From Pseudomonadota bacterium (GTDB taxonomy: Bacteria; Pseudomonadota; Gammaproteobacteria; Burkholderiales; Burkholderiaceae_C), in the NCBI GenBank assembly GCA_021815805.1, contig JAKAZQ010000025.1, forward strand, positions 1 through 48,364: a stretch of DNA of 48,364 bases, given 5' to 3'. The first letter of the stretch is position 1. Each line of letters starts with the position of its first letter. Shown one piece after another: positions 1 through 48,364 of this stretch. The translations under genes and the position numbers were made by a program. The notes beneath the pieces are model-generated. The model searched no databases and was not told the DNA's origin. It worked only from the letters and a program-made list of their open reading frames with translations.

Positions 1-536
1 GCGAAGGGGAAGGCGATGGTCGCGGGCCAGCCGAGGTTGCCCGCGTCCTTCCAGGGGCCGTACACCGCGTATTCGACCAGTTGGATCCCGAGGTAATTCA
101 TCAGGATGGTGACGATGGTCTCGTTCACGCCCAGCCTGGCGCGCAGCAGCCCGGGAATCGCTCCCCACAGCGCACCGCCGAGCAGGGTCAGCGCCAGCGC
201 GGCCGGCAGCAGCTCGAAGCCCGGCGCCGCCGTCAGGTGCAGCACCGCGGCGGTTCCGGCCAGAGCGCCGAAATACAGCTGGCCCTCGGCGCCGACCGAG
301 ATCAGCCCCATGCGAGCAGGCAGCGCGGTGGCCATGGCGCACAACAGAATCGGGATGGTCTTGGTCAGCGTAGTGTTGATCGACAGCGCGCTGCCGAAGG
401 CTCCCTGGGCGATCTGCGAGAAGATGTCCAGTGGGGCATAGCCGTTGGCATAGAAAAACCCCGCGGCGAGCACGATGAACACGCCGACCCCGCCAGCGGG
501 TGCGATCAGTCGCGCGGCGACATCGCGGGGTTTCAT
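1..536 (-). CDS. ABC importer permease, nucleoside/BMP type (partial, C-terminus beyond window)
   Basis: Inner-membrane permease of the BPD_transp_2 superfamily (branched-chain amino acid, ribose and BMP-type purine/nucleoside importers). The visible 178 residues begin MKPRDVAARLIAPAGG. They contain several hydrophobic segments and the family-typical stretches around ARMGLISVGAEGQLYFG and GVNETIVTILMNYL, which in relatives precede the cytoplasmic coupling loop. The start codon at 536 overlaps the stop of the upstream ATPase gene in an ATGA arrangement, so the two are translationally coupled and form one importer. The gene runs off the left edge; a second permease and perhaps the binding protein would be expected further left. 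The substrate is not readable from the sequence. Purine or ureide context is inferred from the neighbours. Confidence 0.85.
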   Translation of the reverse strand, partial: MKPRDVAARLIAPAGGVGVFIVLAAGFFYANGYAPLDIFSQIAQGAFGSALSINTTLTKTIPILLCAMATALPARMGLISVGAEGQLYFGALAGTAAVLHLTAAPGFELLPAALALTLLGGALWGAIPGLLRARLGVNETIVTILMNYLGIQLVEYAVYGPWKDAGNLGWPATIAFPF

Positions 537-2017
537 GCCTCGGCTCCATGGGTCATCAGATGTCCAAGGCGTACGCGGTCGGTCTGCGCGGCGGGCAGCA
601 CCGCGGCCAGGCGGCCGTGGTAGAGCACGCCGATGCGGTGCGCATAGCGCAGCAGGTCGTCGAGGTCTTCCGAGATCCATAGCACCGCGGCTCCTTCGGC
701 GGCCTGGGCGAATAGCGCGTCGTAAATCGCTTGCGTGGCTTGAAGGTCCAGACCCATGGTCGGATAGCAGGCGACGACGAAGCGGCGAGCCTGCGAGAGC
801 TCGCGCGCGATCACCAGCTTCTGCAGGTTGCCGCCCGACAGGCGACCACTGACCAGCGCGGCGTTGCGCGGGCGCACGTCGAACTGCTCCATGAGTTGCG
901 CGGCGCGCGTCTCGAGCTCGCCCCAGCGCGGAAACAGCGGGAGCCCGAGCAGGCGGCGCAGCGAGAGGTTGAGCGCATTGCTCATATCCTCGGCAACCGC
1001 GTTGCGCAGCGGGTATTCGGGGATGTAGCCTTGGCGCGGGTCGTGCGGATTCGCGACGCCGGGGCCGTGCAGCAACTCTCCGTCGAGCAGCACCTCGCCG
1101 GACTCGATCGGCGTCATGCCGGTGAGTGCGTCGGCCAGCAGGTCCTGCCCGTTGCCCGAGACCCCTGCGATTCCCAGCACCTCGCCGGGGGCGATTTCGA
1201 ATTCGATGTCCTCCAGTTTCAGCGTTTCGCTGCTGCAGCGCAGTGCGCGCACCCATAGCCGTGCCGGCTCGTCGCCCGGCGCGTCGAGCCGGCGTACCGG
1301 GCGCAGACCGGCCTCCCCGACCATGCGCGCGACGAGTCGGCCGTCATCGACCCCCCGCGCGTCGCACTGGTCGACCAGACGCCCGCCGCGCATCACCGCG
1401 ACACGATGGGCGCAGGCGCGCACGTCCTCGAGCTTGTGGGTGATGAACACCACGCTTCGCCCCGACTTCGCGAGTCGTCGCACCACCTCATGCAAACGCT
1501 GAGCTTCCCCTGGCGCGAGCACCGAGGTCGGCTCGTCGAGGATTACCAGGCGCGCGTCCAGGTTCAGCACCTTGACCAGTTCCACCTGTTGCTTCTGCCC
1601 TACCGAAAGTGAGTCGACTCGCCGCCGTGGGTCGACCCCGGGGGCAAACTCGGCGAGCAGGCGCACCGCCGGCGCGGTGCTGCGCTCGCTGTGCCATGCC
1701 GGCGCGCGAGGGTAAGCCAACAGCAGGTTCTCCAGCACGCTCAGCGCGGGCAGCAGGCTGAACTGCTGGAACACCATGCCGATGCCGTGGGCCATCGCGT
1801 CGCGCGGTGAGTCGATGGCCACCTCGCGTGCGTCGACCATGATCTGGCCGGCGTCGGCGCTGTGGTAGCCATAGAGCACCTTCATCAAGGTGCTCTTGCC
1901 GGCGCCGTTTTCGCCCAGAAGTGCCAGCACCTCGCCCTCGCCGATGTCCAGCGAGACATCGTCATTGGCCAGCACGGAGCCGAAACGCTTACTGATTCCG
2001 AGAAGTTGTACCCGCAT
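533..2017 (-). CDS. ABC importer ATPase with two tandem nucleotide-binding domains (BMP/nucleoside type)
   Basis: Cytoplasmic ATPase of 494 residues energising the adjacent permease. Two ABC domains are visible. The first has Walker A GENGAGKST at about residues 35-43 and signature LSVGQKQQVE. The second has the degenerate P-loop GVSGNGQD and signature LSGGNLQKL, as in RbsA/NupA-type tandem ATPases of about 500 residues. I chose the ATG at 2017 (MRVQLLG), which gives the standard N-terminus; upstream in-frame starts at 2041 and 2128 would add a non-conserved extension running through the promoter. The stop overlaps the permease start. Transcription probably starts near 2057 from the sigma-54-like promoter at 2069-2083, with a TGTATGCA box in the leader. 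Confidence 0.9.
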   Translation of the reverse strand: MRVQLLGISKRFGSVLANDDVSLDIGEGEVLALLGENGAGKSTLMKVLYGYHSADAGQIMVDAREVAIDSPRDAMAHGIGMVFQQFSLLPALSVLENLLLAYPRAPAWHSERSTAPAVRLLAEFAPGVDPRRRVDSLSVGQKQQVELVKVLNLDARLVILDEPTSVLAPGEAQRLHEVVRRLAKSGRSVVFITHKLEDVRACAHRVAVMRGGRLVDQCDARGVDDGRLVARMVGEAGLRPVRRLDAPGDEPARLWVRALRCSSETLKLEDIEFEIAPGEVLGIAGVSGNGQDLLADALTGMTPIESGEVLLDGELLHGPGVANPHDPRQGYIPEYPLRNAVAEDMSNALNLSLRRLLGLPLFPRWGELETRAAQLMEQFDVRPRNAALVSGRLSGGNLQKLVIARELSQARRFVVACYPTMGLDLQATQAIYDALFAQAAEGAAVLWISEDLDDLLRYAHRIGVLYHGRLAAVLPAAQTDRVRLGHLMTHGAEA

Positions 2018-2040
2018 GGAAACTTGCTTGGATGCGATCA

Positions 2041-2048
2041 TGCATACA
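2041..2048 (-). promoter_or_regulatory. TGTATRCA operator-like box
   Basis: TGTATGCA read on the minus strand. It lies about +10 to +17 relative to the start predicted from the sigma-54-like promoter at 2069-2083 and ahead of the ATPase start at 2017. It is one of six TGTATRCA copies in the promoter regions of this window. Assignment to a GntR regulator is inference. Confidence 0.5.
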
Positions 2049-2068
2049 TGGTGGATGGCTGCATCCAA

Positions 2069-2083
2069 GCAAGGGCCATGCCA
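2069..2083 (-). promoter_or_regulatory. Sigma-54-like -24/-12 promoter for the ABC importer operon
   Basis: Minus-strand TGGCATGGCCCTTGCT matches the RpoN consensus TGGCACG-N4-TTGCW except one base in the -24 block. The GG (2082-2081) and GC (2070-2069) are separated by exactly 10 nt. The predicted start is near 2057, 40 nt upstream of the ATPase ATG. It is almost the same sequence as the divergent promoter at 2180-2194. Confidence 0.6.
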
Positions 2084-2179
2084 GTCGGCGAGCCGCAGGT
2101 CGCATGGCGCGGCCGCGAGCGGCACCACGGCATGGGTCTACGGGGCAAATGCACCGGCAGCATCATGGAGTGACGGCCT

Positions 2180-2194
2180 TGGCATGCGCCTTGC
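2180..2194 (+). promoter_or_regulatory. Sigma-54-like -24/-12 promoter for the atzG-atzE-hpxZ operon
   Basis: TGGCATGCGCCTTGCAT, with GG at 2181-2182 and GC at 2193-2194 separated by 10 nt. The predicted start is near 2206, which puts the perfect palindrome TGTATACA (2204-2211) over the start point. The leader to the first ATG at 2355 is about 150 nt. The 337-nt stretch 2018-2354 holds this promoter, the divergent one, two boxes and no gene that I can support. Confidence 0.6.
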
Positions 2195-2203
2195 ATAACT
2201 CCT

Positions 2204-2211
2204 TGTATACA
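2204..2211. promoter_or_regulatory. Palindromic TGTATACA operator-like box
   Basis: A perfect 8-bp palindrome within TTGTATACAT. It covers the start site predicted from the sigma-54-like promoter at 2180-2194, a position where a bound repressor would block transcription. Confidence 0.5.
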
Positions 2212-2354
2212 TGTGGCCAAGGCCAAGGCTTCGCCGTGAATCGGGCACAGGCCGGATGCCCGCCGGCACCGGGGCAGTGCGTGCTGGCGGTGAATGCGGT
2301 GCACGACGCACCAAGGCGCGGCACTGGCGCAGTGCCTCAACAGGAGATGAGCAG

Positions 2355-2579
2355 ATGCATCATCGCGAATCGGCCGAGCGGGCCGCGCAGCAGGCCGCGG
2401 AGGCGGTCGAGCTCGGAGCGCGCAGCATGGGCCTGGCAATGGACTCGTCGGCGCTGGGCCGCGTGGCAGCGCATTGGCTACGCCTGCAGGCCGTCGTCGC
2501 CGAGCTCGATGCGCTGGCGCTGCTTGCGCATGACCAGCTGGCCCCCGAGTTCGTTCCTGGCGCCGAGGCCTCGCCATGA
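2355..2579 (+). CDS. AtzG/HpxX-like small subunit (DUF4089 type)
   Basis: A 74-residue protein beginning MHHRESAERAAQQA. Its C-terminal part, around VAAHWLRLQAVVAELDALAL and ending in [11 protein letters not shown], matches the pattern of AtzG/HpxX proteins: a helical region and then an acidic-proline tail. AtzG forms a complex with and stabilises the amidase AtzE in cyanuric acid degradation, and HpxX is encoded beside HpxY in oxalurate utilisation. The gene sits directly before an AtzE-type amidase, and its TGA overlaps that gene's ATG, as expected for co-translated partners. An AGGAG ribosome site lies 8 nt before the chosen ATG. Identification rests on short-protein pattern plus context, so the family call is good but the exact complex is inferred. 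Confidence 0.72.
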   Translation: MHHRESAERAAQQAAEAVELGARSMGLAMDSSALGRVAAHWLRLQAVVAELDALALLAHDQLAPEFVPGAEASP

Positions 2580-3919
2580 TGGATTCTGCGCTCCGGATTG
2601 CCGCGGCAGTGGCTGCAGGCGAGGCCACTGCGGCCGACATCGTCGAGCAGGTGCTGCAGCGTATTGCCGAGCGCAATCCATCGCTCAATGCCTTCACCAC
2701 GGTCACCGCGGACAGGGCGCGCAAGCAGGCGCGGCGCATCGACTCGCTACGTCAACGCGGCGAGCCGCTGCCCCCGTTGGCCGGGGTGCCTTATGCGGTG
2801 AAGAACCTGTTCGACGTCGCTGGCGAGGTCACGCTGGCGGGCTCACGTGTGCTGGCCTCGCAGCCCGCCGCGCGCAGCGATGCGGTGCTCGTGCAGCGCA
2901 TGGAGCGTGCCGGCGCAGTGCTCGTAGGCATGCTCAACATGGACGAATTCGCCTACGGCTTCACCACCGAGAACAGCCACGCCGGCGCCACGCGCAACCC
3001 GCATGCACCGCAGCGCTGCGCCGGCGGATCGTCGGGTGGATGCGGCGCCGCGGTCGCTGCCGGCATGGTGCCCCTAAGCTTGGGATCGGACACCAATGGA
3101 TCAATACGGGTTCCGGCCTCGCTGTGTGGAATCTTCGGGCTCAAGCCAACCTTCGGCAGCCTGCCACGCGGCGGCAGCTACCCCTTCGTCTACAGTCTCG
3201 ACCACGTGGGGCCCTTCGCGCGAAGCGTCGACGACCTCGAGCGCTGCCACGCCGCGCTGCTCGGCGATGCTCGAGTGCGGCAGGCGCCGCGCGAGGCGCC
3301 GCCCCTGCGCGTGGCGCTGCTCGGAGGCTATTTCGAGCACAATGCGGGTGCGCAGGCGCAGCGCGCAGCGCGCGCCGCCGCGCATGCCCTGAATGCGCAG
3401 GACGTGGTCGAGTTCGGCGCTGCCGCCGCGGCGCGCGCCGCAGCCTTCGTGATCACCGCCAGCGAGGGGGCGCAACTACATCTGCAGCATCTGCGGGAAC
3501 AGTACGAGCTGATGGAGCCCTTGTCGCGCGACCGCCTGGTCGCCGGAGCGATGCTTCCGGCTGCAGCGTACATCCGCGCACAGCGCGTTCGCGGCGTGGC
3601 GCGCGCACAGGCGCAGCGCATGTTCCAGCGCTTCGACCTGCTGGTGGCGCCGTCCACTCCGGTGCCCGCGCAGCCCCTGGGCAGCGAGAGTTTCGAGATC
3701 GACGGCCGCGAACTGCCCACGCGCCCAAGCATGGGGCTGCTAACCCAGCCGATATCGTGCATCGGCCTGCCCGTGGTGGCCGCACCGGTGCGCGGCCAAC
3801 CCGGCGAACTGCCGCTGGGCGTGCAGTTGATCGCCGCTCCAGGGCGTGAGCATGTCGCGCTGCACGCGGCGCGCCTGCTCGAGCAGGCCGGGCTTAGCGT
3901 GGCGGAGGTCCCGCGATGA
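2576..3919 (+). CDS. atzE: AtzE/HpxY-type amidase (1-carboxybiuret or oxalurate amide hydrolase)
   Basis: A 447-residue amidase-signature enzyme. The Ser-cisSer-Lys triad is intact: Lys76 in VPYAVKN, Ser152 in CAGGSSGG and Ser176 in [10 protein letters not shown], with the usual 24-residue spacing between the serines. The stretches [11 protein letters not shown] and [10 protein letters not shown] are typical of the AtzE family rather than of GatA. AtzE with AtzG hydrolyses 1-carboxybiuret; the homologue HpxY belongs to the oxalurate gene set. No cyanuric acid hydrolase (AtzD/TrzD) is in the window, while purine catabolism genes are, so an ureido substrate from purine breakdown is at least as likely. 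It overlaps its neighbours on both sides by 4 bp. Confidence 0.82.
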
Positions 3920-4305
3920 TCATCGAGCAGTCCGTGAATGTGCCCGAGGTACTCGCCGAGGTGCAGGCCGCATTCGAGGAGTACGAACGCGCGCTAACCG
4001 CCAACGACGTACAGGCGCTGGATCGCCTGTTCTGGCGCGACGACCGCACGCTGCGCTACGGTACCAGCGAAAACCTGTACGGCCACGACGAGATCGCCGC
4101 GTTCCGCGCCGCGCGCAGCCCACGGGGACTGGCGCGCAGCATACGGCGCCGCAGCCTGTGCAGCTTCGGGCGCGACTTCGTGGTGGCCAACATTGAGTTC
4201 GTACGCGACGGCGACACACGCATCGGCCGCCAGAGCCAGGCCTGGGTACGCTTCCCCGAGGGTTGGCGCGTGGTTGCCGCGCATGTCAGTTGGATGCAGC
4301 CGTGA
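3916..4305 (+). CDS. hpxZ: HpxZ/AtzH-like protein (DUF3225, SnoaL-like fold)
   Basis: A 129-residue protein of the DUF3225 family. It starts [20 protein letters not shown] and contains LTANDVQALDRLFW, LRYGTSENLYGHDEI and a C-terminal GWRVVAAHVSWM, the layout of an NTF2/SnoaL-like cone. Family members are HpxZ of the oxalurate cluster and AtzH of the cyanuric acid operon, where AtzH is reported to act as an amidase on a 1-carboxybiuret-related intermediate. The start overlaps the amidase stop (ATGA), and the regulator gene downstream overlaps its stop (GTGA). Together with the two upstream genes this reproduces the hpxX-hpxY-hpxZ / atzG-atzE-atzH order. The precise reaction is not settled from sequence. 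Confidence 0.75.
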   Translation: MIIEQSVNVPEVLAEVQAAFEEYERALTANDVQALDRLFWRDDRTLRYGTSENLYGHDEIAAFRAARSPRGLARSIRRRSLCSFGRDFVVANIEFVRDGDTRIGRQSQAWVRFPEGWRVVAAHVSWMQP

Positions 4306-5030
4306 GTCCGGAACCTTCCCCCGAAGCGCCGCGCCAGGCCTCGCGCGCCAAGGCGCTGTACGCGCGCCTGCGCGAGGACGTGTTCGAGTTCCGGCTGTTG
4401 CCGGGAGCGCGCTTCACCGAATCCGAGATCGCGTTGCGCTACGGCGTGTCGCGCACCCCTGTGCGCGAGGCCCTGCTGCGCCTGCAGAGCGAGGGCCTGG
4501 TGCGCGGCTATTTCCGCAGCGGATGGGAGGTGGTTCCGATCGACTTCGTGCGCTTCGACCACCTCTACGAGTTGCGCAAGCTGATCGAGGTGCACGCGGT
4601 CCGCCATCTCGCATCAGCTCCCGCCGCCGAGCCGGCGTGCAGGCTGCTCGAGCAACTGGCCACACGCTGGATGGTCGACAAGTCACAGCGTTTGAGCGAG
4701 GCTCGCTCGGTCGCCGGCTGCGACGAGGAGTTCCACGGTAGCCTGGTCACCGCTGCGGGCAACCCCGAGATGCAGCGCGTGCACGCGGACGTCACCGACC
4801 GCATCCGCATCATCCGGCGCCTCGACTTCACCTACCCGCATCGCGTCAGCAGCACCTACGAGGAGCATGCAGCGATTCTTCGCGCCATCCAGCGCCGCAA
4901 GCCAGATAACGCCGAGATGCTCGTGCGCGCGCACATCGACCGCAGCCAGCAGGAGACCCGCAAGATCACCCTGCACCGCCTGCACTCGGTGCGCGAGGAG
5001 GTCGGCGCGGACCCGTCGCGTGCTGATTGA
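4302..5030 (+). CDS. GntR-family transcriptional regulator, FCD type
   Basis: A 242-residue one-component regulator. The N-terminal winged helix-turn-helix (about residues 15-80) contains LPGARFTESEIALRYGVSRT and PVREALLRLQSEGLV. The remainder is an all-helical FCD ligand domain with EEHAAILRAI near the end, where metal- and ligand-binding histidines usually lie. I chose the GTG at 4302, which overlaps the preceding TGA; the longer frame from 4263 reads through the end of the HpxZ-like gene. Its place inside the amidase operon, between the HpxZ-like gene and atzF, suggests autoregulated local control. The TGTATRCA boxes are candidate binding sites (inference). A second FCD regulator is at 22442. 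Confidence 0.87.
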   Translation: MSPEPSPEAPRQASRAKALYARLREDVFEFRLLPGARFTESEIALRYGVSRTPVREALLRLQSEGLVRGYFRSGWEVVPIDFVRFDHLYELRKLIEVHAVRHLASAPAAEPACRLLEQLATRWMVDKSQRLSEARSVAGCDEEFHGSLVTAAGNPEMQRVHADVTDRIRIIRRLDFTYPHRVSSTYEEHAAILRAIQRRKPDNAEMLVRAHIDRSQQETRKITLHRLHSVREEVGADPSRAD

Positions 5031-5060
5031 GATCCATTCCATTTTTCCGGAGCAGCCCCA

Positions 5061-6863
5061 ATGATTTCCAGCCTGACCCTACCCACCCTGCAGGCGGCCT
5101 ATCGCAGCGGCGCGCTGACCCCGAGCCGTCTGGTCGAGCAGCTGCTGCAGCGCAGCGACGAGTCCGAGGGGCACGCCGTCTGGATCAGCCCACCCGACGG
5201 GCTGCGCCTGCGCGAGCGTGCGCGCGAACTCGAGCGTATGGGCATGCAGGGGCTGGCGCTGTACGGCGTGCCGTTCGCGATCAAGGACAACTTCGACCTG
5301 GCCGGCGTTCCGACCACCGCGGGATGTCCGGAATTCGCCTACACTCCGCGCGACTCGTCCGCCGTGGTGCAGCGCCTGCTCGACGCCGGCGCGATCGCCA
5401 TGGGGAAGACCAACCTCGACCAGTTTGCAACGGGACTCAACGGTACCCGCTCGCCCTATGGCGCCTGCCGCAACGCCTTCGATCCAGCCTACGTGTCCGG
5501 GGGCTCCAGCTCCGGATCCGCGGTGGCCGTGGCGCTGGGCCTGGCGAGCTTCTCGCTGGGCACCGATACGGCGGGGTCGGGGCGCATTCCGGCGGCCTTC
5601 AACAACCTGGTCGGACTGAAACCGAGCTGCGGCCTGCTGTCCACCCACGGCATCGTTCCCGCCTGCCGGTCGCTCGACGTGCCAAGCATCTTTGCCTTGT
5701 CGGCGACCGACGCACAGCGCGTCTTCGCGATTGCGCTCGACGAGGACCCGCGTGACCCCTACTCTCGCCCCGCCCAGCCGCATGGTTTCGATTTCGGGAG
5801 CGCGGGGCGCTTTCGCTTCGGCGTACCAATGGCGCGCAACCTGCAGTTCTTCGGCGACGTCGACAGCGAGGCGTTGTTCACCGAGGCGGTGCAGCGCCTG
5901 CGCGGGCTCGGAGGCGAGGCAGTGGCGGTCGACCTAGAGCCCTTTCTCGAGGCCGCGCGCCTGCTCTACGAAGGCCCCTGGGTCGCCGAGCGCTACCAGG
6001 CCATCCGCGACTTCGTCAACACCAACCCCAATGCGCTGCTGCCGGTGACCCTTGGCATCATCGGCGGCGGTGCGCGCTGGCTCGCGGCCGACGCCTTCGC
6101 CGCGCAGTACCGGCTGCGCGAACTGCAGCGAGTGTGCTCGAGGATCTGGCTGCAGGTCGATTGCATGCTCACGCCGACCGCGGGGACGATCTTCAGCATC
6201 GAGCAGATGCTCGCCGAGCCGGTGGCGCGCAACTCCGATCTCGGGCTGTACACGAACTTCATGAACCTGTTGGACTACGCCGCGGTCGCTGTGCCCGCGG
6301 GCTCGCGTGGTGACGGCCTTCCCTTCGGCGTGACCGTGTTCGCGCCGGCACACCAGGATCTGCCGCTGCTGCGCCTGGCCGCGCGCTGGCAACGCGACCG
6401 CGGACTGCCCTGCGGTGCGCGCGAGACCGCCCCGGCGCCGGCCGATCCCGATGTTCCGTCGCCGGTGCCCTGCGGCTGGATGCGCTTGGTGGTGGTCGGC
6501 GCCCATCTCAGCGGCATGCCGTTGAACCGCGAACTCACGGACCGTGGCGCTCGCCTCGAAGCGGCCACGCGTACCGCGCCTTGCTACCGTCTGCACGCGC
6601 TTGCCGATGGCCGGCGCCCGGCTCTGCTGCGCGTGACCGCCGGCGGCGAGTCGATAGCCTGCGAGGTCTGGGAGCTCCCGGCGCAGGCCTTTGGCGCTTT
6701 GCTTGCGGGCATCGCCGCGCCGCTGGGTCTGGGCTCGGTACTGCTCGATGACGGCACGTGCGCCGCGGGCTTTATCTGCGAGCCGGCGGGGCTCGAAGGT
6801 GCCCGTGACATCACGGACTTCGGCGGCTGGCGAGCCTGGGTGGCCGCGCAGGCGCAGACCTGA
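5061..6863 (+). CDS. atzF: Allophanate hydrolase
   Basis: A 600-residue cytoplasmic enzyme converting allophanate to ammonia and carbon dioxide. The N-terminal amidase domain has Lys75 (FAIKDNFDL), Ser149 (SGGSSSGS) and Ser173 (TDTAGSGRIP). From about residue 465 there is a second domain beginning near VVVGAHLSGMPLNREL and ending in DITDFGGWRAW, the AtzF C-terminal domain that processes the carboxylated intermediate. The length matches stand-alone AtzF (about 600). No urea carboxylase is fused or adjacent, so the allophanate probably comes from biuret-like or ureido compounds rather than urea. It lies 30 nt after the regulator and is probably the last gene of the operon that starts at 2355. 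Confidence 0.92.
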   Translation: MISSLTLPTLQAAYRSGALTPSRLVEQLLQRSDESEGHAVWISPPDGLRLRERARELERMGMQGLALYGVPFAIKDNFDLAGVPTTAGCPEFAYTPRDSSAVVQRLLDAGAIAMGKTNLDQFATGLNGTRSPYGACRNAFDPAYVSGGSSSGSAVAVALGLASFSLGTDTAGSGRIPAAFNNLVGLKPSCGLLSTHGIVPACRSLDVPSIFALSATDAQRVFAIALDEDPRDPYSRPAQPHGFDFGSAGRFRFGVPMARNLQFFGDVDSEALFTEAVQRLRGLGGEAVAVDLEPFLEAARLLYEGPWVAERYQAIRDFVNTNPNALLPVTLGIIGGGARWLAADAFAAQYRLRELQRVCSRIWLQVDCMLTPTAGTIFSIEQMLAEPVARNSDLGLYTNFMNLLDYAAVAVPAGSRGDGLPFGVTVFAPAHQDLPLLRLAARWQRDRGLPCGARETAPAPADPDVPSPVPCGWMRLVVVGAHLSGMPLNRELTDRGARLEAATRTAPCYRLHALADGRRPALLRVTAGGESIACEVWELPAQAFGALLAGIAAPLGLGSVLLDDGTCAAGFICEPAGLEGARDITDFGGWRAWVAAQAQT

Positions 6864-6969
6864 GCGAATGCGCCGGGGCCGGGCCAGCTACGTCCGAGGA
6901 GCATGGCGCGGCGCGGGGGGCAGCGATTCGGCAAATCCCGGCCCCCGCGACCGACTGGAACTGGACCGC

Positions 6970-6982
6970 GGGGGGGGGGGGG
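6970..6982. repeat. 13-base poly-G tract
   Basis: An uninterrupted run of 13 G lies 7 nt beyond the stop of the minus-strand porin gene, in the 125-nt convergent gap between atzF and that gene. The rest of the gap (6864-6988) holds no gene and no clear terminator. The run is outside coding sequence, so any length change would act only on 3' processing or assembly. Confidence 0.9.
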
Positions 6983-6988
6983 TAAGCC

Positions 6989-7858
6989 TCAGAAATGGTA
7001 TTCGACCCGCACCATCGGGGTCGATGCCTTTGCCCCGGGAGTCGTCGAGTAGGGGTTGCCGAACTTGTTGCGCCAGTACTGGTACTCAAGGCCGACCCAC
7101 AGCTTCTTCGGCGCGCCGTACAGCGAACCCACGTCATACATCAGCTCGGTGTCGAGCAGGGTCTCCGGCGCGGTGCCGTAGCCTTTCGCGCCGATGTGGT
7201 CGAGGTAGCCGCTCCACTTCACGTGGGGAGCGACGTCGATACCCCAATCAGCTGCCAGCACGTAGGTCGTCTTGAAGGTTATGTCACCGCCCTGCGGATA
7301 GGGCGAGAAGCCGTTGTGGTTGCTCTCCTTGTACAGCTCCAGTCCGATCTCGGCGAAGCCGGGGACGTTGAGCCCAACCATGGGGCCGAAGCGCAGCTTG
7401 CGCACGCGCGGGCCGAACACCGTGTTCTTCGCCGAATAGTCGACTCCCATCGCCATCTTCACGTCGTTGATCGGGCCGAAGGAGATCTTCTTGCCGGTGA
7501 TCTGGTCGTAGGACCACGTGCGTCGGTAGACCGCGTACATTTCCTGCGCGCCGGCGGCAGCGCATCCAGGCGAATTCGCGCCGGACGCGCAGGCCTCCTG
7601 GTCGGTGGAGTCCGACATCAGCACGTCGAGGTTAAAGAAGTTAACCCCCCAGGCATCCCCACCGGTATAGGTGAAACCGACGATCCGCTTGGCGATGGAC
7701 TGGCTGTAGCCCGGCTCAGCGAATTTCGTGCCATAGGCGAAGTGGACCGAGGGATCGTTCCAGGTCGCGGCTTGCGCGGCCGGAAGCAGCGCGGCACCGC
7801 CCGCGAGAACGCAGGCGGCAAGCAGCGGCGGGGAGAATCCGAGGCGATGGGCTTTCAT
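6989..7858 (-). CDS. Tsx-like nucleoside-specific outer-membrane channel
   Basis: A 289-residue outer-membrane beta-barrel. The signal peptide (about residues 1-30) ends in LLPAAQA before ATWNDPSVHF. Alternating aromatic strands follow, and the chain ends in VRVEYHF, a C-terminal phenylalanine as required for barrel insertion. The opening pattern FAYGTKFAEPG and the internal GDAWGVNFFNLD are like Tsx-type nucleoside channels or 'outer envelope proteins' found in purine clusters. I chose the ATG at 7858 because it is preceded by CGGAG; an ATG at 7864 is also in frame. It follows the binding protein and permease on the same strand, so all three are likely co-transcribed and would move the same solute from outside to cytoplasm. 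Confidence 0.8.
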   Translation of the reverse strand: MKAHRLGFSPPLLAACVLAGGAALLPAAQAATWNDPSVHFAYGTKFAEPGYSQSIAKRIVGFTYTGGDAWGVNFFNLDVLMSDSTDQEACASGANSPGCAAAGAQEMYAVYRRTWSYDQITGKKISFGPINDVKMAMGVDYSAKNTVFGPRVRKLRFGPMVGLNVPGFAEIGLELYKESNHNGFSPYPQGGDITFKTTYVLAADWGIDVAPHVKWSGYLDHIGAKGYGTAPETLLDTELMYDVGSLYGAPKKLWVGLEYQYWRNKFGNPYSTTPGAKASTPMVRVEYHF

Positions 7859-7933
7859 GGGCAAACTCCGTTTCGATACGAGGAAATGACCCGCGCACTA
7901 CGGCACGGGCGAGGAAGGATGGCCACACGGCTC

Positions 7934-8734
7934 TCAGCGGCGCATAGCGCTTTCATGCCAATGGCCCAGCGCCAGGCGCGACAACAGCACCATGGCGCCG
8001 AATAGCGCTACCCCGGCCAGCGTGAGCAGGACCAGCGCAGCGAACATTTCGGGGATCTGCAGGTTGTAGCCACACTGCAGGATCTGATAGGCCAGCCCAG
8101 CGCCCTGCCCGCCCGTGCCGGCCACGAATTCAGCGACCACCGCGCCGATCAGCGCCAGCCCGCTGCTGATGCGAAGGCCTCCGAAGAAGTACGGCATCGC
8201 CGCCGGGATGCGCAGGCGCGTCAGGCGCTGCCATCGCGAGGCCCGATACAGCGTGAACAAGTCGTCCAGATTGGCGCCGACGCTGTTGAGCCCGAGGATC
8301 GAGTTGGAGATGATCGGGAACACCGCGATGATGGTGGCGCAGACCACGAGGGCCAGCTCGGTATGCTTGATCCAGATGATGATCAGCGGCGCGATCGCCA
8401 CGATCGGCGTGACCTGGAGCATGACCGCGTAGGGAAACAGGCTCATCTCGAGCATCCGGCTCTGCGCGAACAGCACTGCGGTGGCGCTGCCCAGCACCAC
8501 GCTCGCGGCGAAGGCGAGCACAGTGACCTTCATGGTCATGAGCAGAGCGCCGAACAGCGTGCCGGCATGCGTCGCCAGCGCCTTTGCGATGAGCAGCGGA
8601 CCCGGCAGCAAATAGGGCGGTACGTGCGCGGCGTCGACTCCGAACTGCCACAGCAGCGCGAAGCCGACCCCGACGACGAGGGGCGCGACCACGCGCAGCA
8701 GGCCTGGGCCGGACAGCAGGGGATGTGCGGGCAT
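7934..8734 (-). CDS. ABC importer permease, NitT/TauT (SsuC/ThiX-like) type
   Basis: A 266-residue inner-membrane permease of the BPD_transp_1 family with about six hydrophobic segments. The EAA-loop region is recognisable around ASRWQRLTRLRIPAAMPYFF, followed by GGLRISSGLALIGAVVAEF as in SsuC/TauC/ThiX. The ATG at 8734 gives a normal N-terminus; a longer reading in the same frame passes into the binding-protein gene. It sits 32 nt after that gene. The cognate ATPase is on the other strand at 11145, on the far side of the divergent promoter. Confidence 0.9.
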   Translation of the reverse strand: MPAHPLLSGPGLLRVVAPLVVGVGFALLWQFGVDAAHVPPYLLPGPLLIAKALATHAGTLFGALLMTMKVTVLAFAASVVLGSATAVLFAQSRMLEMSLFPYAVMLQVTPIVAIAPLIIIWIKHTELALVVCATIIAVFPIISNSILGLNSVGANLDDLFTLYRASRWQRLTRLRIPAAMPYFFGGLRISSGLALIGAVVAEFVAGTGGQGAGLAYQILQCGYNLQIPEMFAALVLLTLAGVALFGAMVLLSRLALGHWHESAMRR

Positions 8735-8766
8735 CGGATGCTTCCGTAGACGTTGGACCGTGGCGC

Positions 8767-9768
8767 TCAATGCTTGGCTGGCATCACGTGCAGGTCGCGG
8801 ATGAACTGCAGGTCGTAGGCCTTGTGGTAGTCGAAGGTCGCCGGCAGCATCTTGTTTTCGACCATGAACTCGAACATGGTCTTCCAGCGCGCGTCGGTCA
8901 TCGTGCCTATGCCATGTCTGGCGGCTGCGCCGCTGGTGAGGAAACCGTACTTCTTCAGCATGCGCATGGAGAAGGCCATCTGCTCGGGCGTCTGCTTCGG
9001 ATCGGCCTCGGCGATCAGGCGGTTGCCCGGCGCCGGGTCCGCGAGGTAGGACTTCCATCCCTCGATCGATGCTTTCACGAAGGCCCGCACCCATTGCGGA
9101 TGCTGGCTCACCATCGCGCGCGTCGTATCGATGGTCTCGGCGTACATCGGCCAGCCGTGATCGGCGAGCAGGAACACCACCGGGTGGCCGCCCCCCTTCT
9201 CGATCATCAGTGGCTCGGAGCCGATGAAGCCCTGCTGCGACACGTCGGGCTCGTGCAGGAAAGGCGCCACGCTGAAGGTGTAGGGACGCTCCTGCGACTG
9301 CGTGAAGCCGTACTTGTGCTCTAGCCAGGGCCACCAAGTGCTGTTCGCGCTCTGCGAGACGAGGATCGGCTTGCCCTTCAGAGCGGCCAGGCTGCGCGTG
9401 CCGGCGTGGGCGATGATGACTTGTGGGTCTTTCTGGAAACTCGTGGCCACGGTGACCACCGGCAGTCCGTGCGAGACCGCCAGCATGTCCTGCATCGGGT
9501 AGCCCATGTAGAAGTCGCAGCTGCCGCCGACCAGCAGTTGCAGGCCGTTGACCTGCGGGCCGCCCATCTTGATGGTCACGTCGAGTCCGGCCATCTTGTA
9601 CAGGCCGGTGGCCAGCGCCTGGTAAAAGCCGCCGTGCTCCGCCTCGGCGAACCAGTTTGTGCAGAAGGTCAGCTTGGGGAGGTCCTTCGCCTGGGCCGCT
9701 GGGGCCAGCAGTGCGAACGCCGTGGCGACTCCGGCCACGCAATGGGACAAGGACTTTGCAAGGCGCAT
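8767..9768 (-). CDS. ABC substrate-binding protein, NMT1/THI5-like
   Basis: A 333-residue periplasmic binding protein. The signal peptide ends in LLAPAAQA, then KDLPKLTFCTNWFAEAEHGG, the typical opening of NMT1/THI5/SsuA-like proteins that bind pyrimidine precursors, sulfonates, nitrate or riboflavin-like ligands. FCTNWFAEAEHGGFYQA is closest in pattern to ThiY-like proteins for N-formyl-aminopyrimidine, which fits an N-heterocycle ligand, but the substrate cannot be read directly. It is the first gene of the binding protein-permease-porin unit. Its start is about 28 nt downstream of the start site predicted from the sigma-54-like promoter at 9808-9822. Confidence 0.87.
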   Translation of the reverse strand: MRLAKSLSHCVAGVATAFALLAPAAQAKDLPKLTFCTNWFAEAEHGGFYQALATGLYKMAGLDVTIKMGGPQVNGLQLLVGGSCDFYMGYPMQDMLAVSHGLPVVTVATSFQKDPQVIIAHAGTRSLAALKGKPILVSQSANSTWWPWLEHKYGFTQSQERPYTFSVAPFLHEPDVSQQGFIGSEPLMIEKGGGHPVVFLLADHGWPMYAETIDTTRAMVSQHPQWVRAFVKASIEGWKSYLADPAPGNRLIAEADPKQTPEQMAFSMRMLKKYGFLTSGAAARHGIGTMTDARWKTMFEFMVENKMLPATFDYHKAYDLQFIRDLHVMPAKH

Positions 9769-9791
9769 TTCGATTCCTTCGACGAAACCAC

Positions 9792-9799
9792 TGTATGCA
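9792..9799. promoter_or_regulatory. TGTATRCA operator-like box
   Basis: TGTATGCA within ACTGTATGCAATTT. The identical 14-mer occurs at 20426-20439 before another transport operon. Here it covers about -3 to +5 of the predicted minus-strand start site for the binding-protein operon. Confidence 0.55.
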
Positions 9800-9807
9800 A
9801 TTTCCTA

Positions 9808-9822
9808 GCAATACGCATGCCA
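9808..9822 (-). promoter_or_regulatory. Sigma-54-like -24/-12 promoter for the binding protein/permease/porin operon
   Basis: Minus-strand TGGCATGCGTATTGCTA, with GG at 9821-9820 and GC at 9809-9808, 10 nt apart. The only departure in the conserved -24 block is T for C. The predicted start is near 9796, inside the TGTATGCA box. Two GGTGCA half-sites (9897-9902, 9938-9943) lie upstream between the divergent promoters and could be weak NtrC contacts. The stretch 9769-10105 carries no gene. Confidence 0.6.
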
Positions 9823-9964
9823 AGCTCGCCACGGCTGCTCAGGCCTACCGAGAGCATTCCCACAAGAGGCAATGCCCCACCTCGGATCCCTGTCTTGGTG
9901 CACGTTCCTTATCTCGGATGACGCTTCGCCTCATCGTGGTGCAAGACCGTTACAGCATCGTGCT

Positions 9965-9990
9965 TGTATACATTCCCGCTACTGTATGCA
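9965..9990. promoter_or_regulatory. Pair of TGTATRCA operator-like boxes
   Basis: The palindrome TGTATACA at 9965-9972 and TGTATGCA at 9983-9990 are spaced 18 bp start to start. They lie roughly at -68 to -43 of the predicted Rieske-operon start site. This is upstream of the promoter, unlike the start-site positions at 2204 and 9792. Confidence 0.5.
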
Positions 9991-10006
9991 CGCAAAGGCT
10001 TCGGCC

Positions 10007-10021
10007 TGGCATCGGCTTTGC
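10007..10021 (+). promoter_or_regulatory. Sigma-54-like -24/-12 promoter for the Rieske oxygenase operon
   Basis: TGGCATCGGCTTTGCTT, with GG at 10008-10009 and GC at 10020-10021, 10 nt apart. The predicted start is near 10033, about 73 nt before the ATG at 10106. Confidence 0.55.
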
Positions 10022-10105
10022 TTTCGGTGGCAGTGGAGTAGAAGCGGTCAGCGGCTGGTCTGCGGGACATTGCTCCGGCCCTGTCCACTCCCACGGGAAC
10101 ACACC

Positions 10106-11137
10106 ATGCTCGTCACTCGTCAACCGGTGCTGCGCCGGTTCTGGTACGCCACCCTTCCCCTGCACCAGATCGAAAAAGGTCCGCAGGCCTTTCGTTTGCT
10201 CGGCGTCCCCCTGGTCCTCTGGATCGACGCGCAGGGACGCCCCGCCGCGTTGCGCGACCGCTGCTGCCACCGCACCGCGCGGCTGTCCAAGGGCTTCGTC
10301 GAGAACGGCAAAATCGTCTGCGGCTACCACGGTTGGACCTACGACCACTGCGGCCGCTGCGTGCGCATCCCGCAGAACGAACTGGGCGCGGTGCCCGACT
10401 CGGCGCGGGTCGACTCCTTCGCCTGTGAGGCTCGCTACGGCTACGCCTGGGTCGCGCTCGAGGAGCCACTGGCACCGATCCCCGAATTCGAGGAAGACTC
10501 CAAGCCGGGCTTCCGGCGCATCCTGCAGTTCCACGAAACCTGGGCGACCAGTCCGCTGCGCTTCATGGAGAACGCTTTCGACAACTCGCACTTCAGCTTT
10601 GTGCACCGGAGCAATTTCGGCATCCAGGAGCAACCCAAGCCCTCGCCCTACGACCTGCGCGAAGCGGCCGACGGCTTCAGCGCGCACACTGTGGTTCCGA
10701 TCCGCAACCCCGAGTCGAGCCACCGCGTGACCGGCTCGACCGAGCCCTACACCGAGCGTCATCTGCACAATCGCTGGTGGTTGCCTTTCGTGCGCAGGTT
10801 CGGCTGCGTCTACGCGCCGAGCGGACGCCACCACATCATCTACAACTGCGCCACGCCGATCGACGACGAGCACATCTCGCTGGCGCAATGGCTGTACCGC
10901 AACGACACCGAGGAGGACTGCAGCAGCGCCGAGCTGATCGCCTGGGACCGCCCGATCGTCGACGAGGACCGTGACATTCTCGAGGCCACCGACCCCGACG
11001 CAGCGCTCGACCTGCAGCGGCGCACCGAGCAGCACATGGTCTCGGACCGCCCGGGGCTTCTGATGCGTAGGCGACTGCTCGCGCTGCTGCGAGAGCACGG
11101 CGAGACTGAAAGCTACCGCGAGCCAGGCTTGGCCTGA
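10106..11137 (+). CDS. Rieske non-heme iron oxygenase, alpha-type subunit
   Basis: A 343-residue oxygenase. The Rieske [2Fe-2S] ligands are Cys53-x-His55 and Cys72-x2-His75 (RCCHR, VCGYH). The catalytic mononuclear iron site reads Asp159-x2-His162-x4-His167 in DNSHFSFVH. Length and the single-subunit layout resemble O/N-demethylase or oxidative ring-opening Rieske enzymes (VanA- and NdmA-like) rather than large-subunit dioxygenases. I chose the ATG at 10106 because it gives a standard N-terminus; the frame extends upstream through the promoter. The next genes are an ABC ATPase and an amidohydrolase, suggesting that an imported N-heterocycle is oxidised and then deaminated or hydrolysed. No ferredoxin reductase is encoded nearby, so electrons must come from elsewhere. 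The substrate is unknown. Confidence 0.9.
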   Translation: MLVTRQPVLRRFWYATLPLHQIEKGPQAFRLLGVPLVLWIDAQGRPAALRDRCCHRTARLSKGFVENGKIVCGYHGWTYDHCGRCVRIPQNELGAVPDSARVDSFACEARYGYAWVALEEPLAPIPEFEEDSKPGFRRILQFHETWATSPLRFMENAFDNSHFSFVHRSNFGIQEQPKPSPYDLREAADGFSAHTVVPIRNPESSHRVTGSTEPYTERHLHNRWWLPFVRRFGCVYAPSGRHHIIYNCATPIDDEHISLAQWLYRNDTEEDCSSAELIAWDRPIVDEDRDILEATDPDAALDLQRRTEQHMVSDRPGLLMRRRLLALLREHGETESYREPGLA

Positions 11138-11144
11138 GACGGCG

Positions 11145-12008
11145 ATGGACATGCCCCGCGTGGATACCCCCGAAAGCCGAGAAGCCGAAGCGGCCCCCGA
11201 AGTTGAGACCGCGCTGCTCGCGCAGCGCGTCGAGAAGGTCTACCCCAACGGCACGCGTGCGCTGGCCGAGTTGCGCCTGCAGGTGCGCCAAGGGGAGTTC
11301 GTATCGCTGCTCGGACCCTCGGGCTGCGGCAAGAGCACGCTACTGCGCATGTTCGCGGGGCTCGAGACTCCGTCGGCCGGGAACCTGGCCTGGTGGGGCT
11401 CGACGCGCCCGCCGCATGTCGACGCGCGACAGGGTGCCGACGGCGATGGCGCCGCCGGCGGGCGCAGCCTGTCGATGGTGTTCCAGGAGGCCACCCTGAT
11501 GCCCTGGGCTCGGGTGCGCGGCAACGCCCGCCTGCCGCTGGACCTGCGCCGTGTCGCGCGGGCCAGCGCGGACGCACGCGTGGACGAGGTGCTGCGGCTG
11601 GTCGGCCTGGACAAGTTCGCGCGCGCTTGGCCGCGCGAACTCTCGGGCGGCATGCGGATGCGCGTGTCGCTGGCGCGCGCACTCGTCACCGATCCCGGGC
11701 TGCTGCTGCTCGACGAGCCCTTCGGCGCTCTCGACGAATTCACCCGCCACCGGCTCGACTCGGAAGTGCGGCGCCTGTGGGGCCTGCGCGACATGACCGT
11801 GGTGTTCGTCACCCACAGCATTTCCGAGGCGGTGTTCTTGTCCACGCGCGTCGTCGTCATGGCCGCGCGCCCGGGCCGCGTGGTAGCCGACGTGCCGATC
11901 GAAGGGCCGGCGCAGCGCGACGACGAATGGCGCAACAGCCCCGAATTCCTGCGCCACTGCCGCGACTTGTCGGCGCTGCTGCATGCCGCGGCGGATTCCG
12001 GCGCCTGA
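11145..12008 (+). CDS. ABC importer ATPase, NitT/TauT type
   Basis: A 287-residue ATPase with Walker A GPSGCGKST at about 57-65, Q-loop MVFQEATLMPW, signature LSGGMRMRV, Walker B LLLLDEPF and switch His in VTHSISEAV. This is the SsuB/TauB/ThiZ subfamily and should pair with the permease at 7934 and binding protein at 8767, although these are divergently transcribed. It starts 7 nt after the Rieske gene, so importer energisation is co-expressed with the oxygenase. The first 20 residues are acidic and poorly conserved; an alternative start at 11151 would remove only two residues. Confidence 0.9.
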   Translation: MDMPRVDTPESREAEAAPEVETALLAQRVEKVYPNGTRALAELRLQVRQGEFVSLLGPSGCGKSTLLRMFAGLETPSAGNLAWWGSTRPPHVDARQGADGDGAAGGRSLSMVFQEATLMPWARVRGNARLPLDLRRVARASADARVDEVLRLVGLDKFARAWPRELSGGMRMRVSLARALVTDPGLLLLDEPFGALDEFTRHRLDSEVRRLWGLRDMTVVFVTHSISEAVFLSTRVVVMAARPGRVVADVPIEGPAQRDDEWRNSPEFLRHCRDLSALLHAAADSGA

Positions 12009-12065
12009 GGCTCCGGTCTCGATGTACCGACCCTGATGCACCGCCTCCCGTCAACTGGACCCTCG

Positions 12066-13505
12066 ATGCCACTCTCCTCGGACTCCGACACGCCCAGCGT
12101 GCTCGTGCAAGGCGCACAGGCGCTTCTCACCGGACTTCCCGGCACGGCCTCACGCGCAGGTGCCTGCGACGTGCGCATTCGCGGCGATCGCATCGAGGCC
12201 GTAGGCCGACTGCAACGGGAGCCCGGCGAGCGCGTGCTCGACGCGACCGACTGCGTGATCTATCCAGCCTGGGTCAACACCCACCATCACCTGGCGCAAT
12301 CGCTGCTCAAGGGAGTCCCCGGGGGCATCGACGCCACGCTTACCCCCTGGCTCGAGGCTGTGCCCTTCCACTTCCGTGGCGCCTACGACGGCGATCTGCT
12401 GCGCCTGGCCGCGCGCATCGGACTGATCGAGCTGGCGCTTTCAGGCTGCGGCACGGTAGCGGACCACCATTACTACCACTGGCCGGGAATCGCATTCGAC
12501 GGCCCCCACATCCTGTTCGAGGAGGCCGAGCGCCTCGGACTGCGCATGGTGCTTTGCCGCGGCGGAGCCACGCGCAGCCGCGAGTTCGAAACCGGCCATC
12601 CCGGCGCTCAGCGGCCGGAGTCGCTGCGCGACTACCTCGACGACCTCGGCCGGCTACGCGCGCGCTACCACGACGAATCGCCGCGGGCGATGCGGCGCAT
12701 CGTCGCCGCGCCGACCACGCCGCTGTTCTCGATGCAACCTCAGGAATTGCGCGAGACCGCCGCGCATGCGCGCTCGCTCGGCCTTCGCCTGCATTCGCAT
12801 CTCTCGGAAACCGTGATCTACCAGGAAGTCGCGCACGACCGGCACGGCTGCAGCCCGATCGAATTCGTCGCTGGGGTCAACTGGCTCGGGAGCGACGTCT
12901 GGTTCGCGCATCTGGTCAAGCTCAGCGACAGCGACATCGCCGAGCTCGGGCGCACGCGCACCGGCATCGCGCATTGCCCGCAGAGCAATGGCCGGCTGGG
13001 CAGCGGAATCGCGCCGGTGAAGGCGCTGCAGCAGGCCGGCTCGCCGATCTCCCTGGCGGTCGACGGCGCGGCGTCGAACGAGGCCGCCGACATGCTGCAG
13101 GAGGCACACGCGGCGTGGCTGATGGCACGCGCGCGCGGTGGCCACCTGGCGCGCCCCGGTTTCGAGGGCGGGGCCGGCGAACAGGGCGCGGCCGACGCGA
13201 CGGTGGATGACGTGGTGCGCTGGGGTACCGCCGGCGGCGCCGAGGTGCTGGGCCTGCCGGGTGTCGGCACGTTGGCGCCCGGGCAGTCGGCCGACCTCGC
13301 GATCTACCGCCTCGACCAGCCGCGCCATTTCGGGCTGCACGATCCAGCGATCGCGCCGGTGGCCAGCGGCGGCGCGACCCTGCGCGCGCTGCTTGTGGCA
13401 GGCCGCGTGGTGGCCGAAGAAGGTGCGATCCCGGGACTCGACATGGCGCAGCTCGGGCACCAGGCCCGCGAGGCGGTACTGCGTCTGCGCGCGCTGGCGG
13501 GCTGA
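12066..13505 (+). CDS. Amidohydrolase, AtzB/TrzN/8-oxoguanine deaminase-like
   Basis: A 479-residue metal-dependent hydrolase of the chlorohydrolase/deaminase branch. Metal ligands are visible: His73-x-His75 in NTHHHLAQSLL, a later histidine in LHSHLSET, another in WFAHLVKL and the aspartate in AVDGAASNE. The N-terminal beta-sandwich (IRGDRIEAVG) and its C-terminal return (ADLAIYRLD) are present. It is related to the enzyme encoded at 13615 but clearly diverged from it, so the two probably take different substrates. It closes the operon with the Rieske oxygenase and ATPase and likely acts on the oxidised product or on an imported amino-heterocycle. An ATG at 12036 is also in frame; neither start has a strong ribosome site. 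Confidence 0.85.
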   Translation: MPLSSDSDTPSVLVQGAQALLTGLPGTASRAGACDVRIRGDRIEAVGRLQREPGERVLDATDCVIYPAWVNTHHHLAQSLLKGVPGGIDATLTPWLEAVPFHFRGAYDGDLLRLAARIGLIELALSGCGTVADHHYYHWPGIAFDGPHILFEEAERLGLRMVLCRGGATRSREFETGHPGAQRPESLRDYLDDLGRLRARYHDESPRAMRRIVAAPTTPLFSMQPQELRETAAHARSLGLRLHSHLSETVIYQEVAHDRHGCSPIEFVAGVNWLGSDVWFAHLVKLSDSDIAELGRTRTGIAHCPQSNGRLGSGIAPVKALQQAGSPISLAVDGAASNEAADMLQEAHAAWLMARARGGHLARPGFEGGAGEQGAADATVDDVVRWGTAGGAEVLGLPGVGTLAPGQSADLAIYRLDQPRHFGLHDPAIAPVASGGATLRALLVAGRVVAEEGAIPGLDMAQLGHQAREAVLRLRALAG

Positions 13506-13575
13506 ACACCCGCTGCCGGCATGAGCGGCGGAGGGTGCCCTCGCGAGGTTCGCCGGGGGCGCGTCCGATGCAGTG

Positions 13576-13594
13576 GGTGCCACGAGCCGGCACC
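13576..13594. terminator. Possible bidirectional hairpin between convergent genes
   Basis: GGTGCC and GGCACC form a perfect 6-bp stem with a 7-nt loop in the 109-nt gap between two convergent amidohydrolase genes. No T-tract follows on either strand, so this is only a candidate for termination. Confidence 0.3.
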
Positions 13595-13614
13595 GTGGGA
13601 CACCGCTCCCGCGC

Positions 13615-14970
13615 TCAGGCCCCCTCGACGAGTCGCCTGGCCAGGCGGTTGTGGCGCTCGGTGAGCAGGCCGAGGTCGACCGTGGTTAGTTGCCCGCGTT
13701 CGACCACCACGCGCCCATGGATGATGCTGTAGGCTACTTCCCCGGGCTGGCAGAACACCAGCGCGGCCAGCGGATCGTGCAGCGCGCCGGCGAGCCCCGG
13801 GCGGTGCAAGTCGAAGGCCACGAAATCCGCAGCCATGCCGGGCCCCAGCGCACCGATGTCGTCGCGCCCGAGCACGCGTGCGCCGCCCAGGGTCGCGATT
13901 TCCAGCGCCTCGCGCGCGCTCATCGCGTCTGGCCCGAAGCCCACGCGCTGCAGCAGCAAGGCCTGGCGCACCTCACCCAGCATATGGCCGGAGTCATTCG
14001 AAGCCGATCCGTCGACCCCGAGTCCGACCGCTACTCCGGCGTCGCGCATGGCGCGGATCGGTGCGATTCCCGAGGCCAGGCGCATGTTCGAACACGGACA
14101 ATGCGCGACTCCGGTTCCGGTGCGCGCGAACAGCTCGATGCCTTCCGCGTCGAGTTGCACGCAGTGCGCGTGCCAGACGTCGGGGCCGACCCAGCCAAGA
14201 TCCTGCGCGTACTCGGCCGGGCTCATGCCGAAATGCTCGTGGCTGTAGGCCACGTCGTGCATGTTCTCGGCCAGGTGGGTGTGCAAGGAGACCCCATGGT
14301 GGCGCGCCAGCGCGGCCGACTCGCGCATCAGATTGCGGCTGACCGAGAACGGCGAGCACGGCGCCACGACCACACGCAGCATCGCATGAGGCCCGGGGTC
14401 GTGGTAGGTCTCGATCAGGCGCTGCGTGTCCCGGAGGATCGACGCCTCGTCCTCGACCAGCGAGTCGGGCGGCAGGCCGCCGCGGCTGACGCCCACGCTC
14501 ATGCTGCCGCGGCTGGCGTGAAAGCGCATGCCGATGCGCCCGGCGGCCTCGATACAGTCGTCGAGACGACAGCCGTTCGGATAGAGGTAGAGATGGTCGC
14601 TCGAGGTGGTGCAACCCGACAGCAGCAGCTCGGCCATCGCGCTCAGAGTCGACACTTCGAGCATCTCCGGTGTCAGTCCAGCCCAGATCGGATACAGGCT
14701 GCGCAACCATCCGAACAATTCAGCGTCCTGCGCTGCGGCCACCGCGCGGGTCAGGCTCTGGTACATGTGGTGATGGGTGTTGACCAGGCCGGGAACGACG
14801 ATGTGCCCGGAAAGGTCGATCACCCGGTCGGCCTGCGCCGAGACGCTGGCGCTGGGCCCCACCTGCACGATGCGGTGACCGTCGACGAGCATCGCACCGT
14901 CGCGGATCTCGCGCCGCTCGCCGTCCATCGTCACCAGCAGGTCGGCGTGCCGGATTGCCAGCGTGGCCAT
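13615..14970 (-). CDS. 8-oxoguanine deaminase-like amidohydrolase
   Basis: A 451-residue amidohydrolase. The opening MATLAIRHADLLVTMDG and the block VPGLVNTHHHMYQSLTRA, with metal-binding His66 and His68, strongly resemble 8-oxoguanine deaminase of the PA0142 type, which converts 8-oxoguanine to urate. Further ligands are in HTHLAEN, WHAHCVQL and GVDGSASND. The ATG at 14970 follows GGGTGAG by a few nt, and a GTG at 14979 is an alternative. It is the last gene of the minus-strand unit containing a nucleobase-type ABC importer and a second deaminase, a context that fits purine salvage into urate. Cytosine or hydroxyatrazine-like substrates cannot be excluded without assays. Confidence 0.85.
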   Translation of the reverse strand: MATLAIRHADLLVTMDGERREIRDGAMLVDGHRIVQVGPSASVSAQADRVIDLSGHIVVPGLVNTHHHMYQSLTRAVAAAQDAELFGWLRSLYPIWAGLTPEMLEVSTLSAMAELLLSGCTTSSDHLYLYPNGCRLDDCIEAAGRIGMRFHASRGSMSVGVSRGGLPPDSLVEDEASILRDTQRLIETYHDPGPHAMLRVVVAPCSPFSVSRNLMRESAALARHHGVSLHTHLAENMHDVAYSHEHFGMSPAEYAQDLGWVGPDVWHAHCVQLDAEGIELFARTGTGVAHCPCSNMRLASGIAPIRAMRDAGVAVGLGVDGSASNDSGHMLGEVRQALLLQRVGFGPDAMSAREALEIATLGGARVLGRDDIGALGPGMAADFVAFDLHRPGLAGALHDPLAALVFCQPGEVAYSIIHGRVVVERGQLTTVDLGLLTERHNRLARRLVEGA

Positions 14971-14983
14971 CGATCTCACCCGC

Positions 14984-15487
14984 TCAGCAGTTGCCGGCGC
15001 GCTGCCAGAAGTCGCGATGCAGGGCCACCAGTTCCGCCTCGAGCTCGGGGAAGGGTCCGTGAACCTCGATGGCCTTCTGCCCGCGCGCGAACACCTCGCG
15101 GCACGGCAGGTCGAAGGTCATGTTCTGCGGGTCGTCGCCGGTGAGGGCGAGCAGGCGCGACTCCTCGAGCGCGTAGACCACCCGTCCGATGTTGGCCCAG
15201 TACTGCGTCCCGGCGCACATCACGCAGGGCTCGAACGTGGTGTACAGGGTGCAAGTCCAGAGATGCGCTGCGCTGTAGCGCATCGCCGCGATGCGCGCCA
15301 GGGTGGATTCGGCGTGGTTCACCGCATCCACATTGCCCTGCTCGAGCAGCACGCTTGAGTGATCCGGGCCGACCAGCACGGCGCCAAAGGGGTGATGCCC
15401 CTGCACCAGCGCGCGCCGCGCCACCTCGTTGGCGCGGCGCAGGTGGCGCAACATCTGCTCGCGCGAGGGCTGCCTGCCTGCCTGCAT
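14984..15487 (-). CDS. Nucleoside/nucleobase deaminase, cytidine deaminase-like zinc fold
   Basis: A 167-residue deaminase. The zinc and catalytic motif is HAE at residues 58-60, with Pro87-Cys88 and Cys91 in EPCVMCAG, as in CMP/dCMP and guanine deaminases of the GuaD(Bacillus)/TadA superfamily. HHPFGAVLVGPD is the typical substrate-loop start. I chose the ATG at 15487 because GGAGG lies about 8 nt upstream; the ATG at 15502 lacks a ribosome site. It sits between the BMP-type binding protein and the 8-oxoguanine deaminase-like gene. The likely role is deamination of an imported purine or pyrimidine base; which base is not readable. Confidence 0.83.
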   Translation of the reverse strand: MQAGRQPSREQMLRHLRRANEVARRALVQGHHPFGAVLVGPDHSSVLLEQGNVDAVNHAESTLARIAAMRYSAAHLWTCTLYTTFEPCVMCAGTQYWANIGRVVYALEESRLLALTGDDPQNMTFDLPCREVFARGQKAIEVHGPFPELEAELVALHRDFWQRAGNC

Positions 15488-15512
15488 GGTGCCTGCCTCC
15501 ATGGTGCGTGGC

Positions 15513-16604
15513 TCAGACGGGCAGCGACCCCTGCACGCCCTCGACGTAGAAATGCACCTTGTGCAATTGCGCGTCGTCGAGCACGGAACCGGCAGGAATG
15601 ATCACCTTGCCGTCCTGGCCCTTGATCGGGCCCGCCCAGATCGGGTGCTTGCCCGACACGATGCCATCGATGCGCTGCTTCAGCACCGTGCGCACGTCGG
15701 CCGGAATCACGGGGTTGAGGTCGCCCAGCCTGATAGCCTTCTGCGCCAGCCCGTACCAGACCGACTTGCGCTTGGGAAAGTGGCCGTCGAGCACATCCTG
15801 GATGACCTCGCGGTAGCGTACCGTCCAGTCGAGCTCGACGCCGCCGAGTTGGAGCTTGGGAGCGAACTGGCGCATGTCGGAGTCCCAGCCAAACGCGTAC
15901 ACGCCCTTCTGCTCGGCGGCCTGCACGACGGCCGGCGAATCCGAGTTCTGCAGCAGCACGTCGGCGCCCTGGCTGATGAGGGTCAGCGCTGCCTCGCGCT
16001 CCTTGCCCGGATCGTACCAGGTGCTGATCCACACCACGTTGGTCGTGCACTTCGGATTCACGCTGCGCGCGCCCAGCGTGTAGGCGTTGATGTTGCGCAC
16101 CACCTCGGGAATGGGGAAGGTGGCGACGAAACCCAGCTTGTTGCTCTTGGTCATCCTGCCGGCAACGACGCCGGCCATGTAGGCGCCCTCGTAGGTGCGC
16201 ACGTCGTACTCGCCGACGTTGTGCGCGACCTTGTAGCCGGTGGCCTGCTCGAACAGCACGTCGGGGAAGTCGCGCGCCACCTTCATTACCGGATCCATGT
16301 AGCCGAAGGAGGTGGCGAAGATCACCTTGTTGCCGGCCATCGCCAGGTCGCGGAACACGTGCTCGCCCTGCGGGCCCTCGGGCACGCTCTCGACAAAGCT
16401 GGTCTGCAGGCGCGAGCCGAAGATCTTTGCCACCGCCCGACGCCCAAGGTCATGCGAGTAGCTCCAGCCGACGTCGCCCACCGGCGCCACGTAGACCCAT
16501 GCCGCCTTCAGCGGCGCCGCGGCGAAGGCGCGGCTTGCCAGGCCGGGCGCCAGCGTCCCGGCGATGCCCGATGCGGCTAGTTTGAGAGCGGTGCGTCGAT
16601 CCAT
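15513..16604 (-). CDS. BMP-family ABC substrate-binding protein
   Basis: A 363-residue periplasmic binding protein of the BmpA/Med/PnrA type, whose characterised members bind purine nucleosides or related bases. The N-terminus MDRRTALKLAASGIAG has a twin-arginine-like RRTALKL motif and is followed by a cleavable segment ending ASRAFA. Family signatures are visible as VGDVGWSYSHDLGR, VIFATSFGYMD, YEGAYMAGVVAG and LGFVATFPIPEVVRNINA. AAGGAG stands before the ATG at 16604. It belongs to the ABC operon with two permeases and the tandem ATPase. Adenine or another nucleobase is a likely ligand by context only. Confidence 0.92.
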   Translation of the reverse strand: MDRRTALKLAASGIAGTLAPGLASRAFAAAPLKAAWVYVAPVGDVGWSYSHDLGRRAVAKIFGSRLQTSFVESVPEGPQGEHVFRDLAMAGNKVIFATSFGYMDPVMKVARDFPDVLFEQATGYKVAHNVGEYDVRTYEGAYMAGVVAGRMTKSNKLGFVATFPIPEVVRNINAYTLGARSVNPKCTTNVVWISTWYDPGKEREAALTLISQGADVLLQNSDSPAVVQAAEQKGVYAFGWDSDMRQFAPKLQLGGVELDWTVRYREVIQDVLDGHFPKRKSVWYGLAQKAIRLGDLNPVIPADVRTVLKQRIDGIVSGKHPIWAGPIKGQDGKVIIPAGSVLDDAQLHKVHFYVEGVQGSLPV

Positions 16605-16666
16605 GGGATTCTCCTTCTTGAGGACTTGGGGGGTGGTCGTGCGCGGCGGAGCAGGCTCGTGCAGCC

Positions 16667-17599
16667 TCAACTCTCCGGCCTGAAGGGTGAGCCGTACGAT
16701 GCCGGCGAGTGGATGCGAATGCTTTCCTCGCGCCTGGAGATCAGCACCAACACGACCACCGTGGCAACGTAGGGAAGCGAATTCAGCAACTGCGAGGGAA
16801 TGCTGACGTGCAGCCCCGAGGCCTGCACGACGAGTGCCGCCACCATGACGAGGCCGAACAGGTAGGCCCCCAGCATCAGGCGCAGCGGGCGCCAGGTGGC
16901 GAACACGACGAGCGCGCCGGCGATCCAGCCGCGCCCGGCGACCATGCCCTGCACCCACAAGGGGGTGTAGAACTCCGACAGGAAGGCGCCCGCGACGCCG
17001 GCCATGGCGCCGCCGAAGGCCACCGTCAGGTAGCGGATGGCGATCACCGGATAGCCGACGTCGTGCGCCACCGTGGGCGATTCGCCCACCGCGCGCACCA
17101 CCAGCCCCCAGCGGCTGCGATAGAGGAACCACTGCACCGCCGCGAACAGGCCCCAGGACCAGTACACCAGGCTCTGCTGGTCGAACAGCACCTTGCCCAG
17201 CAGCGGGATGTCCGAGAGCAGCGGGATGCGCAGCGAGCCGATCGGCGTGATCCCCATGGACTCGTAGTGCTTGCCGATGAACGAGGAGAGACCGAGGCCG
17301 AAGATGGTCAGCGCCAGCCCGGTGGCCGCCTGGTCGGCGAGCAGCGTCAGGGTAGCCAAGCCGAAGGCCAGCGCCAGCAGGGCGCCGGCGAGCATAGCCA
17401 TGCACACGCCCAGCCAGATCGACCCGGCGTCATGCGCGAAGGCAAAGCCGACCACCGCGCCCACCGACATCATGCCCTCGATGCCCAGGTTCAGCACGCC
17501 GGACTTCTCCACCACGAGTTCGCCCAGCCCAGCGATGAGCAGCGGGGTGGCGGCAACGACGCATGCCGACAGCGTGGAGGTGATGATTGCGAGGGACAT
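16667..17599 (-). CDS. ABC importer permease, nucleoside/BMP type (second subunit)
   Basis: A 310-residue inner-membrane permease with about nine hydrophobic segments. Conserved features are EKSGVLNLGIEGMMSVGAVVGF near residues 31-52 (given here as the family landmark) and VGYPVIAIRYLTVAFGGAMAG. It is of the YufQ/NupQ-like class that pairs with a longer YufP-like permease, here encoded just upstream at 17622. An AAGGAGG ribosome site precedes the ATG. Position within the operon and strand agree with one importer transcribed from 20304 to 15513. Confidence 0.92.
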   Translation of the reverse strand: MSLAIITSTLSACVVAATPLLIAGLGELVVEKSGVLNLGIEGMMSVGAVVGFAFAHDAGSIWLGVCMAMLAGALLALAFGLATLTLLADQAATGLALTIFGLGLSSFIGKHYESMGITPIGSLRIPLLSDIPLLGKVLFDQQSLVYWSWGLFAAVQWFLYRSRWGLVVRAVGESPTVAHDVGYPVIAIRYLTVAFGGAMAGVAGAFLSEFYTPLWVQGMVAGRGWIAGALVVFATWRPLRLMLGAYLFGLVMVAALVVQASGLHVSIPSQLLNSLPYVATVVVLVLISRREESIRIHSPASYGSPFRPES

Positions 17600-17621
17600 G
17601 CCGGCCTCCTTGCTTGATGCC

Positions 17622-18716
17622 TCAGCGTGCTGCGGTACTTGGTGCGCGCGAGCGCACCACGCGATACTGGATAAGCACGCTGGTGATCAGGAGGTAGAAC
17701 AGCAGCATGCCCTGGAACACCTGGGCGATCGAGGCCGGCAGGTTGAGGGTGACCTCGGCCTGGTAGCCGCCGAGGTAGAACAGCGCGAGTACAAGGCTGG
17801 CGAGGAACACGCCGATGGGCGTCAGGCGCCCGACGTAGGCGACGATGATGGCGGCGAATCCGTAGCCGGCGCTGATCTGGTCGGTGAGCTGGCCCATCGG
17901 CCCGGCCACCTCGGCCATGCCGGCCAGTCCCGCCGTGGCGCCGCTGATGAGCAGGCTCACCCAGACGAGACGATTGGCGGAGAAGCCGGCGTAGCGCGCG
18001 GCGTCCTCGGCCTGCCCGGCGACGCGCATCTTGTAGCCCAGGTAGCTGTGGTTCATCACCACGTAGGCGACGAGCAGCAGCACGATGGCCACAGGAAAGG
18101 CGAGGGTCAAGCGCGTGCCGTGCAGGATGATGGGCAGGCTCACGCTGGGGTCGAGCGCAGCCGTCTGCGGGTAGTTCATGCCGTTGGGATCCTGCATCGG
18201 CCCGAACACCAGCCAGGACTCGACGAGTTGCGCCACGTAGACGAGCATGAGCGAGGTGATGATGACGTTGGCGTTGAAACGCGTGCGCAGCAACGCCGGA
18301 ATGGCGGCCCACGCCATGCCACCGAGCATGCCGGCGAGCGCGGTGCCGAACAGCCTGCCGTAGTCGACGCTGGCCACGTTCGGCCCGAGTCCGGCGTGCA
18401 GGGCGAAGGCCGTGGCCGCCACCGCACCCATCACGTACTGCCCCTCGGCACCGATGTTCCAGATGCGCGCGCGATAACAGAACGACAGCCCGATGCCCAT
18501 GAGCATGAGGGGCACCGACTTGAGCAGCAGTTCGCCCACGCCGTAGTAGGTGGACAGCGGAACGATGAAGAAGGCGTCGAAGCCCGCCCACACGTTCTTG
18601 CCGAGCGCGGCAAACAACGCCAGTCCGGTGAGCACCGTCAGCACCAGCGCAAGCACCGGCGAGGCGTAGTACATCAGGCTCGAGGCGTCGGGCCGCGGCT
18701 CCAACCTATAGAACAT
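17622..18716 (-). CDS. ABC importer permease, nucleoside/BMP type (first subunit)
   Basis: A 364-residue inner-membrane permease of the BPD_transp_2 family. It has the landmark CYRARIWNIGAEGQYVMGA and the coupling region around GYKMRVAGQAEDAARYAGF. It is homologous to the partial permease at 1-536, so two related importers lie about 18 kb apart. The ATG at 18716 is preceded by GGAGGTGG and overlaps the end of the ATPase gene by 11 nt, indicating translational coupling. Upstream codons in the frame are inside the ATPase gene and were not used. Confidence 0.92.
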   Translation of the reverse strand: MFYRLEPRPDASSLMYYASPVLALVLTVLTGLALFAALGKNVWAGFDAFFIVPLSTYYGVGELLLKSVPLMLMGIGLSFCYRARIWNIGAEGQYVMGAVAATAFALHAGLGPNVASVDYGRLFGTALAGMLGGMAWAAIPALLRTRFNANVIITSLMLVYVAQLVESWLVFGPMQDPNGMNYPQTAALDPSVSLPIILHGTRLTLAFPVAIVLLLVAYVVMNHSYLGYKMRVAGQAEDAARYAGFSANRLVWVSLLISGATAGLAGMAEVAGPMGQLTDQISAGYGFAAIIVAYVGRLTPIGVFLASLVLALFYLGGYQAEVTLNLPASIAQVFQGMLLFYLLITSVLIQYRVVRSRAPSTAAR

Positions 18717-20304
18717 GACCCACCTCCGGCGCCAGGAGCAGCACGCCAGCCGGAGCAGGAGACGCACCGGCGTCGTCCCACATGCCGCTCATCCACAGGC
18801 CGACGTCCTCCATGTCGAGCTCGGAGGCCTTGCGCACGGGCGACAGGCGGCCCTTGGCGATGACGGCGATGCGATCGCAGATCTCGAACAATTCGTCGAG
18901 TTCCTCCGACACCACGAGCACCGCGCAGCCGCTGTTGCGCAGGTCGATGACGGTCTGCCGGATGAAGGCCGCGGCCCCCACGTCCACGCCCCAGGTCGGC
19001 TGCGCCAGCACGAGCAGGCGCGGCGTCTGCAGGATCTCGCGACCGACGATGAATTTCTGCAGGTTGCCCCCCGACAGCGAACGCGCCGGCGCCCCCGCGC
19101 CGGAGCAGCGCACGTCGAAGCGCTCGATGCACGACTGCGCGAAGGAGCGCGCCTTCGCCGCCGCGACGAAGCCGCGGCGCACGAAGGGCTGCGTGTACGC
19201 GCCGGTGAGCAGGGCGTTATCGGCCAGGCTCATGCCCGGCACCGCGCCGCGCCCAAGGCGCTCCTCGGGGACGAAGCACAGGCCGAGGCGGCGCCGCGCC
19301 CCGGGAGACATGCGTCCCGCCTCGCGGCCCATGATCTGGATGGGGTAGCGCACGGAAAAGGGGATCTCCCCGGAGATCAGCCCGAGCAGTTCCTGCTGTC
19401 CGTTGCCGGAGACGCCGGCGATGCCCACGATTTCGCCCGACTTGACCTCCAGGTGGATGTCCTTGAGGTCCACGCCGAAGGCGCTCGGTGCCTCGCGCGT
19501 GAGCCCCGCCAGGCGCAGCCGCACCTCGCCGTCCTGCGCCGGCTCCTCGTGTTTGCAGGCAGGCAGGTCCCTGCCGATCATGAGGCGTGCCAGGCTTTGC
19601 GCGGTTTCCTGCGCCGGCTGGCAATGGCCGACGACGCGCCCGCCACGTAAGACCGTCGCGCTGTGGCAGAGTTCCTGGATCTCGTCCAGCTTGTGGCTGA
19701 TGTAGAGGATGGCGCAGCCCTCGTCGGCGAGCCGCCGCAGCGTCTCGAAGAGCACGCGCACCGCTTGCGGCGTGAGCACCGAGGTCGGCTCGTCCATGAT
19801 GAGCAGCTGCGGCCGCTGCAGCAGGCAGCGGATGATCTCGACGCGCTGGCGCTCGCCCACCGACAGCGAGTGCACGTGGCGCTCCGGATCGACGGGCAGG
19901 CCGTAGCGCTGCGAAACCTCGATGATGCGCTGCGCCAGCTCCGGCAGCGGCGTGCGATCGGCCAGCGCGAGGGCGACGTTCTCGCACACGGTCAGGGTCT
20001 CGAACAGGCAGAAGTGCTGAAACACCATGCCGATCCCCAGAGAGCGCGCGTACGCGGGGCTCTGCACGGCCACCGGCTCGCCCTTCCAGAAGATGGTGCC
20101 GGCGCTGGGATGGGTGACGCCGTAGATCATTTTCATCAGCGTCGACTTGCCCGCACCGTTCTCCCCCAGTACGGCGTGGATCTCGCCCTCACGGACGGCA
20201 AGATCCACCTGGTCATTGGCGACCACCGTGGGATAGACCTTGCTGATTCCCTGCATGCGCAGCAGGCTGGGCCTCGCTGACGCTTGCTCGCTCACAGGGT
20301 TCAT
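18706..20304 (-). CDS. ABC importer ATPase with two tandem nucleotide-binding domains (BMP/nucleoside type)
   Basis: A 532-residue tandem ABC ATPase. Domain one has Walker A GENGAGKST at about 47-55 and signature LSVGERQRVEI. Domain two has the degenerate loop GVSGNGQQELLG and signature LSGGNLQKFIVGRE. It is paralogous to the protein encoded at 533. I chose the ATG at 20304 (MNPVSEQ); the frame extends to 20469 but would then run through the promoter and operator. First gene of the operon ATPase-permease-permease-BMP-deaminase-deaminase. Transcription probably starts close to the TGTATGCA box at 20428. Confidence 0.92.
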   Translation of the reverse strand: MNPVSEQASARPSLLRMQGISKVYPTVVANDQVDLAVREGEIHAVLGENGAGKSTLMKMIYGVTHPSAGTIFWKGEPVAVQSPAYARSLGIGMVFQHFCLFETLTVCENVALALADRTPLPELAQRIIEVSQRYGLPVDPERHVHSLSVGERQRVEIIRCLLQRPQLLIMDEPTSVLTPQAVRVLFETLRRLADEGCAILYISHKLDEIQELCHSATVLRGGRVVGHCQPAQETAQSLARLMIGRDLPACKHEEPAQDGEVRLRLAGLTREAPSAFGVDLKDIHLEVKSGEIVGIAGVSGNGQQELLGLISGEIPFSVRYPIQIMGREAGRMSPGARRRLGLCFVPEERLGRGAVPGMSLADNALLTGAYTQPFVRRGFVAAAKARSFAQSCIERFDVRCSGAGAPARSLSGGNLQKFIVGREILQTPRLLVLAQPTWGVDVGAAAFIRQTVIDLRNSGCAVLVVSEELDELFEICDRIAVIAKGRLSPVRKASELDMEDVGLWMSGMWDDAGASPAPAGVLLLAPEVGHVL

Positions 20305-20427
20305 GGCGTTCTCTCGGGCAGTCGAGGCGCGCGTTCCGACAGTGGAGGCCGGGACTCGCCGTGATCTCCGTTCCGGCGGCGGGCCGGAACGGAGGCGGAA
20401 CTTATGGCATTCAAAATATGAAAATAC

Positions 20428-20462
20428 TGTATGCAATTTAGCATAACTATTCGCCGAGTCAA
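20428..20462 (-). promoter_or_regulatory. Sigma-70-like promoter with TGTATRCA operator over the start site
   Basis: On the minus strand, TTGACT (20462-20457) and TAAATT (20440-20435) are separated by 16 nt, a plausible -35/-10 pair. The box TGTATGCA (plus strand 20428-20435) begins at the last base of the -10 and covers the likely start. The 14-mer ACTGTATGCAATTT is shared with the box at 9792. No exact GG-N10-GC sigma-54 spacing was found here; the nearest candidate has 11 nt. Confidence 0.5.
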
Positions 20463-20519
20463 CACGCATCCAGCCCCCAGAAGTCGAGGGTTAAAACCCG
20501 GTGGCGAAGGGCTCGTGCC

Positions 20520-21728
20520 TCAGCGCCTGGCACCCGCCTCGACCCATCGCGCGATCTCGACGCGCTGCGCGTCGGTCATGCCGGTGGAGTTGTTCAGCGG
20601 CATCGCTCGGGTCACCACGACCTGCTGGTAGATGTCCTGGGCGTGGGAGACGATGGACGCGTCCTCGTCGAGCCGTATGCCCTTGCTCGCCGCCGGCCCG
20701 GCGTGACACAGAATGCAGCGCTGCTGCACGATGGCGCGCACCCGGGCGAAAGCCACCGGAGCATCGGAGACCGCCGTACTCGCTGGAGCCGGCAACGGAG
20801 CCAGTGCGATCACGAGTGAGCCGACCAGCAGAACCGCGACGCCCCAGTACTGCCACTTCCACTTGCCCTTGTGCTTGAGTACGAAGAACTGCCGCACCAG
20901 CGCTCCGGCCAGCATGAGCATGACCAGCACCAGCCAGTTGTGGCGCGCTTCGTAAAGAAAGCTGTAGTGGTTCGACAGCATCGCGAACACGACCGGCAGG
21001 GTGAAATAGGTGTTGTGCACGCTGCGCTGCTTGCCGCGCTTGCCGTCCGCCGGGTTGGGATGCGTGCCGGCGCGCAGCGCAGCTACCACGCGGCGCTGGC
21101 CGGGAATGATCCAGAACAGCACGTTGGCGCTCATCGAGGTGGCGAGCATCGCCCCGACGACGAGGAAGGCGGCACGCCCGGCGAACAGGTGGCAGGCCAG
21201 CCATGCCGCGGCCAGCACGTACAGTGCCACCAGCAAACCCACCAGACGGTCGCCCCCGCGAGCCTGGCCGAACAACCGGCAGATGGTGTCGTAGACCAGC
21301 CAGCCCACGGCCAGGAAGCCGAGGATCGCCAGGCCGGCCAGCGCCGGCGACGACCACGCGAACACCCTGGGATCGACGATGAAGATCCCCGCGCGATAGA
21401 AATACAGCACCGACAGGAGCGCGAAGCCGGACAGCCAGGTGGTGTAGCTTTCCCAGTAGAACCAGTGCAGGTGCGCGGGCAGGCTTCTGGGCGCGACAAG
21501 GTATTTTTGCGGGTTGTAGAAGCCGCCGCCATGCACGGCCCACAGCTCGCCGTCGACCCCGCGCTTGCGCAGCTCGGGGTCGGTCGGCACCTCTAGGCTG
21601 TTGTCCAGCCACACGAAGTAGAACGACGATCCGATCCAGGCGATGGCCGCGATCACATGCAGCCAGCGCAGGAGCATTTCGGCCCAGGTCATGCCGTAGG
21701 GCAGCAGGGTGGAGAGCAGCGTGTTCAT
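20520..21728 (-). CDS. puuD: Membrane-bound urate hydroxylase with C-terminal cytochrome c domain
   Basis: A 402-residue inner-membrane enzyme oxidising urate to 5-hydroxyisourate and passing electrons to the respiratory chain. The N-terminal region (about 1-300) has eight or so hydrophobic segments beginning MLLRWLHVIAAIAWIGSSF, the PuuD (DUF989) domain. The C-terminal periplasmic part carries the haem motif CILCH and a distal methionine in AMPLNNSTGM, a cytochrome c module. It is unrelated to uricase and to HpxO flavoproteins. I chose the ATG at 21728 (MNTLLSTLLPYG). It lies downstream of uraH on the same strand, so product and next enzyme are co-expressed. The gap 21729-21876 holds nothing recognisable. 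Confidence 0.93.
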   Translation of the reverse strand: MNTLLSTLLPYGMTWAEMLLRWLHVIAAIAWIGSSFYFVWLDNSLEVPTDPELRKRGVDGELWAVHGGGFYNPQKYLVAPRSLPAHLHWFYWESYTTWLSGFALLSVLYFYRAGIFIVDPRVFAWSSPALAGLAILGFLAVGWLVYDTICRLFGQARGGDRLVGLLVALYVLAAAWLACHLFAGRAAFLVVGAMLATSMSANVLFWIIPGQRRVVAALRAGTHPNPADGKRGKQRSVHNTYFTLPVVFAMLSNHYSFLYEARHNWLVLVMLMLAGALVRQFFVLKHKGKWKWQYWGVAVLLVGSLVIALAPLPAPASTAVSDAPVAFARVRAIVQQRCILCHAGPAASKGIRLDEDASIVSHAQDIYQQVVVTRAMPLNNSTGMTDAQRVEIARWVEAGARR

Positions 21729-21876
21729 CCGTAATACCTCGACATTCGCTGTACAGGACTCTCGCCACGGCAGGCACTGCGAAAGCGGTGAAGGTCGCGT
21801 GTCGCCCGCGGGAGACGACGGTGCAGCCATGCTGCGACCCGGCCGGCACATCCTGCCGGCGCGATACGTGCGGCGC

Positions 21877-22230
21877 TCAGCTGCCGCGGTAGGTGCAATA
21901 GCTCCACGGTGTCACGAGCAAGGGAACGTGGTAGTGCGCCTCGGCATCGGCCACGCCGAACTCGACCGGAACGAGGTCGAGGAAGCCCGCCTCGACGCCG
22001 GGCTGCGCGGTGCCACGGAAATACGCGCCGACATGGAATACCAGGCGATGGCGCCCGGGCCGCAGGTCGGCGCCCTGCAGCAGCGGGCTGTCGACCCGAC
22101 CGTCGTCGTTGGTCCGCACGCTGACCAGTTCGCACCAGGCTCCGTCGCGCTCGGCGAACAGATCGATTCGCACCCCGGACGCTGGTCGCCCGGCCGCGGT
22201 GTCGAGAATGTGAGTTGTCAATTGTCCCAT
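21877..22230 (-). CDS. uraH: 5-hydroxyisourate hydrolase (transthyretin-like)
   Basis: A 117-residue enzyme hydrolysing 5-hydroxyisourate to OHCU. The start MGQLTTHILDTAAGRPA contains the catalytic His of TTHILD, and the protein ends in the diagnostic TYRGS tetrapeptide region (YRGS). The length is standard for the family. The ATG at 22230 is preceded by an AT-rich segment with GTATAC and no clear Shine-Dalgarno, so the leader may be very short. It is co-directional with puuD and divergent from the GntR-puuE operon. Confidence 0.95.
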   Translation of the reverse strand: MGQLTTHILDTAAGRPASGVRIDLFAERDGAWCELVSVRTNDDGRVDSPLLQGADLRPGRHRLVFHVGAYFRGTAQPGVEAGFLDLVPVEFGVADAEAHYHVPLLVTPWSYCTYRGS

Positions 22231-22441
22231 TGATCGTATACACATTTGGTTGTGATAGTATGCTATTGTACGTGAACATCGATGACAACCAGCTTCGGCT
22301 CTACCACGGCGGAAGGTCACATCGCGGTGCATGGGTGCAAGATCTGAGCACTACGATGGATGCACTTGGTGCACACAGTGAGGTGTACGAAGCGAACCAC
22401 CACCGCGAAACACACTCCGCTCGCAGGCGCAGACATCGACC
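22231..22441. promoter_or_regulatory. Divergent promoter region, uraH-puuD / gntR-puuE
   Basis: A 211-nt intergenic region. It contains CGTATACAC (22235-22243) and ATAGTATGCTAT (22255-22266). Both share the GTATRC core of the TGTATRCA box but are not exact copies. The extended -10-like TGCTATTGT (22261-22269) faces the GntR gene. No exact sigma-54 pattern was found. Variant boxes beside the regulator's own gene would suit autoregulation (inference). Confidence 0.45.
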
Positions 22442-23197
22442 ATGAAGACGACCAGAACAGCGACGACGCACGCACGTCGTGAAGGCGATTCAAAGTCAAG
22501 CAAGGAGCGTGCCGAAGGCAGCCCCACCCCCGACTCGACGCGCCTGATCGTCGACGCCATCACGGCCGCGGTGGTCGAACACCGGCTCGCGCCCGGGGCC
22601 AAGCTCACTGAACAGACGCTCGCCGGCATCTACGGCGTCTCGCGCACCATCGTGCGCCAGGCGCTGTACCAGCTCGCTCGCGACCATCTGGTCACCCTCG
22701 CCCCCGGCCGCGGCGCGTTCATCGCCACGCCCTCGGTGGACGAGGCGCGCCAGGTGTTCTCGGTGCGCCGGCACCTGGAGCAGCACCTGGTCGAGGAGTT
22801 CTGCAAGAAGGCCGGCAGCGCCGACATCCGCGCGTTACGCGAGCATGTCCGGCGCGAGCAGGCCATGCTCGGGCGGCCCGACGTGCGCGGGCGCACACGC
22901 CTGCTCGGCGACTTCCATGTGCTGATGGCGCAGCGACTCGGGCTCGTCGTACTGGCCGAACTGCTGTCCGAACTCATCTCGCGCTGCGCGCTTATCGCGC
23001 TGATGTACCAGTCCTCGCGCGCCGCGCAGCATTCCTCCGACGAGCACCTGGAAATCCTCGACGCGCTCGAGGCACACGACAGCGCGCGCGCGAAGGCGCT
23101 GATGGAAGCCCACCTGCGCGCCACCGAGGATTCGCTGCTCTACCACCCCCGCACCCCCAGCGTCGACCTGCGCGAAGTGCTCGGCCAATCCGCCTAG
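22442..23197 (+). CDS. GntR-family transcriptional regulator, FCD type
   Basis: A 251-residue regulator. The winged helix region (about 30-100) includes LAPGAKLTEQTLAGIYGVSRT and VRQALYQLARDHLV, followed by a FCD ligand-binding domain with the conserved EEHLEILDAL-like stretch (here DEHLEILDALEAHD). It is the first gene of the operon with puuE, the UraD-allantoate amidohydrolase fusion and the M20 enzyme, so it probably senses a purine breakdown intermediate. It is clearly distinct from the FCD regulator at 4302. The N-terminal 25 residues are basic and not conserved, and the start is not supported by a strong ribosome site. Confidence 0.88.
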   Translation: MKTTRTATTHARREGDSKSSKERAEGSPTPDSTRLIVDAITAAVVEHRLAPGAKLTEQTLAGIYGVSRTIVRQALYQLARDHLVTLAPGRGAFIATPSVDEARQVFSVRRHLEQHLVEEFCKKAGSADIRALREHVRREQAMLGRPDVRGRTRLLGDFHVLMAQRLGLVVLAELLSELISRCALIALMYQSSRAAQHSSDEHLEILDALEAHDSARAKALMEAHLRATEDSLLYHPRTPSVDLREVLGQSA

Positions 23198-23218
23198 CGC
23201 GCCAACCCACTCCCCGAG

Positions 23219-24187
23219 ATGAGCGACACCGAAGCGATCCGCCTGCCCGCCGGCTACCCCCGCGACCTCGCCGGCTACGGCCGCCGTCCGCCGCAGGCAC
23301 GCTGGCCCGGCAATGCGCGGATCGCCGTGCAGTTCGTGCTCAACCTCGAGGAAGGCGGCGAGAACAGCGTACTGCACGGCGACGCGGGCAGTGAACAATT
23401 CCTGTCCGAGATGTTCAACCCGGCGAGCTATCCGGCGCGGCATCTCAGCATGGAAGGCATCTACGAATACGGGTCGCGCGTCGGGGCCTGGCGCATCCTG
23501 CGCGAGTTCGAGCGCCGCGGCCTGCCGCTGACCGTGTTCGGCGTCGGCATGGCGCTGCTGCGCCTGCCGGAACTCGCCGGCGCCTGCGTCGAACTCGGCC
23601 ACGAAGTGGCCTGCCATGGCTGGCGCTGGATCCACTACCAGGGCATCGACGAGGCCACCGAGCGCGAGCACCTGCGCCTGGGGCTGCAGGCGGTGCGCCA
23701 GGCCTGCGGGGTCGATGCCGTCGGCTGGTACACCGGGCGCGATAGCCCGAACACCCGGCGCCTGCTCGCCGAACACGGCGGCCTGCTCTACGACAGCGAC
23801 TACTACGGCGACGACTTGCCACTGTGGCTGCAGGTACGTACCTCGAACGGCGCGCTGCGGCCGCATCTGGTCGTGCCTTACACCCTCGACACCAACGACA
23901 TGCGCTTCGCGCTGCCGCAAGGCTTCGCCCAGGCCGAGGACTTCTACATCTACCTGCGCGACAGCTTCGACGCGCTGTACGCCGAAGGGCTCGAGACCCC
24001 CCGCATGCTCAGCGTGGGCATGCACGCACGCCTGCTCGGTCGCCCGGGCCGCATCGGTGCGCTGAGACGCTTCCTCGACCACGTGGAGCGGCACGACCGA
24101 GTCTGGGTGGCGCGACGCGCCGATATCGCCCGACACTGGCGCGAGCATCACCCCTTCGACGCCGCCACCGCGCATGTCTGGGACTAA
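23219..24187 (+). CDS. puuE: PuuE-type allantoinase
   Basis: A 322-residue polysaccharide-deacetylase-fold enzyme that in purine clusters serves as cofactor-independent allantoinase, opening allantoin to allantoate. Diagnostic segments are YPRDLAGYGRRPPQARWPG, FVLNLEEGGENSVLHGD and GHEVACHGWRWIHYQ, which mark PuuE rather than chitin or peptidoglycan deacetylases. It is 22 nt downstream of the GntR gene and 8 nt before the next gene, so it is part of the operon. No dihydroorotase-type allantoinase is in the window. Confidence 0.93.
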   Translation: MSDTEAIRLPAGYPRDLAGYGRRPPQARWPGNARIAVQFVLNLEEGGENSVLHGDAGSEQFLSEMFNPASYPARHLSMEGIYEYGSRVGAWRILREFERRGLPLTVFGVGMALLRLPELAGACVELGHEVACHGWRWIHYQGIDEATEREHLRLGLQAVRQACGVDAVGWYTGRDSPNTRRLLAEHGGLLYDSDYYGDDLPLWLQVRTSNGALRPHLVVPYTLDTNDMRFALPQGFAQAEDFYIYLRDSFDALYAEGLETPRMLSVGMHARLLGRPGRIGALRRFLDHVERHDRVWVARRADIARHWREHHPFDAATAHVWD

Positions 24188-24194
24188 ACCGCCG

Positions 24195-25970
24195 ATGCTC
24201 GACCTGCACGAACTCAACCGGCTCGGGCGCGACGACTTCGTCGCCTGCCTCGACGGCATCTATGAACATTCGCCGTGGATTGCCGAACGCGCCTGGCAGG
24301 CGCGCCCGTTCGCCTCGCTGGGGGCGCTGAAGGCGCGCCTCGCGGCGGTCGTGCGCGAAGCCCCGCGCGAGGAGCAACTACGCCTGATCCGCTCCCACCC
24401 GGAGCTCGCCGGCAAGGCAGCCATAGCCGGCGAGCTCACCGCCGACTCCGCCCGCGAGCAGTCGCGCGCCGGGCTTTCGCACTGCACCCCGCGGGAGTTC
24501 GCGCGACTGGGCGAGCTCAACGCGCTGTACAAGCAGCGATTCGGCTGGCCCTTCATCGTCGCCGTGCTCGGCCCGCGCGGAAGCGGTCTGGGTCGCGCCG
24601 AGATCCTCGACGTGCTGCAGCGCCGCATCGAGCAACCGGCCGAGCTCGAATTCGCCGAGAGCCTACGCCAGATCCACCGCATCGCCGAGATGCGCCTGAA
24701 CCAGCGCGGCGGCGCAGTTCCGTGGCTGGGCGAGCAGGTGTACGACTGGTGCGATGCGCTGGCCCGGCACAGCGAGCCGCCCTGGGATGCCCACGGCGAA
24801 CTCACCGTGACCTACCTGAGCGAGGCGCATCGGGCATGTGCGGCGGACCTGCAGCGCTGGATGCGCGAATGCTGCTTCGACGACGTGCGCCTCGACGCGG
24901 TGGGCAACGTGGTCGGCATCTATCGCGGCACCCGCCCCGATGCGCCGCGCCTGCTCACGGGAAGTCACTACGACACGGTGCGCAACGCCGGACGCTTCGA
25001 CGGGCGAGTGGGCATCTTCGTACCCATGGCCTGCGTGCGCGAACTCGCGCGCTCCGGGCGACGCCTGCCCTTCGGCATCGAGGTGGTCGGGTTCGCCGAG
25101 GAGGAGGGCCAGCGCTACGCCGCCACCTTCCTCGGCTCGGCAGCGCTGGTCGGGGAATTCGAGCCGGCATGGCTGCAACTGCGCGACGCCGGCGGCACGA
25201 CCATGGTGCAGGCGATGCGCGAAGCCGGGTTGAGCGCCTCGCTCGGCGACATCGCCGCCTTGCGCCGTGACCCGGCGAAGTACCTCGGCTTTGTCGAGGT
25301 GCACATCGAGCAGGGGCCGGTGCTGTGCGAACTCGACCTGCCGCTGGGCGTCGTGACTTCGATCAACGCCAGCGTGCGCTGCATCGGCGAGGTCGTTGGG
25401 CTCGCCAGCCATGCCGGAACCACGCCGATGAAGTCGCGCCGCGACGCCGCGTGCGCGGTCGCCGAGGCGGTGCTGCTGGCCGAGCGCTGCGCGGCGGCCG
25501 AACCAGACGCGGTCGCCACGGTCGGCCAGCTCGAGGTTCCTGGGGGCTCGATCAACGTGGTCCCCGGACGATGCCGCTTCAGCCTCGACGTGCGCGCTCC
25601 CAGCGACGCCGCGCGTGACCGCGTGCGCGAGGCCTTCGAGCAGGGCCTGCGCGAGTTGTGCGCGCGCCGCGGCGTGCGTCCGGAACTGCACGAGACGCTG
25701 CGCGCGACCGCCGCCCCCAGCGACCCGGGCCTGCTGGAGCGCTGGAAGTACGCGTTAGACGCCCTGGGGCTGCCGCTGCACGCGATGCCCAGCGGCGCCG
25801 GGCACGACGCGATGAAGATCCACCGGATGATCCCGCAGGCCATGCTGTTCGTGCGCGGCGCAAATTCCGGGATCAGCCACAACCCGCTCGAGTCGAGCAC
25901 CGCCGACGACCTGCACCTGGCATGCCTGGCCCTGCACCAATTCCTCGAGGACCTGTCGAGATCATGCTGA
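24195..25970 (+). CDS. OHCU decarboxylase - allantoate amidohydrolase fusion
   Basis: A 591-residue bifunctional protein. Residues 1-165 are an OHCU decarboxylase (UraD) domain with catalytic His68 in SHPELAGKAA and the family tail LYKQRFGWPFIVAVLG. Residues about 195-591 are a M20-type allantoate amidohydrolase/carbamoylase with metal ligands His258 and Asp269 (SHYDT, RFDGRVG), the Glu cluster at 302-304 (AEEEGQR), His370 (VEVHIEQGP) and a C-terminal SGAGHDAM. OHCU decarboxylation gives S-allantoin, and allantoate hydrolysis follows after PuuE acts, so the fusion skips the middle step carried by the neighbouring gene. The ATG at 24195 starts at the usual UraD N-terminus; an ATG at 24174 overlaps puuE. 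Confidence 0.92.
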   Translation: MLDLHELNRLGRDDFVACLDGIYEHSPWIAERAWQARPFASLGALKARLAAVVREAPREEQLRLIRSHPELAGKAAIAGELTADSAREQSRAGLSHCTPREFARLGELNALYKQRFGWPFIVAVLGPRGSGLGRAEILDVLQRRIEQPAELEFAESLRQIHRIAEMRLNQRGGAVPWLGEQVYDWCDALARHSEPPWDAHGELTVTYLSEAHRACAADLQRWMRECCFDDVRLDAVGNVVGIYRGTRPDAPRLLTGSHYDTVRNAGRFDGRVGIFVPMACVRELARSGRRLPFGIEVVGFAEEEGQRYAATFLGSAALVGEFEPAWLQLRDAGGTTMVQAMREAGLSASLGDIAALRRDPAKYLGFVEVHIEQGPVLCELDLPLGVVTSINASVRCIGEVVGLASHAGTTPMKSRRDAACAVAEAVLLAERCAAAEPDAVATVGQLEVPGGSINVVPGRCRFSLDVRAPSDAARDRVREAFEQGLRELCARRGVRPELHETLRATAAPSDPGLLERWKYALDALGLPLHAMPSGAGHDAMKIHRMIPQAMLFVRGANSGISHNPLESSTADDLHLACLALHQFLEDLSRSC

Positions 25971-27217
25971 AACCGGACGCATCCGCCCATTACGCAGCGC
26001 TGGAGCGCTGGGTCGACGATCATTTCAACGAGCAGGTGCGCATGCTGCAGGAACTTGTACGCCTTCCGACCGACACTCCACCGGGGGACAACGCGCCGCA
26101 CGCCGAACTGACGCAGCGCCTGCTGCGGCAATTCGGCATGGCCGCCGAGCTGCGTCCGGTTCCGGTCGAGCTCGTGCAGGCGCAGGGCATGCAGTCGATC
26201 AGCAACGTCATCGTGCGCCGCCGCTACGCGGAAGGCGGGCCCGTGATCGCGCTCAACGCGCACGGCGACGTCGTTCCGCCGGGCGAGGGGTGGACCCACG
26301 AGCCCTACGGCGGCGAAATCGAGCAGGGCAAGCTTTACGGGCGCGCCTCGGCCGTGAGCAAGAGCGACTTCAGCACCTACACCTTCGCGGTGCGTGCGCT
26401 CGAGTCGCTCGGCTTGCCGCTGCGCGGCGGGGTCGAGCTGCATTTCACCTACGACGAGGAATTCGGCGGCGAACTCGGTCCCGGCTGGATCCTTTCGCAG
26501 GGGCTCAGCAAGCCCGACCTGGAGATCGCCGCGGGCTTCTCGTACCAGGTGGTCAACGCGCACAACGGTTGCCTACAGCTCGAGGTCACGGTGCACGGCG
26601 TGATGGCGCACGCGGCGATCCCCGACAGTGGGGTCGACGCGCTGCAGGCTGCCGTCGGCATCCTCGGCGCGCTGTACGCGCTGAACCGGGGCTACCGGGA
26701 GCTGCGCTCGGAGGTTCCCGGAATCGACCACCCCTATCTCAACGTCGGCCTCATCCAGGGCGGCACGAACACCAACGTCGTCCCCGGCCAGGTCGTGTTC
26801 AAGCTCGACCGCAGGATGATCCCGGAGGAGGATCCGGCACAGGTCGAAGACGCGCTGCGCGAGTGCATCGAGCGCGAGGCCGCGCGTCACCCGGGGATTC
26901 GCGTCGAGATCCGGCGCATGTTGCTGGCACGCTCGCTGCGCCCGCTGCCGGGCAACCGCGAGCTGGTGCAGGCCCTGCAGCGCAACGCCGAAGCAGTGTT
27001 CGGCGAGCCGATCGAGGTAACCGGCACCCCGCTATACACCGACGTGCGCCTGTACTGCGAACGCGGGATACCGGCGGTGATCTACGGGGCCGGCCCGCGC
27101 ACGGTACGCGAGTCCAACGCCAAGCGCGCCGACGAGCACATCGTGCTCGACGACCTCCGGCGCGCCACCAAGGTAGTCGCGCGCACCCTGCTCGATCTGC
27201 TGGCCCCGGCGCGGTAG
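25964..27217 (+). CDS. M20-family metallohydrolase (ArgE/DapE-like), role in ureide breakdown unknown
   Basis: A 417-residue M20 hydrolase. Metal site residues are His100 and Asp102 (NAHGDVVPPG) and Glu165-Glu166 (TYDEEFGG). Where classical M20 enzymes have GRGxxDxKG with the bridging aspartate, this reads GRASAVSKSDF, a variant seen in a subgroup annotated as ArgE/DapE-like. A dimerisation insert follows. Its ATG overlaps the stop of the fusion gene by 4-7 nt, so it is translationally coupled to allantoate breakdown. A ureidoglycolate, oxalurate or N-carbamoyl amino acid substrate is plausible but not shown by the sequence. Confidence 0.85.
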   Translation: MLKPDASAHYAALERWVDDHFNEQVRMLQELVRLPTDTPPGDNAPHAELTQRLLRQFGMAAELRPVPVELVQAQGMQSISNVIVRRRYAEGGPVIALNAHGDVVPPGEGWTHEPYGGEIEQGKLYGRASAVSKSDFSTYTFAVRALESLGLPLRGGVELHFTYDEEFGGELGPGWILSQGLSKPDLEIAAGFSYQVVNAHNGCLQLEVTVHGVMAHAAIPDSGVDALQAAVGILGALYALNRGYRELRSEVPGIDHPYLNVGLIQGGTNTNVVPGQVVFKLDRRMIPEEDPAQVEDALRECIEREAARHPGIRVEIRRMLLARSLRPLPGNRELVQALQRNAEAVFGEPIEVTGTPLYTDVRLYCERGIPAVIYGAGPRTVRESNAKRADEHIVLDDLRRATKVVARTLLDLLAPAR

Positions 27218-27297
27218 CGGGCCAGGCAGCGCGCGAACCCCGGAACGATGCTCGCCACCTCCGACCCGCCGGGGGCAGCTGGCGCGAGCCTCGCGCC

Positions 27298-28638
27298 TCA
27301 GGCATCGACGCGGCGGCCACCGACGTACACCGCCGCCACGTTGCGCTCGTCGGCCAGCGTCATCCACGCGAACAACCTCTCGTGCAGATCGCGGGCCAGT
27401 CCCAGGCGATGCGCATGCACCTCGCCCACGGCCCAGTCCCACACCACCACGTCGCCCCATGCGCCGGGCTCGAAATGTCCGAGCTCGGCCTCCAGGTCGA
27501 GCGCGGCGGCGGCCCCGCGCGTGACGGCATGCAGCGCGCGCCAAGCGCTCAGGCGCTGCCCCTGCAGCGCCAGCACCTTGTAGGCGTCGGCCAGGCTGCG
27601 CAACTGGCACAGGCTGGTGCCGCCTCCGACATCGCTGGCCACCGCCACACGCATACCGGCGGCGTCGGCCCGTGCCCAATCGAACAGCCCGCTGCCCAGG
27701 AACAAGTTGCTCGAAGGCGAGAACGCCACCGTGCTGCCGCGCTCGGCGAGCAAGGCGCGGTCGGTTTCGTCGAGCCAGATCCCATGCGCGAGGATAGAGC
27801 GCCGCCCGAGCAGCCCGAAGCCGGCGTACACGTCGAGATAGCTGCGACTATTCGGATAGAGATCGCGTACCCAGCGTACCTCCGCCTGGTTCTCCGCCAC
27901 ATGGGTTTGCACGTACAGGCCGTCGAAGTCGCGCAACAGCCGGCCGCACATCTCCATTTGGGCATCGCTGCTGGTTGGCGCGAAGCGCGGCGTGAGCGCG
28001 TAGCGCATGCGCCCGCGTCCGTGCCAGGCCTCGATCAGCGCAACGCAGTCCCGCTCGGCCCACGCGATGTCGTCGCACAACTCCTGCGGGGCATTGCGGT
28101 CCATGAGCACCTTGCCCGCGACCAGGCACATGCCCATCTCCTGCCCGGCCGCGAACAACGCATCGACACTGCCCCGGTGCACGGTCGGGAACACCATGGC
28201 ACTGGTCGTTCCGTGCGCCAGCAGAGCCCGCACGAAACGCCGCGCGCCGACCTCGGCATGGTGCTGGTCAGCCCAGCGCTGCTCCGCCGGAAAGGTGTAG
28301 CGCTCCAGCCATTGCAGCAGCTCGGTTCCAAAGGAGCCGATCACGTCGAGCTGGGGCGCGTGCACGTGGGTGTCGATGAAACCGGGAAGCAGCAGACGGC
28401 CGCGCCAGTCCTCCCGCGGCCAGTCGGCTGCCGGCTCGCGGTCGGCGGGCAGCAGCCCGGCGACCCTGCCATGCTCGATCAGCAGCCAACCGTCGGGCTC
28501 GAAGTGCACGCACTCGGCCGCGTCGGCGTTGGCTCCGGGATCGGCGCGCAGGTACAGCAGATCGCCGCGCAGTGCGACACGCTCGCCGACACGCGTGCCA
28601 ACGTTCGTGCCGCTACGCGAAGGGGAATGGGCAATCAC
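27298..28638 (-). CDS. guaD: Guanine deaminase
   Basis: A 446-residue amidohydrolase converting guanine to xanthine. GFIDTHVHAPQLDVIGS is the diagnostic GuaD zinc-site motif (His-x-His), followed by LLQWLERYTFPAEQRW and FPTVHRGSVDALF, all typical. I chose the GTG at 28638 because CGGAGGAA lies directly upstream with good spacing and the longer frame to 28689 runs into the LysR gene. It is on the same strand and 43 nt downstream of that regulator. Its product feeds the xanthine dehydrogenase encoded divergently at 29735. Confidence 0.93.
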   Translation of the reverse strand: MIAHSPSRSGTNVGTRVGERVALRGDLLYLRADPGANADAAECVHFEPDGWLLIEHGRVAGLLPADREPAADWPREDWRGRLLLPGFIDTHVHAPQLDVIGSFGTELLQWLERYTFPAEQRWADQHHAEVGARRFVRALLAHGTTSAMVFPTVHRGSVDALFAAGQEMGMCLVAGKVLMDRNAPQELCDDIAWAERDCVALIEAWHGRGRMRYALTPRFAPTSSDAQMEMCGRLLRDFDGLYVQTHVAENQAEVRWVRDLYPNSRSYLDVYAGFGLLGRRSILAHGIWLDETDRALLAERGSTVAFSPSSNLFLGSGLFDWARADAAGMRVAVASDVGGGTSLCQLRSLADAYKVLALQGQRLSAWRALHAVTRGAAAALDLEAELGHFEPGAWGDVVVWDWAVGEVHAHRLGLARDLHERLFAWMTLADERNVAAVYVGGRRVDA

Positions 28639-28681
28639 GAAGTTCCTCCGCAAAGTGGATACGAGTTCGGCCCGCCACGCG

Positions 28682-29596
28682 TCAAGCAAGGCTTGCGCGC
28701 ACCTGCTCGCGCAGCCAGCGATGGGCCTCGTCGTGGTGACTGCGGGCGTGCCATAGCAGGTAGTAGGTGAGCGGCGGGAAATCGACCGGGCAGGCGACGA
28801 CCGACACCGCGAACCCGCCGCGCAGGTAGTGCTCGCAGTAGCGCCGCCCGGTGGTCAGCATCAGGCGGCTGCGCGTGATCATCTCGGGAATCAGGTTGAA
28901 GAACGCCGACTGCACGACGATGCCGCGCCGCAGCCCGCGGCGATGTAGGTACTGGTCGATGACGCCCTCGCCGGCCGCGCGCAGCGGCGCCGGCGCCACG
29001 TGTTCGGCACGCAGGTACTGCTCGAGATCGAGCCCGCGCGTGGCGGCCGGATGGTCGCTGGCCACTAGGCAAACGATCTGGTCCTCGAACAGCGGCGCGC
29101 GGTGAAGGTCCGTAGGGGGCTCCAACCAGTTGCCCAGCACGATGTCCGCCTCCCCGGAGGCCAACGCCTGCCGGTAGTCCCAGCCGGAGTGAAGCGCCAG
29201 AACTTCGACGCTGCATCCCGGCGCATCGCGACGCAGACGCGCGACCACCATCGGCAGGAAGGCAGGATCGAGGTAATCGGCGGCGGCGATGCGGAACACC
29301 CGGCGCGCGCTGGCCGGGTCGAAGCGCGTCGAGCCCACAGAAAGCTTCTGTGCCTCGCGCAGCACGCGCGCCATCGGCTCGACGAGGTCGGTGCCGCGCG
29401 CCGTCGGCACCATGCCGACGCCGCTGCGCACCAGCAACGGGTCGCCGCTGAGTTCGCGCAGCCGTCGCAGCGCGGCGCTCACCGCCGGCTGGCTCATGCC
29501 CAGACGGACGGCGGCGCGCGAAACGCTGGATTCCGTCAACAACGTGTGGAGAACGCGGATCATGTGCAGGTCGATCGAGTCCAGTCGATTGTTCAT
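28682..29596 (-). CDS. LysR-family transcriptional regulator
   Basis: A 304-residue LysR-type regulator. The N-terminal helix-turn-helix (about 8-65) contains LLTESSVSRAAVRLGMSQPA and VSAALRRLRELSGDP. The rest is the two-lobed effector domain (FRIAAADYLDPAFLP onwards). It is divergent from xdhABC and upstream of guaD in the same direction, the usual arrangement for a regulator controlling xanthine dehydrogenase and itself. A purine effector is expected from context only. Confidence 0.92.
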   Translation of the reverse strand: MNNRLDSIDLHMIRVLHTLLTESSVSRAAVRLGMSQPAVSAALRRLRELSGDPLLVRSGVGMVPTARGTDLVEPMARVLREAQKLSVGSTRFDPASARRVFRIAAADYLDPAFLPMVVARLRRDAPGCSVEVLALHSGWDYRQALASGEADIVLGNWLEPPTDLHRAPLFEDQIVCLVASDHPAATRGLDLEQYLRAEHVAPAPLRAAGEGVIDQYLHRRGLRRGIVVQSAFFNLIPEMITRSRLMLTTGRRYCEHYLRGGFAVSVVACPVDFPPLTYYLLWHARSHHDEAHRWLREQVRASLA

Positions 29597-29620
29597 GGCT
29601 TTGGGCTCAAAAACATGCTC

Positions 29621-29636
29621 GGAATCGAATAATTCC
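29621..29636. promoter_or_regulatory. Inverted repeat in lysR-xdhA divergent region
   Basis: GGAATCGAATAATTCC has 5-bp perfect arms (GGAAT/ATTCC) separated by 6 nt, in the 138-nt region between the LysR gene and xdhA. The spacing is compatible with a LysR-type box, though not with strict T-N11-A symmetry. A second small palindrome, GCATATGTGC, lies at 29648-29657. Confidence 0.4.
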
Positions 29637-29734
29637 TATGCCTTCAAGCATATGTGCAATCGCAGCGAGATGTGGCCTAATCGACACCGTCGACGGCACC
29701 GTGCCGCCTGACGCGACCCAGTGAGGCAGCCACG

Positions 29735-31291
29735 ATGGAGCACCAACCGATTCGCTTCGTACACCGCGGGCGCGTGCAGGAGGTGGAAGGCCTTGCGGTC
29801 ACCACCACCGTGCTGCAATGGCTTCGCGAGCATGCCCGCTGCACCGGCACCAAGGAAGGTTGCGCCGAGGGCGACTGCGGCGCCTGCACCGTGGTCGTCG
29901 CCGAGCTGGCGCAGCCCGGCGACGCCGACACCTCGGCCGTCGCCTGCGGCGCGCTGCGGCTGCGGCCGGTCAACGCGTGCATCCGCTTCCTGCCGAGCTT
30001 GCACGGCAAGGCGCTGCTCGACGTCGAGGACCTGCGGGCGATCGGCGGCGGCGCGCCGCACCCGGTGCAACAGTCGCTGGTGGACTGCCACGGCTCGCAG
30101 TGCGGCTTCTGCACCCCCGGCTTCGCGATGAGCCTGTTCGCGGCCTACGAGCAGGCGCTGACGCGGGGGCGCGCCGCGGAGCGCCCCGAGCTGGCCGACG
30201 CGCTGGCCGGCAACCTCTGCCGCTGCACAGGCTACCGTCCGATCCTCGACGCCGCGCAGCACATGTTCGAGCTTCCGCGCGTGCGCCTGGACGCCGAGGC
30301 GCTGGAGCCGCTGCTACGCGGCATCGCCGAGCGCACCTCGGCACCGCGCATCTACGCCGCGCCGAACCTGCTGCACGATGCCGCGCGCATCGATCGCTTC
30401 CTCGCCCCGCGCGACCTCGCCGAACTGGTGCGAATGCGCCTGCGGAATCCGCGCGCCCGACTGTTCGCGGGTGCCACCGACGTCGCGCTGTGGAGCAACA
30501 AGCAGTTGCGCGACCTCGGCGACCTGCTGTGGCTGGGCGACGTCGCAGAGCTGCGGCGCATCGAAACGACCGACGGCATGCTCCGCATCGGCACCGCGGT
30601 GCCGCTGCAGGATGCCTGGGCCGCGCTTGCGCGACTGCGCCCGGAGCTGCTCGAGATGGGCTTGCGCTTCGCCGGCCCGCCGGTGCGACATGCCGGCACC
30701 CTCGGCGGCAACCTGGCCAACGGCTCGCCGATCGGTGACTCAGCGCCCGTGCTGATGGCACTCGATGCGCGACTCCTGCTGCAGCGAGGAGACGAACTGC
30801 GCGAACTCGCGCTGGATTCCTTCTACCTGGACTACATGCGCAACGAACTGCGCGAAGGCGAATTCCTGCGCGCTGTCCACGTGCCGCTTCCACGGCCGGG
30901 GCTGCTGCTCGCGGCCGAGAAGCACTCTCGCCGCTGGGACTGCGACATCTCCGCTCTCAGCCTGGGCGCCGCGCTGCGCGTCGAGCACGGCGTGGTGCGG
31001 CATGTGCGCCTGGCCTTCGGCGGGATGGCCGCCGTGGTGCGCCGCGCCGCCGCCGCCGAGGCCGAACTGCTGGGCCGCGGTTGGGAGCAAGACGCGGTGC
31101 GCCGCGCGATGCACGCACTGGAGAATGACTTCCAGCCGCTCGACGACCTGCGCGCCAGCAAAGGCCACCGCATGCGCGTGGCGCGCAACTGGCTGTGGCG
31201 ACTGTGGCTGCAATGGCGCGAGCACGACCCCTTGCCGGCAAGCTCGCTGCGCGTGCGCGAGGTCCGCGAGGAAATGGGGGCGATGGGATGA
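29735..31291 (+). CDS. xdhA: Xanthine dehydrogenase small subunit (FeS and FAD domains)
   Basis: A 518-residue subunit. The plant-type [2Fe-2S] domain has Cys43, Cys48 and Cys51 in EGCAEGDCGACTV. The second [2Fe-2S] domain has QCGFCTPGF and GNLCRCTGYRPIL. The FAD domain follows from about residue 195 with LFAGATDVALW and GTLGGNLANGSPIGDSAPV. This is the bacterial XdhA that moves electrons from the molybdenum subunit to NAD. The ATG at 29735 has GAGG 8 nt upstream. Its TGA overlaps the xdhB ATG. Confidence 0.95.
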   Translation: MEHQPIRFVHRGRVQEVEGLAVTTTVLQWLREHARCTGTKEGCAEGDCGACTVVVAELAQPGDADTSAVACGALRLRPVNACIRFLPSLHGKALLDVEDLRAIGGGAPHPVQQSLVDCHGSQCGFCTPGFAMSLFAAYEQALTRGRAAERPELADALAGNLCRCTGYRPILDAAQHMFELPRVRLDAEALEPLLRGIAERTSAPRIYAAPNLLHDAARIDRFLAPRDLAELVRMRLRNPRARLFAGATDVALWSNKQLRDLGDLLWLGDVAELRRIETTDGMLRIGTAVPLQDAWAALARLRPELLEMGLRFAGPPVRHAGTLGGNLANGSPIGDSAPVLMALDARLLLQRGDELRELALDSFYLDYMRNELREGEFLRAVHVPLPRPGLLLAAEKHSRRWDCDISALSLGAALRVEHGVVRHVRLAFGGMAAVVRRAAAAEAELLGRGWEQDAVRRAMHALENDFQPLDDLRASKGHRMRVARNWLWRLWLQWREHDPLPASSLRVREVREEMGAMG

Positions 31292-33615
31292 ACCAGCGAC
31301 TTCCCGACGCCGCGGTGGTGGGCCTGAGCGCACCGCACGAGTCAGCGCACCTGCACGTAGCCGGCGCCGCCGCCTACACAGACGACCTGGCGCAGGTCGA
31401 GGGCACTCTGCACGCCGCCCTAGGACTGTCGCCGCTGGCACATGGACGACTGCTCGAGGTCGACCTGGAACGCCTGCGCGCGCAGCCCGGGGTGGTCGGC
31501 GTGTACTGCGCGCGCGACATTCCTGGACGCAACGACTGCGGTCCGGTCGTGCACGATGATCCGGTGCTTGCCGAAGGCACACTGCGCTACCTTGGCCAGC
31601 CGGTGTTCGTGGTCGTCGCCGAGCAGCGCGAGCAGGCACGACGCGCGGCCGCGCTGGCGCGAGAGGTGATTCGTGCGCAGGAACTTCCGGCTGTCCTCGA
31701 GGCGCGGCAGGCCCACGCGCTTGGCCAGTACGTGCTCGAACCCGTGCACCTGCTGCGCGAGAGTTCCCCCGGTGCGCTGGAACGTGCGCTTGATCAGGCG
31801 CCGCACCGCCTGCGAGGAAGCTGGTCGGTGGGTGGCCAAGAGCAGTTCTATCTCGAAGGCCAGATCGCCTGCGCGCAGCCGCGCTCCGACGGCACGATGG
31901 CCGTGCTCAGCTCGACCCAGCACCCCACGGAAATGCAGCATGTGGTCGCGGCGCTGCTGGATTGCCCGCTACATGCGGTGCAGGTCGAGTGCCGGCGCAT
32001 GGGCGGAGGGTTCGGCGGCAAGGAGTCGCAGTCAGCGGTGTTCGCCTGCTGCGCCGCTCTGGCCGCGAAAAAGCTGGGGCACGCGGTGAAGCTGCGTGTC
32101 GACCGCGACGACGACATGCTGATTACCGGTCGCCGCCACGGTTTCGACTACGACTGGGACATCGGCTTCGACGAGCTCGGACACCTGCTCGGCTGCGAGG
32201 TCACGCTGATCGCCAACGCCGGCCACTCGGCCGACCTGTCGGGGCCGGTGATGACCCGCGCGCTGTGCCACCTGGACAACGCCTACTACCTTCCCGAGGT
32301 GGCGATGCACGGGTACTGCGCACGCACTAACACCCAAAGCAACACCGCGTTCCGCGGCTTCGGCGGCCCCCAAGGCGCGTTGCTCATGGAGTACCTGCTC
32401 GACACCATCGCACGCCATCTGGGTCTCGAGGCGTTGCAGGTACGGCGCGCGAACTTCTACACCCCCCTGCGCCAAGAGACTCCCTACGGCCAGCCGGTGG
32501 GTGAGGTGCTCATCGAGGACATGGTGGAGCGCCTCGTGCGCGACGCCGACTATGCCGAGCGGCGCGCCGCCATTGCCGCCTTCAACCGTGACAACCCGGT
32601 GCTAAAGAAGGGCCTTGCGCTGACGCCCGTGAAGTTCGGGATCTCCTTCAACGTCCCGCACTTCAACCAGGCGGGCGCGCTGGTGCACGTATACACCGAC
32701 GGCAGCGTGCTGGTGAACCACGGCGGCACGGAGATGGGGCAAGGGCTCAACACCAAGGTGGCGCAGGTGGTGGCCGACGCCCTGGGCATCACTGTCGGGC
32801 ATGTGCGGTGCACCGCCACCGACACCACCAAGGTGGCCAACACGTCGGCCACCGCGGCGTCCACCGGCGCGGACCTCAACGGCATGGCCGCGCTGGACGC
32901 CGCGATGCGCATTCGCGCGCGTCTGGAGGGGGTGGCAGCGCGCCACTTCGACTGCGAGCCCGGACAGGTCCGCTTCGACGGCGGGAGCGCACACGTCGGC
33001 GCCTCCAGCCTGGCCTTCCACGATCTCGTGGCGCTGGCCTACCGTCAGCGCGTGCAACTCTGGAGCGACGGGTTCTATGCCACACCAGGATTGCACTGGG
33101 ATCCGCAAGCGCTGCGCGGAAGCCCCTTCTACTACTTCGCATGGGGCGCCGCCGTCAGCGAGGTGGTGCTGGACACCTTAACCGGCGAATGGCGCCTGTT
33201 GCGCGCCGACCTGCTGCAGGACGCCGGTCGGTCGCTGAACCCGGCGATCGACATCGGGCAAGTCGAGGGAGCATTCATCCAGGGCATGGGCTGGTTGACC
33301 ATGGAGAAGCTCGTATGGCATCCCCGCAGCGGCGCGCTCCTGACCCATGCGCCGAGCACCTACAAGATTCCCACGGCCAACGACTGTCCGCCGGACTTGC
33401 GCTGCGCGCTGTTCGACCGGCCCAATTCTCAGCCCACGGTGCATCGCTCGAAGGCGGTGGGCGAGCCTCCACTGCTCCTAGCCTTCTCCGTGCTGTTCGC
33501 TCTGCGCGACGCGGTTGCCGCGCTCTCCGAGGGACGTGTCAATCCCCCATTGGCGGCGCCGGCGACCGCCGAGGCACTGCTCGACGCGATCGATGCCGTG
33601 CGTGCCGCGGGCTGA
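31288..33615 (+). CDS. xdhB: Xanthine dehydrogenase large subunit (molybdenum cofactor)
   Basis: A 775-residue Mo-cofactor subunit oxidising hypoxanthine/xanthine to urate. Landmarks in order are GAAAYTDDLAQVEGTLHAAL near the N-terminus, GQEQFYLEGQIA, the cofactor-binding RRMGGGFGGKESQ, TAFRGFGGPQGALL, GGTEMGQGLNTKVAQV, and the catalytic glutamate region VHRSKAVGEPPLLLA at the C-terminal side. The ATG at 31288 overlaps the xdhA stop (ATGA); the longer frame starts inside xdhA. Length is standard for split bacterial XDH. Confidence 0.95.
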   Translation: MNQRLPDAAVVGLSAPHESAHLHVAGAAAYTDDLAQVEGTLHAALGLSPLAHGRLLEVDLERLRAQPGVVGVYCARDIPGRNDCGPVVHDDPVLAEGTLRYLGQPVFVVVAEQREQARRAAALAREVIRAQELPAVLEARQAHALGQYVLEPVHLLRESSPGALERALDQAPHRLRGSWSVGGQEQFYLEGQIACAQPRSDGTMAVLSSTQHPTEMQHVVAALLDCPLHAVQVECRRMGGGFGGKESQSAVFACCAALAAKKLGHAVKLRVDRDDDMLITGRRHGFDYDWDIGFDELGHLLGCEVTLIANAGHSADLSGPVMTRALCHLDNAYYLPEVAMHGYCARTNTQSNTAFRGFGGPQGALLMEYLLDTIARHLGLEALQVRRANFYTPLRQETPYGQPVGEVLIEDMVERLVRDADYAERRAAIAAFNRDNPVLKKGLALTPVKFGISFNVPHFNQAGALVHVYTDGSVLVNHGGTEMGQGLNTKVAQVVADALGITVGHVRCTATDTTKVANTSATAASTGADLNGMAALDAAMRIRARLEGVAARHFDCEPGQVRFDGGSAHVGASSLAFHDLVALAYRQRVQLWSDGFYATPGLHWDPQALRGSPFYYFAWGAAVSEVVLDTLTGEWRLLRADLLQDAGRSLNPAIDIGQVEGAFIQGMGWLTMEKLVWHPRSGALLTHAPSTYKIPTANDCPPDLRCALFDRPNSQPTVHRSKAVGEPPLLLAFSVLFALRDAVAALSEGRVNPPLAAPATAEALLDAIDAVRAAG

Positions 33616-33622
33616 GCACGCC

Positions 33623-34471
33623 ATGTGTTACGTACGCGTCATGGTCACGACGACATACGGCTCCACGCCGCGCGAGGCGGGAGTGTCCATGCTTGTCAGC
33701 GAAGCCGGCGTCGAGGGCACCATCGGTGGCGGACAACTCGAGTGGCAGGCCATAGCCACCGCGCGGCGCCTGCTGGCGCAGTGGGGACCGCAGCCATCGC
33801 CCTCGGACGTCGAACACCGCGAACGCCTGGCCCTGGGGCCGGCGCTGGGTCAGTGCTGCGGCGGCGCGGTGGAACTGGCCTACACACCCTGCCCCTTGCC
33901 CGCGCCCGCGCACCAGCCGTCGCTATTCTTCCTGCAACTGCATGGGGCCGGCCACGTCGGGCGCGCCCTGGTGCGCCTGCTGCGCACGTTGCCCTGCGAG
34001 GTGCAGTGGATCGACGAGCGCGAGAACGCCTTCGCAGCATCGACGGATCACGGCGGACCTGCGCGGATCGAGTACATCACCGCCGACATGCCGCAGGCCG
34101 AGGTAGCGGTGGCGCCCGCGGGTGCCTTTTATCTCGCCATGACCCACCGGCACGATCTGGACTTCGCCATCGGAACCGAAGTCCTGCGCCGTGCCGACCA
34201 TGGGTGGTTGGGTTGCATTGGCTCGCTAACCAAGCGCGGGCGCTTCGTGCACCGTTGGACCGCGAGGGGAATGGATCCGCGCGCCCTGGAGGACTTCGCC
34301 TGCCCGGTGGGTGTCGACTCCATTCCGGGCAAGTCCCCGGAGTGCATCGCGGTAGCCGTGTGCGCGCAGCTGCTTCAGGTGGCGGGGCGGCGTGCCGCGC
34401 CGTCGGCCGAATCCTCGGCGCGCCATCGAGACATTGATCACGGGAAACCCAGACACCCACGATCGGCGTAG
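33623..34471 (+). CDS. xdhC: Xanthine dehydrogenase accessory protein
   Basis: A 282-residue XdhC protein that binds molybdenum cofactor and inserts it, after sulfuration, into XdhB. Visible family motifs are the N-terminal GSTPREAGVSMLV and GTIGGGQLEWQA, then LGQCCGGAVELA with the cofactor-associated cysteines, a Rossmann segment LHGAGHVGRALVRLL and the C-terminal GCIGSLTKRGRF. It starts 7 nt after xdhB. The alternative ATG at 33641 would remove six residues. The last 30 residues are variable. Confidence 0.93.
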   Translation: MCYVRVMVTTTYGSTPREAGVSMLVSEAGVEGTIGGGQLEWQAIATARRLLAQWGPQPSPSDVEHRERLALGPALGQCCGGAVELAYTPCPLPAPAHQPSLFFLQLHGAGHVGRALVRLLRTLPCEVQWIDERENAFAASTDHGGPARIEYITADMPQAEVAVAPAGAFYLAMTHRHDLDFAIGTEVLRRADHGWLGCIGSLTKRGRFVHRWTARGMDPRALEDFACPVGVDSIPGKSPECIAVAVCAQLLQVAGRRAAPSAESSARHRDIDHGKPRHPRSA

Positions 34472-34512
34472 CTCTGCATGCTCTTCAGGCCGGTCCAGGC
34501 AAAGTCAATCGA

Positions 34513-34911
34513 GGCAACGGGCCCTTCCTGCGGACCCAGCGAGGTGCATTCCTGCTGCGCAGGCATACACGACGTGACCGGATGCGCCTGGCCCTACAGG
34601 CGGTCAAAGATGGCTTGCTCCAACGGCGCCACGCCAGCATCCCCGAACAGGCGAAATGGCTGCGCACGATCGTTGCCGGCTACTTCGCGTACCACGCGGT
34701 GCCCACCAACTCGCAGGCCCTCGGCGCGTACCGGCACCACGTCCTGTCGCTCTAGCGACGTTTTTTGGAGCGTCGCAGCCAGCAGGCGGGCGTCACGTGG
34801 GCGAAGATGTATCGGCTCGCCGGCGAATGGCTTCCGTCCCCACGCATACTTCACCCGCGGACAGAGGATCGGCTCGCCGTCAGAGCCCGAGGTAGGAGCC
34901 GTATGCCTTAA
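34513..34911 (+). pseudogene. Remnant of group II intron reverse transcriptase/maturase (C-terminal part)
   Basis: Reading from 34513 gives the C-terminal maturase (X-domain) pattern of group II intron proteins: RRHASIPEQAKWLRTIV, GYFAYHAVPTNSQALGAYR, then WAKMYRLAGEWLPSPRILHP and a terminal RARGRSRMP. An in-frame TAG at 34753 interrupts it, and nothing of the reverse transcriptase palm domain is found upstream, where xdhC ends at 34471. It is therefore a dead 3' fragment. The downstream RNA domain at 34896 supports the call. Confidence 0.8.
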
Positions 34912-34975
34912 TTGGGCACGTACGGATCTGTGCGGGAGATACCGGGCAACCGGCATCCCTACCGCGGTCGCCAAC
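34896..34975 (+). mobile_element. Group II intron 3' end (domain V hairpin and likely domain VI)
   Basis: GAGCCGTATGCC and GGCACGTACGGATCTG form the compact domain V hairpin typical of bacterial group II introns (34896-34936). A segment ending CATCCCTACCGCGG follows and resembles the intron 3' end. It directly follows the maturase remnant. The rest of the gap, 34976-35085, shows no feature. Confidence 0.65.
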
Positions 34976-35085
34976 ACCCGCCGAACAGAAGATCTAGGAT
35001 GTCCTTCCGGCAAATCGCCGACCTGAATACGCGCTCCCGATCGGTGCATCGGTCACAGGTTCGGTGCGTGTCGCACCGTCAAAGG

Positions 35086-35742
35086 TCAGAACTCGACTTC
35101 CAGGTCATCGATTTCCTCCTTCTCCCCCAGTGCCGCGGCAGTCCATTCACCCATTTCGGGCATCTCGAGCACGGTGCGCTTGTAGGCTTCGCTGGCGGCG
35201 TCGAGTGACACGTCGTAGGTGGCGAAGCGCGTGGCCACCGGCGCATAGATCGCATCGGCCATGCCTCTGCGCTCGCCGAACAGGAACGGTCCACCGTAAC
35301 GCTGCAGGCAATCGTTCCAGATCGACGTGATGCGCTCTATGTCGGCTAGCGCGCGGCTCCAGACGGTGAAACCGGGGAAATGCGCGCGCAGGTTCATCGG
35401 CATGGAACTGCGAAGATTCGTGAACCCCGCGTGCATCTCACCGCAGATCGAGCGGCAATGCGCGCGCGCGGCGCGCGCGCTCGGGAGCAGTCCGGCTTTC
35501 GGGCGCAGCTCGTGCAGGAATTCCCCGATCGCCAGGACGTCCCAGACTTCGACGCCGTCATGCCGCAGGCAGGGCACGAGCATCGAGGGGGCCAGAAGCA
35601 GGAGTTCCTGCCGGTAAGTGGGATCCTCGGGTGCCACCGTGCATTCGTCGAAGTCGATGCCGGCGAAGCGCGCAAGCAGCCAACCGCGCAGCGACCACGA
35701 GGAATAGTTCTTGCTGCTGATGATCAACGTTGTCTTGGCCAT
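35086..35742 (-). CDS. Glutathione S-transferase family protein
   Basis: A 218-residue cytosolic GST. The N-terminal thioredoxin-like domain starts MAKTTLIISSKNYSSWSLRG, with a serine-rich segment where the glutathione-activating residue lies in many bacterial classes, and continues with SMLVPCLRHDGVEVWDVLAI. The all-helical C-terminal domain holds GPFLFGERRGMADAIYAPV, the typical N-capping segment. I chose the ATG at 35742; the long upstream frame is the antisense of phaZ. It is divergent from phaZ. The substrate is unknown, with detoxification or a glutathione-dependent step possible. Confidence 0.88.
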   Translation of the reverse strand: MAKTTLIISSKNYSSWSLRGWLLARFAGIDFDECTVAPEDPTYRQELLLLAPSMLVPCLRHDGVEVWDVLAIGEFLHELRPKAGLLPSARAARAHCRSICGEMHAGFTNLRSSMPMNLRAHFPGFTVWSRALADIERITSIWNDCLQRYGGPFLFGERRGMADAIYAPVATRFATYDVSLDAASEAYKRTVLEMPEMGEWTAAALGEKEEIDDLEVEF

Positions 35743-35856
35743 GTCGCACCCCATCGCGCCCCTTGCACACCGATCCGAAGCAAGCCACATGCCACCGAAG
35801 CGTGGCTCGGATCTTGCTGGTTGGTGCAGGCATCCGTTGCCACGGGAGGTTCCGCC

Positions 35857-37056
35857 ATGTTGTACGCAGGCTATCAACTGCAGTCGGATCTGCTCGGTCC
35901 CGCGCTGTGGGCAGCGCACAGCACCGCGCAGTGGCTGGGAGCCGGCCCTCGGGCGCTGCGCATCGCGGGGGCTTGGCTGGAGACCTGCGCGCTGACGCGG
36001 GTGCGGCACCGCAGGCCTGAGTTCGGTATCGAGCGCGTGTCGCAGGACGGCCACGACGTCACGGTCAGCGAGTTGGCGCACGCGCACACACCGTTTTGTA
36101 CCCTGCTGCATTTCCGCAAGGACACATCGAGGCCGGGACCGCGCGTGCTGCTGGTGGCGCCGATGTCGGGGCATTTCTCGACCCTGCTTCGAGATACCGT
36201 GCGCACCTTGCTCGGGGACCACGATGTCTACCTGACCGACTGGCACAACGCGCGCGACGTGCCGCTGCGCGAGGGCCCATTCGGGGTCGACGAATACGTC
36301 GCCCACCTGATGGACTTCCTGCGCGTGCTCGGCCCTGGAACCCACCTGATGGCCGTGTGTCAGCCTTGCGTGCAGGCCCTGGCGGCGACCGCGCTGCTGG
36401 CCGAGGAGCATGACCCGGCCACGCCGTCCAGCCTGGTGTTGATGGCCGGCCCCATCGATTGCCGCATCCGGCCGACCGGGGTCAATCGCCTGGCCAACGA
36501 GCGCCCGATCGAATGGTTCGAGCGCAGCCTCGTCGACGTCGTGCCGCCCCGGTTGCGCGGGGCAGGGCGCGAGGTCTATCCCGGATACGTGCAGCTCGCT
36601 GCTTTCGTGAGCATGAACGGCGAGCGCCACCAGGGTATGGTTCTGGCTTACTTCAAGGCGCTGGCCGATGGCGACACGGCGCGCGCGGACGCGATCCGGG
36701 ACTTCTACCGCGAGTACTGCTCGGTGTCCGACCTGCCGGCCGAGTTCTATCTGGAAACCGTGCGCCGTGTGTTCCAGCAGCACGAACTGGCGCGCGGGCG
36801 CTGGACGTGGCGCGGCCGCGCGCTACGCCCCGCGGCGATCCGTCGCACCGCGCTGATGACCGTCGAGGGCGAGCGCGATGACATTTGCGCCTTTGGCCAG
36901 ACACTGGCCGCGCAGGACCTGTGCCCGAATATCCCGCCTTTCCTGCGAAGTCACTGGCTGCAGCCGGGCGTGGGCCATTACGGCGTGTTCAGCGGAAAGC
37001 GCTGGCAGCAGAGGATCTACCCCATGGTGCGCAGTCTGATCCACGCCGCCGATTGA
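35857..37056 (+). CDS. phaZ: Intracellular polyhydroxybutyrate depolymerase
   Basis: A 399-residue alpha/beta hydrolase-like enzyme mobilising intracellular PHB granules. It begins MLYAGYQLQSDLLGPAL and has the family nucleophile cysteine in MAVCQP (Cys168) instead of a lipase-box serine. Asp341 in EGERDD and His374 in GVGHYGVFSG complete the triad with the spacing seen in PhaZa1-type depolymerases. VDEYVAHLMDFLRVLGPGTH is also typical. GGGAGG stands 9 nt before the ATG at 35857. It indicates that the host stores PHB. Nothing ties it by operon to its neighbours. Confidence 0.93.
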   Translation: MLYAGYQLQSDLLGPALWAAHSTAQWLGAGPRALRIAGAWLETCALTRVRHRRPEFGIERVSQDGHDVTVSELAHAHTPFCTLLHFRKDTSRPGPRVLLVAPMSGHFSTLLRDTVRTLLGDHDVYLTDWHNARDVPLREGPFGVDEYVAHLMDFLRVLGPGTHLMAVCQPCVQALAATALLAEEHDPATPSSLVLMAGPIDCRIRPTGVNRLANERPIEWFERSLVDVVPPRLRGAGREVYPGYVQLAAFVSMNGERHQGMVLAYFKALADGDTARADAIRDFYREYCSVSDLPAEFYLETVRRVFQQHELARGRWTWRGRALRPAAIRRTALMTVEGERDDICAFGQTLAAQDLCPNIPPFLRSHWLQPGVGHYGVFSGKRWQQRIYPMVRSLIHAAD

Positions 37057-37306
37057 AGTCAGAAAGTGACGGGCGTCAGATCCACATCAACGGCGAGGTG
37101 CGATTGGTGTCAGAACTGCGGATTTTCGTGAGCATCTGCCGCAAACCACTCCCTTCGGGAGCATCCGCAGCGCGCGACCGGCAGCGATCGGTGTCTTGTC
37201 AATGCGCGCCTTTCGCGCTTCATCACCGCTTGCCGCCAGAGCGCAGACCGCAGGCCGTACACGCTTCATCCGCGCACACCTTTTGTTGCCGTTGCGCGTG
37301 CATCTG

Positions 37307-37325
37307 GCGCACCAATTTGATGCGC
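37307..37325. promoter_or_regulatory. NtrC-like palindrome
   Basis: GCGCACCAATTTGATGCGC has 9-bp arms with one mismatch around a single central base. Its core resembles NtrC sites of the GCACC-N5-GGTGC type with one mismatch. It is centred about 75 nt upstream of the start predicted from the sigma-54-like promoter at 37365-37379, the usual side for an activator. Confidence 0.5.
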
Positions 37326-37364
37326 TTTGATCAATCCTCCCGTTGGTGGATCCGGAAGTTGATC

Positions 37365-37379
37365 TGGACTGGAAATTGC
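37365..37379 (+). promoter_or_regulatory. Sigma-54-like -24/-12 promoter for the ATP-grasp operon
   Basis: TGGACTGGAAATTGCTT, with GG at 37366-37367 and GC at 37378-37379, 10 nt apart. The -12 element TTGCTT is perfect, and the -24 element keeps TGG and the G at the seventh position. The predicted start is near 37391, 47 nt before the ATG at 37438. The 381-nt stretch 37057-37437 contains this, the palindrome and no gene. Confidence 0.55.
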
Positions 37380-37437
37380 TTCTTGCCGTGCGCCCACCAC
37401 CCGACAATATGACAGGCAGTTTGCACGCGAGGCGGCC

Positions 37438-38859
37438 ATGCGTAATTTCGATGAAATGAACCAGCCAAGCGGCGCGGTGCGCACCCACTACGCCAGGTAT
37501 GACCACTGGCTGCGCCAGCAGCCGCTGGATGCGATGCAGTCCAAGCGCGAGGAGGCCGAGCAGATCTTCCGGCGCGTGGGGATCACCTTCGCGGTGTATG
37601 GCGACGAGGCGGGAACCGAGCGCCTGATTCCATTCGATCTCATCCCACGCATCATTCCTGCAACCGAATGGGCGTCGCTGGAGGCAGGGCTCGTGCAGCG
37701 GGTGACTGCGCTGAACCGCTTCATCCACGACGTCTACCACGAGCAGGACATCATGCGTGCGGGTATCGTGCCGCGCGACCTGGTGCTGGGCAACAGGCAG
37801 TTCCGGCCCGAGATGATGGGCGTGCACGTTCCCAACCAGATTTACGCCCATATCGCCGGCATCGATGTCGTGCGCGCTGGGAACGTCGCGGGCGAGGGGC
37901 ACTACTACGTGCTGGAAGACAACCTGCGCGTGCCCTCGGGGGTGAGCTACATGCTGGAGAACCGGCGCATGATGATGCGGCTGTTCCCTGACCTTTTTTC
38001 GCATTACGCGATCGCCCCGGTGGCACGGTATCCCGACATGCTGCTGGAAAAGCTGCGCGACGTGGCTCCGCAAAGCGCCAGCGATCCCACGGTCGTGGTG
38101 CTGACCCCCGGCATGTACAACTCGGCGTATTTCGAACATGCGTTCCTGGCCCAGCAGATGGGGGTGGAACTCGTCGAGGGGCAGGACCTTTTCGTGCGCG
38201 ACAACTTCGTGTACATGCGCACCACCCAGGGCCCGCAGCGCGTGGACGTGATCTATCGCCGTATCGATGACGACTTCATCGACCCGGACGTGTTCCGCGC
38301 CGACTCGGCCCTGGGTTGCGCCGGGCTCATGGCGGCCTATCGCGCCGGGAATGTGACGCTGGCCAACGCGGTGGGCACGGGCGTGGCCGACGACAAATCG
38401 ATCTACCCCTACGTGCCGGCAATGATCGAGTTCTACCTGGGCGAAAAGCCCCTCCTGCACAACGTGCATACGTATGTGTGCCGTGACCCGCAAGACCTGG
38501 AGTACGTGCTGGCGCATCTGCCGGAACTGGTCGTCAAGGAGGTGCACGGCGCCGGCGGCTACGGCATGCTTGTCGGCCCGGCGTCGACGCATGCGCAGAT
38601 CGCCGCCTTTGCCGACAAGCTGCGCGCCCATCCGGAGCACTACATCGCGCAACCCACTCTGGCGCTGTCCACTTGCCCGACCTACGTGGATTCGGGCATC
38701 GCGCCGCGGCATATCGACCTGAGGCCCTTCGTGCTGTCAGGCAAGAGCGTGGCCATCGCCCCCGGCGGATTGACCCGTGTAGCGCTGACCGAGGGTTCGC
38801 TTGTGGTCAATTCCTCGCAAGGTGGCGGCACCAAGGACACTTGGGTGCTGGAGAGCTGA
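37438..38859 (+). CDS. Circularly permuted ATP-grasp type 2 protein
   Basis: A 473-residue ligase-like protein of the CP_ATPgrasp family (DUF404/DUF407 type). Landmarks are FAVYGDEAGTERLIPFDLIP, VTALNRFIHDVYHEQDIM, YVLEDNLRVPSGVSYMLENR, LTPGMYNSAYFEHAFLA and LVVKEVHGAGGYGML, where the lysine and glycine-rich loop contribute to nucleotide binding. By family the fold activates a carboxylate with ATP to make an amide or peptide-like bond. No physiological product is established. It is the first gene of a five-gene operon; the next gene encodes the partner alpha-E protein. It was chosen from 37438 because the ATG lies just after the predicted leader. Confidence 0.92.
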   Translation: MRNFDEMNQPSGAVRTHYARYDHWLRQQPLDAMQSKREEAEQIFRRVGITFAVYGDEAGTERLIPFDLIPRIIPATEWASLEAGLVQRVTALNRFIHDVYHEQDIMRAGIVPRDLVLGNRQFRPEMMGVHVPNQIYAHIAGIDVVRAGNVAGEGHYYVLEDNLRVPSGVSYMLENRRMMMRLFPDLFSHYAIAPVARYPDMLLEKLRDVAPQSASDPTVVVLTPGMYNSAYFEHAFLAQQMGVELVEGQDLFVRDNFVYMRTTQGPQRVDVIYRRIDDDFIDPDVFRADSALGCAGLMAAYRAGNVTLANAVGTGVADDKSIYPYVPAMIEFYLGEKPLLHNVHTYVCRDPQDLEYVLAHLPELVVKEVHGAGGYGMLVGPASTHAQIAAFADKLRAHPEHYIAQPTLALSTCPTYVDSGIAPRHIDLRPFVLSGKSVAIAPGGLTRVALTEGSLVVNSSQGGGTKDTWVLES

Positions 38860-38900
38860 CCGCGCGCCGGCTCACGATGGGATCACGAGGGAACTTTGCC

Positions 38901-39851
38901 ATGCTCAGCCGGACCGCCGATCACCTCTTCTGGATGGCGCGCTACACGGAGCGCGCCGAGAACACGGCGCGCATGCTCGACGCGCACGTGCAGTCGGCGC
39001 TGCTGCAGCCCTCGGCCCTGGCGACTGGCGAGGGCTGGGCCGGCGTGCTGGGCATCTCCGAGCTCACCGGCGCCTATCGCGCGCGCCACGGCGATGTCAG
39101 CGCCGAAAAGGTACTCGAGTTCATGGTGCGCGACAACGCCAACCCCTCGTCCATCTGCAGCTGCCTGCACGCCGCGCGGGAGAACGCGCGGGCGGTGCGA
39201 GGGGCCATCACGACGGAGGCATGGGAGACCGTCAACCAGACCTGGCTGGAGTTGCCGCGCATCGCCACCGAGCGAGTGATTCAGCGTGCCCCTGGCGTGC
39301 TGTTCGAGTGGGTCAAGCATCGCTCGCACCTGCTGCGCGGCGTCACGTCGGGCACGATGCTGCGCGACGAGGCCTTTCACTTCCTGCGCATCGGTACCGT
39401 GCTGGAGCGCGCCGACAACACGGCGCGCCTGCTCGACGTCAAGTTCCATGCGCGCGCTTCGGACTTCCACGGTTCATCGGGCCAGCGCGGCCAGGAGCAG
39501 GACTTCTATCACTGGGCTGGAGTGTTGCGCTCGGTGTCGGGCTTCGAGGTGTATCGCAAGATCTACCGCGAAGCCATCACGCCCGAGCGCGTGGCCGAGA
39601 TGCTGATCCTGCGCACCAGCATGCCGCGCTCGCTGGCGGCGTGCATGGCCGAGATCGTGAGCGATCTGGTGAAGGTCGCGCACCCCCAATCGGCCGAGAC
39701 GCTGCGCCGTGCCGGGCTGCTCAACGCCCAGCTGCAGTTCGGCCGCATCGAGGACATCATGGCCACCGGACTGCACGCCTGGCTGACCGACTTCCTGACG
39801 CGCGTCAACGCGTTGGGGAGCGATATCAGCCAGGACTTCCTCGCCGCCTGA
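38901..39851 (+). CDS. Alpha-E domain protein
   Basis: A 316-residue all-helical protein of the alpha-E family. It opens MLSRTADHLFWMARYTERAENTARMLD-like (quoted: MLSRTADHLFWMARYTERAE) and contains WVKHRSHLLRGVTSGTMLRD and IGTVLERADNTARLLD, showing a pseudo-repeat of the ER/AD-NTAR motif. Alpha-E proteins always accompany circularly permuted ATP-grasp and transglutaminase-like proteins; their role is unknown. I chose the ATG at 38901, the normal family start with GAGGG upstream; an ATG at 38877 is also in frame. A fused homologue is present at the C-terminus of the protein from 43319. Confidence 0.9.
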   Translation: MLSRTADHLFWMARYTERAENTARMLDAHVQSALLQPSALATGEGWAGVLGISELTGAYRARHGDVSAEKVLEFMVRDNANPSSICSCLHAARENARAVRGAITTEAWETVNQTWLELPRIATERVIQRAPGVLFEWVKHRSHLLRGVTSGTMLRDEAFHFLRIGTVLERADNTARLLDVKFHARASDFHGSSGQRGQEQDFYHWAGVLRSVSGFEVYRKIYREAITPERVAEMLILRTSMPRSLAACMAEIVSDLVKVAHPQSAETLRRAGLLNAQLQFGRIEDIMATGLHAWLTDFLTRVNALGSDISQDFLAA

Positions 39852-39928
39852 TCCGCAGCCGGCGGCCGGTACGCCAGCCGGGGCCGCCGTGACGTTTGCC
39901 GTTCGCCTCACTTCCGCCAAGGTGCCAC

Positions 39929-42900
39929 ATGTCCATCCACGTCGCCCTTCATCACGTCACGCGCTATCGCTTCGACCGCGCGGTGAACCTTGCCCCGCAC
40001 GTCATTCGGCTTCGCCCTGCGCCGCATGCCCGTACACCGATTCTGTCCTACAGCCAGCGCATCGAGCCTGCCGGGCATTTCATCAACTGGCAGCAGGACC
40101 CCTTCGCCAACTACCTGGCGCGCGTGACGTTCCCGGAACCGTCCACGGCGCTCGAGATCACCGTGGACATGGTGGCCGAGATGTCGGTGTACAACCCCTT
40201 CGACTTCTTTCTCGAGCCGGCGGCCGAACGCTTCGGCTTCCGCTACGACGCGCAGCTTGAGGCCGACCTCGCCCCCTACCTGGCATGTGCGCCGCTGACT
40301 CCGCGCCTGCGCGAGCTGGTCGACAGCATAGAGCGCAGACCGAGGCCCATGGTCGATTTCCTGGTCGATCTGAACCAGCGCCTGCAGCGCGACATCGCCT
40401 ACGTGATCCGCATGGAGCCGGGGGTGCAGACCCCCGAGCAGACCCTGACGCTGCGCTCGGGTTCCTGCCGTGACTCGGGCTGGTTGCTGGTGGAATTGCT
40501 GCGCCACCTCGGGCTGGCCGCGCGGTTCGTGTCCGGGTACCTCATCCAGCTCGTGCCCGATGTCAAGGCGCTCGACGGCCCGGTCGGCGCCGATCGCGAC
40601 TTCACCGACCTGCACGCCTGGTGCGAGGTCTATCTGCCCGGTGCCGGCTGGATCGGGCTCGACCCGACCTCGGGGCTGCTGGCGGGTGAAGGGCACATTC
40701 CGCTGGCCTGCACGCCGCAGCCAGCCTCGGCGGCGCCGGTGGAGGGCCTGCTCGACGATTGCGAGGTGGCGTTCGAGCACAGCATGGAGGTCACGCGTCT
40801 GCTGCAGTCACCGCGTGTGACCAAGCCATACACCGAAGCGCAATGGCAGGGCGTGCTCGAACTGGGCGCGCAGGTGGACCGCCGGCTGCACGACGGGGAC
40901 GTGCGCCTGACACAAGGCGGGGAGCCCACCTTCGTCGCCATCGTCGACCGCGACGCCCCGGAGTGGAACACCGATGCGCTGGGCCCCACCAAGCGCGGCT
41001 ACGCCGGCGAACTGCTGCAGCGGCTGGCGCGACGCTACGGCCCCGGCGGTTTCCTGCATTATGGCCAGGGCAAATGGTATCCGGGCGAGCAGCTGCCGCG
41101 CTGGGCGCTCTCGGCGGTGTGGCGCCGCGACGGCCAGCCCTGCTGGCACGACCCCTCGCTGTTCGCCGACGAGCGTGCGCCCGGCAGCTGCGACACCGCG
41201 CAGGCGCGCCTGTTCATGCTGGGCCTTGTCGATGCGCTGGCGGTCGAACCTGCGCATGTCTGCGAGGGCTACGAGGACACCTGGTACTACCTGTGGCGCG
41301 AGCGGCGACTGCCCGTCAACGTGGATCCCTTCGATTCCCGCCTGGACGACGAGCTCGAACGCCAGCGCCTGCGCCGCGTGTTCGAGCGCGGGCTGCGCAG
41401 CCCCGTGGGCTACGCGCTGCCGCTGCGGCGCGACGCGGGCGAGCCCGTGCTGCGCGGCAGCCGCTGGGTCTCCGGGCCCTGGTTCTTCCGCGACGAGCGC
41501 ATGTACCTCGTGCCGGGGGATTCGGCCATGGGCTGGCGCCTGCCGCTCGACTCCCTGCCCTGGACGCAGGAGTCGGAGCGCGCGATCGACCTGCCGCCCG
41601 ACCCCTTCGCGCCGCGAACGCCGCTGGCTGCGGCCGCCCGGCTGCGTGCGCAGTACGCCACGTCGGCTGCGTCGGCCGGGCCGGGTGCCGCCGCGACGCC
41701 GACGCAGCCCGCGGCGCGCGGCGCGGAGGTGGCACCCGACGCCCCGGGCGTGCCGGCGCGCGGCCGCTCCGCCGCCGGCGTGGTGCGCACCGCGCTGTGC
41801 GTAGAGGCGCGCGGCGGCGTGCTGTACGTGTTCATGCCGCCGCTGGCCAGCGCGGACGACTACCTGGACCTGCTGGCCGCGGTGGAGTCGACGGCGCAGC
41901 GCCTGCGTCAGCGCCTGGTGCTCGAGGGCTACCCGCCGCCGCGCGATCCGCGCCTCAACCTGCTGCAGGTCACGCCCGATCCGGGGGTCATCGAGGTCAA
42001 CATCCACCCGGCGCACGACTGGCACGAACTCGTCGACCACACCGAGTTCCTCTACCAGGCCGCGTTCGAGACTCGCCTGGGCGCGGAGAAGTTCATGCTC
42101 GACGGGCGGCATACCGGAACGGGGGGCGGCAACCACGTGGTGCTGGGGGCCGCCACGCCCGCCGACAGCCCCTTCCTGCGCCGCCCCGACCTGCTGGCCA
42201 GCCTGCTCGCATACTGGCACAACCACCCGTCGCTGAGCTACTTGTTCAGCGGCCTGTTCATCGGCCCGAGCAGCCAGGCTCCGCGGGTCGACGAGGCCCG
42301 CAACGACCAGCTGCGCGAGCTCGAGATCGCGCTGGGCGAGCTGCGCGCGGCGGTGCGCCGCGAAGGCTCCCAGGTCGCCCCGTGGCTGGTCGATCGCAGC
42401 TTGCGCAACATCCTCGTCGACGTGACCGGCAACACCCATCGCGCCGAGTTCTGCATCGACAAGCTCTACAGCCCGGACAGCTCCACCGGCCGACTCGGGC
42501 TGCTGGAATTGCGCGCCTTCGAGATGCCTCCCCACGCGCGCATGAGCGTGGTGCAGCAGCTGCTGCTGCGCGCGCTGGTCGCGCGCTTCTGGGAGCAGCC
42601 CTACCACGCGCCGCTGCAGCGCTGGGGCACCGCGCTGCACGATCGCTTCCTGCTGCCGAGTTTCCTCCGCATGGACTTCGACGACGTGCTGCTCGAGCTC
42701 GGCGAAGCCGGCTTCGCGTTCGACGCCACGTGGTTCGCACCGCACTTCGAGTTTCGCTTCCCGCAGCTGGGCGAGTTCACCGCCGCCGGCATGCGCGTGG
42801 AGCTGCGCATGGCCCTGGAGCCCTGGCACGTGATGGGCGAGGAGGTGGCCTCCGGCGGAAACGTGCGCTACGTGGACTCGTCGCTGGAGCGCATCGAGGT

Positions 42901-43297
42901 CAAGGTCACCGGCCTGGCCGACAGCCGGCACGTGCTCACCGTCAACGGTCACGCACTGCCGCTGCAACCCACCGCGCGATCCGGGGAATTCGTGGGCGGC
43001 GTGCGGTATCGCGCGTGGCTGCCCGCGTCGGCGCTGCACCCGAGCATCGGCGTGCACGCTCCGCTGACTTTCGACGTCGTCGACAACTGGCTGCAGCGCT
43101 CGCTGGGGGGCTGTCAGTATTTCGTCGCGCACCCGGGCGGGCGTAACTACGCGACCTTCCCGGTGAATGCCTACGAGGCGGAGAGCCGGCGCCTGGCGCG
43201 GTTCTTCCGCATGGGGCACACGCCCGGGCGCATGCGGGTCGCGCCGGTGCAACCGAGCCTGGAGTTCCCGTTCACCCTGGACCTGCGTCGCGCCTGA
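39929..43297 (+). CDS. Transglutaminase-like domain fused to DUF2126
   Basis: A 1122-residue cytoplasmic protein. Residues 1-290 are a bacterial transglutaminase-like cysteine peptidase domain with N-terminal region (MSIHVALHHVTRYRFDRAVN). Its catalytic Cys180 is in RSGSCRDS, His229 in DLHAWCEV and Asp245 in GLDPTSG. From about residue 300 to the end is DUF2126, with LTQGGEPTFVAIVDRDAPEW, FMLDGRHTGTGGGNHVVLG and NLLQVTPDPGVIEVNIHP; this part has features of a GCS2/ATP-dependent ligase-like domain according to published family analysis. An Ala/Pro-rich linker lies near residues 575-625. The length is usual for the family. Predicted role: cleaving or forming isopeptide-like bonds in an unknown product. 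Confidence 0.9.
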   Translation: MSIHVALHHVTRYRFDRAVNLAPHVIRLRPAPHARTPILSYSQRIEPAGHFINWQQDPFANYLARVTFPEPSTALEITVDMVAEMSVYNPFDFFLEPAAERFGFRYDAQLEADLAPYLACAPLTPRLRELVDSIERRPRPMVDFLVDLNQRLQRDIAYVIRMEPGVQTPEQTLTLRSGSCRDSGWLLVELLRHLGLAARFVSGYLIQLVPDVKALDGPVGADRDFTDLHAWCEVYLPGAGWIGLDPTSGLLAGEGHIPLACTPQPASAAPVEGLLDDCEVAFEHSMEVTRLLQSPRVTKPYTEAQWQGVLELGAQVDRRLHDGDVRLTQGGEPTFVAIVDRDAPEWNTDALGPTKRGYAGELLQRLARRYGPGGFLHYGQGKWYPGEQLPRWALSAVWRRDGQPCWHDPSLFADERAPGSCDTAQARLFMLGLVDALAVEPAHVCEGYEDTWYYLWRERRLPVNVDPFDSRLDDELERQRLRRVFERGLRSPVGYALPLRRDAGEPVLRGSRWVSGPWFFRDERMYLVPGDSAMGWRLPLDSLPWTQESERAIDLPPDPFAPRTPLAAAARLRAQYATSAASAGPGAAATPTQPAARGAEVAPDAPGVPARGRSAAGVVRTALCVEARGGVLYVFMPPLASADDYLDLLAAVESTAQRLRQRLVLEGYPPPRDPRLNLLQVTPDPGVIEVNIHPAHDWHELVDHTEFLYQAAFETRLGAEKFMLDGRHTGTGGGNHVVLGAATPADSPFLRRPDLLASLLAYWHNHPSLSYLFSGLFIGPSSQAPRVDEARNDQLRELEIALGELRAAVRREGSQVAPWLVDRSLRNILVDVTGNTHRAEFCIDKLYSPDSSTGRLGLLELRAFEMPPHARMSVVQQLLLRALVARFWEQPYHAPLQRWGTALHDRFLLPSFLRMDFDDVLLELGEAGFAFDATWFAPHFEFRFPQLGEFTAAGMRVELRMALEPWHVMGEEVASGGNVRYVDSSLERIEVKVTGLADSRHVLTVNGHALPLQPTARSGEFVGGVRYRAWLPASALHPSIGVHAPLTFDVVDNWLQRSLGGCQYFVAHPGGRNYATFPVNAYEAESRRLARFFRMGHTPGRMRVAPVQPSLEFPFTLDLRRA

Positions 43298-43318
43298 CAC
43301 GGCGTGTCACAATCGCGC

Positions 43319-45871
43319 ATGGCCAGCCTTTTCCCCTCGGCAGCGGGCGACACCCACGGCGCGCTGGCGCGCGACCTGGCGGCGCCGGCACGCGCCGGGC
43401 ACTGGGACGAACTGCGCGGCCGCGTCTCCGACGGCCAGCCGGGCGCGCGCCTGGCGCCATACTGGGAGCGCTTCTTCGACCTGCTCGGCGCCGACGGCTT
43501 CGACGGCCTCGAGCGCCGGCAGCGCACGCTGCAGCAGCAGATCCTCGACGACGGCGTCACCTACAACGTGCACGACGACACCGGGCAGGCCAGCCGCAGC
43601 TGGGCGCTGGACCTGTTTCCGCTGATCGTCGACGGGCAGTCCTGGTCGCGCATCGCCTCCGGGGTGGCGCAGCGCGCGGCGCTGCTCAACGCGGTGCTCG
43701 AGGACGTGTACTGCGGCTCCCACCGCGTGTTGCGCGACGGGCTGCTGCCGGCGCAGCTCGTGCAGGGCCATCCTGGCTACCTGCGCCCGCTGCTCGGCCA
43801 CCGGCCGGCCGGCAATGTGTGGCTGAACATCGCCGCGTTCGACCTGGCGCGCGGCCCGGATGGCGACTGGCGCGTCGTCAACCAGCGCGTGCAGGCACCT
43901 TCCGGGCTGGGCTATCTGCTGGAGAACCGCCTGCTGATCTCGCGCCTGTTCCCGCAGGCCTTCGCCGCGCTGCGCGTGCAGCGCCTCGCCGCGAGCTACC
44001 GCCAGCTGATGGACACCGTGCAGGCGCTATCGCCCGGTGGGGCCGATGCGCGCATCGTGCTGCTCACCCCCGGGCCCTACAGCGAAACGTATTTCGAGCA
44101 GGTGTACCTGGCGCGCTACCTTGGGATCACGCTGGCCGAGGGCAGCGACCTGACCGTGCGCGAGGACCGCCTGTTCCTGAAGACCGTGCGCGGCCTGGAG
44201 CCGGTGCACGCGGTGCTTAGGCGCTTGGACGACGGTTTCTGCGATCCCCTCGAGCTGCGCCCGGACTCCATGCTCGGGGTTCCGGGGCTGCTGCAGGCCG
44301 TGCGTGCCGGCAACGTGCTGTTGGCCAATGCGCTGGGCGCGGGCTTCCTGGAGTCTCCCGCGGTGCAGGGTTTCCTGCCCAAACTGTGCGAGGCCTTGCG
44401 GGGGGAACCCCTGCAGATGCCCTCGCTGCCCACGTGGTGGTGCGGCGAGCCGGGAGTGTGCGAGGCCCCGCTGCAGCGCCTGCAGGAATGGGTGGTCAAG
44501 CCGGTGGATGCCGATTGCGGCTTCGATGCCACTGTGATGGCCGGGCTAGGCGCTGCGGAGCTCGGCACCTGGCGCGAGCGCGTGCGCCACAGGCTGGAAC
44601 AGGTCACGCTCCAGCGCTACCTGCCGCTGCCGCAGGTTCCGGTGTGGCAAGAGGGTCGCATGCATGCGCGTGCCGCGATGCTGCGCGTGTTCGCGCTGGC
44701 CGACGGCGACGGCCGCTGGCGGGTGCTGCCCGGCGGGTTGGTGCGCACGGCTTCGCGAAGCGCGAACACGGTGTCGATGCGCTACGGCGGCAGCAGCCAG
44801 GATGCCTGGGTGATCACCGGCGATGCTGTCGATCGCTCCACCCTGCTGCCGGCTCCGATGCGCCCGCAGGACCTGCTCGAGCGTCACCGCGTGGTGACCA
44901 GCCGGGCCGCGGAGAACCTGTTCTGGCTCGGGCGCTACTGCGAGCGCGCCGAGTACGCCACCCAGCTGGCGCGCCTGACCTTGCGCGCGGTCACCGACGA
45001 CGACCTGGTCGGCGGGTACGCCGGCATGCTCGACGCCTGGTGCCGCAATGCCGGCCTGGTGCTGGCAGACGCTCCGCCGCTGGCCGACGATGCGGGGGAG
45101 TTCGTGCGCCGGATCGTGGACGGCCTGGGCGGCGACACCTCGCCGTTCGGCCTGCCCCACAACCTGCGGGCCATGGGCCGCGCCGCCGCGCAGGTGCGCG
45201 AGCGTCTGGGCAGCGATCACCGGCAATGGATCGCCTCGGCCACCGCGCTGCGTCTGGCACCGGTCGCGGGTGGCCGCGGCGCGCCCGGGGTCGGCGAGGC
45301 GCTGCGCGGCCTGGAGCGTCTGGCCGAGGTGCTGGGCGCGATGACCGGCGCGCAGACCGACCGCATGACCCGCGACGACGGCTGGCGCCTGCTTAGCATC
45401 GGGCGGCACATCGAACGCCTCGGGCTGTTCGGGCAATCGCTCGGCATCGCCTTCGAGACCGGCGCGGTGCATGCCGAGAACGCCTTCAACCAGGTGCTTG
45501 AGCTGTTCGACAGCACCATCACCTACCGCGCGCTCTACCAGAAGCGCCTGGAGGTTCCGCCGCTGCTCGACCTGCTGATGCTTGACCGCGAGAACCCGCG
45601 CAGCCTGGGTTGGGTGACGCAGACGCTGCGCGCGCGCCTGGCCAGGCTGCCGGGGCAGCCCGCCGACATCGAACAGCTCGTCGCGCTGGCTCCCGACCCC
45701 GAGGCATGGCAGCTCGCCGAGCTGTGCCTGTGCGGCGCCGACCGTCGCCACGCCTGGCTGGAGCGCTCGCTCGAGCAGGCGGTGCAGGCCGCCTGGCGCC
45801 TGGCCGACGAGATCAGCCGGCGCTATTTTGCGCATGCCGGCGCGCCCGATCGCTCGCTGGGTGGGTACTGA
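43319..45871 (+). CDS. Circularly permuted ATP-grasp - alpha-E fusion protein
   Basis: An 850-residue fusion. Residues about 1-485 are a circularly permuted ATP-grasp domain (LQQQILDDGVTYNVHDDTGQ, LLTPGPYSETYFEQVYLARY, YGGSSQDAWVITGD). Residues about 525-850 are an alpha-E domain (AENLFWLGRYCERAEYATQL, LSIGRHIERLGLFGQSLGI). It duplicates in one chain the pair encoded separately at 37438 and 38901, but with low similarity, so the two ligase systems probably have different substrates or act in sequence. The ATG at 43319 is preferred to a GTG at 43304. It begins 21 nt after the preceding gene and is followed 11 nt later by the last operon gene. Confidence 0.9.
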   Translation: MASLFPSAAGDTHGALARDLAAPARAGHWDELRGRVSDGQPGARLAPYWERFFDLLGADGFDGLERRQRTLQQQILDDGVTYNVHDDTGQASRSWALDLFPLIVDGQSWSRIASGVAQRAALLNAVLEDVYCGSHRVLRDGLLPAQLVQGHPGYLRPLLGHRPAGNVWLNIAAFDLARGPDGDWRVVNQRVQAPSGLGYLLENRLLISRLFPQAFAALRVQRLAASYRQLMDTVQALSPGGADARIVLLTPGPYSETYFEQVYLARYLGITLAEGSDLTVREDRLFLKTVRGLEPVHAVLRRLDDGFCDPLELRPDSMLGVPGLLQAVRAGNVLLANALGAGFLESPAVQGFLPKLCEALRGEPLQMPSLPTWWCGEPGVCEAPLQRLQEWVVKPVDADCGFDATVMAGLGAAELGTWRERVRHRLEQVTLQRYLPLPQVPVWQEGRMHARAAMLRVFALADGDGRWRVLPGGLVRTASRSANTVSMRYGGSSQDAWVITGDAVDRSTLLPAPMRPQDLLERHRVVTSRAAENLFWLGRYCERAEYATQLARLTLRAVTDDDLVGGYAGMLDAWCRNAGLVLADAPPLADDAGEFVRRIVDGLGGDTSPFGLPHNLRAMGRAAAQVRERLGSDHRQWIASATALRLAPVAGGRGAPGVGEALRGLERLAEVLGAMTGAQTDRMTRDDGWRLLSIGRHIERLGLFGQSLGIAFETGAVHAENAFNQVLELFDSTITYRALYQKRLEVPPLLDLLMLDRENPRSLGWVTQTLRARLARLPGQPADIEQLVALAPDPEAWQLAELCLCGADRRHAWLERSLEQAVQAAWRLADEISRRYFAHAGAPDRSLGGY

Positions 45872-45882
45872 GCCGCGCCGCC

Positions 45883-46794
45883 ATGGACCCCAGCGTGCAT
45901 GCCCAGGCCGCCGGCGTGCTGTACCGCGTCGAGCACCTCACGCGCTATGTCTACGCGGCGCCGGTGGAGCTGGCGCACCACCTGGCGCAGCTGCGCCCGC
46001 TGAGCCTCGAGCCGCTGCAGCAGTGCGAGCAGCATCGCTGCGACATCGAGCCTGCGCCCGGGCATCGCAGCAGCAGCACTGACGTGTTTGGCAACCAGCG
46101 CCTGTTCTTCGCCTGCTACGCGCCGCACGACACGCTGAGCGTGCGCGCGGTCAGCCTGGTGCGCGTGCACGCGCCGCCGCCCCGGTGGGAGCACAGCCCG
46201 GCGTGGGAGAGCGTGCGCGAGCGGCTGCAGTATCGACCCGGGCAGGCCTACGAGCCGGCCTCGGAGTTCACCTTCGGCAGCCATTTCGCGCCGCGTTTCG
46301 AGGATGCCGCGAGCTACGCCGGCGCCGATTTCACGCCCGGGCGCTCGCTGCTCGACGCCGCGCACGCGCTGATGCACCGCCTGCACGCCGAGTTCACCTA
46401 CGACCCCGCGAGCACCGAAGTGCACACCCGCGCCCCGCAGGCCCTGCAGCTTCGGCACGGCGTGTGCCAGGACTACGCGCATGTGATGATCTCGGCGCTG
46501 CGCAGCCTGGGGCTTGCGGCCCGTTACGTCAGTGGCTACCTGCGCTCGTGTCCGCGTCCGGGCGAGGAACGGCTGGTGGGTGCCGACGCCTCGCACGCGT
46601 GGGTGGCGGTCTGGTGCCTGGAGCACGGCTGGGTCGAGTTCGACCCCACCAACGACCGACTCCCCGCGGCCGACTACGTGCGCGTGGCCGTGGGGCGCGA
46701 CTTCGCCGACGTCTCCCCCTTGCGCGGGGTGATCCGGGGCGGCGGCGAGCACGAGCTCCAGGTGGCGGTGAACGTCAGCCCGGCGCAGATCTGA
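45883..46794 (+). CDS. Transglutaminase-like cysteine peptidase
   Basis: A 303-residue protein with an N-terminal beta domain (VLYRVEHLTRYVYAAPVELA) and a transglutaminase-like core. The catalytic triad is Cys195 (HGVCQDYAH), His238 (DASHAWVAVW) and Asp254 (FDPTNDRL). Members of this family are predicted proteases or peptidyl-bond-forming enzymes. It ends the operon of ATP-grasp, alpha-E, transglutaminase-DUF2126 and the fusion protein, and gives the operon a second, smaller transglutaminase-like enzyme. There is no signal peptide, so it acts in the cytoplasm. Confidence 0.9.
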   Translation: MDPSVHAQAAGVLYRVEHLTRYVYAAPVELAHHLAQLRPLSLEPLQQCEQHRCDIEPAPGHRSSSTDVFGNQRLFFACYAPHDTLSVRAVSLVRVHAPPPRWEHSPAWESVRERLQYRPGQAYEPASEFTFGSHFAPRFEDAASYAGADFTPGRSLLDAAHALMHRLHAEFTYDPASTEVHTRAPQALQLRHGVCQDYAHVMISALRSLGLAARYVSGYLRSCPRPGEERLVGADASHAWVAVWCLEHGWVEFDPTNDRLPAADYVRVAVGRDFADVSPLRGVIRGGGEHELQVAVNVSPAQI

Positions 46795-46856
46795 CACGCT
46801 GGGCCGCCCGCGTGCGGCCCGTGCGATACGATCCTCGCAGCCGCAAAGGGGGTAGC

Positions 46857-47137
46857 ATGGTCCGCAACATCGTGCTGATGGTCGCGGGGCTCGGCCTCGT
46901 GCTGACGCTGCTGACCGGGGGGCCGGGCGTGCTGATCGGGCTCGCCGTGCTGGGCGTGGGCCTCGCGGGGGCGCTTGCGCCGGCGTAATCGGTCGCATCG
47001 TCGTCGACGTCGGCCGGGATCCGACGTCGCACAACCTGGGGTCCTTCGAGCTCCTGCTGGTCGCGCTGCTGAGCGCGGCCGTCGTCGGCGGGCTGGCCCT
47101 GCTGCGCAGGATGGCCGGCGCGGGGTCCTCGTTCTGA
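46857..47137 (+). pseudogene. Small two-helix membrane protein, reading frame broken by apparent frameshift
   Basis: From the ATG at 46857 (preceded by AAAGGGGGT) a 43-residue hydrophobic protein is read that stops at 46988 (MVRNIVLMVAGLGLVLTLL at its start). In the -1 frame, without any ATG of its own, the sequence continues as a second conserved-looking segment: VIGRIVVDVGRDPTSHNLG, a hydrophobic stretch FELLLVALLSAAVVGGLALL and a stop at 47135-47137. One extra G in the five-G run at 46967-46971 would join the two into a single protein of about 92 residues with two membrane helices around a polar loop. Either a real mutation, a sequencing error or a frameshift; no family name can be given. 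Confidence 0.5.
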
Positions 47138-47316
47138 GTCCTCGCCCAAGGGCGTGCCTGTCACGCATGCGGGCGCAGCGCCATGTCCACGCACATCCTT
47201 GGCGCACGGTTCCCCGGCGTGGGGCTTCCCGCGCAGACAGGAGGGCACGCCAAGGGTCGGGCCCGCACCCCGCAGGCTCGCGCCGTAGCCGGCCGGTCCG
47301 GCCAGCCGCGATAGCT

Positions 47317-47331
47317 TGGTCCGCGGTTTGC
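47317..47331 (+). promoter_or_regulatory. Sigma-54-like -24/-12 promoter for cynS
   Basis: TGGTCCGCGGTTTGCTT, with GG at 47318-47319 and GC at 47330-47331, 10 nt apart. It keeps TGG, the CG at positions 6-7 and a perfect TTGCTT. The predicted start is near 47343, about 81 nt before the cynS ATG. The stretch 47138-47423 otherwise holds no gene. Confidence 0.5.
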
Positions 47332-47423
47332 TTGCCCGTGTGGGAAGCCGGACCGCGCGGGCGGCACCTGATGTCGCACCGCACGGTCGGCACCGTACTT
47401 TGCAACCAGAAGGAGTGCCCGAG

Positions 47424-47867
47424 ATGCACCGCAATGACGTGACCGAGATGATCGTGGGGGCGAAGATCCGCAAGGGTCTTCGCTGGGAACAGGTGGCCGA
47501 GCGCGTGGGCGCGTCCAAGGAATGGGTCACCGCGGGCTGCCTCGGGCAGATGACCTTCACCGCCGCGCAGGCCCGGGTGCTTGGGGACCTGTTCGAACTG
47601 CCGGACGAAGCCGTGGCGCTGCTGCAGGTCGTGCCGTACAAGGGCTCGCTGCCCACAGCGGCGCCGACCGATCCGCTGATCTACCGGTTCTACGAACTCG
47701 TCTCGGTGTACGGCACGACCCTGAAGGAGCTGATCCACGAGGAGTTCGGCGACGGCATCATGTCGGCGATCGACTTCCGCATGGACCTGCAACGCCAGGG
47801 GGACCTGGCGGGCGACCGCGTGCAGATCCTCATGTCGGGCAAGTTCCTGCCGTACAAGACCTACTGA
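47424..47867 (+). CDS. cynS: Cyanate hydratase (cyanase)
   Basis: A 147-residue enzyme converting cyanate and bicarbonate to ammonia and carbon dioxide. It has the N-terminal helical DNA-binding-like domain (KGLRWEQVAERVGASKEWV) and the conserved catalytic domain. Arg88, Glu91 and Ser114 occupy the positions of the E. coli catalytic Arg96, Glu99 and Ser122 in YRFYELVSVYGTTLKELI and GDGIMSAIDF. AGAAGGAG lies 9 nt before the ATG at 47424. It stands alone without cynT, cynX or a cyanate transporter in the window. A nitrogen-regulated promoter is suggested by the -24/-12 pattern upstream. Confidence 0.95.
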   Translation: MHRNDVTEMIVGAKIRKGLRWEQVAERVGASKEWVTAGCLGQMTFTAAQARVLGDLFELPDEAVALLQVVPYKGSLPTAAPTDPLIYRFYELVSVYGTTLKELIHEEFGDGIMSAIDFRMDLQRQGDLAGDRVQILMSGKFLPYKTY

Positions 47868-48069
47868 GCCGGCGCGCTGCGCGGGCGGGCGTCGACCCGC
47901 GGGATGAAGTCGTCTACAGTCGCGGCAGGGGCTGCCCGCTCGGGCGACCCGGTTCCTTCGTCTGCCGGGAGGCGTCTTCGCAGGCCGGGTTACGCATGCC
48001 CCGCAAATTCCTCGAGGCCGCACTTCTCGCGGCCGGCTTGCTGTGTTGACGCCTTCGCCGATTTGAGTC

Positions 48070-48243
48070 ATGCGCCGGGTCTGCCGTGACGACGTCATTG
48101 TTCAGGACGGACTCAATACCGAGGTCGTGCTGGAACTCGCAGCCGGCGCCGAATTCGTCGTGATCATCACCAGCGGCAGTGAGGCGGCGCTTGCCTTCAG
48201 GCCCGGCGACGCGGCATGCGCCCTCATCAAGGCGAGCCATGTG
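48070..48243 (+). pseudogene. Truncated molybdate-binding (Mop/TOBE) domain
   Basis: From 48070 the reading MRRVCRDDVIVQDGLNTEVV continues through ELAAGAEFVVIITSGSEAAL to CALIKASHV, the pattern of a molybdate-binding TOBE/Mop domain as in ModE, ModC or Mop. After KASHV, where the domain would finish with a final strand, the sequence changes to what looks like an insertion-element end. It is therefore interpreted as a truncated copy. It could have supplied molybdate homeostasis for the molybdenum enzyme XdhABC, but that is inference. The 202 nt between cynS and 48070 hold no clear gene. Confidence 0.5.
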
Positions 48244-48293
48244 TGTTGGCGCCGATGCAATTCTGACCACCCGCGCCGATCCAATTTTGACCA
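48243..48293. mobile_element. Probable insertion-sequence end with tandem repeats (IS21-like)
   Basis: Two 21-bp direct repeats at 48249-48269 and 48273-48293 differ at only two positions. Both contain GCGCCGAT and end in TGACCA. Multiple TTTTGACC-type terminal repeats are a feature of IS21-family ends. The segment begins with TGTTGGCG, exactly where the TOBE reading frame loses its pattern. No transposase is visible before the window ends. Confidence 0.4.
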
Positions 48294-48302
48294 GGGAAGG
48301 AA

Positions 48303-48321
48303 GGCCGGCCTGAGGCCGGCC
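48303..48321. repeat. Perfect 8-bp inverted repeat
   Basis: GGCCGGCCTGAGGCCGGCC forms a perfect 8-bp stem with a 3-nt loop. It follows the tandem repeats at 48249-48293. No T-tract follows, so it may be part of an insertion-element end rather than a terminator. Confidence 0.6.
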
Positions 48322-48364
48322 AGTTGTGGATAAGTGTACGGTCTACGGCATGGCGTCCTCGGTT

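Follow-up and report, generated by a model that had tools for sequence, protein, structure and literature searches.

A sigma-54 promoter preceded by an NtrC-type site probably controls a five-gene operon (37438-46794) in the genome of a Burkholderiales bacterium, so that the region 37307-37381 would act as an NtrC-activated promoter that turns the operon on when nitrogen is short. The DNA analysed here, called the window, spans an entire contig (48,364 nt) from a 3.1 Mb genome assembled in 71 contigs (Table 1). A preliminary description had pointed to a 19-bp near-perfect palindrome at 37307-37325, to a sigma-54 element at 37365-37381 and to a distance of about 75 nt between the palindrome and the transcription start. 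The sequences and coordinates of both elements proved exact, with 8/9 arm pairs in the palindrome and GG-N10-GC in the promoter, and the palindrome centre (37316) does lie about 75 nt upstream of the start predicted from the promoter element (~37391). Both elements fall inside the intergenic region 37057-37437, past the stop codon of a PHB depolymerase gene at 37056, and are oriented towards the operon. The 17-bp core of the NtrC-type site (CGCACC-AATTT-GATGCG, 37308-37324) is one mismatch from YGCACC-N5-GGTGCR and stands 57 nt before the -24 element; counted from the predicted start, the operon leader would be about 47 nt long. We searched with consensus sequences for NtrC sites and sigma-54 promoters, and scored sigma-54 elements with weights of our own (maximum 16 points, GG and GC obligatory).

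Table 1. Coordinates and supporting matches of features in the window
Feature	Coordinates	Strand	Basis or remarks
NtrC-type binding site (predicted)	37307..37325	+	19-bp imperfect palindrome GCGCACCAATTTGATGCGC, 8/9 arm pairs complementary
Sigma-54 promoter, -24/-12 element (predicted)	37365..37381	+	TGGACTGGAAATTGCTT; GG 37366-37367, GC 37378-37379, ten bases between
Transcription start (inferred)	37391	+	~12 nt past the -12 GC; from element position
Circularly permuted type 2 ATP-grasp protein, 473 aa (first gene)	37438..38859	+	PF14403 E=1.9e-168, PF04174; start codon ATG
Alpha-E protein, 316 aa	38901..39851	+	PF04168 E=2.5e-98; start codon assigned by inspection
Large transglutaminase-like protein with DUF2126 putative amidoligase domain	39929..43297	+	PF08379, PF01841, PF09899
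ATP-grasp/alpha-E fusion, 855 aa	43304..45871	+	PF14403, PF04174, PF04168
Small transglutaminase-like protein	45883..46794	+	PF08379, PF01841; Cys, His, Asp motifs
Allophanate hydrolase	5061-6863		
Bmp-type ABC transporter	about 15.5-20.5 kb		
Urate oxidase	20520-21851		
OHCU decarboxylase with M20 peptidase	24174-25970		
Xanthine dehydrogenase genes	29735-34471		

In NtrBC systems generally, low nitrogen makes NtrB phosphorylate NtrC. In the source organism, NtrB would likewise phosphorylate NtrC at low nitrogen, and NtrC would bind the palindrome, whose centre is ~75 nt upstream of the start. DNA looping would then let NtrC drive open-complex formation by sigma-54 RNA polymerase at the -24/-12 element, yielding a single mRNA of ~9.4 kb. 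We infer NtrC binding, the start site, operon-wide transcription and the nitrogen response of the source organism from sequence.

Neither element alone exceeds chance expectation within the window. Across the whole window there are 98 matches to the sigma-54 pattern with up to 3 mismatches (99.7 expected), and the site at 37307-37325 is one of 24 palindromic 19-mers with at least 8/9 pairs and one of five sites within 1 mismatch of YGCACC-N5-GGTGCR. The joint architecture, defined as a site with at most 1 mismatch placed 30-130 nt before a sigma-54 element scoring at least 13/16, was found twice, against a mean of 0.2 and a maximum of 3 in 40 Markov resamples; the second match (2912, minus strand) falls within long ORFs. 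The promoter is convincing because it is conserved, not because of local window statistics. No sigma-70-type match was found in 37000-37500, which says little because only 0.1 was expected by chance.

Conservation was assessed in 134 upstream regions drawn from the best matches listed (80 kept from one search and up to 30 from each of the others). These comprised 121 orthologues (at least 70% identity) and 13 paralogues, which were counted apart; removing one orthologue with less than 300 nt of upstream DNA and 18 near-duplicates left 102 non-redundant orthologues. Among these listed matches, 99/102 had a GG-N10-GC element scoring at least 13/16 no more than 200 nt from the start, and the median distance from element to start was 46 nt. 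The aligned consensus of the orthologues reads TGGC(C/G)(C/T)G-N4-TTGCTA. In the redundant set we took the top-scoring element of each region with 200 nt or more of DNA, searching as far as 600 nt upstream; it scored at least 13 within the nearest 200 nt in 124/133 regions, compared with 304/2680 random 200-nt windows from the same loci. The element occurs in all 13 non-redundant orthologues of the same genus and is also kept by orthologues preceded by other genes. The nearest named relatives, among the matches listed, are Thiomonas and other Burkholderiales. The orthologue comparison settles the predicted sigma-54 promoter; the NtrC site is patchier.

A free dyad search returned several enriched dyads, many of whose matches fell inside the conserved coding sequence of an upstream ComEC-type gene. 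We therefore redid the NtrC-site count in intergenic DNA, and an initial count of 35/102 was set aside in favour of this recount. The canonical form TGCACC-N5-GGTGCA, with at most 2 mismatches, was found in 14/102 orthologues (2.9 expected) when upstream coding DNA was included. Among the 36 orthologues that belong to neither of the two large groups defined by a common neighbouring gene, sites with at most 1 mismatch occurred in 7 (0.41 expected) and with at most 2 in 14 (3.2 expected), counts that are not probabilities because related genomes are not independent. Three of these 36 lack usable intergenic DNA, and the set includes all 13 members of the genus, which supply 3 of the sites with at most 1 mismatch and 4 of those with at most 2. 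Within the genus, 4/13 non-redundant orthologues have a site with at most 2 mismatches (1.2 expected), and the other 9/13 have none 30-180 nt before the -24 element.

The sister locus (L048), whose protein is 94% identical to that of the window, carries an NtrC-type site, TGCACC-AAGTT-GATGCA, that retains both the position and the symmetry of the window site. The site is 14/17 identical between the two and the sigma-54 promoter 16/17, whereas the flanks diverge (spacer 17/40 identical, 60 nt upstream 21/60). The outer palindrome pair changes from C..G in the window to T..A in the sister, a paired change at both ends. Another genome (G013) holds two first-gene orthologues, L020 (94% identical) and L042 (88%), with an NtrC-type site only at L020; L042, which is the same DNA as L049, has no NtrC site within four mismatches. 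The alignment across Burkholderiales that the preliminary description called for bore out the -24/-12 element in 99/102 of the listed non-redundant orthologues and the palindrome in part: it shows an excess in open upstream DNA and a footprint in the sister, but is missing from 9/13 orthologues of the genus and mostly lacks room where a ComEC-type gene abuts.

A shared gene abuts 66/102 orthologues, in 53 cases a ComEC-type competence gene (two examples were scanned, and both matched PF03772) and in 13 another shared ORF. The ComEC-type gene ends directly before the operon in those 53 of 102 orthologues (e.g. L117 and L092), and in ten of the 53, with the start codons that we chose, it overlaps the operon by 1-4 nt. 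The sigma-54 element is kept in 50/53 of the orthologues with an abutting ComEC-type gene. Less than 20 nt of intergenic DNA precedes the -24 element in 37/66 of all abutted orthologues, and 3/66 have a site with at most 2 mismatches, each 21 nt before the -24 element, which is too close for a usual enhancer.

The genome encodes the proteins that such a promoter would use. It has a single rpoN (L197) and 13 matches to PF00158, 10 of them full-strength sigma-54 activators, L157 being the only one of these ten above the ntrC cut-offs (687 vs 558.6 and 642 vs 620 bits). In 15 of the 28 genomes of the genus we compared the DNA upstream of glnK, and found a site without mismatch to YGCACC-N5-GGTGCR in 8/15, as CGCACC-N5-GGTGCG in 6/15. 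In the window's own genome (L198), three strong NtrC sites precede an outer-membrane-type gene, glnK and amtB (the first and last named by eye). This glnK-amtB promoter resembles that of the window in having NtrC sites upstream of a sigma-54 element, but has three sites of the canonical TGCACC form, the nearest of them 78 rather than 57 nt before -24. At P-II loci, nearly all of them glnB, the 400 nt upstream held no NtrC site better than 3 mismatches (28/30 loci parsed).

A genome-wide scan for the joint architecture returned 11 places, including glnK-amtB, nirB and the window operon, and a backward control returned 0. We take these three as promoters because of the genes that they precede. 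The other eight lie inside long open frames; this alone does not set them apart, since long frames span the glnK and window places as well. At L245:213-306 (contig C61), TGCACC-N5-AGTGCG and the sigma-54 element TGGCATGCCATTTGCT precede the nirB-type gene. Because L245 ends inside this gene, its match to TIGR02374 (480 bits, positions 1-438 of 794) falls short of the 578 bits set for the whole model.

The window operon brings together ATP-grasp, alpha-E and transglutaminase genes, as do Anbu-type operons. It fits a DUF2126-type, shared with Caballeronia (L221) and Burkholderia cenocepacia (L235), in which a DUF2126 gene, the fusion and the small transglutaminase follow the ATP-grasp and alpha-E genes. 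The large transglutaminase-like ORF was listed from TTG 39896, and we judged ATG 39929 the likelier start; in its product, simple patterns detected only the Cys motif. The five genes occur in the same order in four relatives' loci (L216-L219) and in Caballeronia, where a metallopeptidase gene on the other strand separates the second and third. A tblastn search of the whole window with the genome's own Anbu protein found no Anbu gene at E<=1e-3, nor did the relatives' loci L216-L219 give a match at E<=1e-8.

An Anbu-type paralogue is present elsewhere in the genome (L213:5750-9017, contig C45). Like the window operon, it has ATP-grasp and alpha-E genes, a sigma-54 element and an NtrC-type site. 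It differs in its Anbu-like gene, in having no DUF2126 match in 16 kb and in its first gene, which is 61% identical to that of the window. The Anbu-like gene matches PF00227 just under the cut-off and is 81-82% identical to genes in L214 and L215 and 46% to that in L220. All 13 paralogues compared within the genus (not deduplicated) have a sigma-54 element of at least 14 points within 52 nt of the start. An NtrC-type site with at most 2 mismatches precedes 13/13 of these not deduplicated paralogues (1.7 expected), and one with at most 1 mismatch precedes 10/13 (0.3 expected).

Published expression data from B. cenocepacia H111 bear on this type of operon. There, I35_5080-5083, annotated as DUF404/DUF407, DUF403, transglutaminase-like and large transglutaminase-like genes, changed by -8.2, -9.4, -9.4 and -6.0 fold in an ntrC mutant by RNA-seq, and I35_5080-83 (BCAM1233-1236) are named among the common sigma-54 and NtrC targets (PMC5491218). 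The cluster shares with the window its ATP-grasp (DUF404/407), alpha-E (DUF403), transglutaminase and large transglutaminase genes (PMC5491218). In the one B. cenocepacia record that we searched (NZ_CP091013.1, 3.2 Mb), there are three related clusters (L220, L235 and L236), of which only L235 has a DUF2126 gene, 72-73% identical to that of the window. L235 carries a perfect NtrC site, TGCACCGTTGTGGTGCG, 80 nt before a 15-point sigma-54 element, AGGCACGTTCCTTGCA, and it continues with genes for an ATP-grasp/alpha-E fusion and a transglutaminase. It differs from the window in an extra small transglutaminase gene between the alpha-E and large transglutaminase genes, in the distance of the NtrC site from -24 (80 vs 57 nt) and in a first gene that is 60-61% identical. 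We match L235 to I35_5080-83 by gene content and order rather than by the H111 sequence. The same scan of 500 nt upstream of the Anbu-type clusters L220 and L236 found no comparable pair of elements. The first gene of L220 is 69% identical to that of the window, vs 60-61% for L235, and our confidence in an NtrC-activated promoter is lower because the B. cenocepacia cluster closest in its first gene is without one.

In the Caballeronia locus (first gene 72.5% identical), a sigma-54 element of 14 points lies 274 nt upstream of the start that we chose, and a one-mismatch NtrC-type site lies 81 nt before that element, in an annotated hypothetical gene. In Sinorhizobium (L222), the upstream scan found neither element. 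A further comparison is the Anbu operon of Pseudomonas putida, PP_2685-2688, in which we take PP_2687 to be the alpha-E protein. Like the window operon it has circularly permuted ATP-grasp, alpha-E and transglutaminase genes, and it is induced by nitrogen limitation (PMC8050072; PMC7801951); it differs in its Anbu proteasome-like gene and, in the four-gene form described, has no DUF2126 gene. The PP_2688 promoter gave a 3.7-fold response to nitrogen depletion, and the PP_2685 and glnK promoters gave none in the same reporter assay (PMC8050072). In an rpoN mutant, nitrogen limitation still raised the expression of PP_2686-2688 by 14- to 20-fold, and urtABCD rose too (PMC7801951).

Much of the window is a nitrogen-scavenging island (Table 1), which also holds XdhC, two GntR regulators and amidohydrolases. 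This is what would be expected under NtrC control, and it backs co-regulation without proving it. Directly upstream of the operon lies the PHB depolymerase gene (35380-37056; PF06850, TIGR01849). The stretch 47317-47867, just downstream, comprises a cyanate lyase gene and its own sigma-54-like element, TGGTCCGCGGTTTGCT (at 47317), which follows two-mismatch NtrC-like sites at distances of 53 and 127 nt. Further sigma-54-like elements with 15/16 points lie near ABC transporter or permease ORFs, at 9822, 2083 (minus strand) and 2180 (plus strand).

How firmly can NtrC itself be assigned to this promoter? The sigma-54 promoter could be real and yet be activated by another enhancer-binding protein, at least in many lineages, with the palindrome its site or incidental. 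The genome does have ten full-strength sigma-54 activators, the NtrC-type site is missing in 9/13 genus orthologues that all keep the sigma-54 element, and few of the genomes with an abutting ComEC-type gene have room for an NtrC site although 50/53 retain the promoter. However, the window site differs from the genus glnK form by no more than one base, NtrC-type sites are in excess over the 36 informative orthologues, the B. cenocepacia genes depend on NtrC (PMC5491218), and the neighbourhood is one of nitrogen scavenging. We consider a different activator unlikely. It is much less probable that both elements are chance matches and that transcription of the operon comes from a vegetative promoter or from the upstream PHB depolymerase gene: the single-site statistics in the window are unremarkable, but the element is conserved near the start in 99/102 orthologues among the matches listed.

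An NtrC site could also repress here, or serve the PHB depolymerase gene rather than the operon, and PHB depolymerase and glutathione transferase genes are indeed NtrC-dependent in B. cenocepacia (PMC5491218). Yet the site and promoter lie past the depolymerase stop and point to the operon, and the sigma-54 element is kept where other genes precede the orthologues, which makes this arrangement very improbable. An NtrC-activated sigma-54 promoter remains our preferred reading. The sigma-54 conservation, the partial conservation of the NtrC site and the B. cenocepacia precedent indicate that the nitrogen-activated promoter of the preliminary description was right in kind and probably in detail. 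NtrC/sigma-54 regulation is already on record in relatives, and its mode is ordinary, not a new kind of switch.

What the operon makes can be approached through its domains, which predict peptide or amide ligation; the related Anbu operon has been predicted to act in peptide synthesis, tagging or turnover (excerpts of PMC6376114 and PMC5666114), and a search for DUF2126 in the literature at our disposal found no paper. The enzymes might form amide or isopeptide bonds that serve in tagging, storage or recycling; the preliminary description had suggested a nitrogen-rich peptide-like product. The promoter finding places the operon beside purine, cyanate and nitrite use, and a sigma-54 promoter with an NtrC site, in several lineages at least, suggests looking for the product under nitrogen starvation. 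More speculatively, the DUF2126-type operon may have become fixed in the nitrogen-starvation response across Burkholderiaceae, its sigma-54 promoter being kept even behind an abutting ComEC-type gene that leaves no intergenic space for an NtrC site, where the enhancer would be in the competence gene or some other activator would have replaced NtrC; the enzymes could then form a starvation-induced amide-bond system that stores or salvages nitrogen. We regard this as possible, if rather doubtful. The first-gene family also extends to a 173-kb plasmid of Klebsiella pneumoniae, which carries a 63% identical ATP-grasp gene (NZ_CP084831.1:111890-113278).
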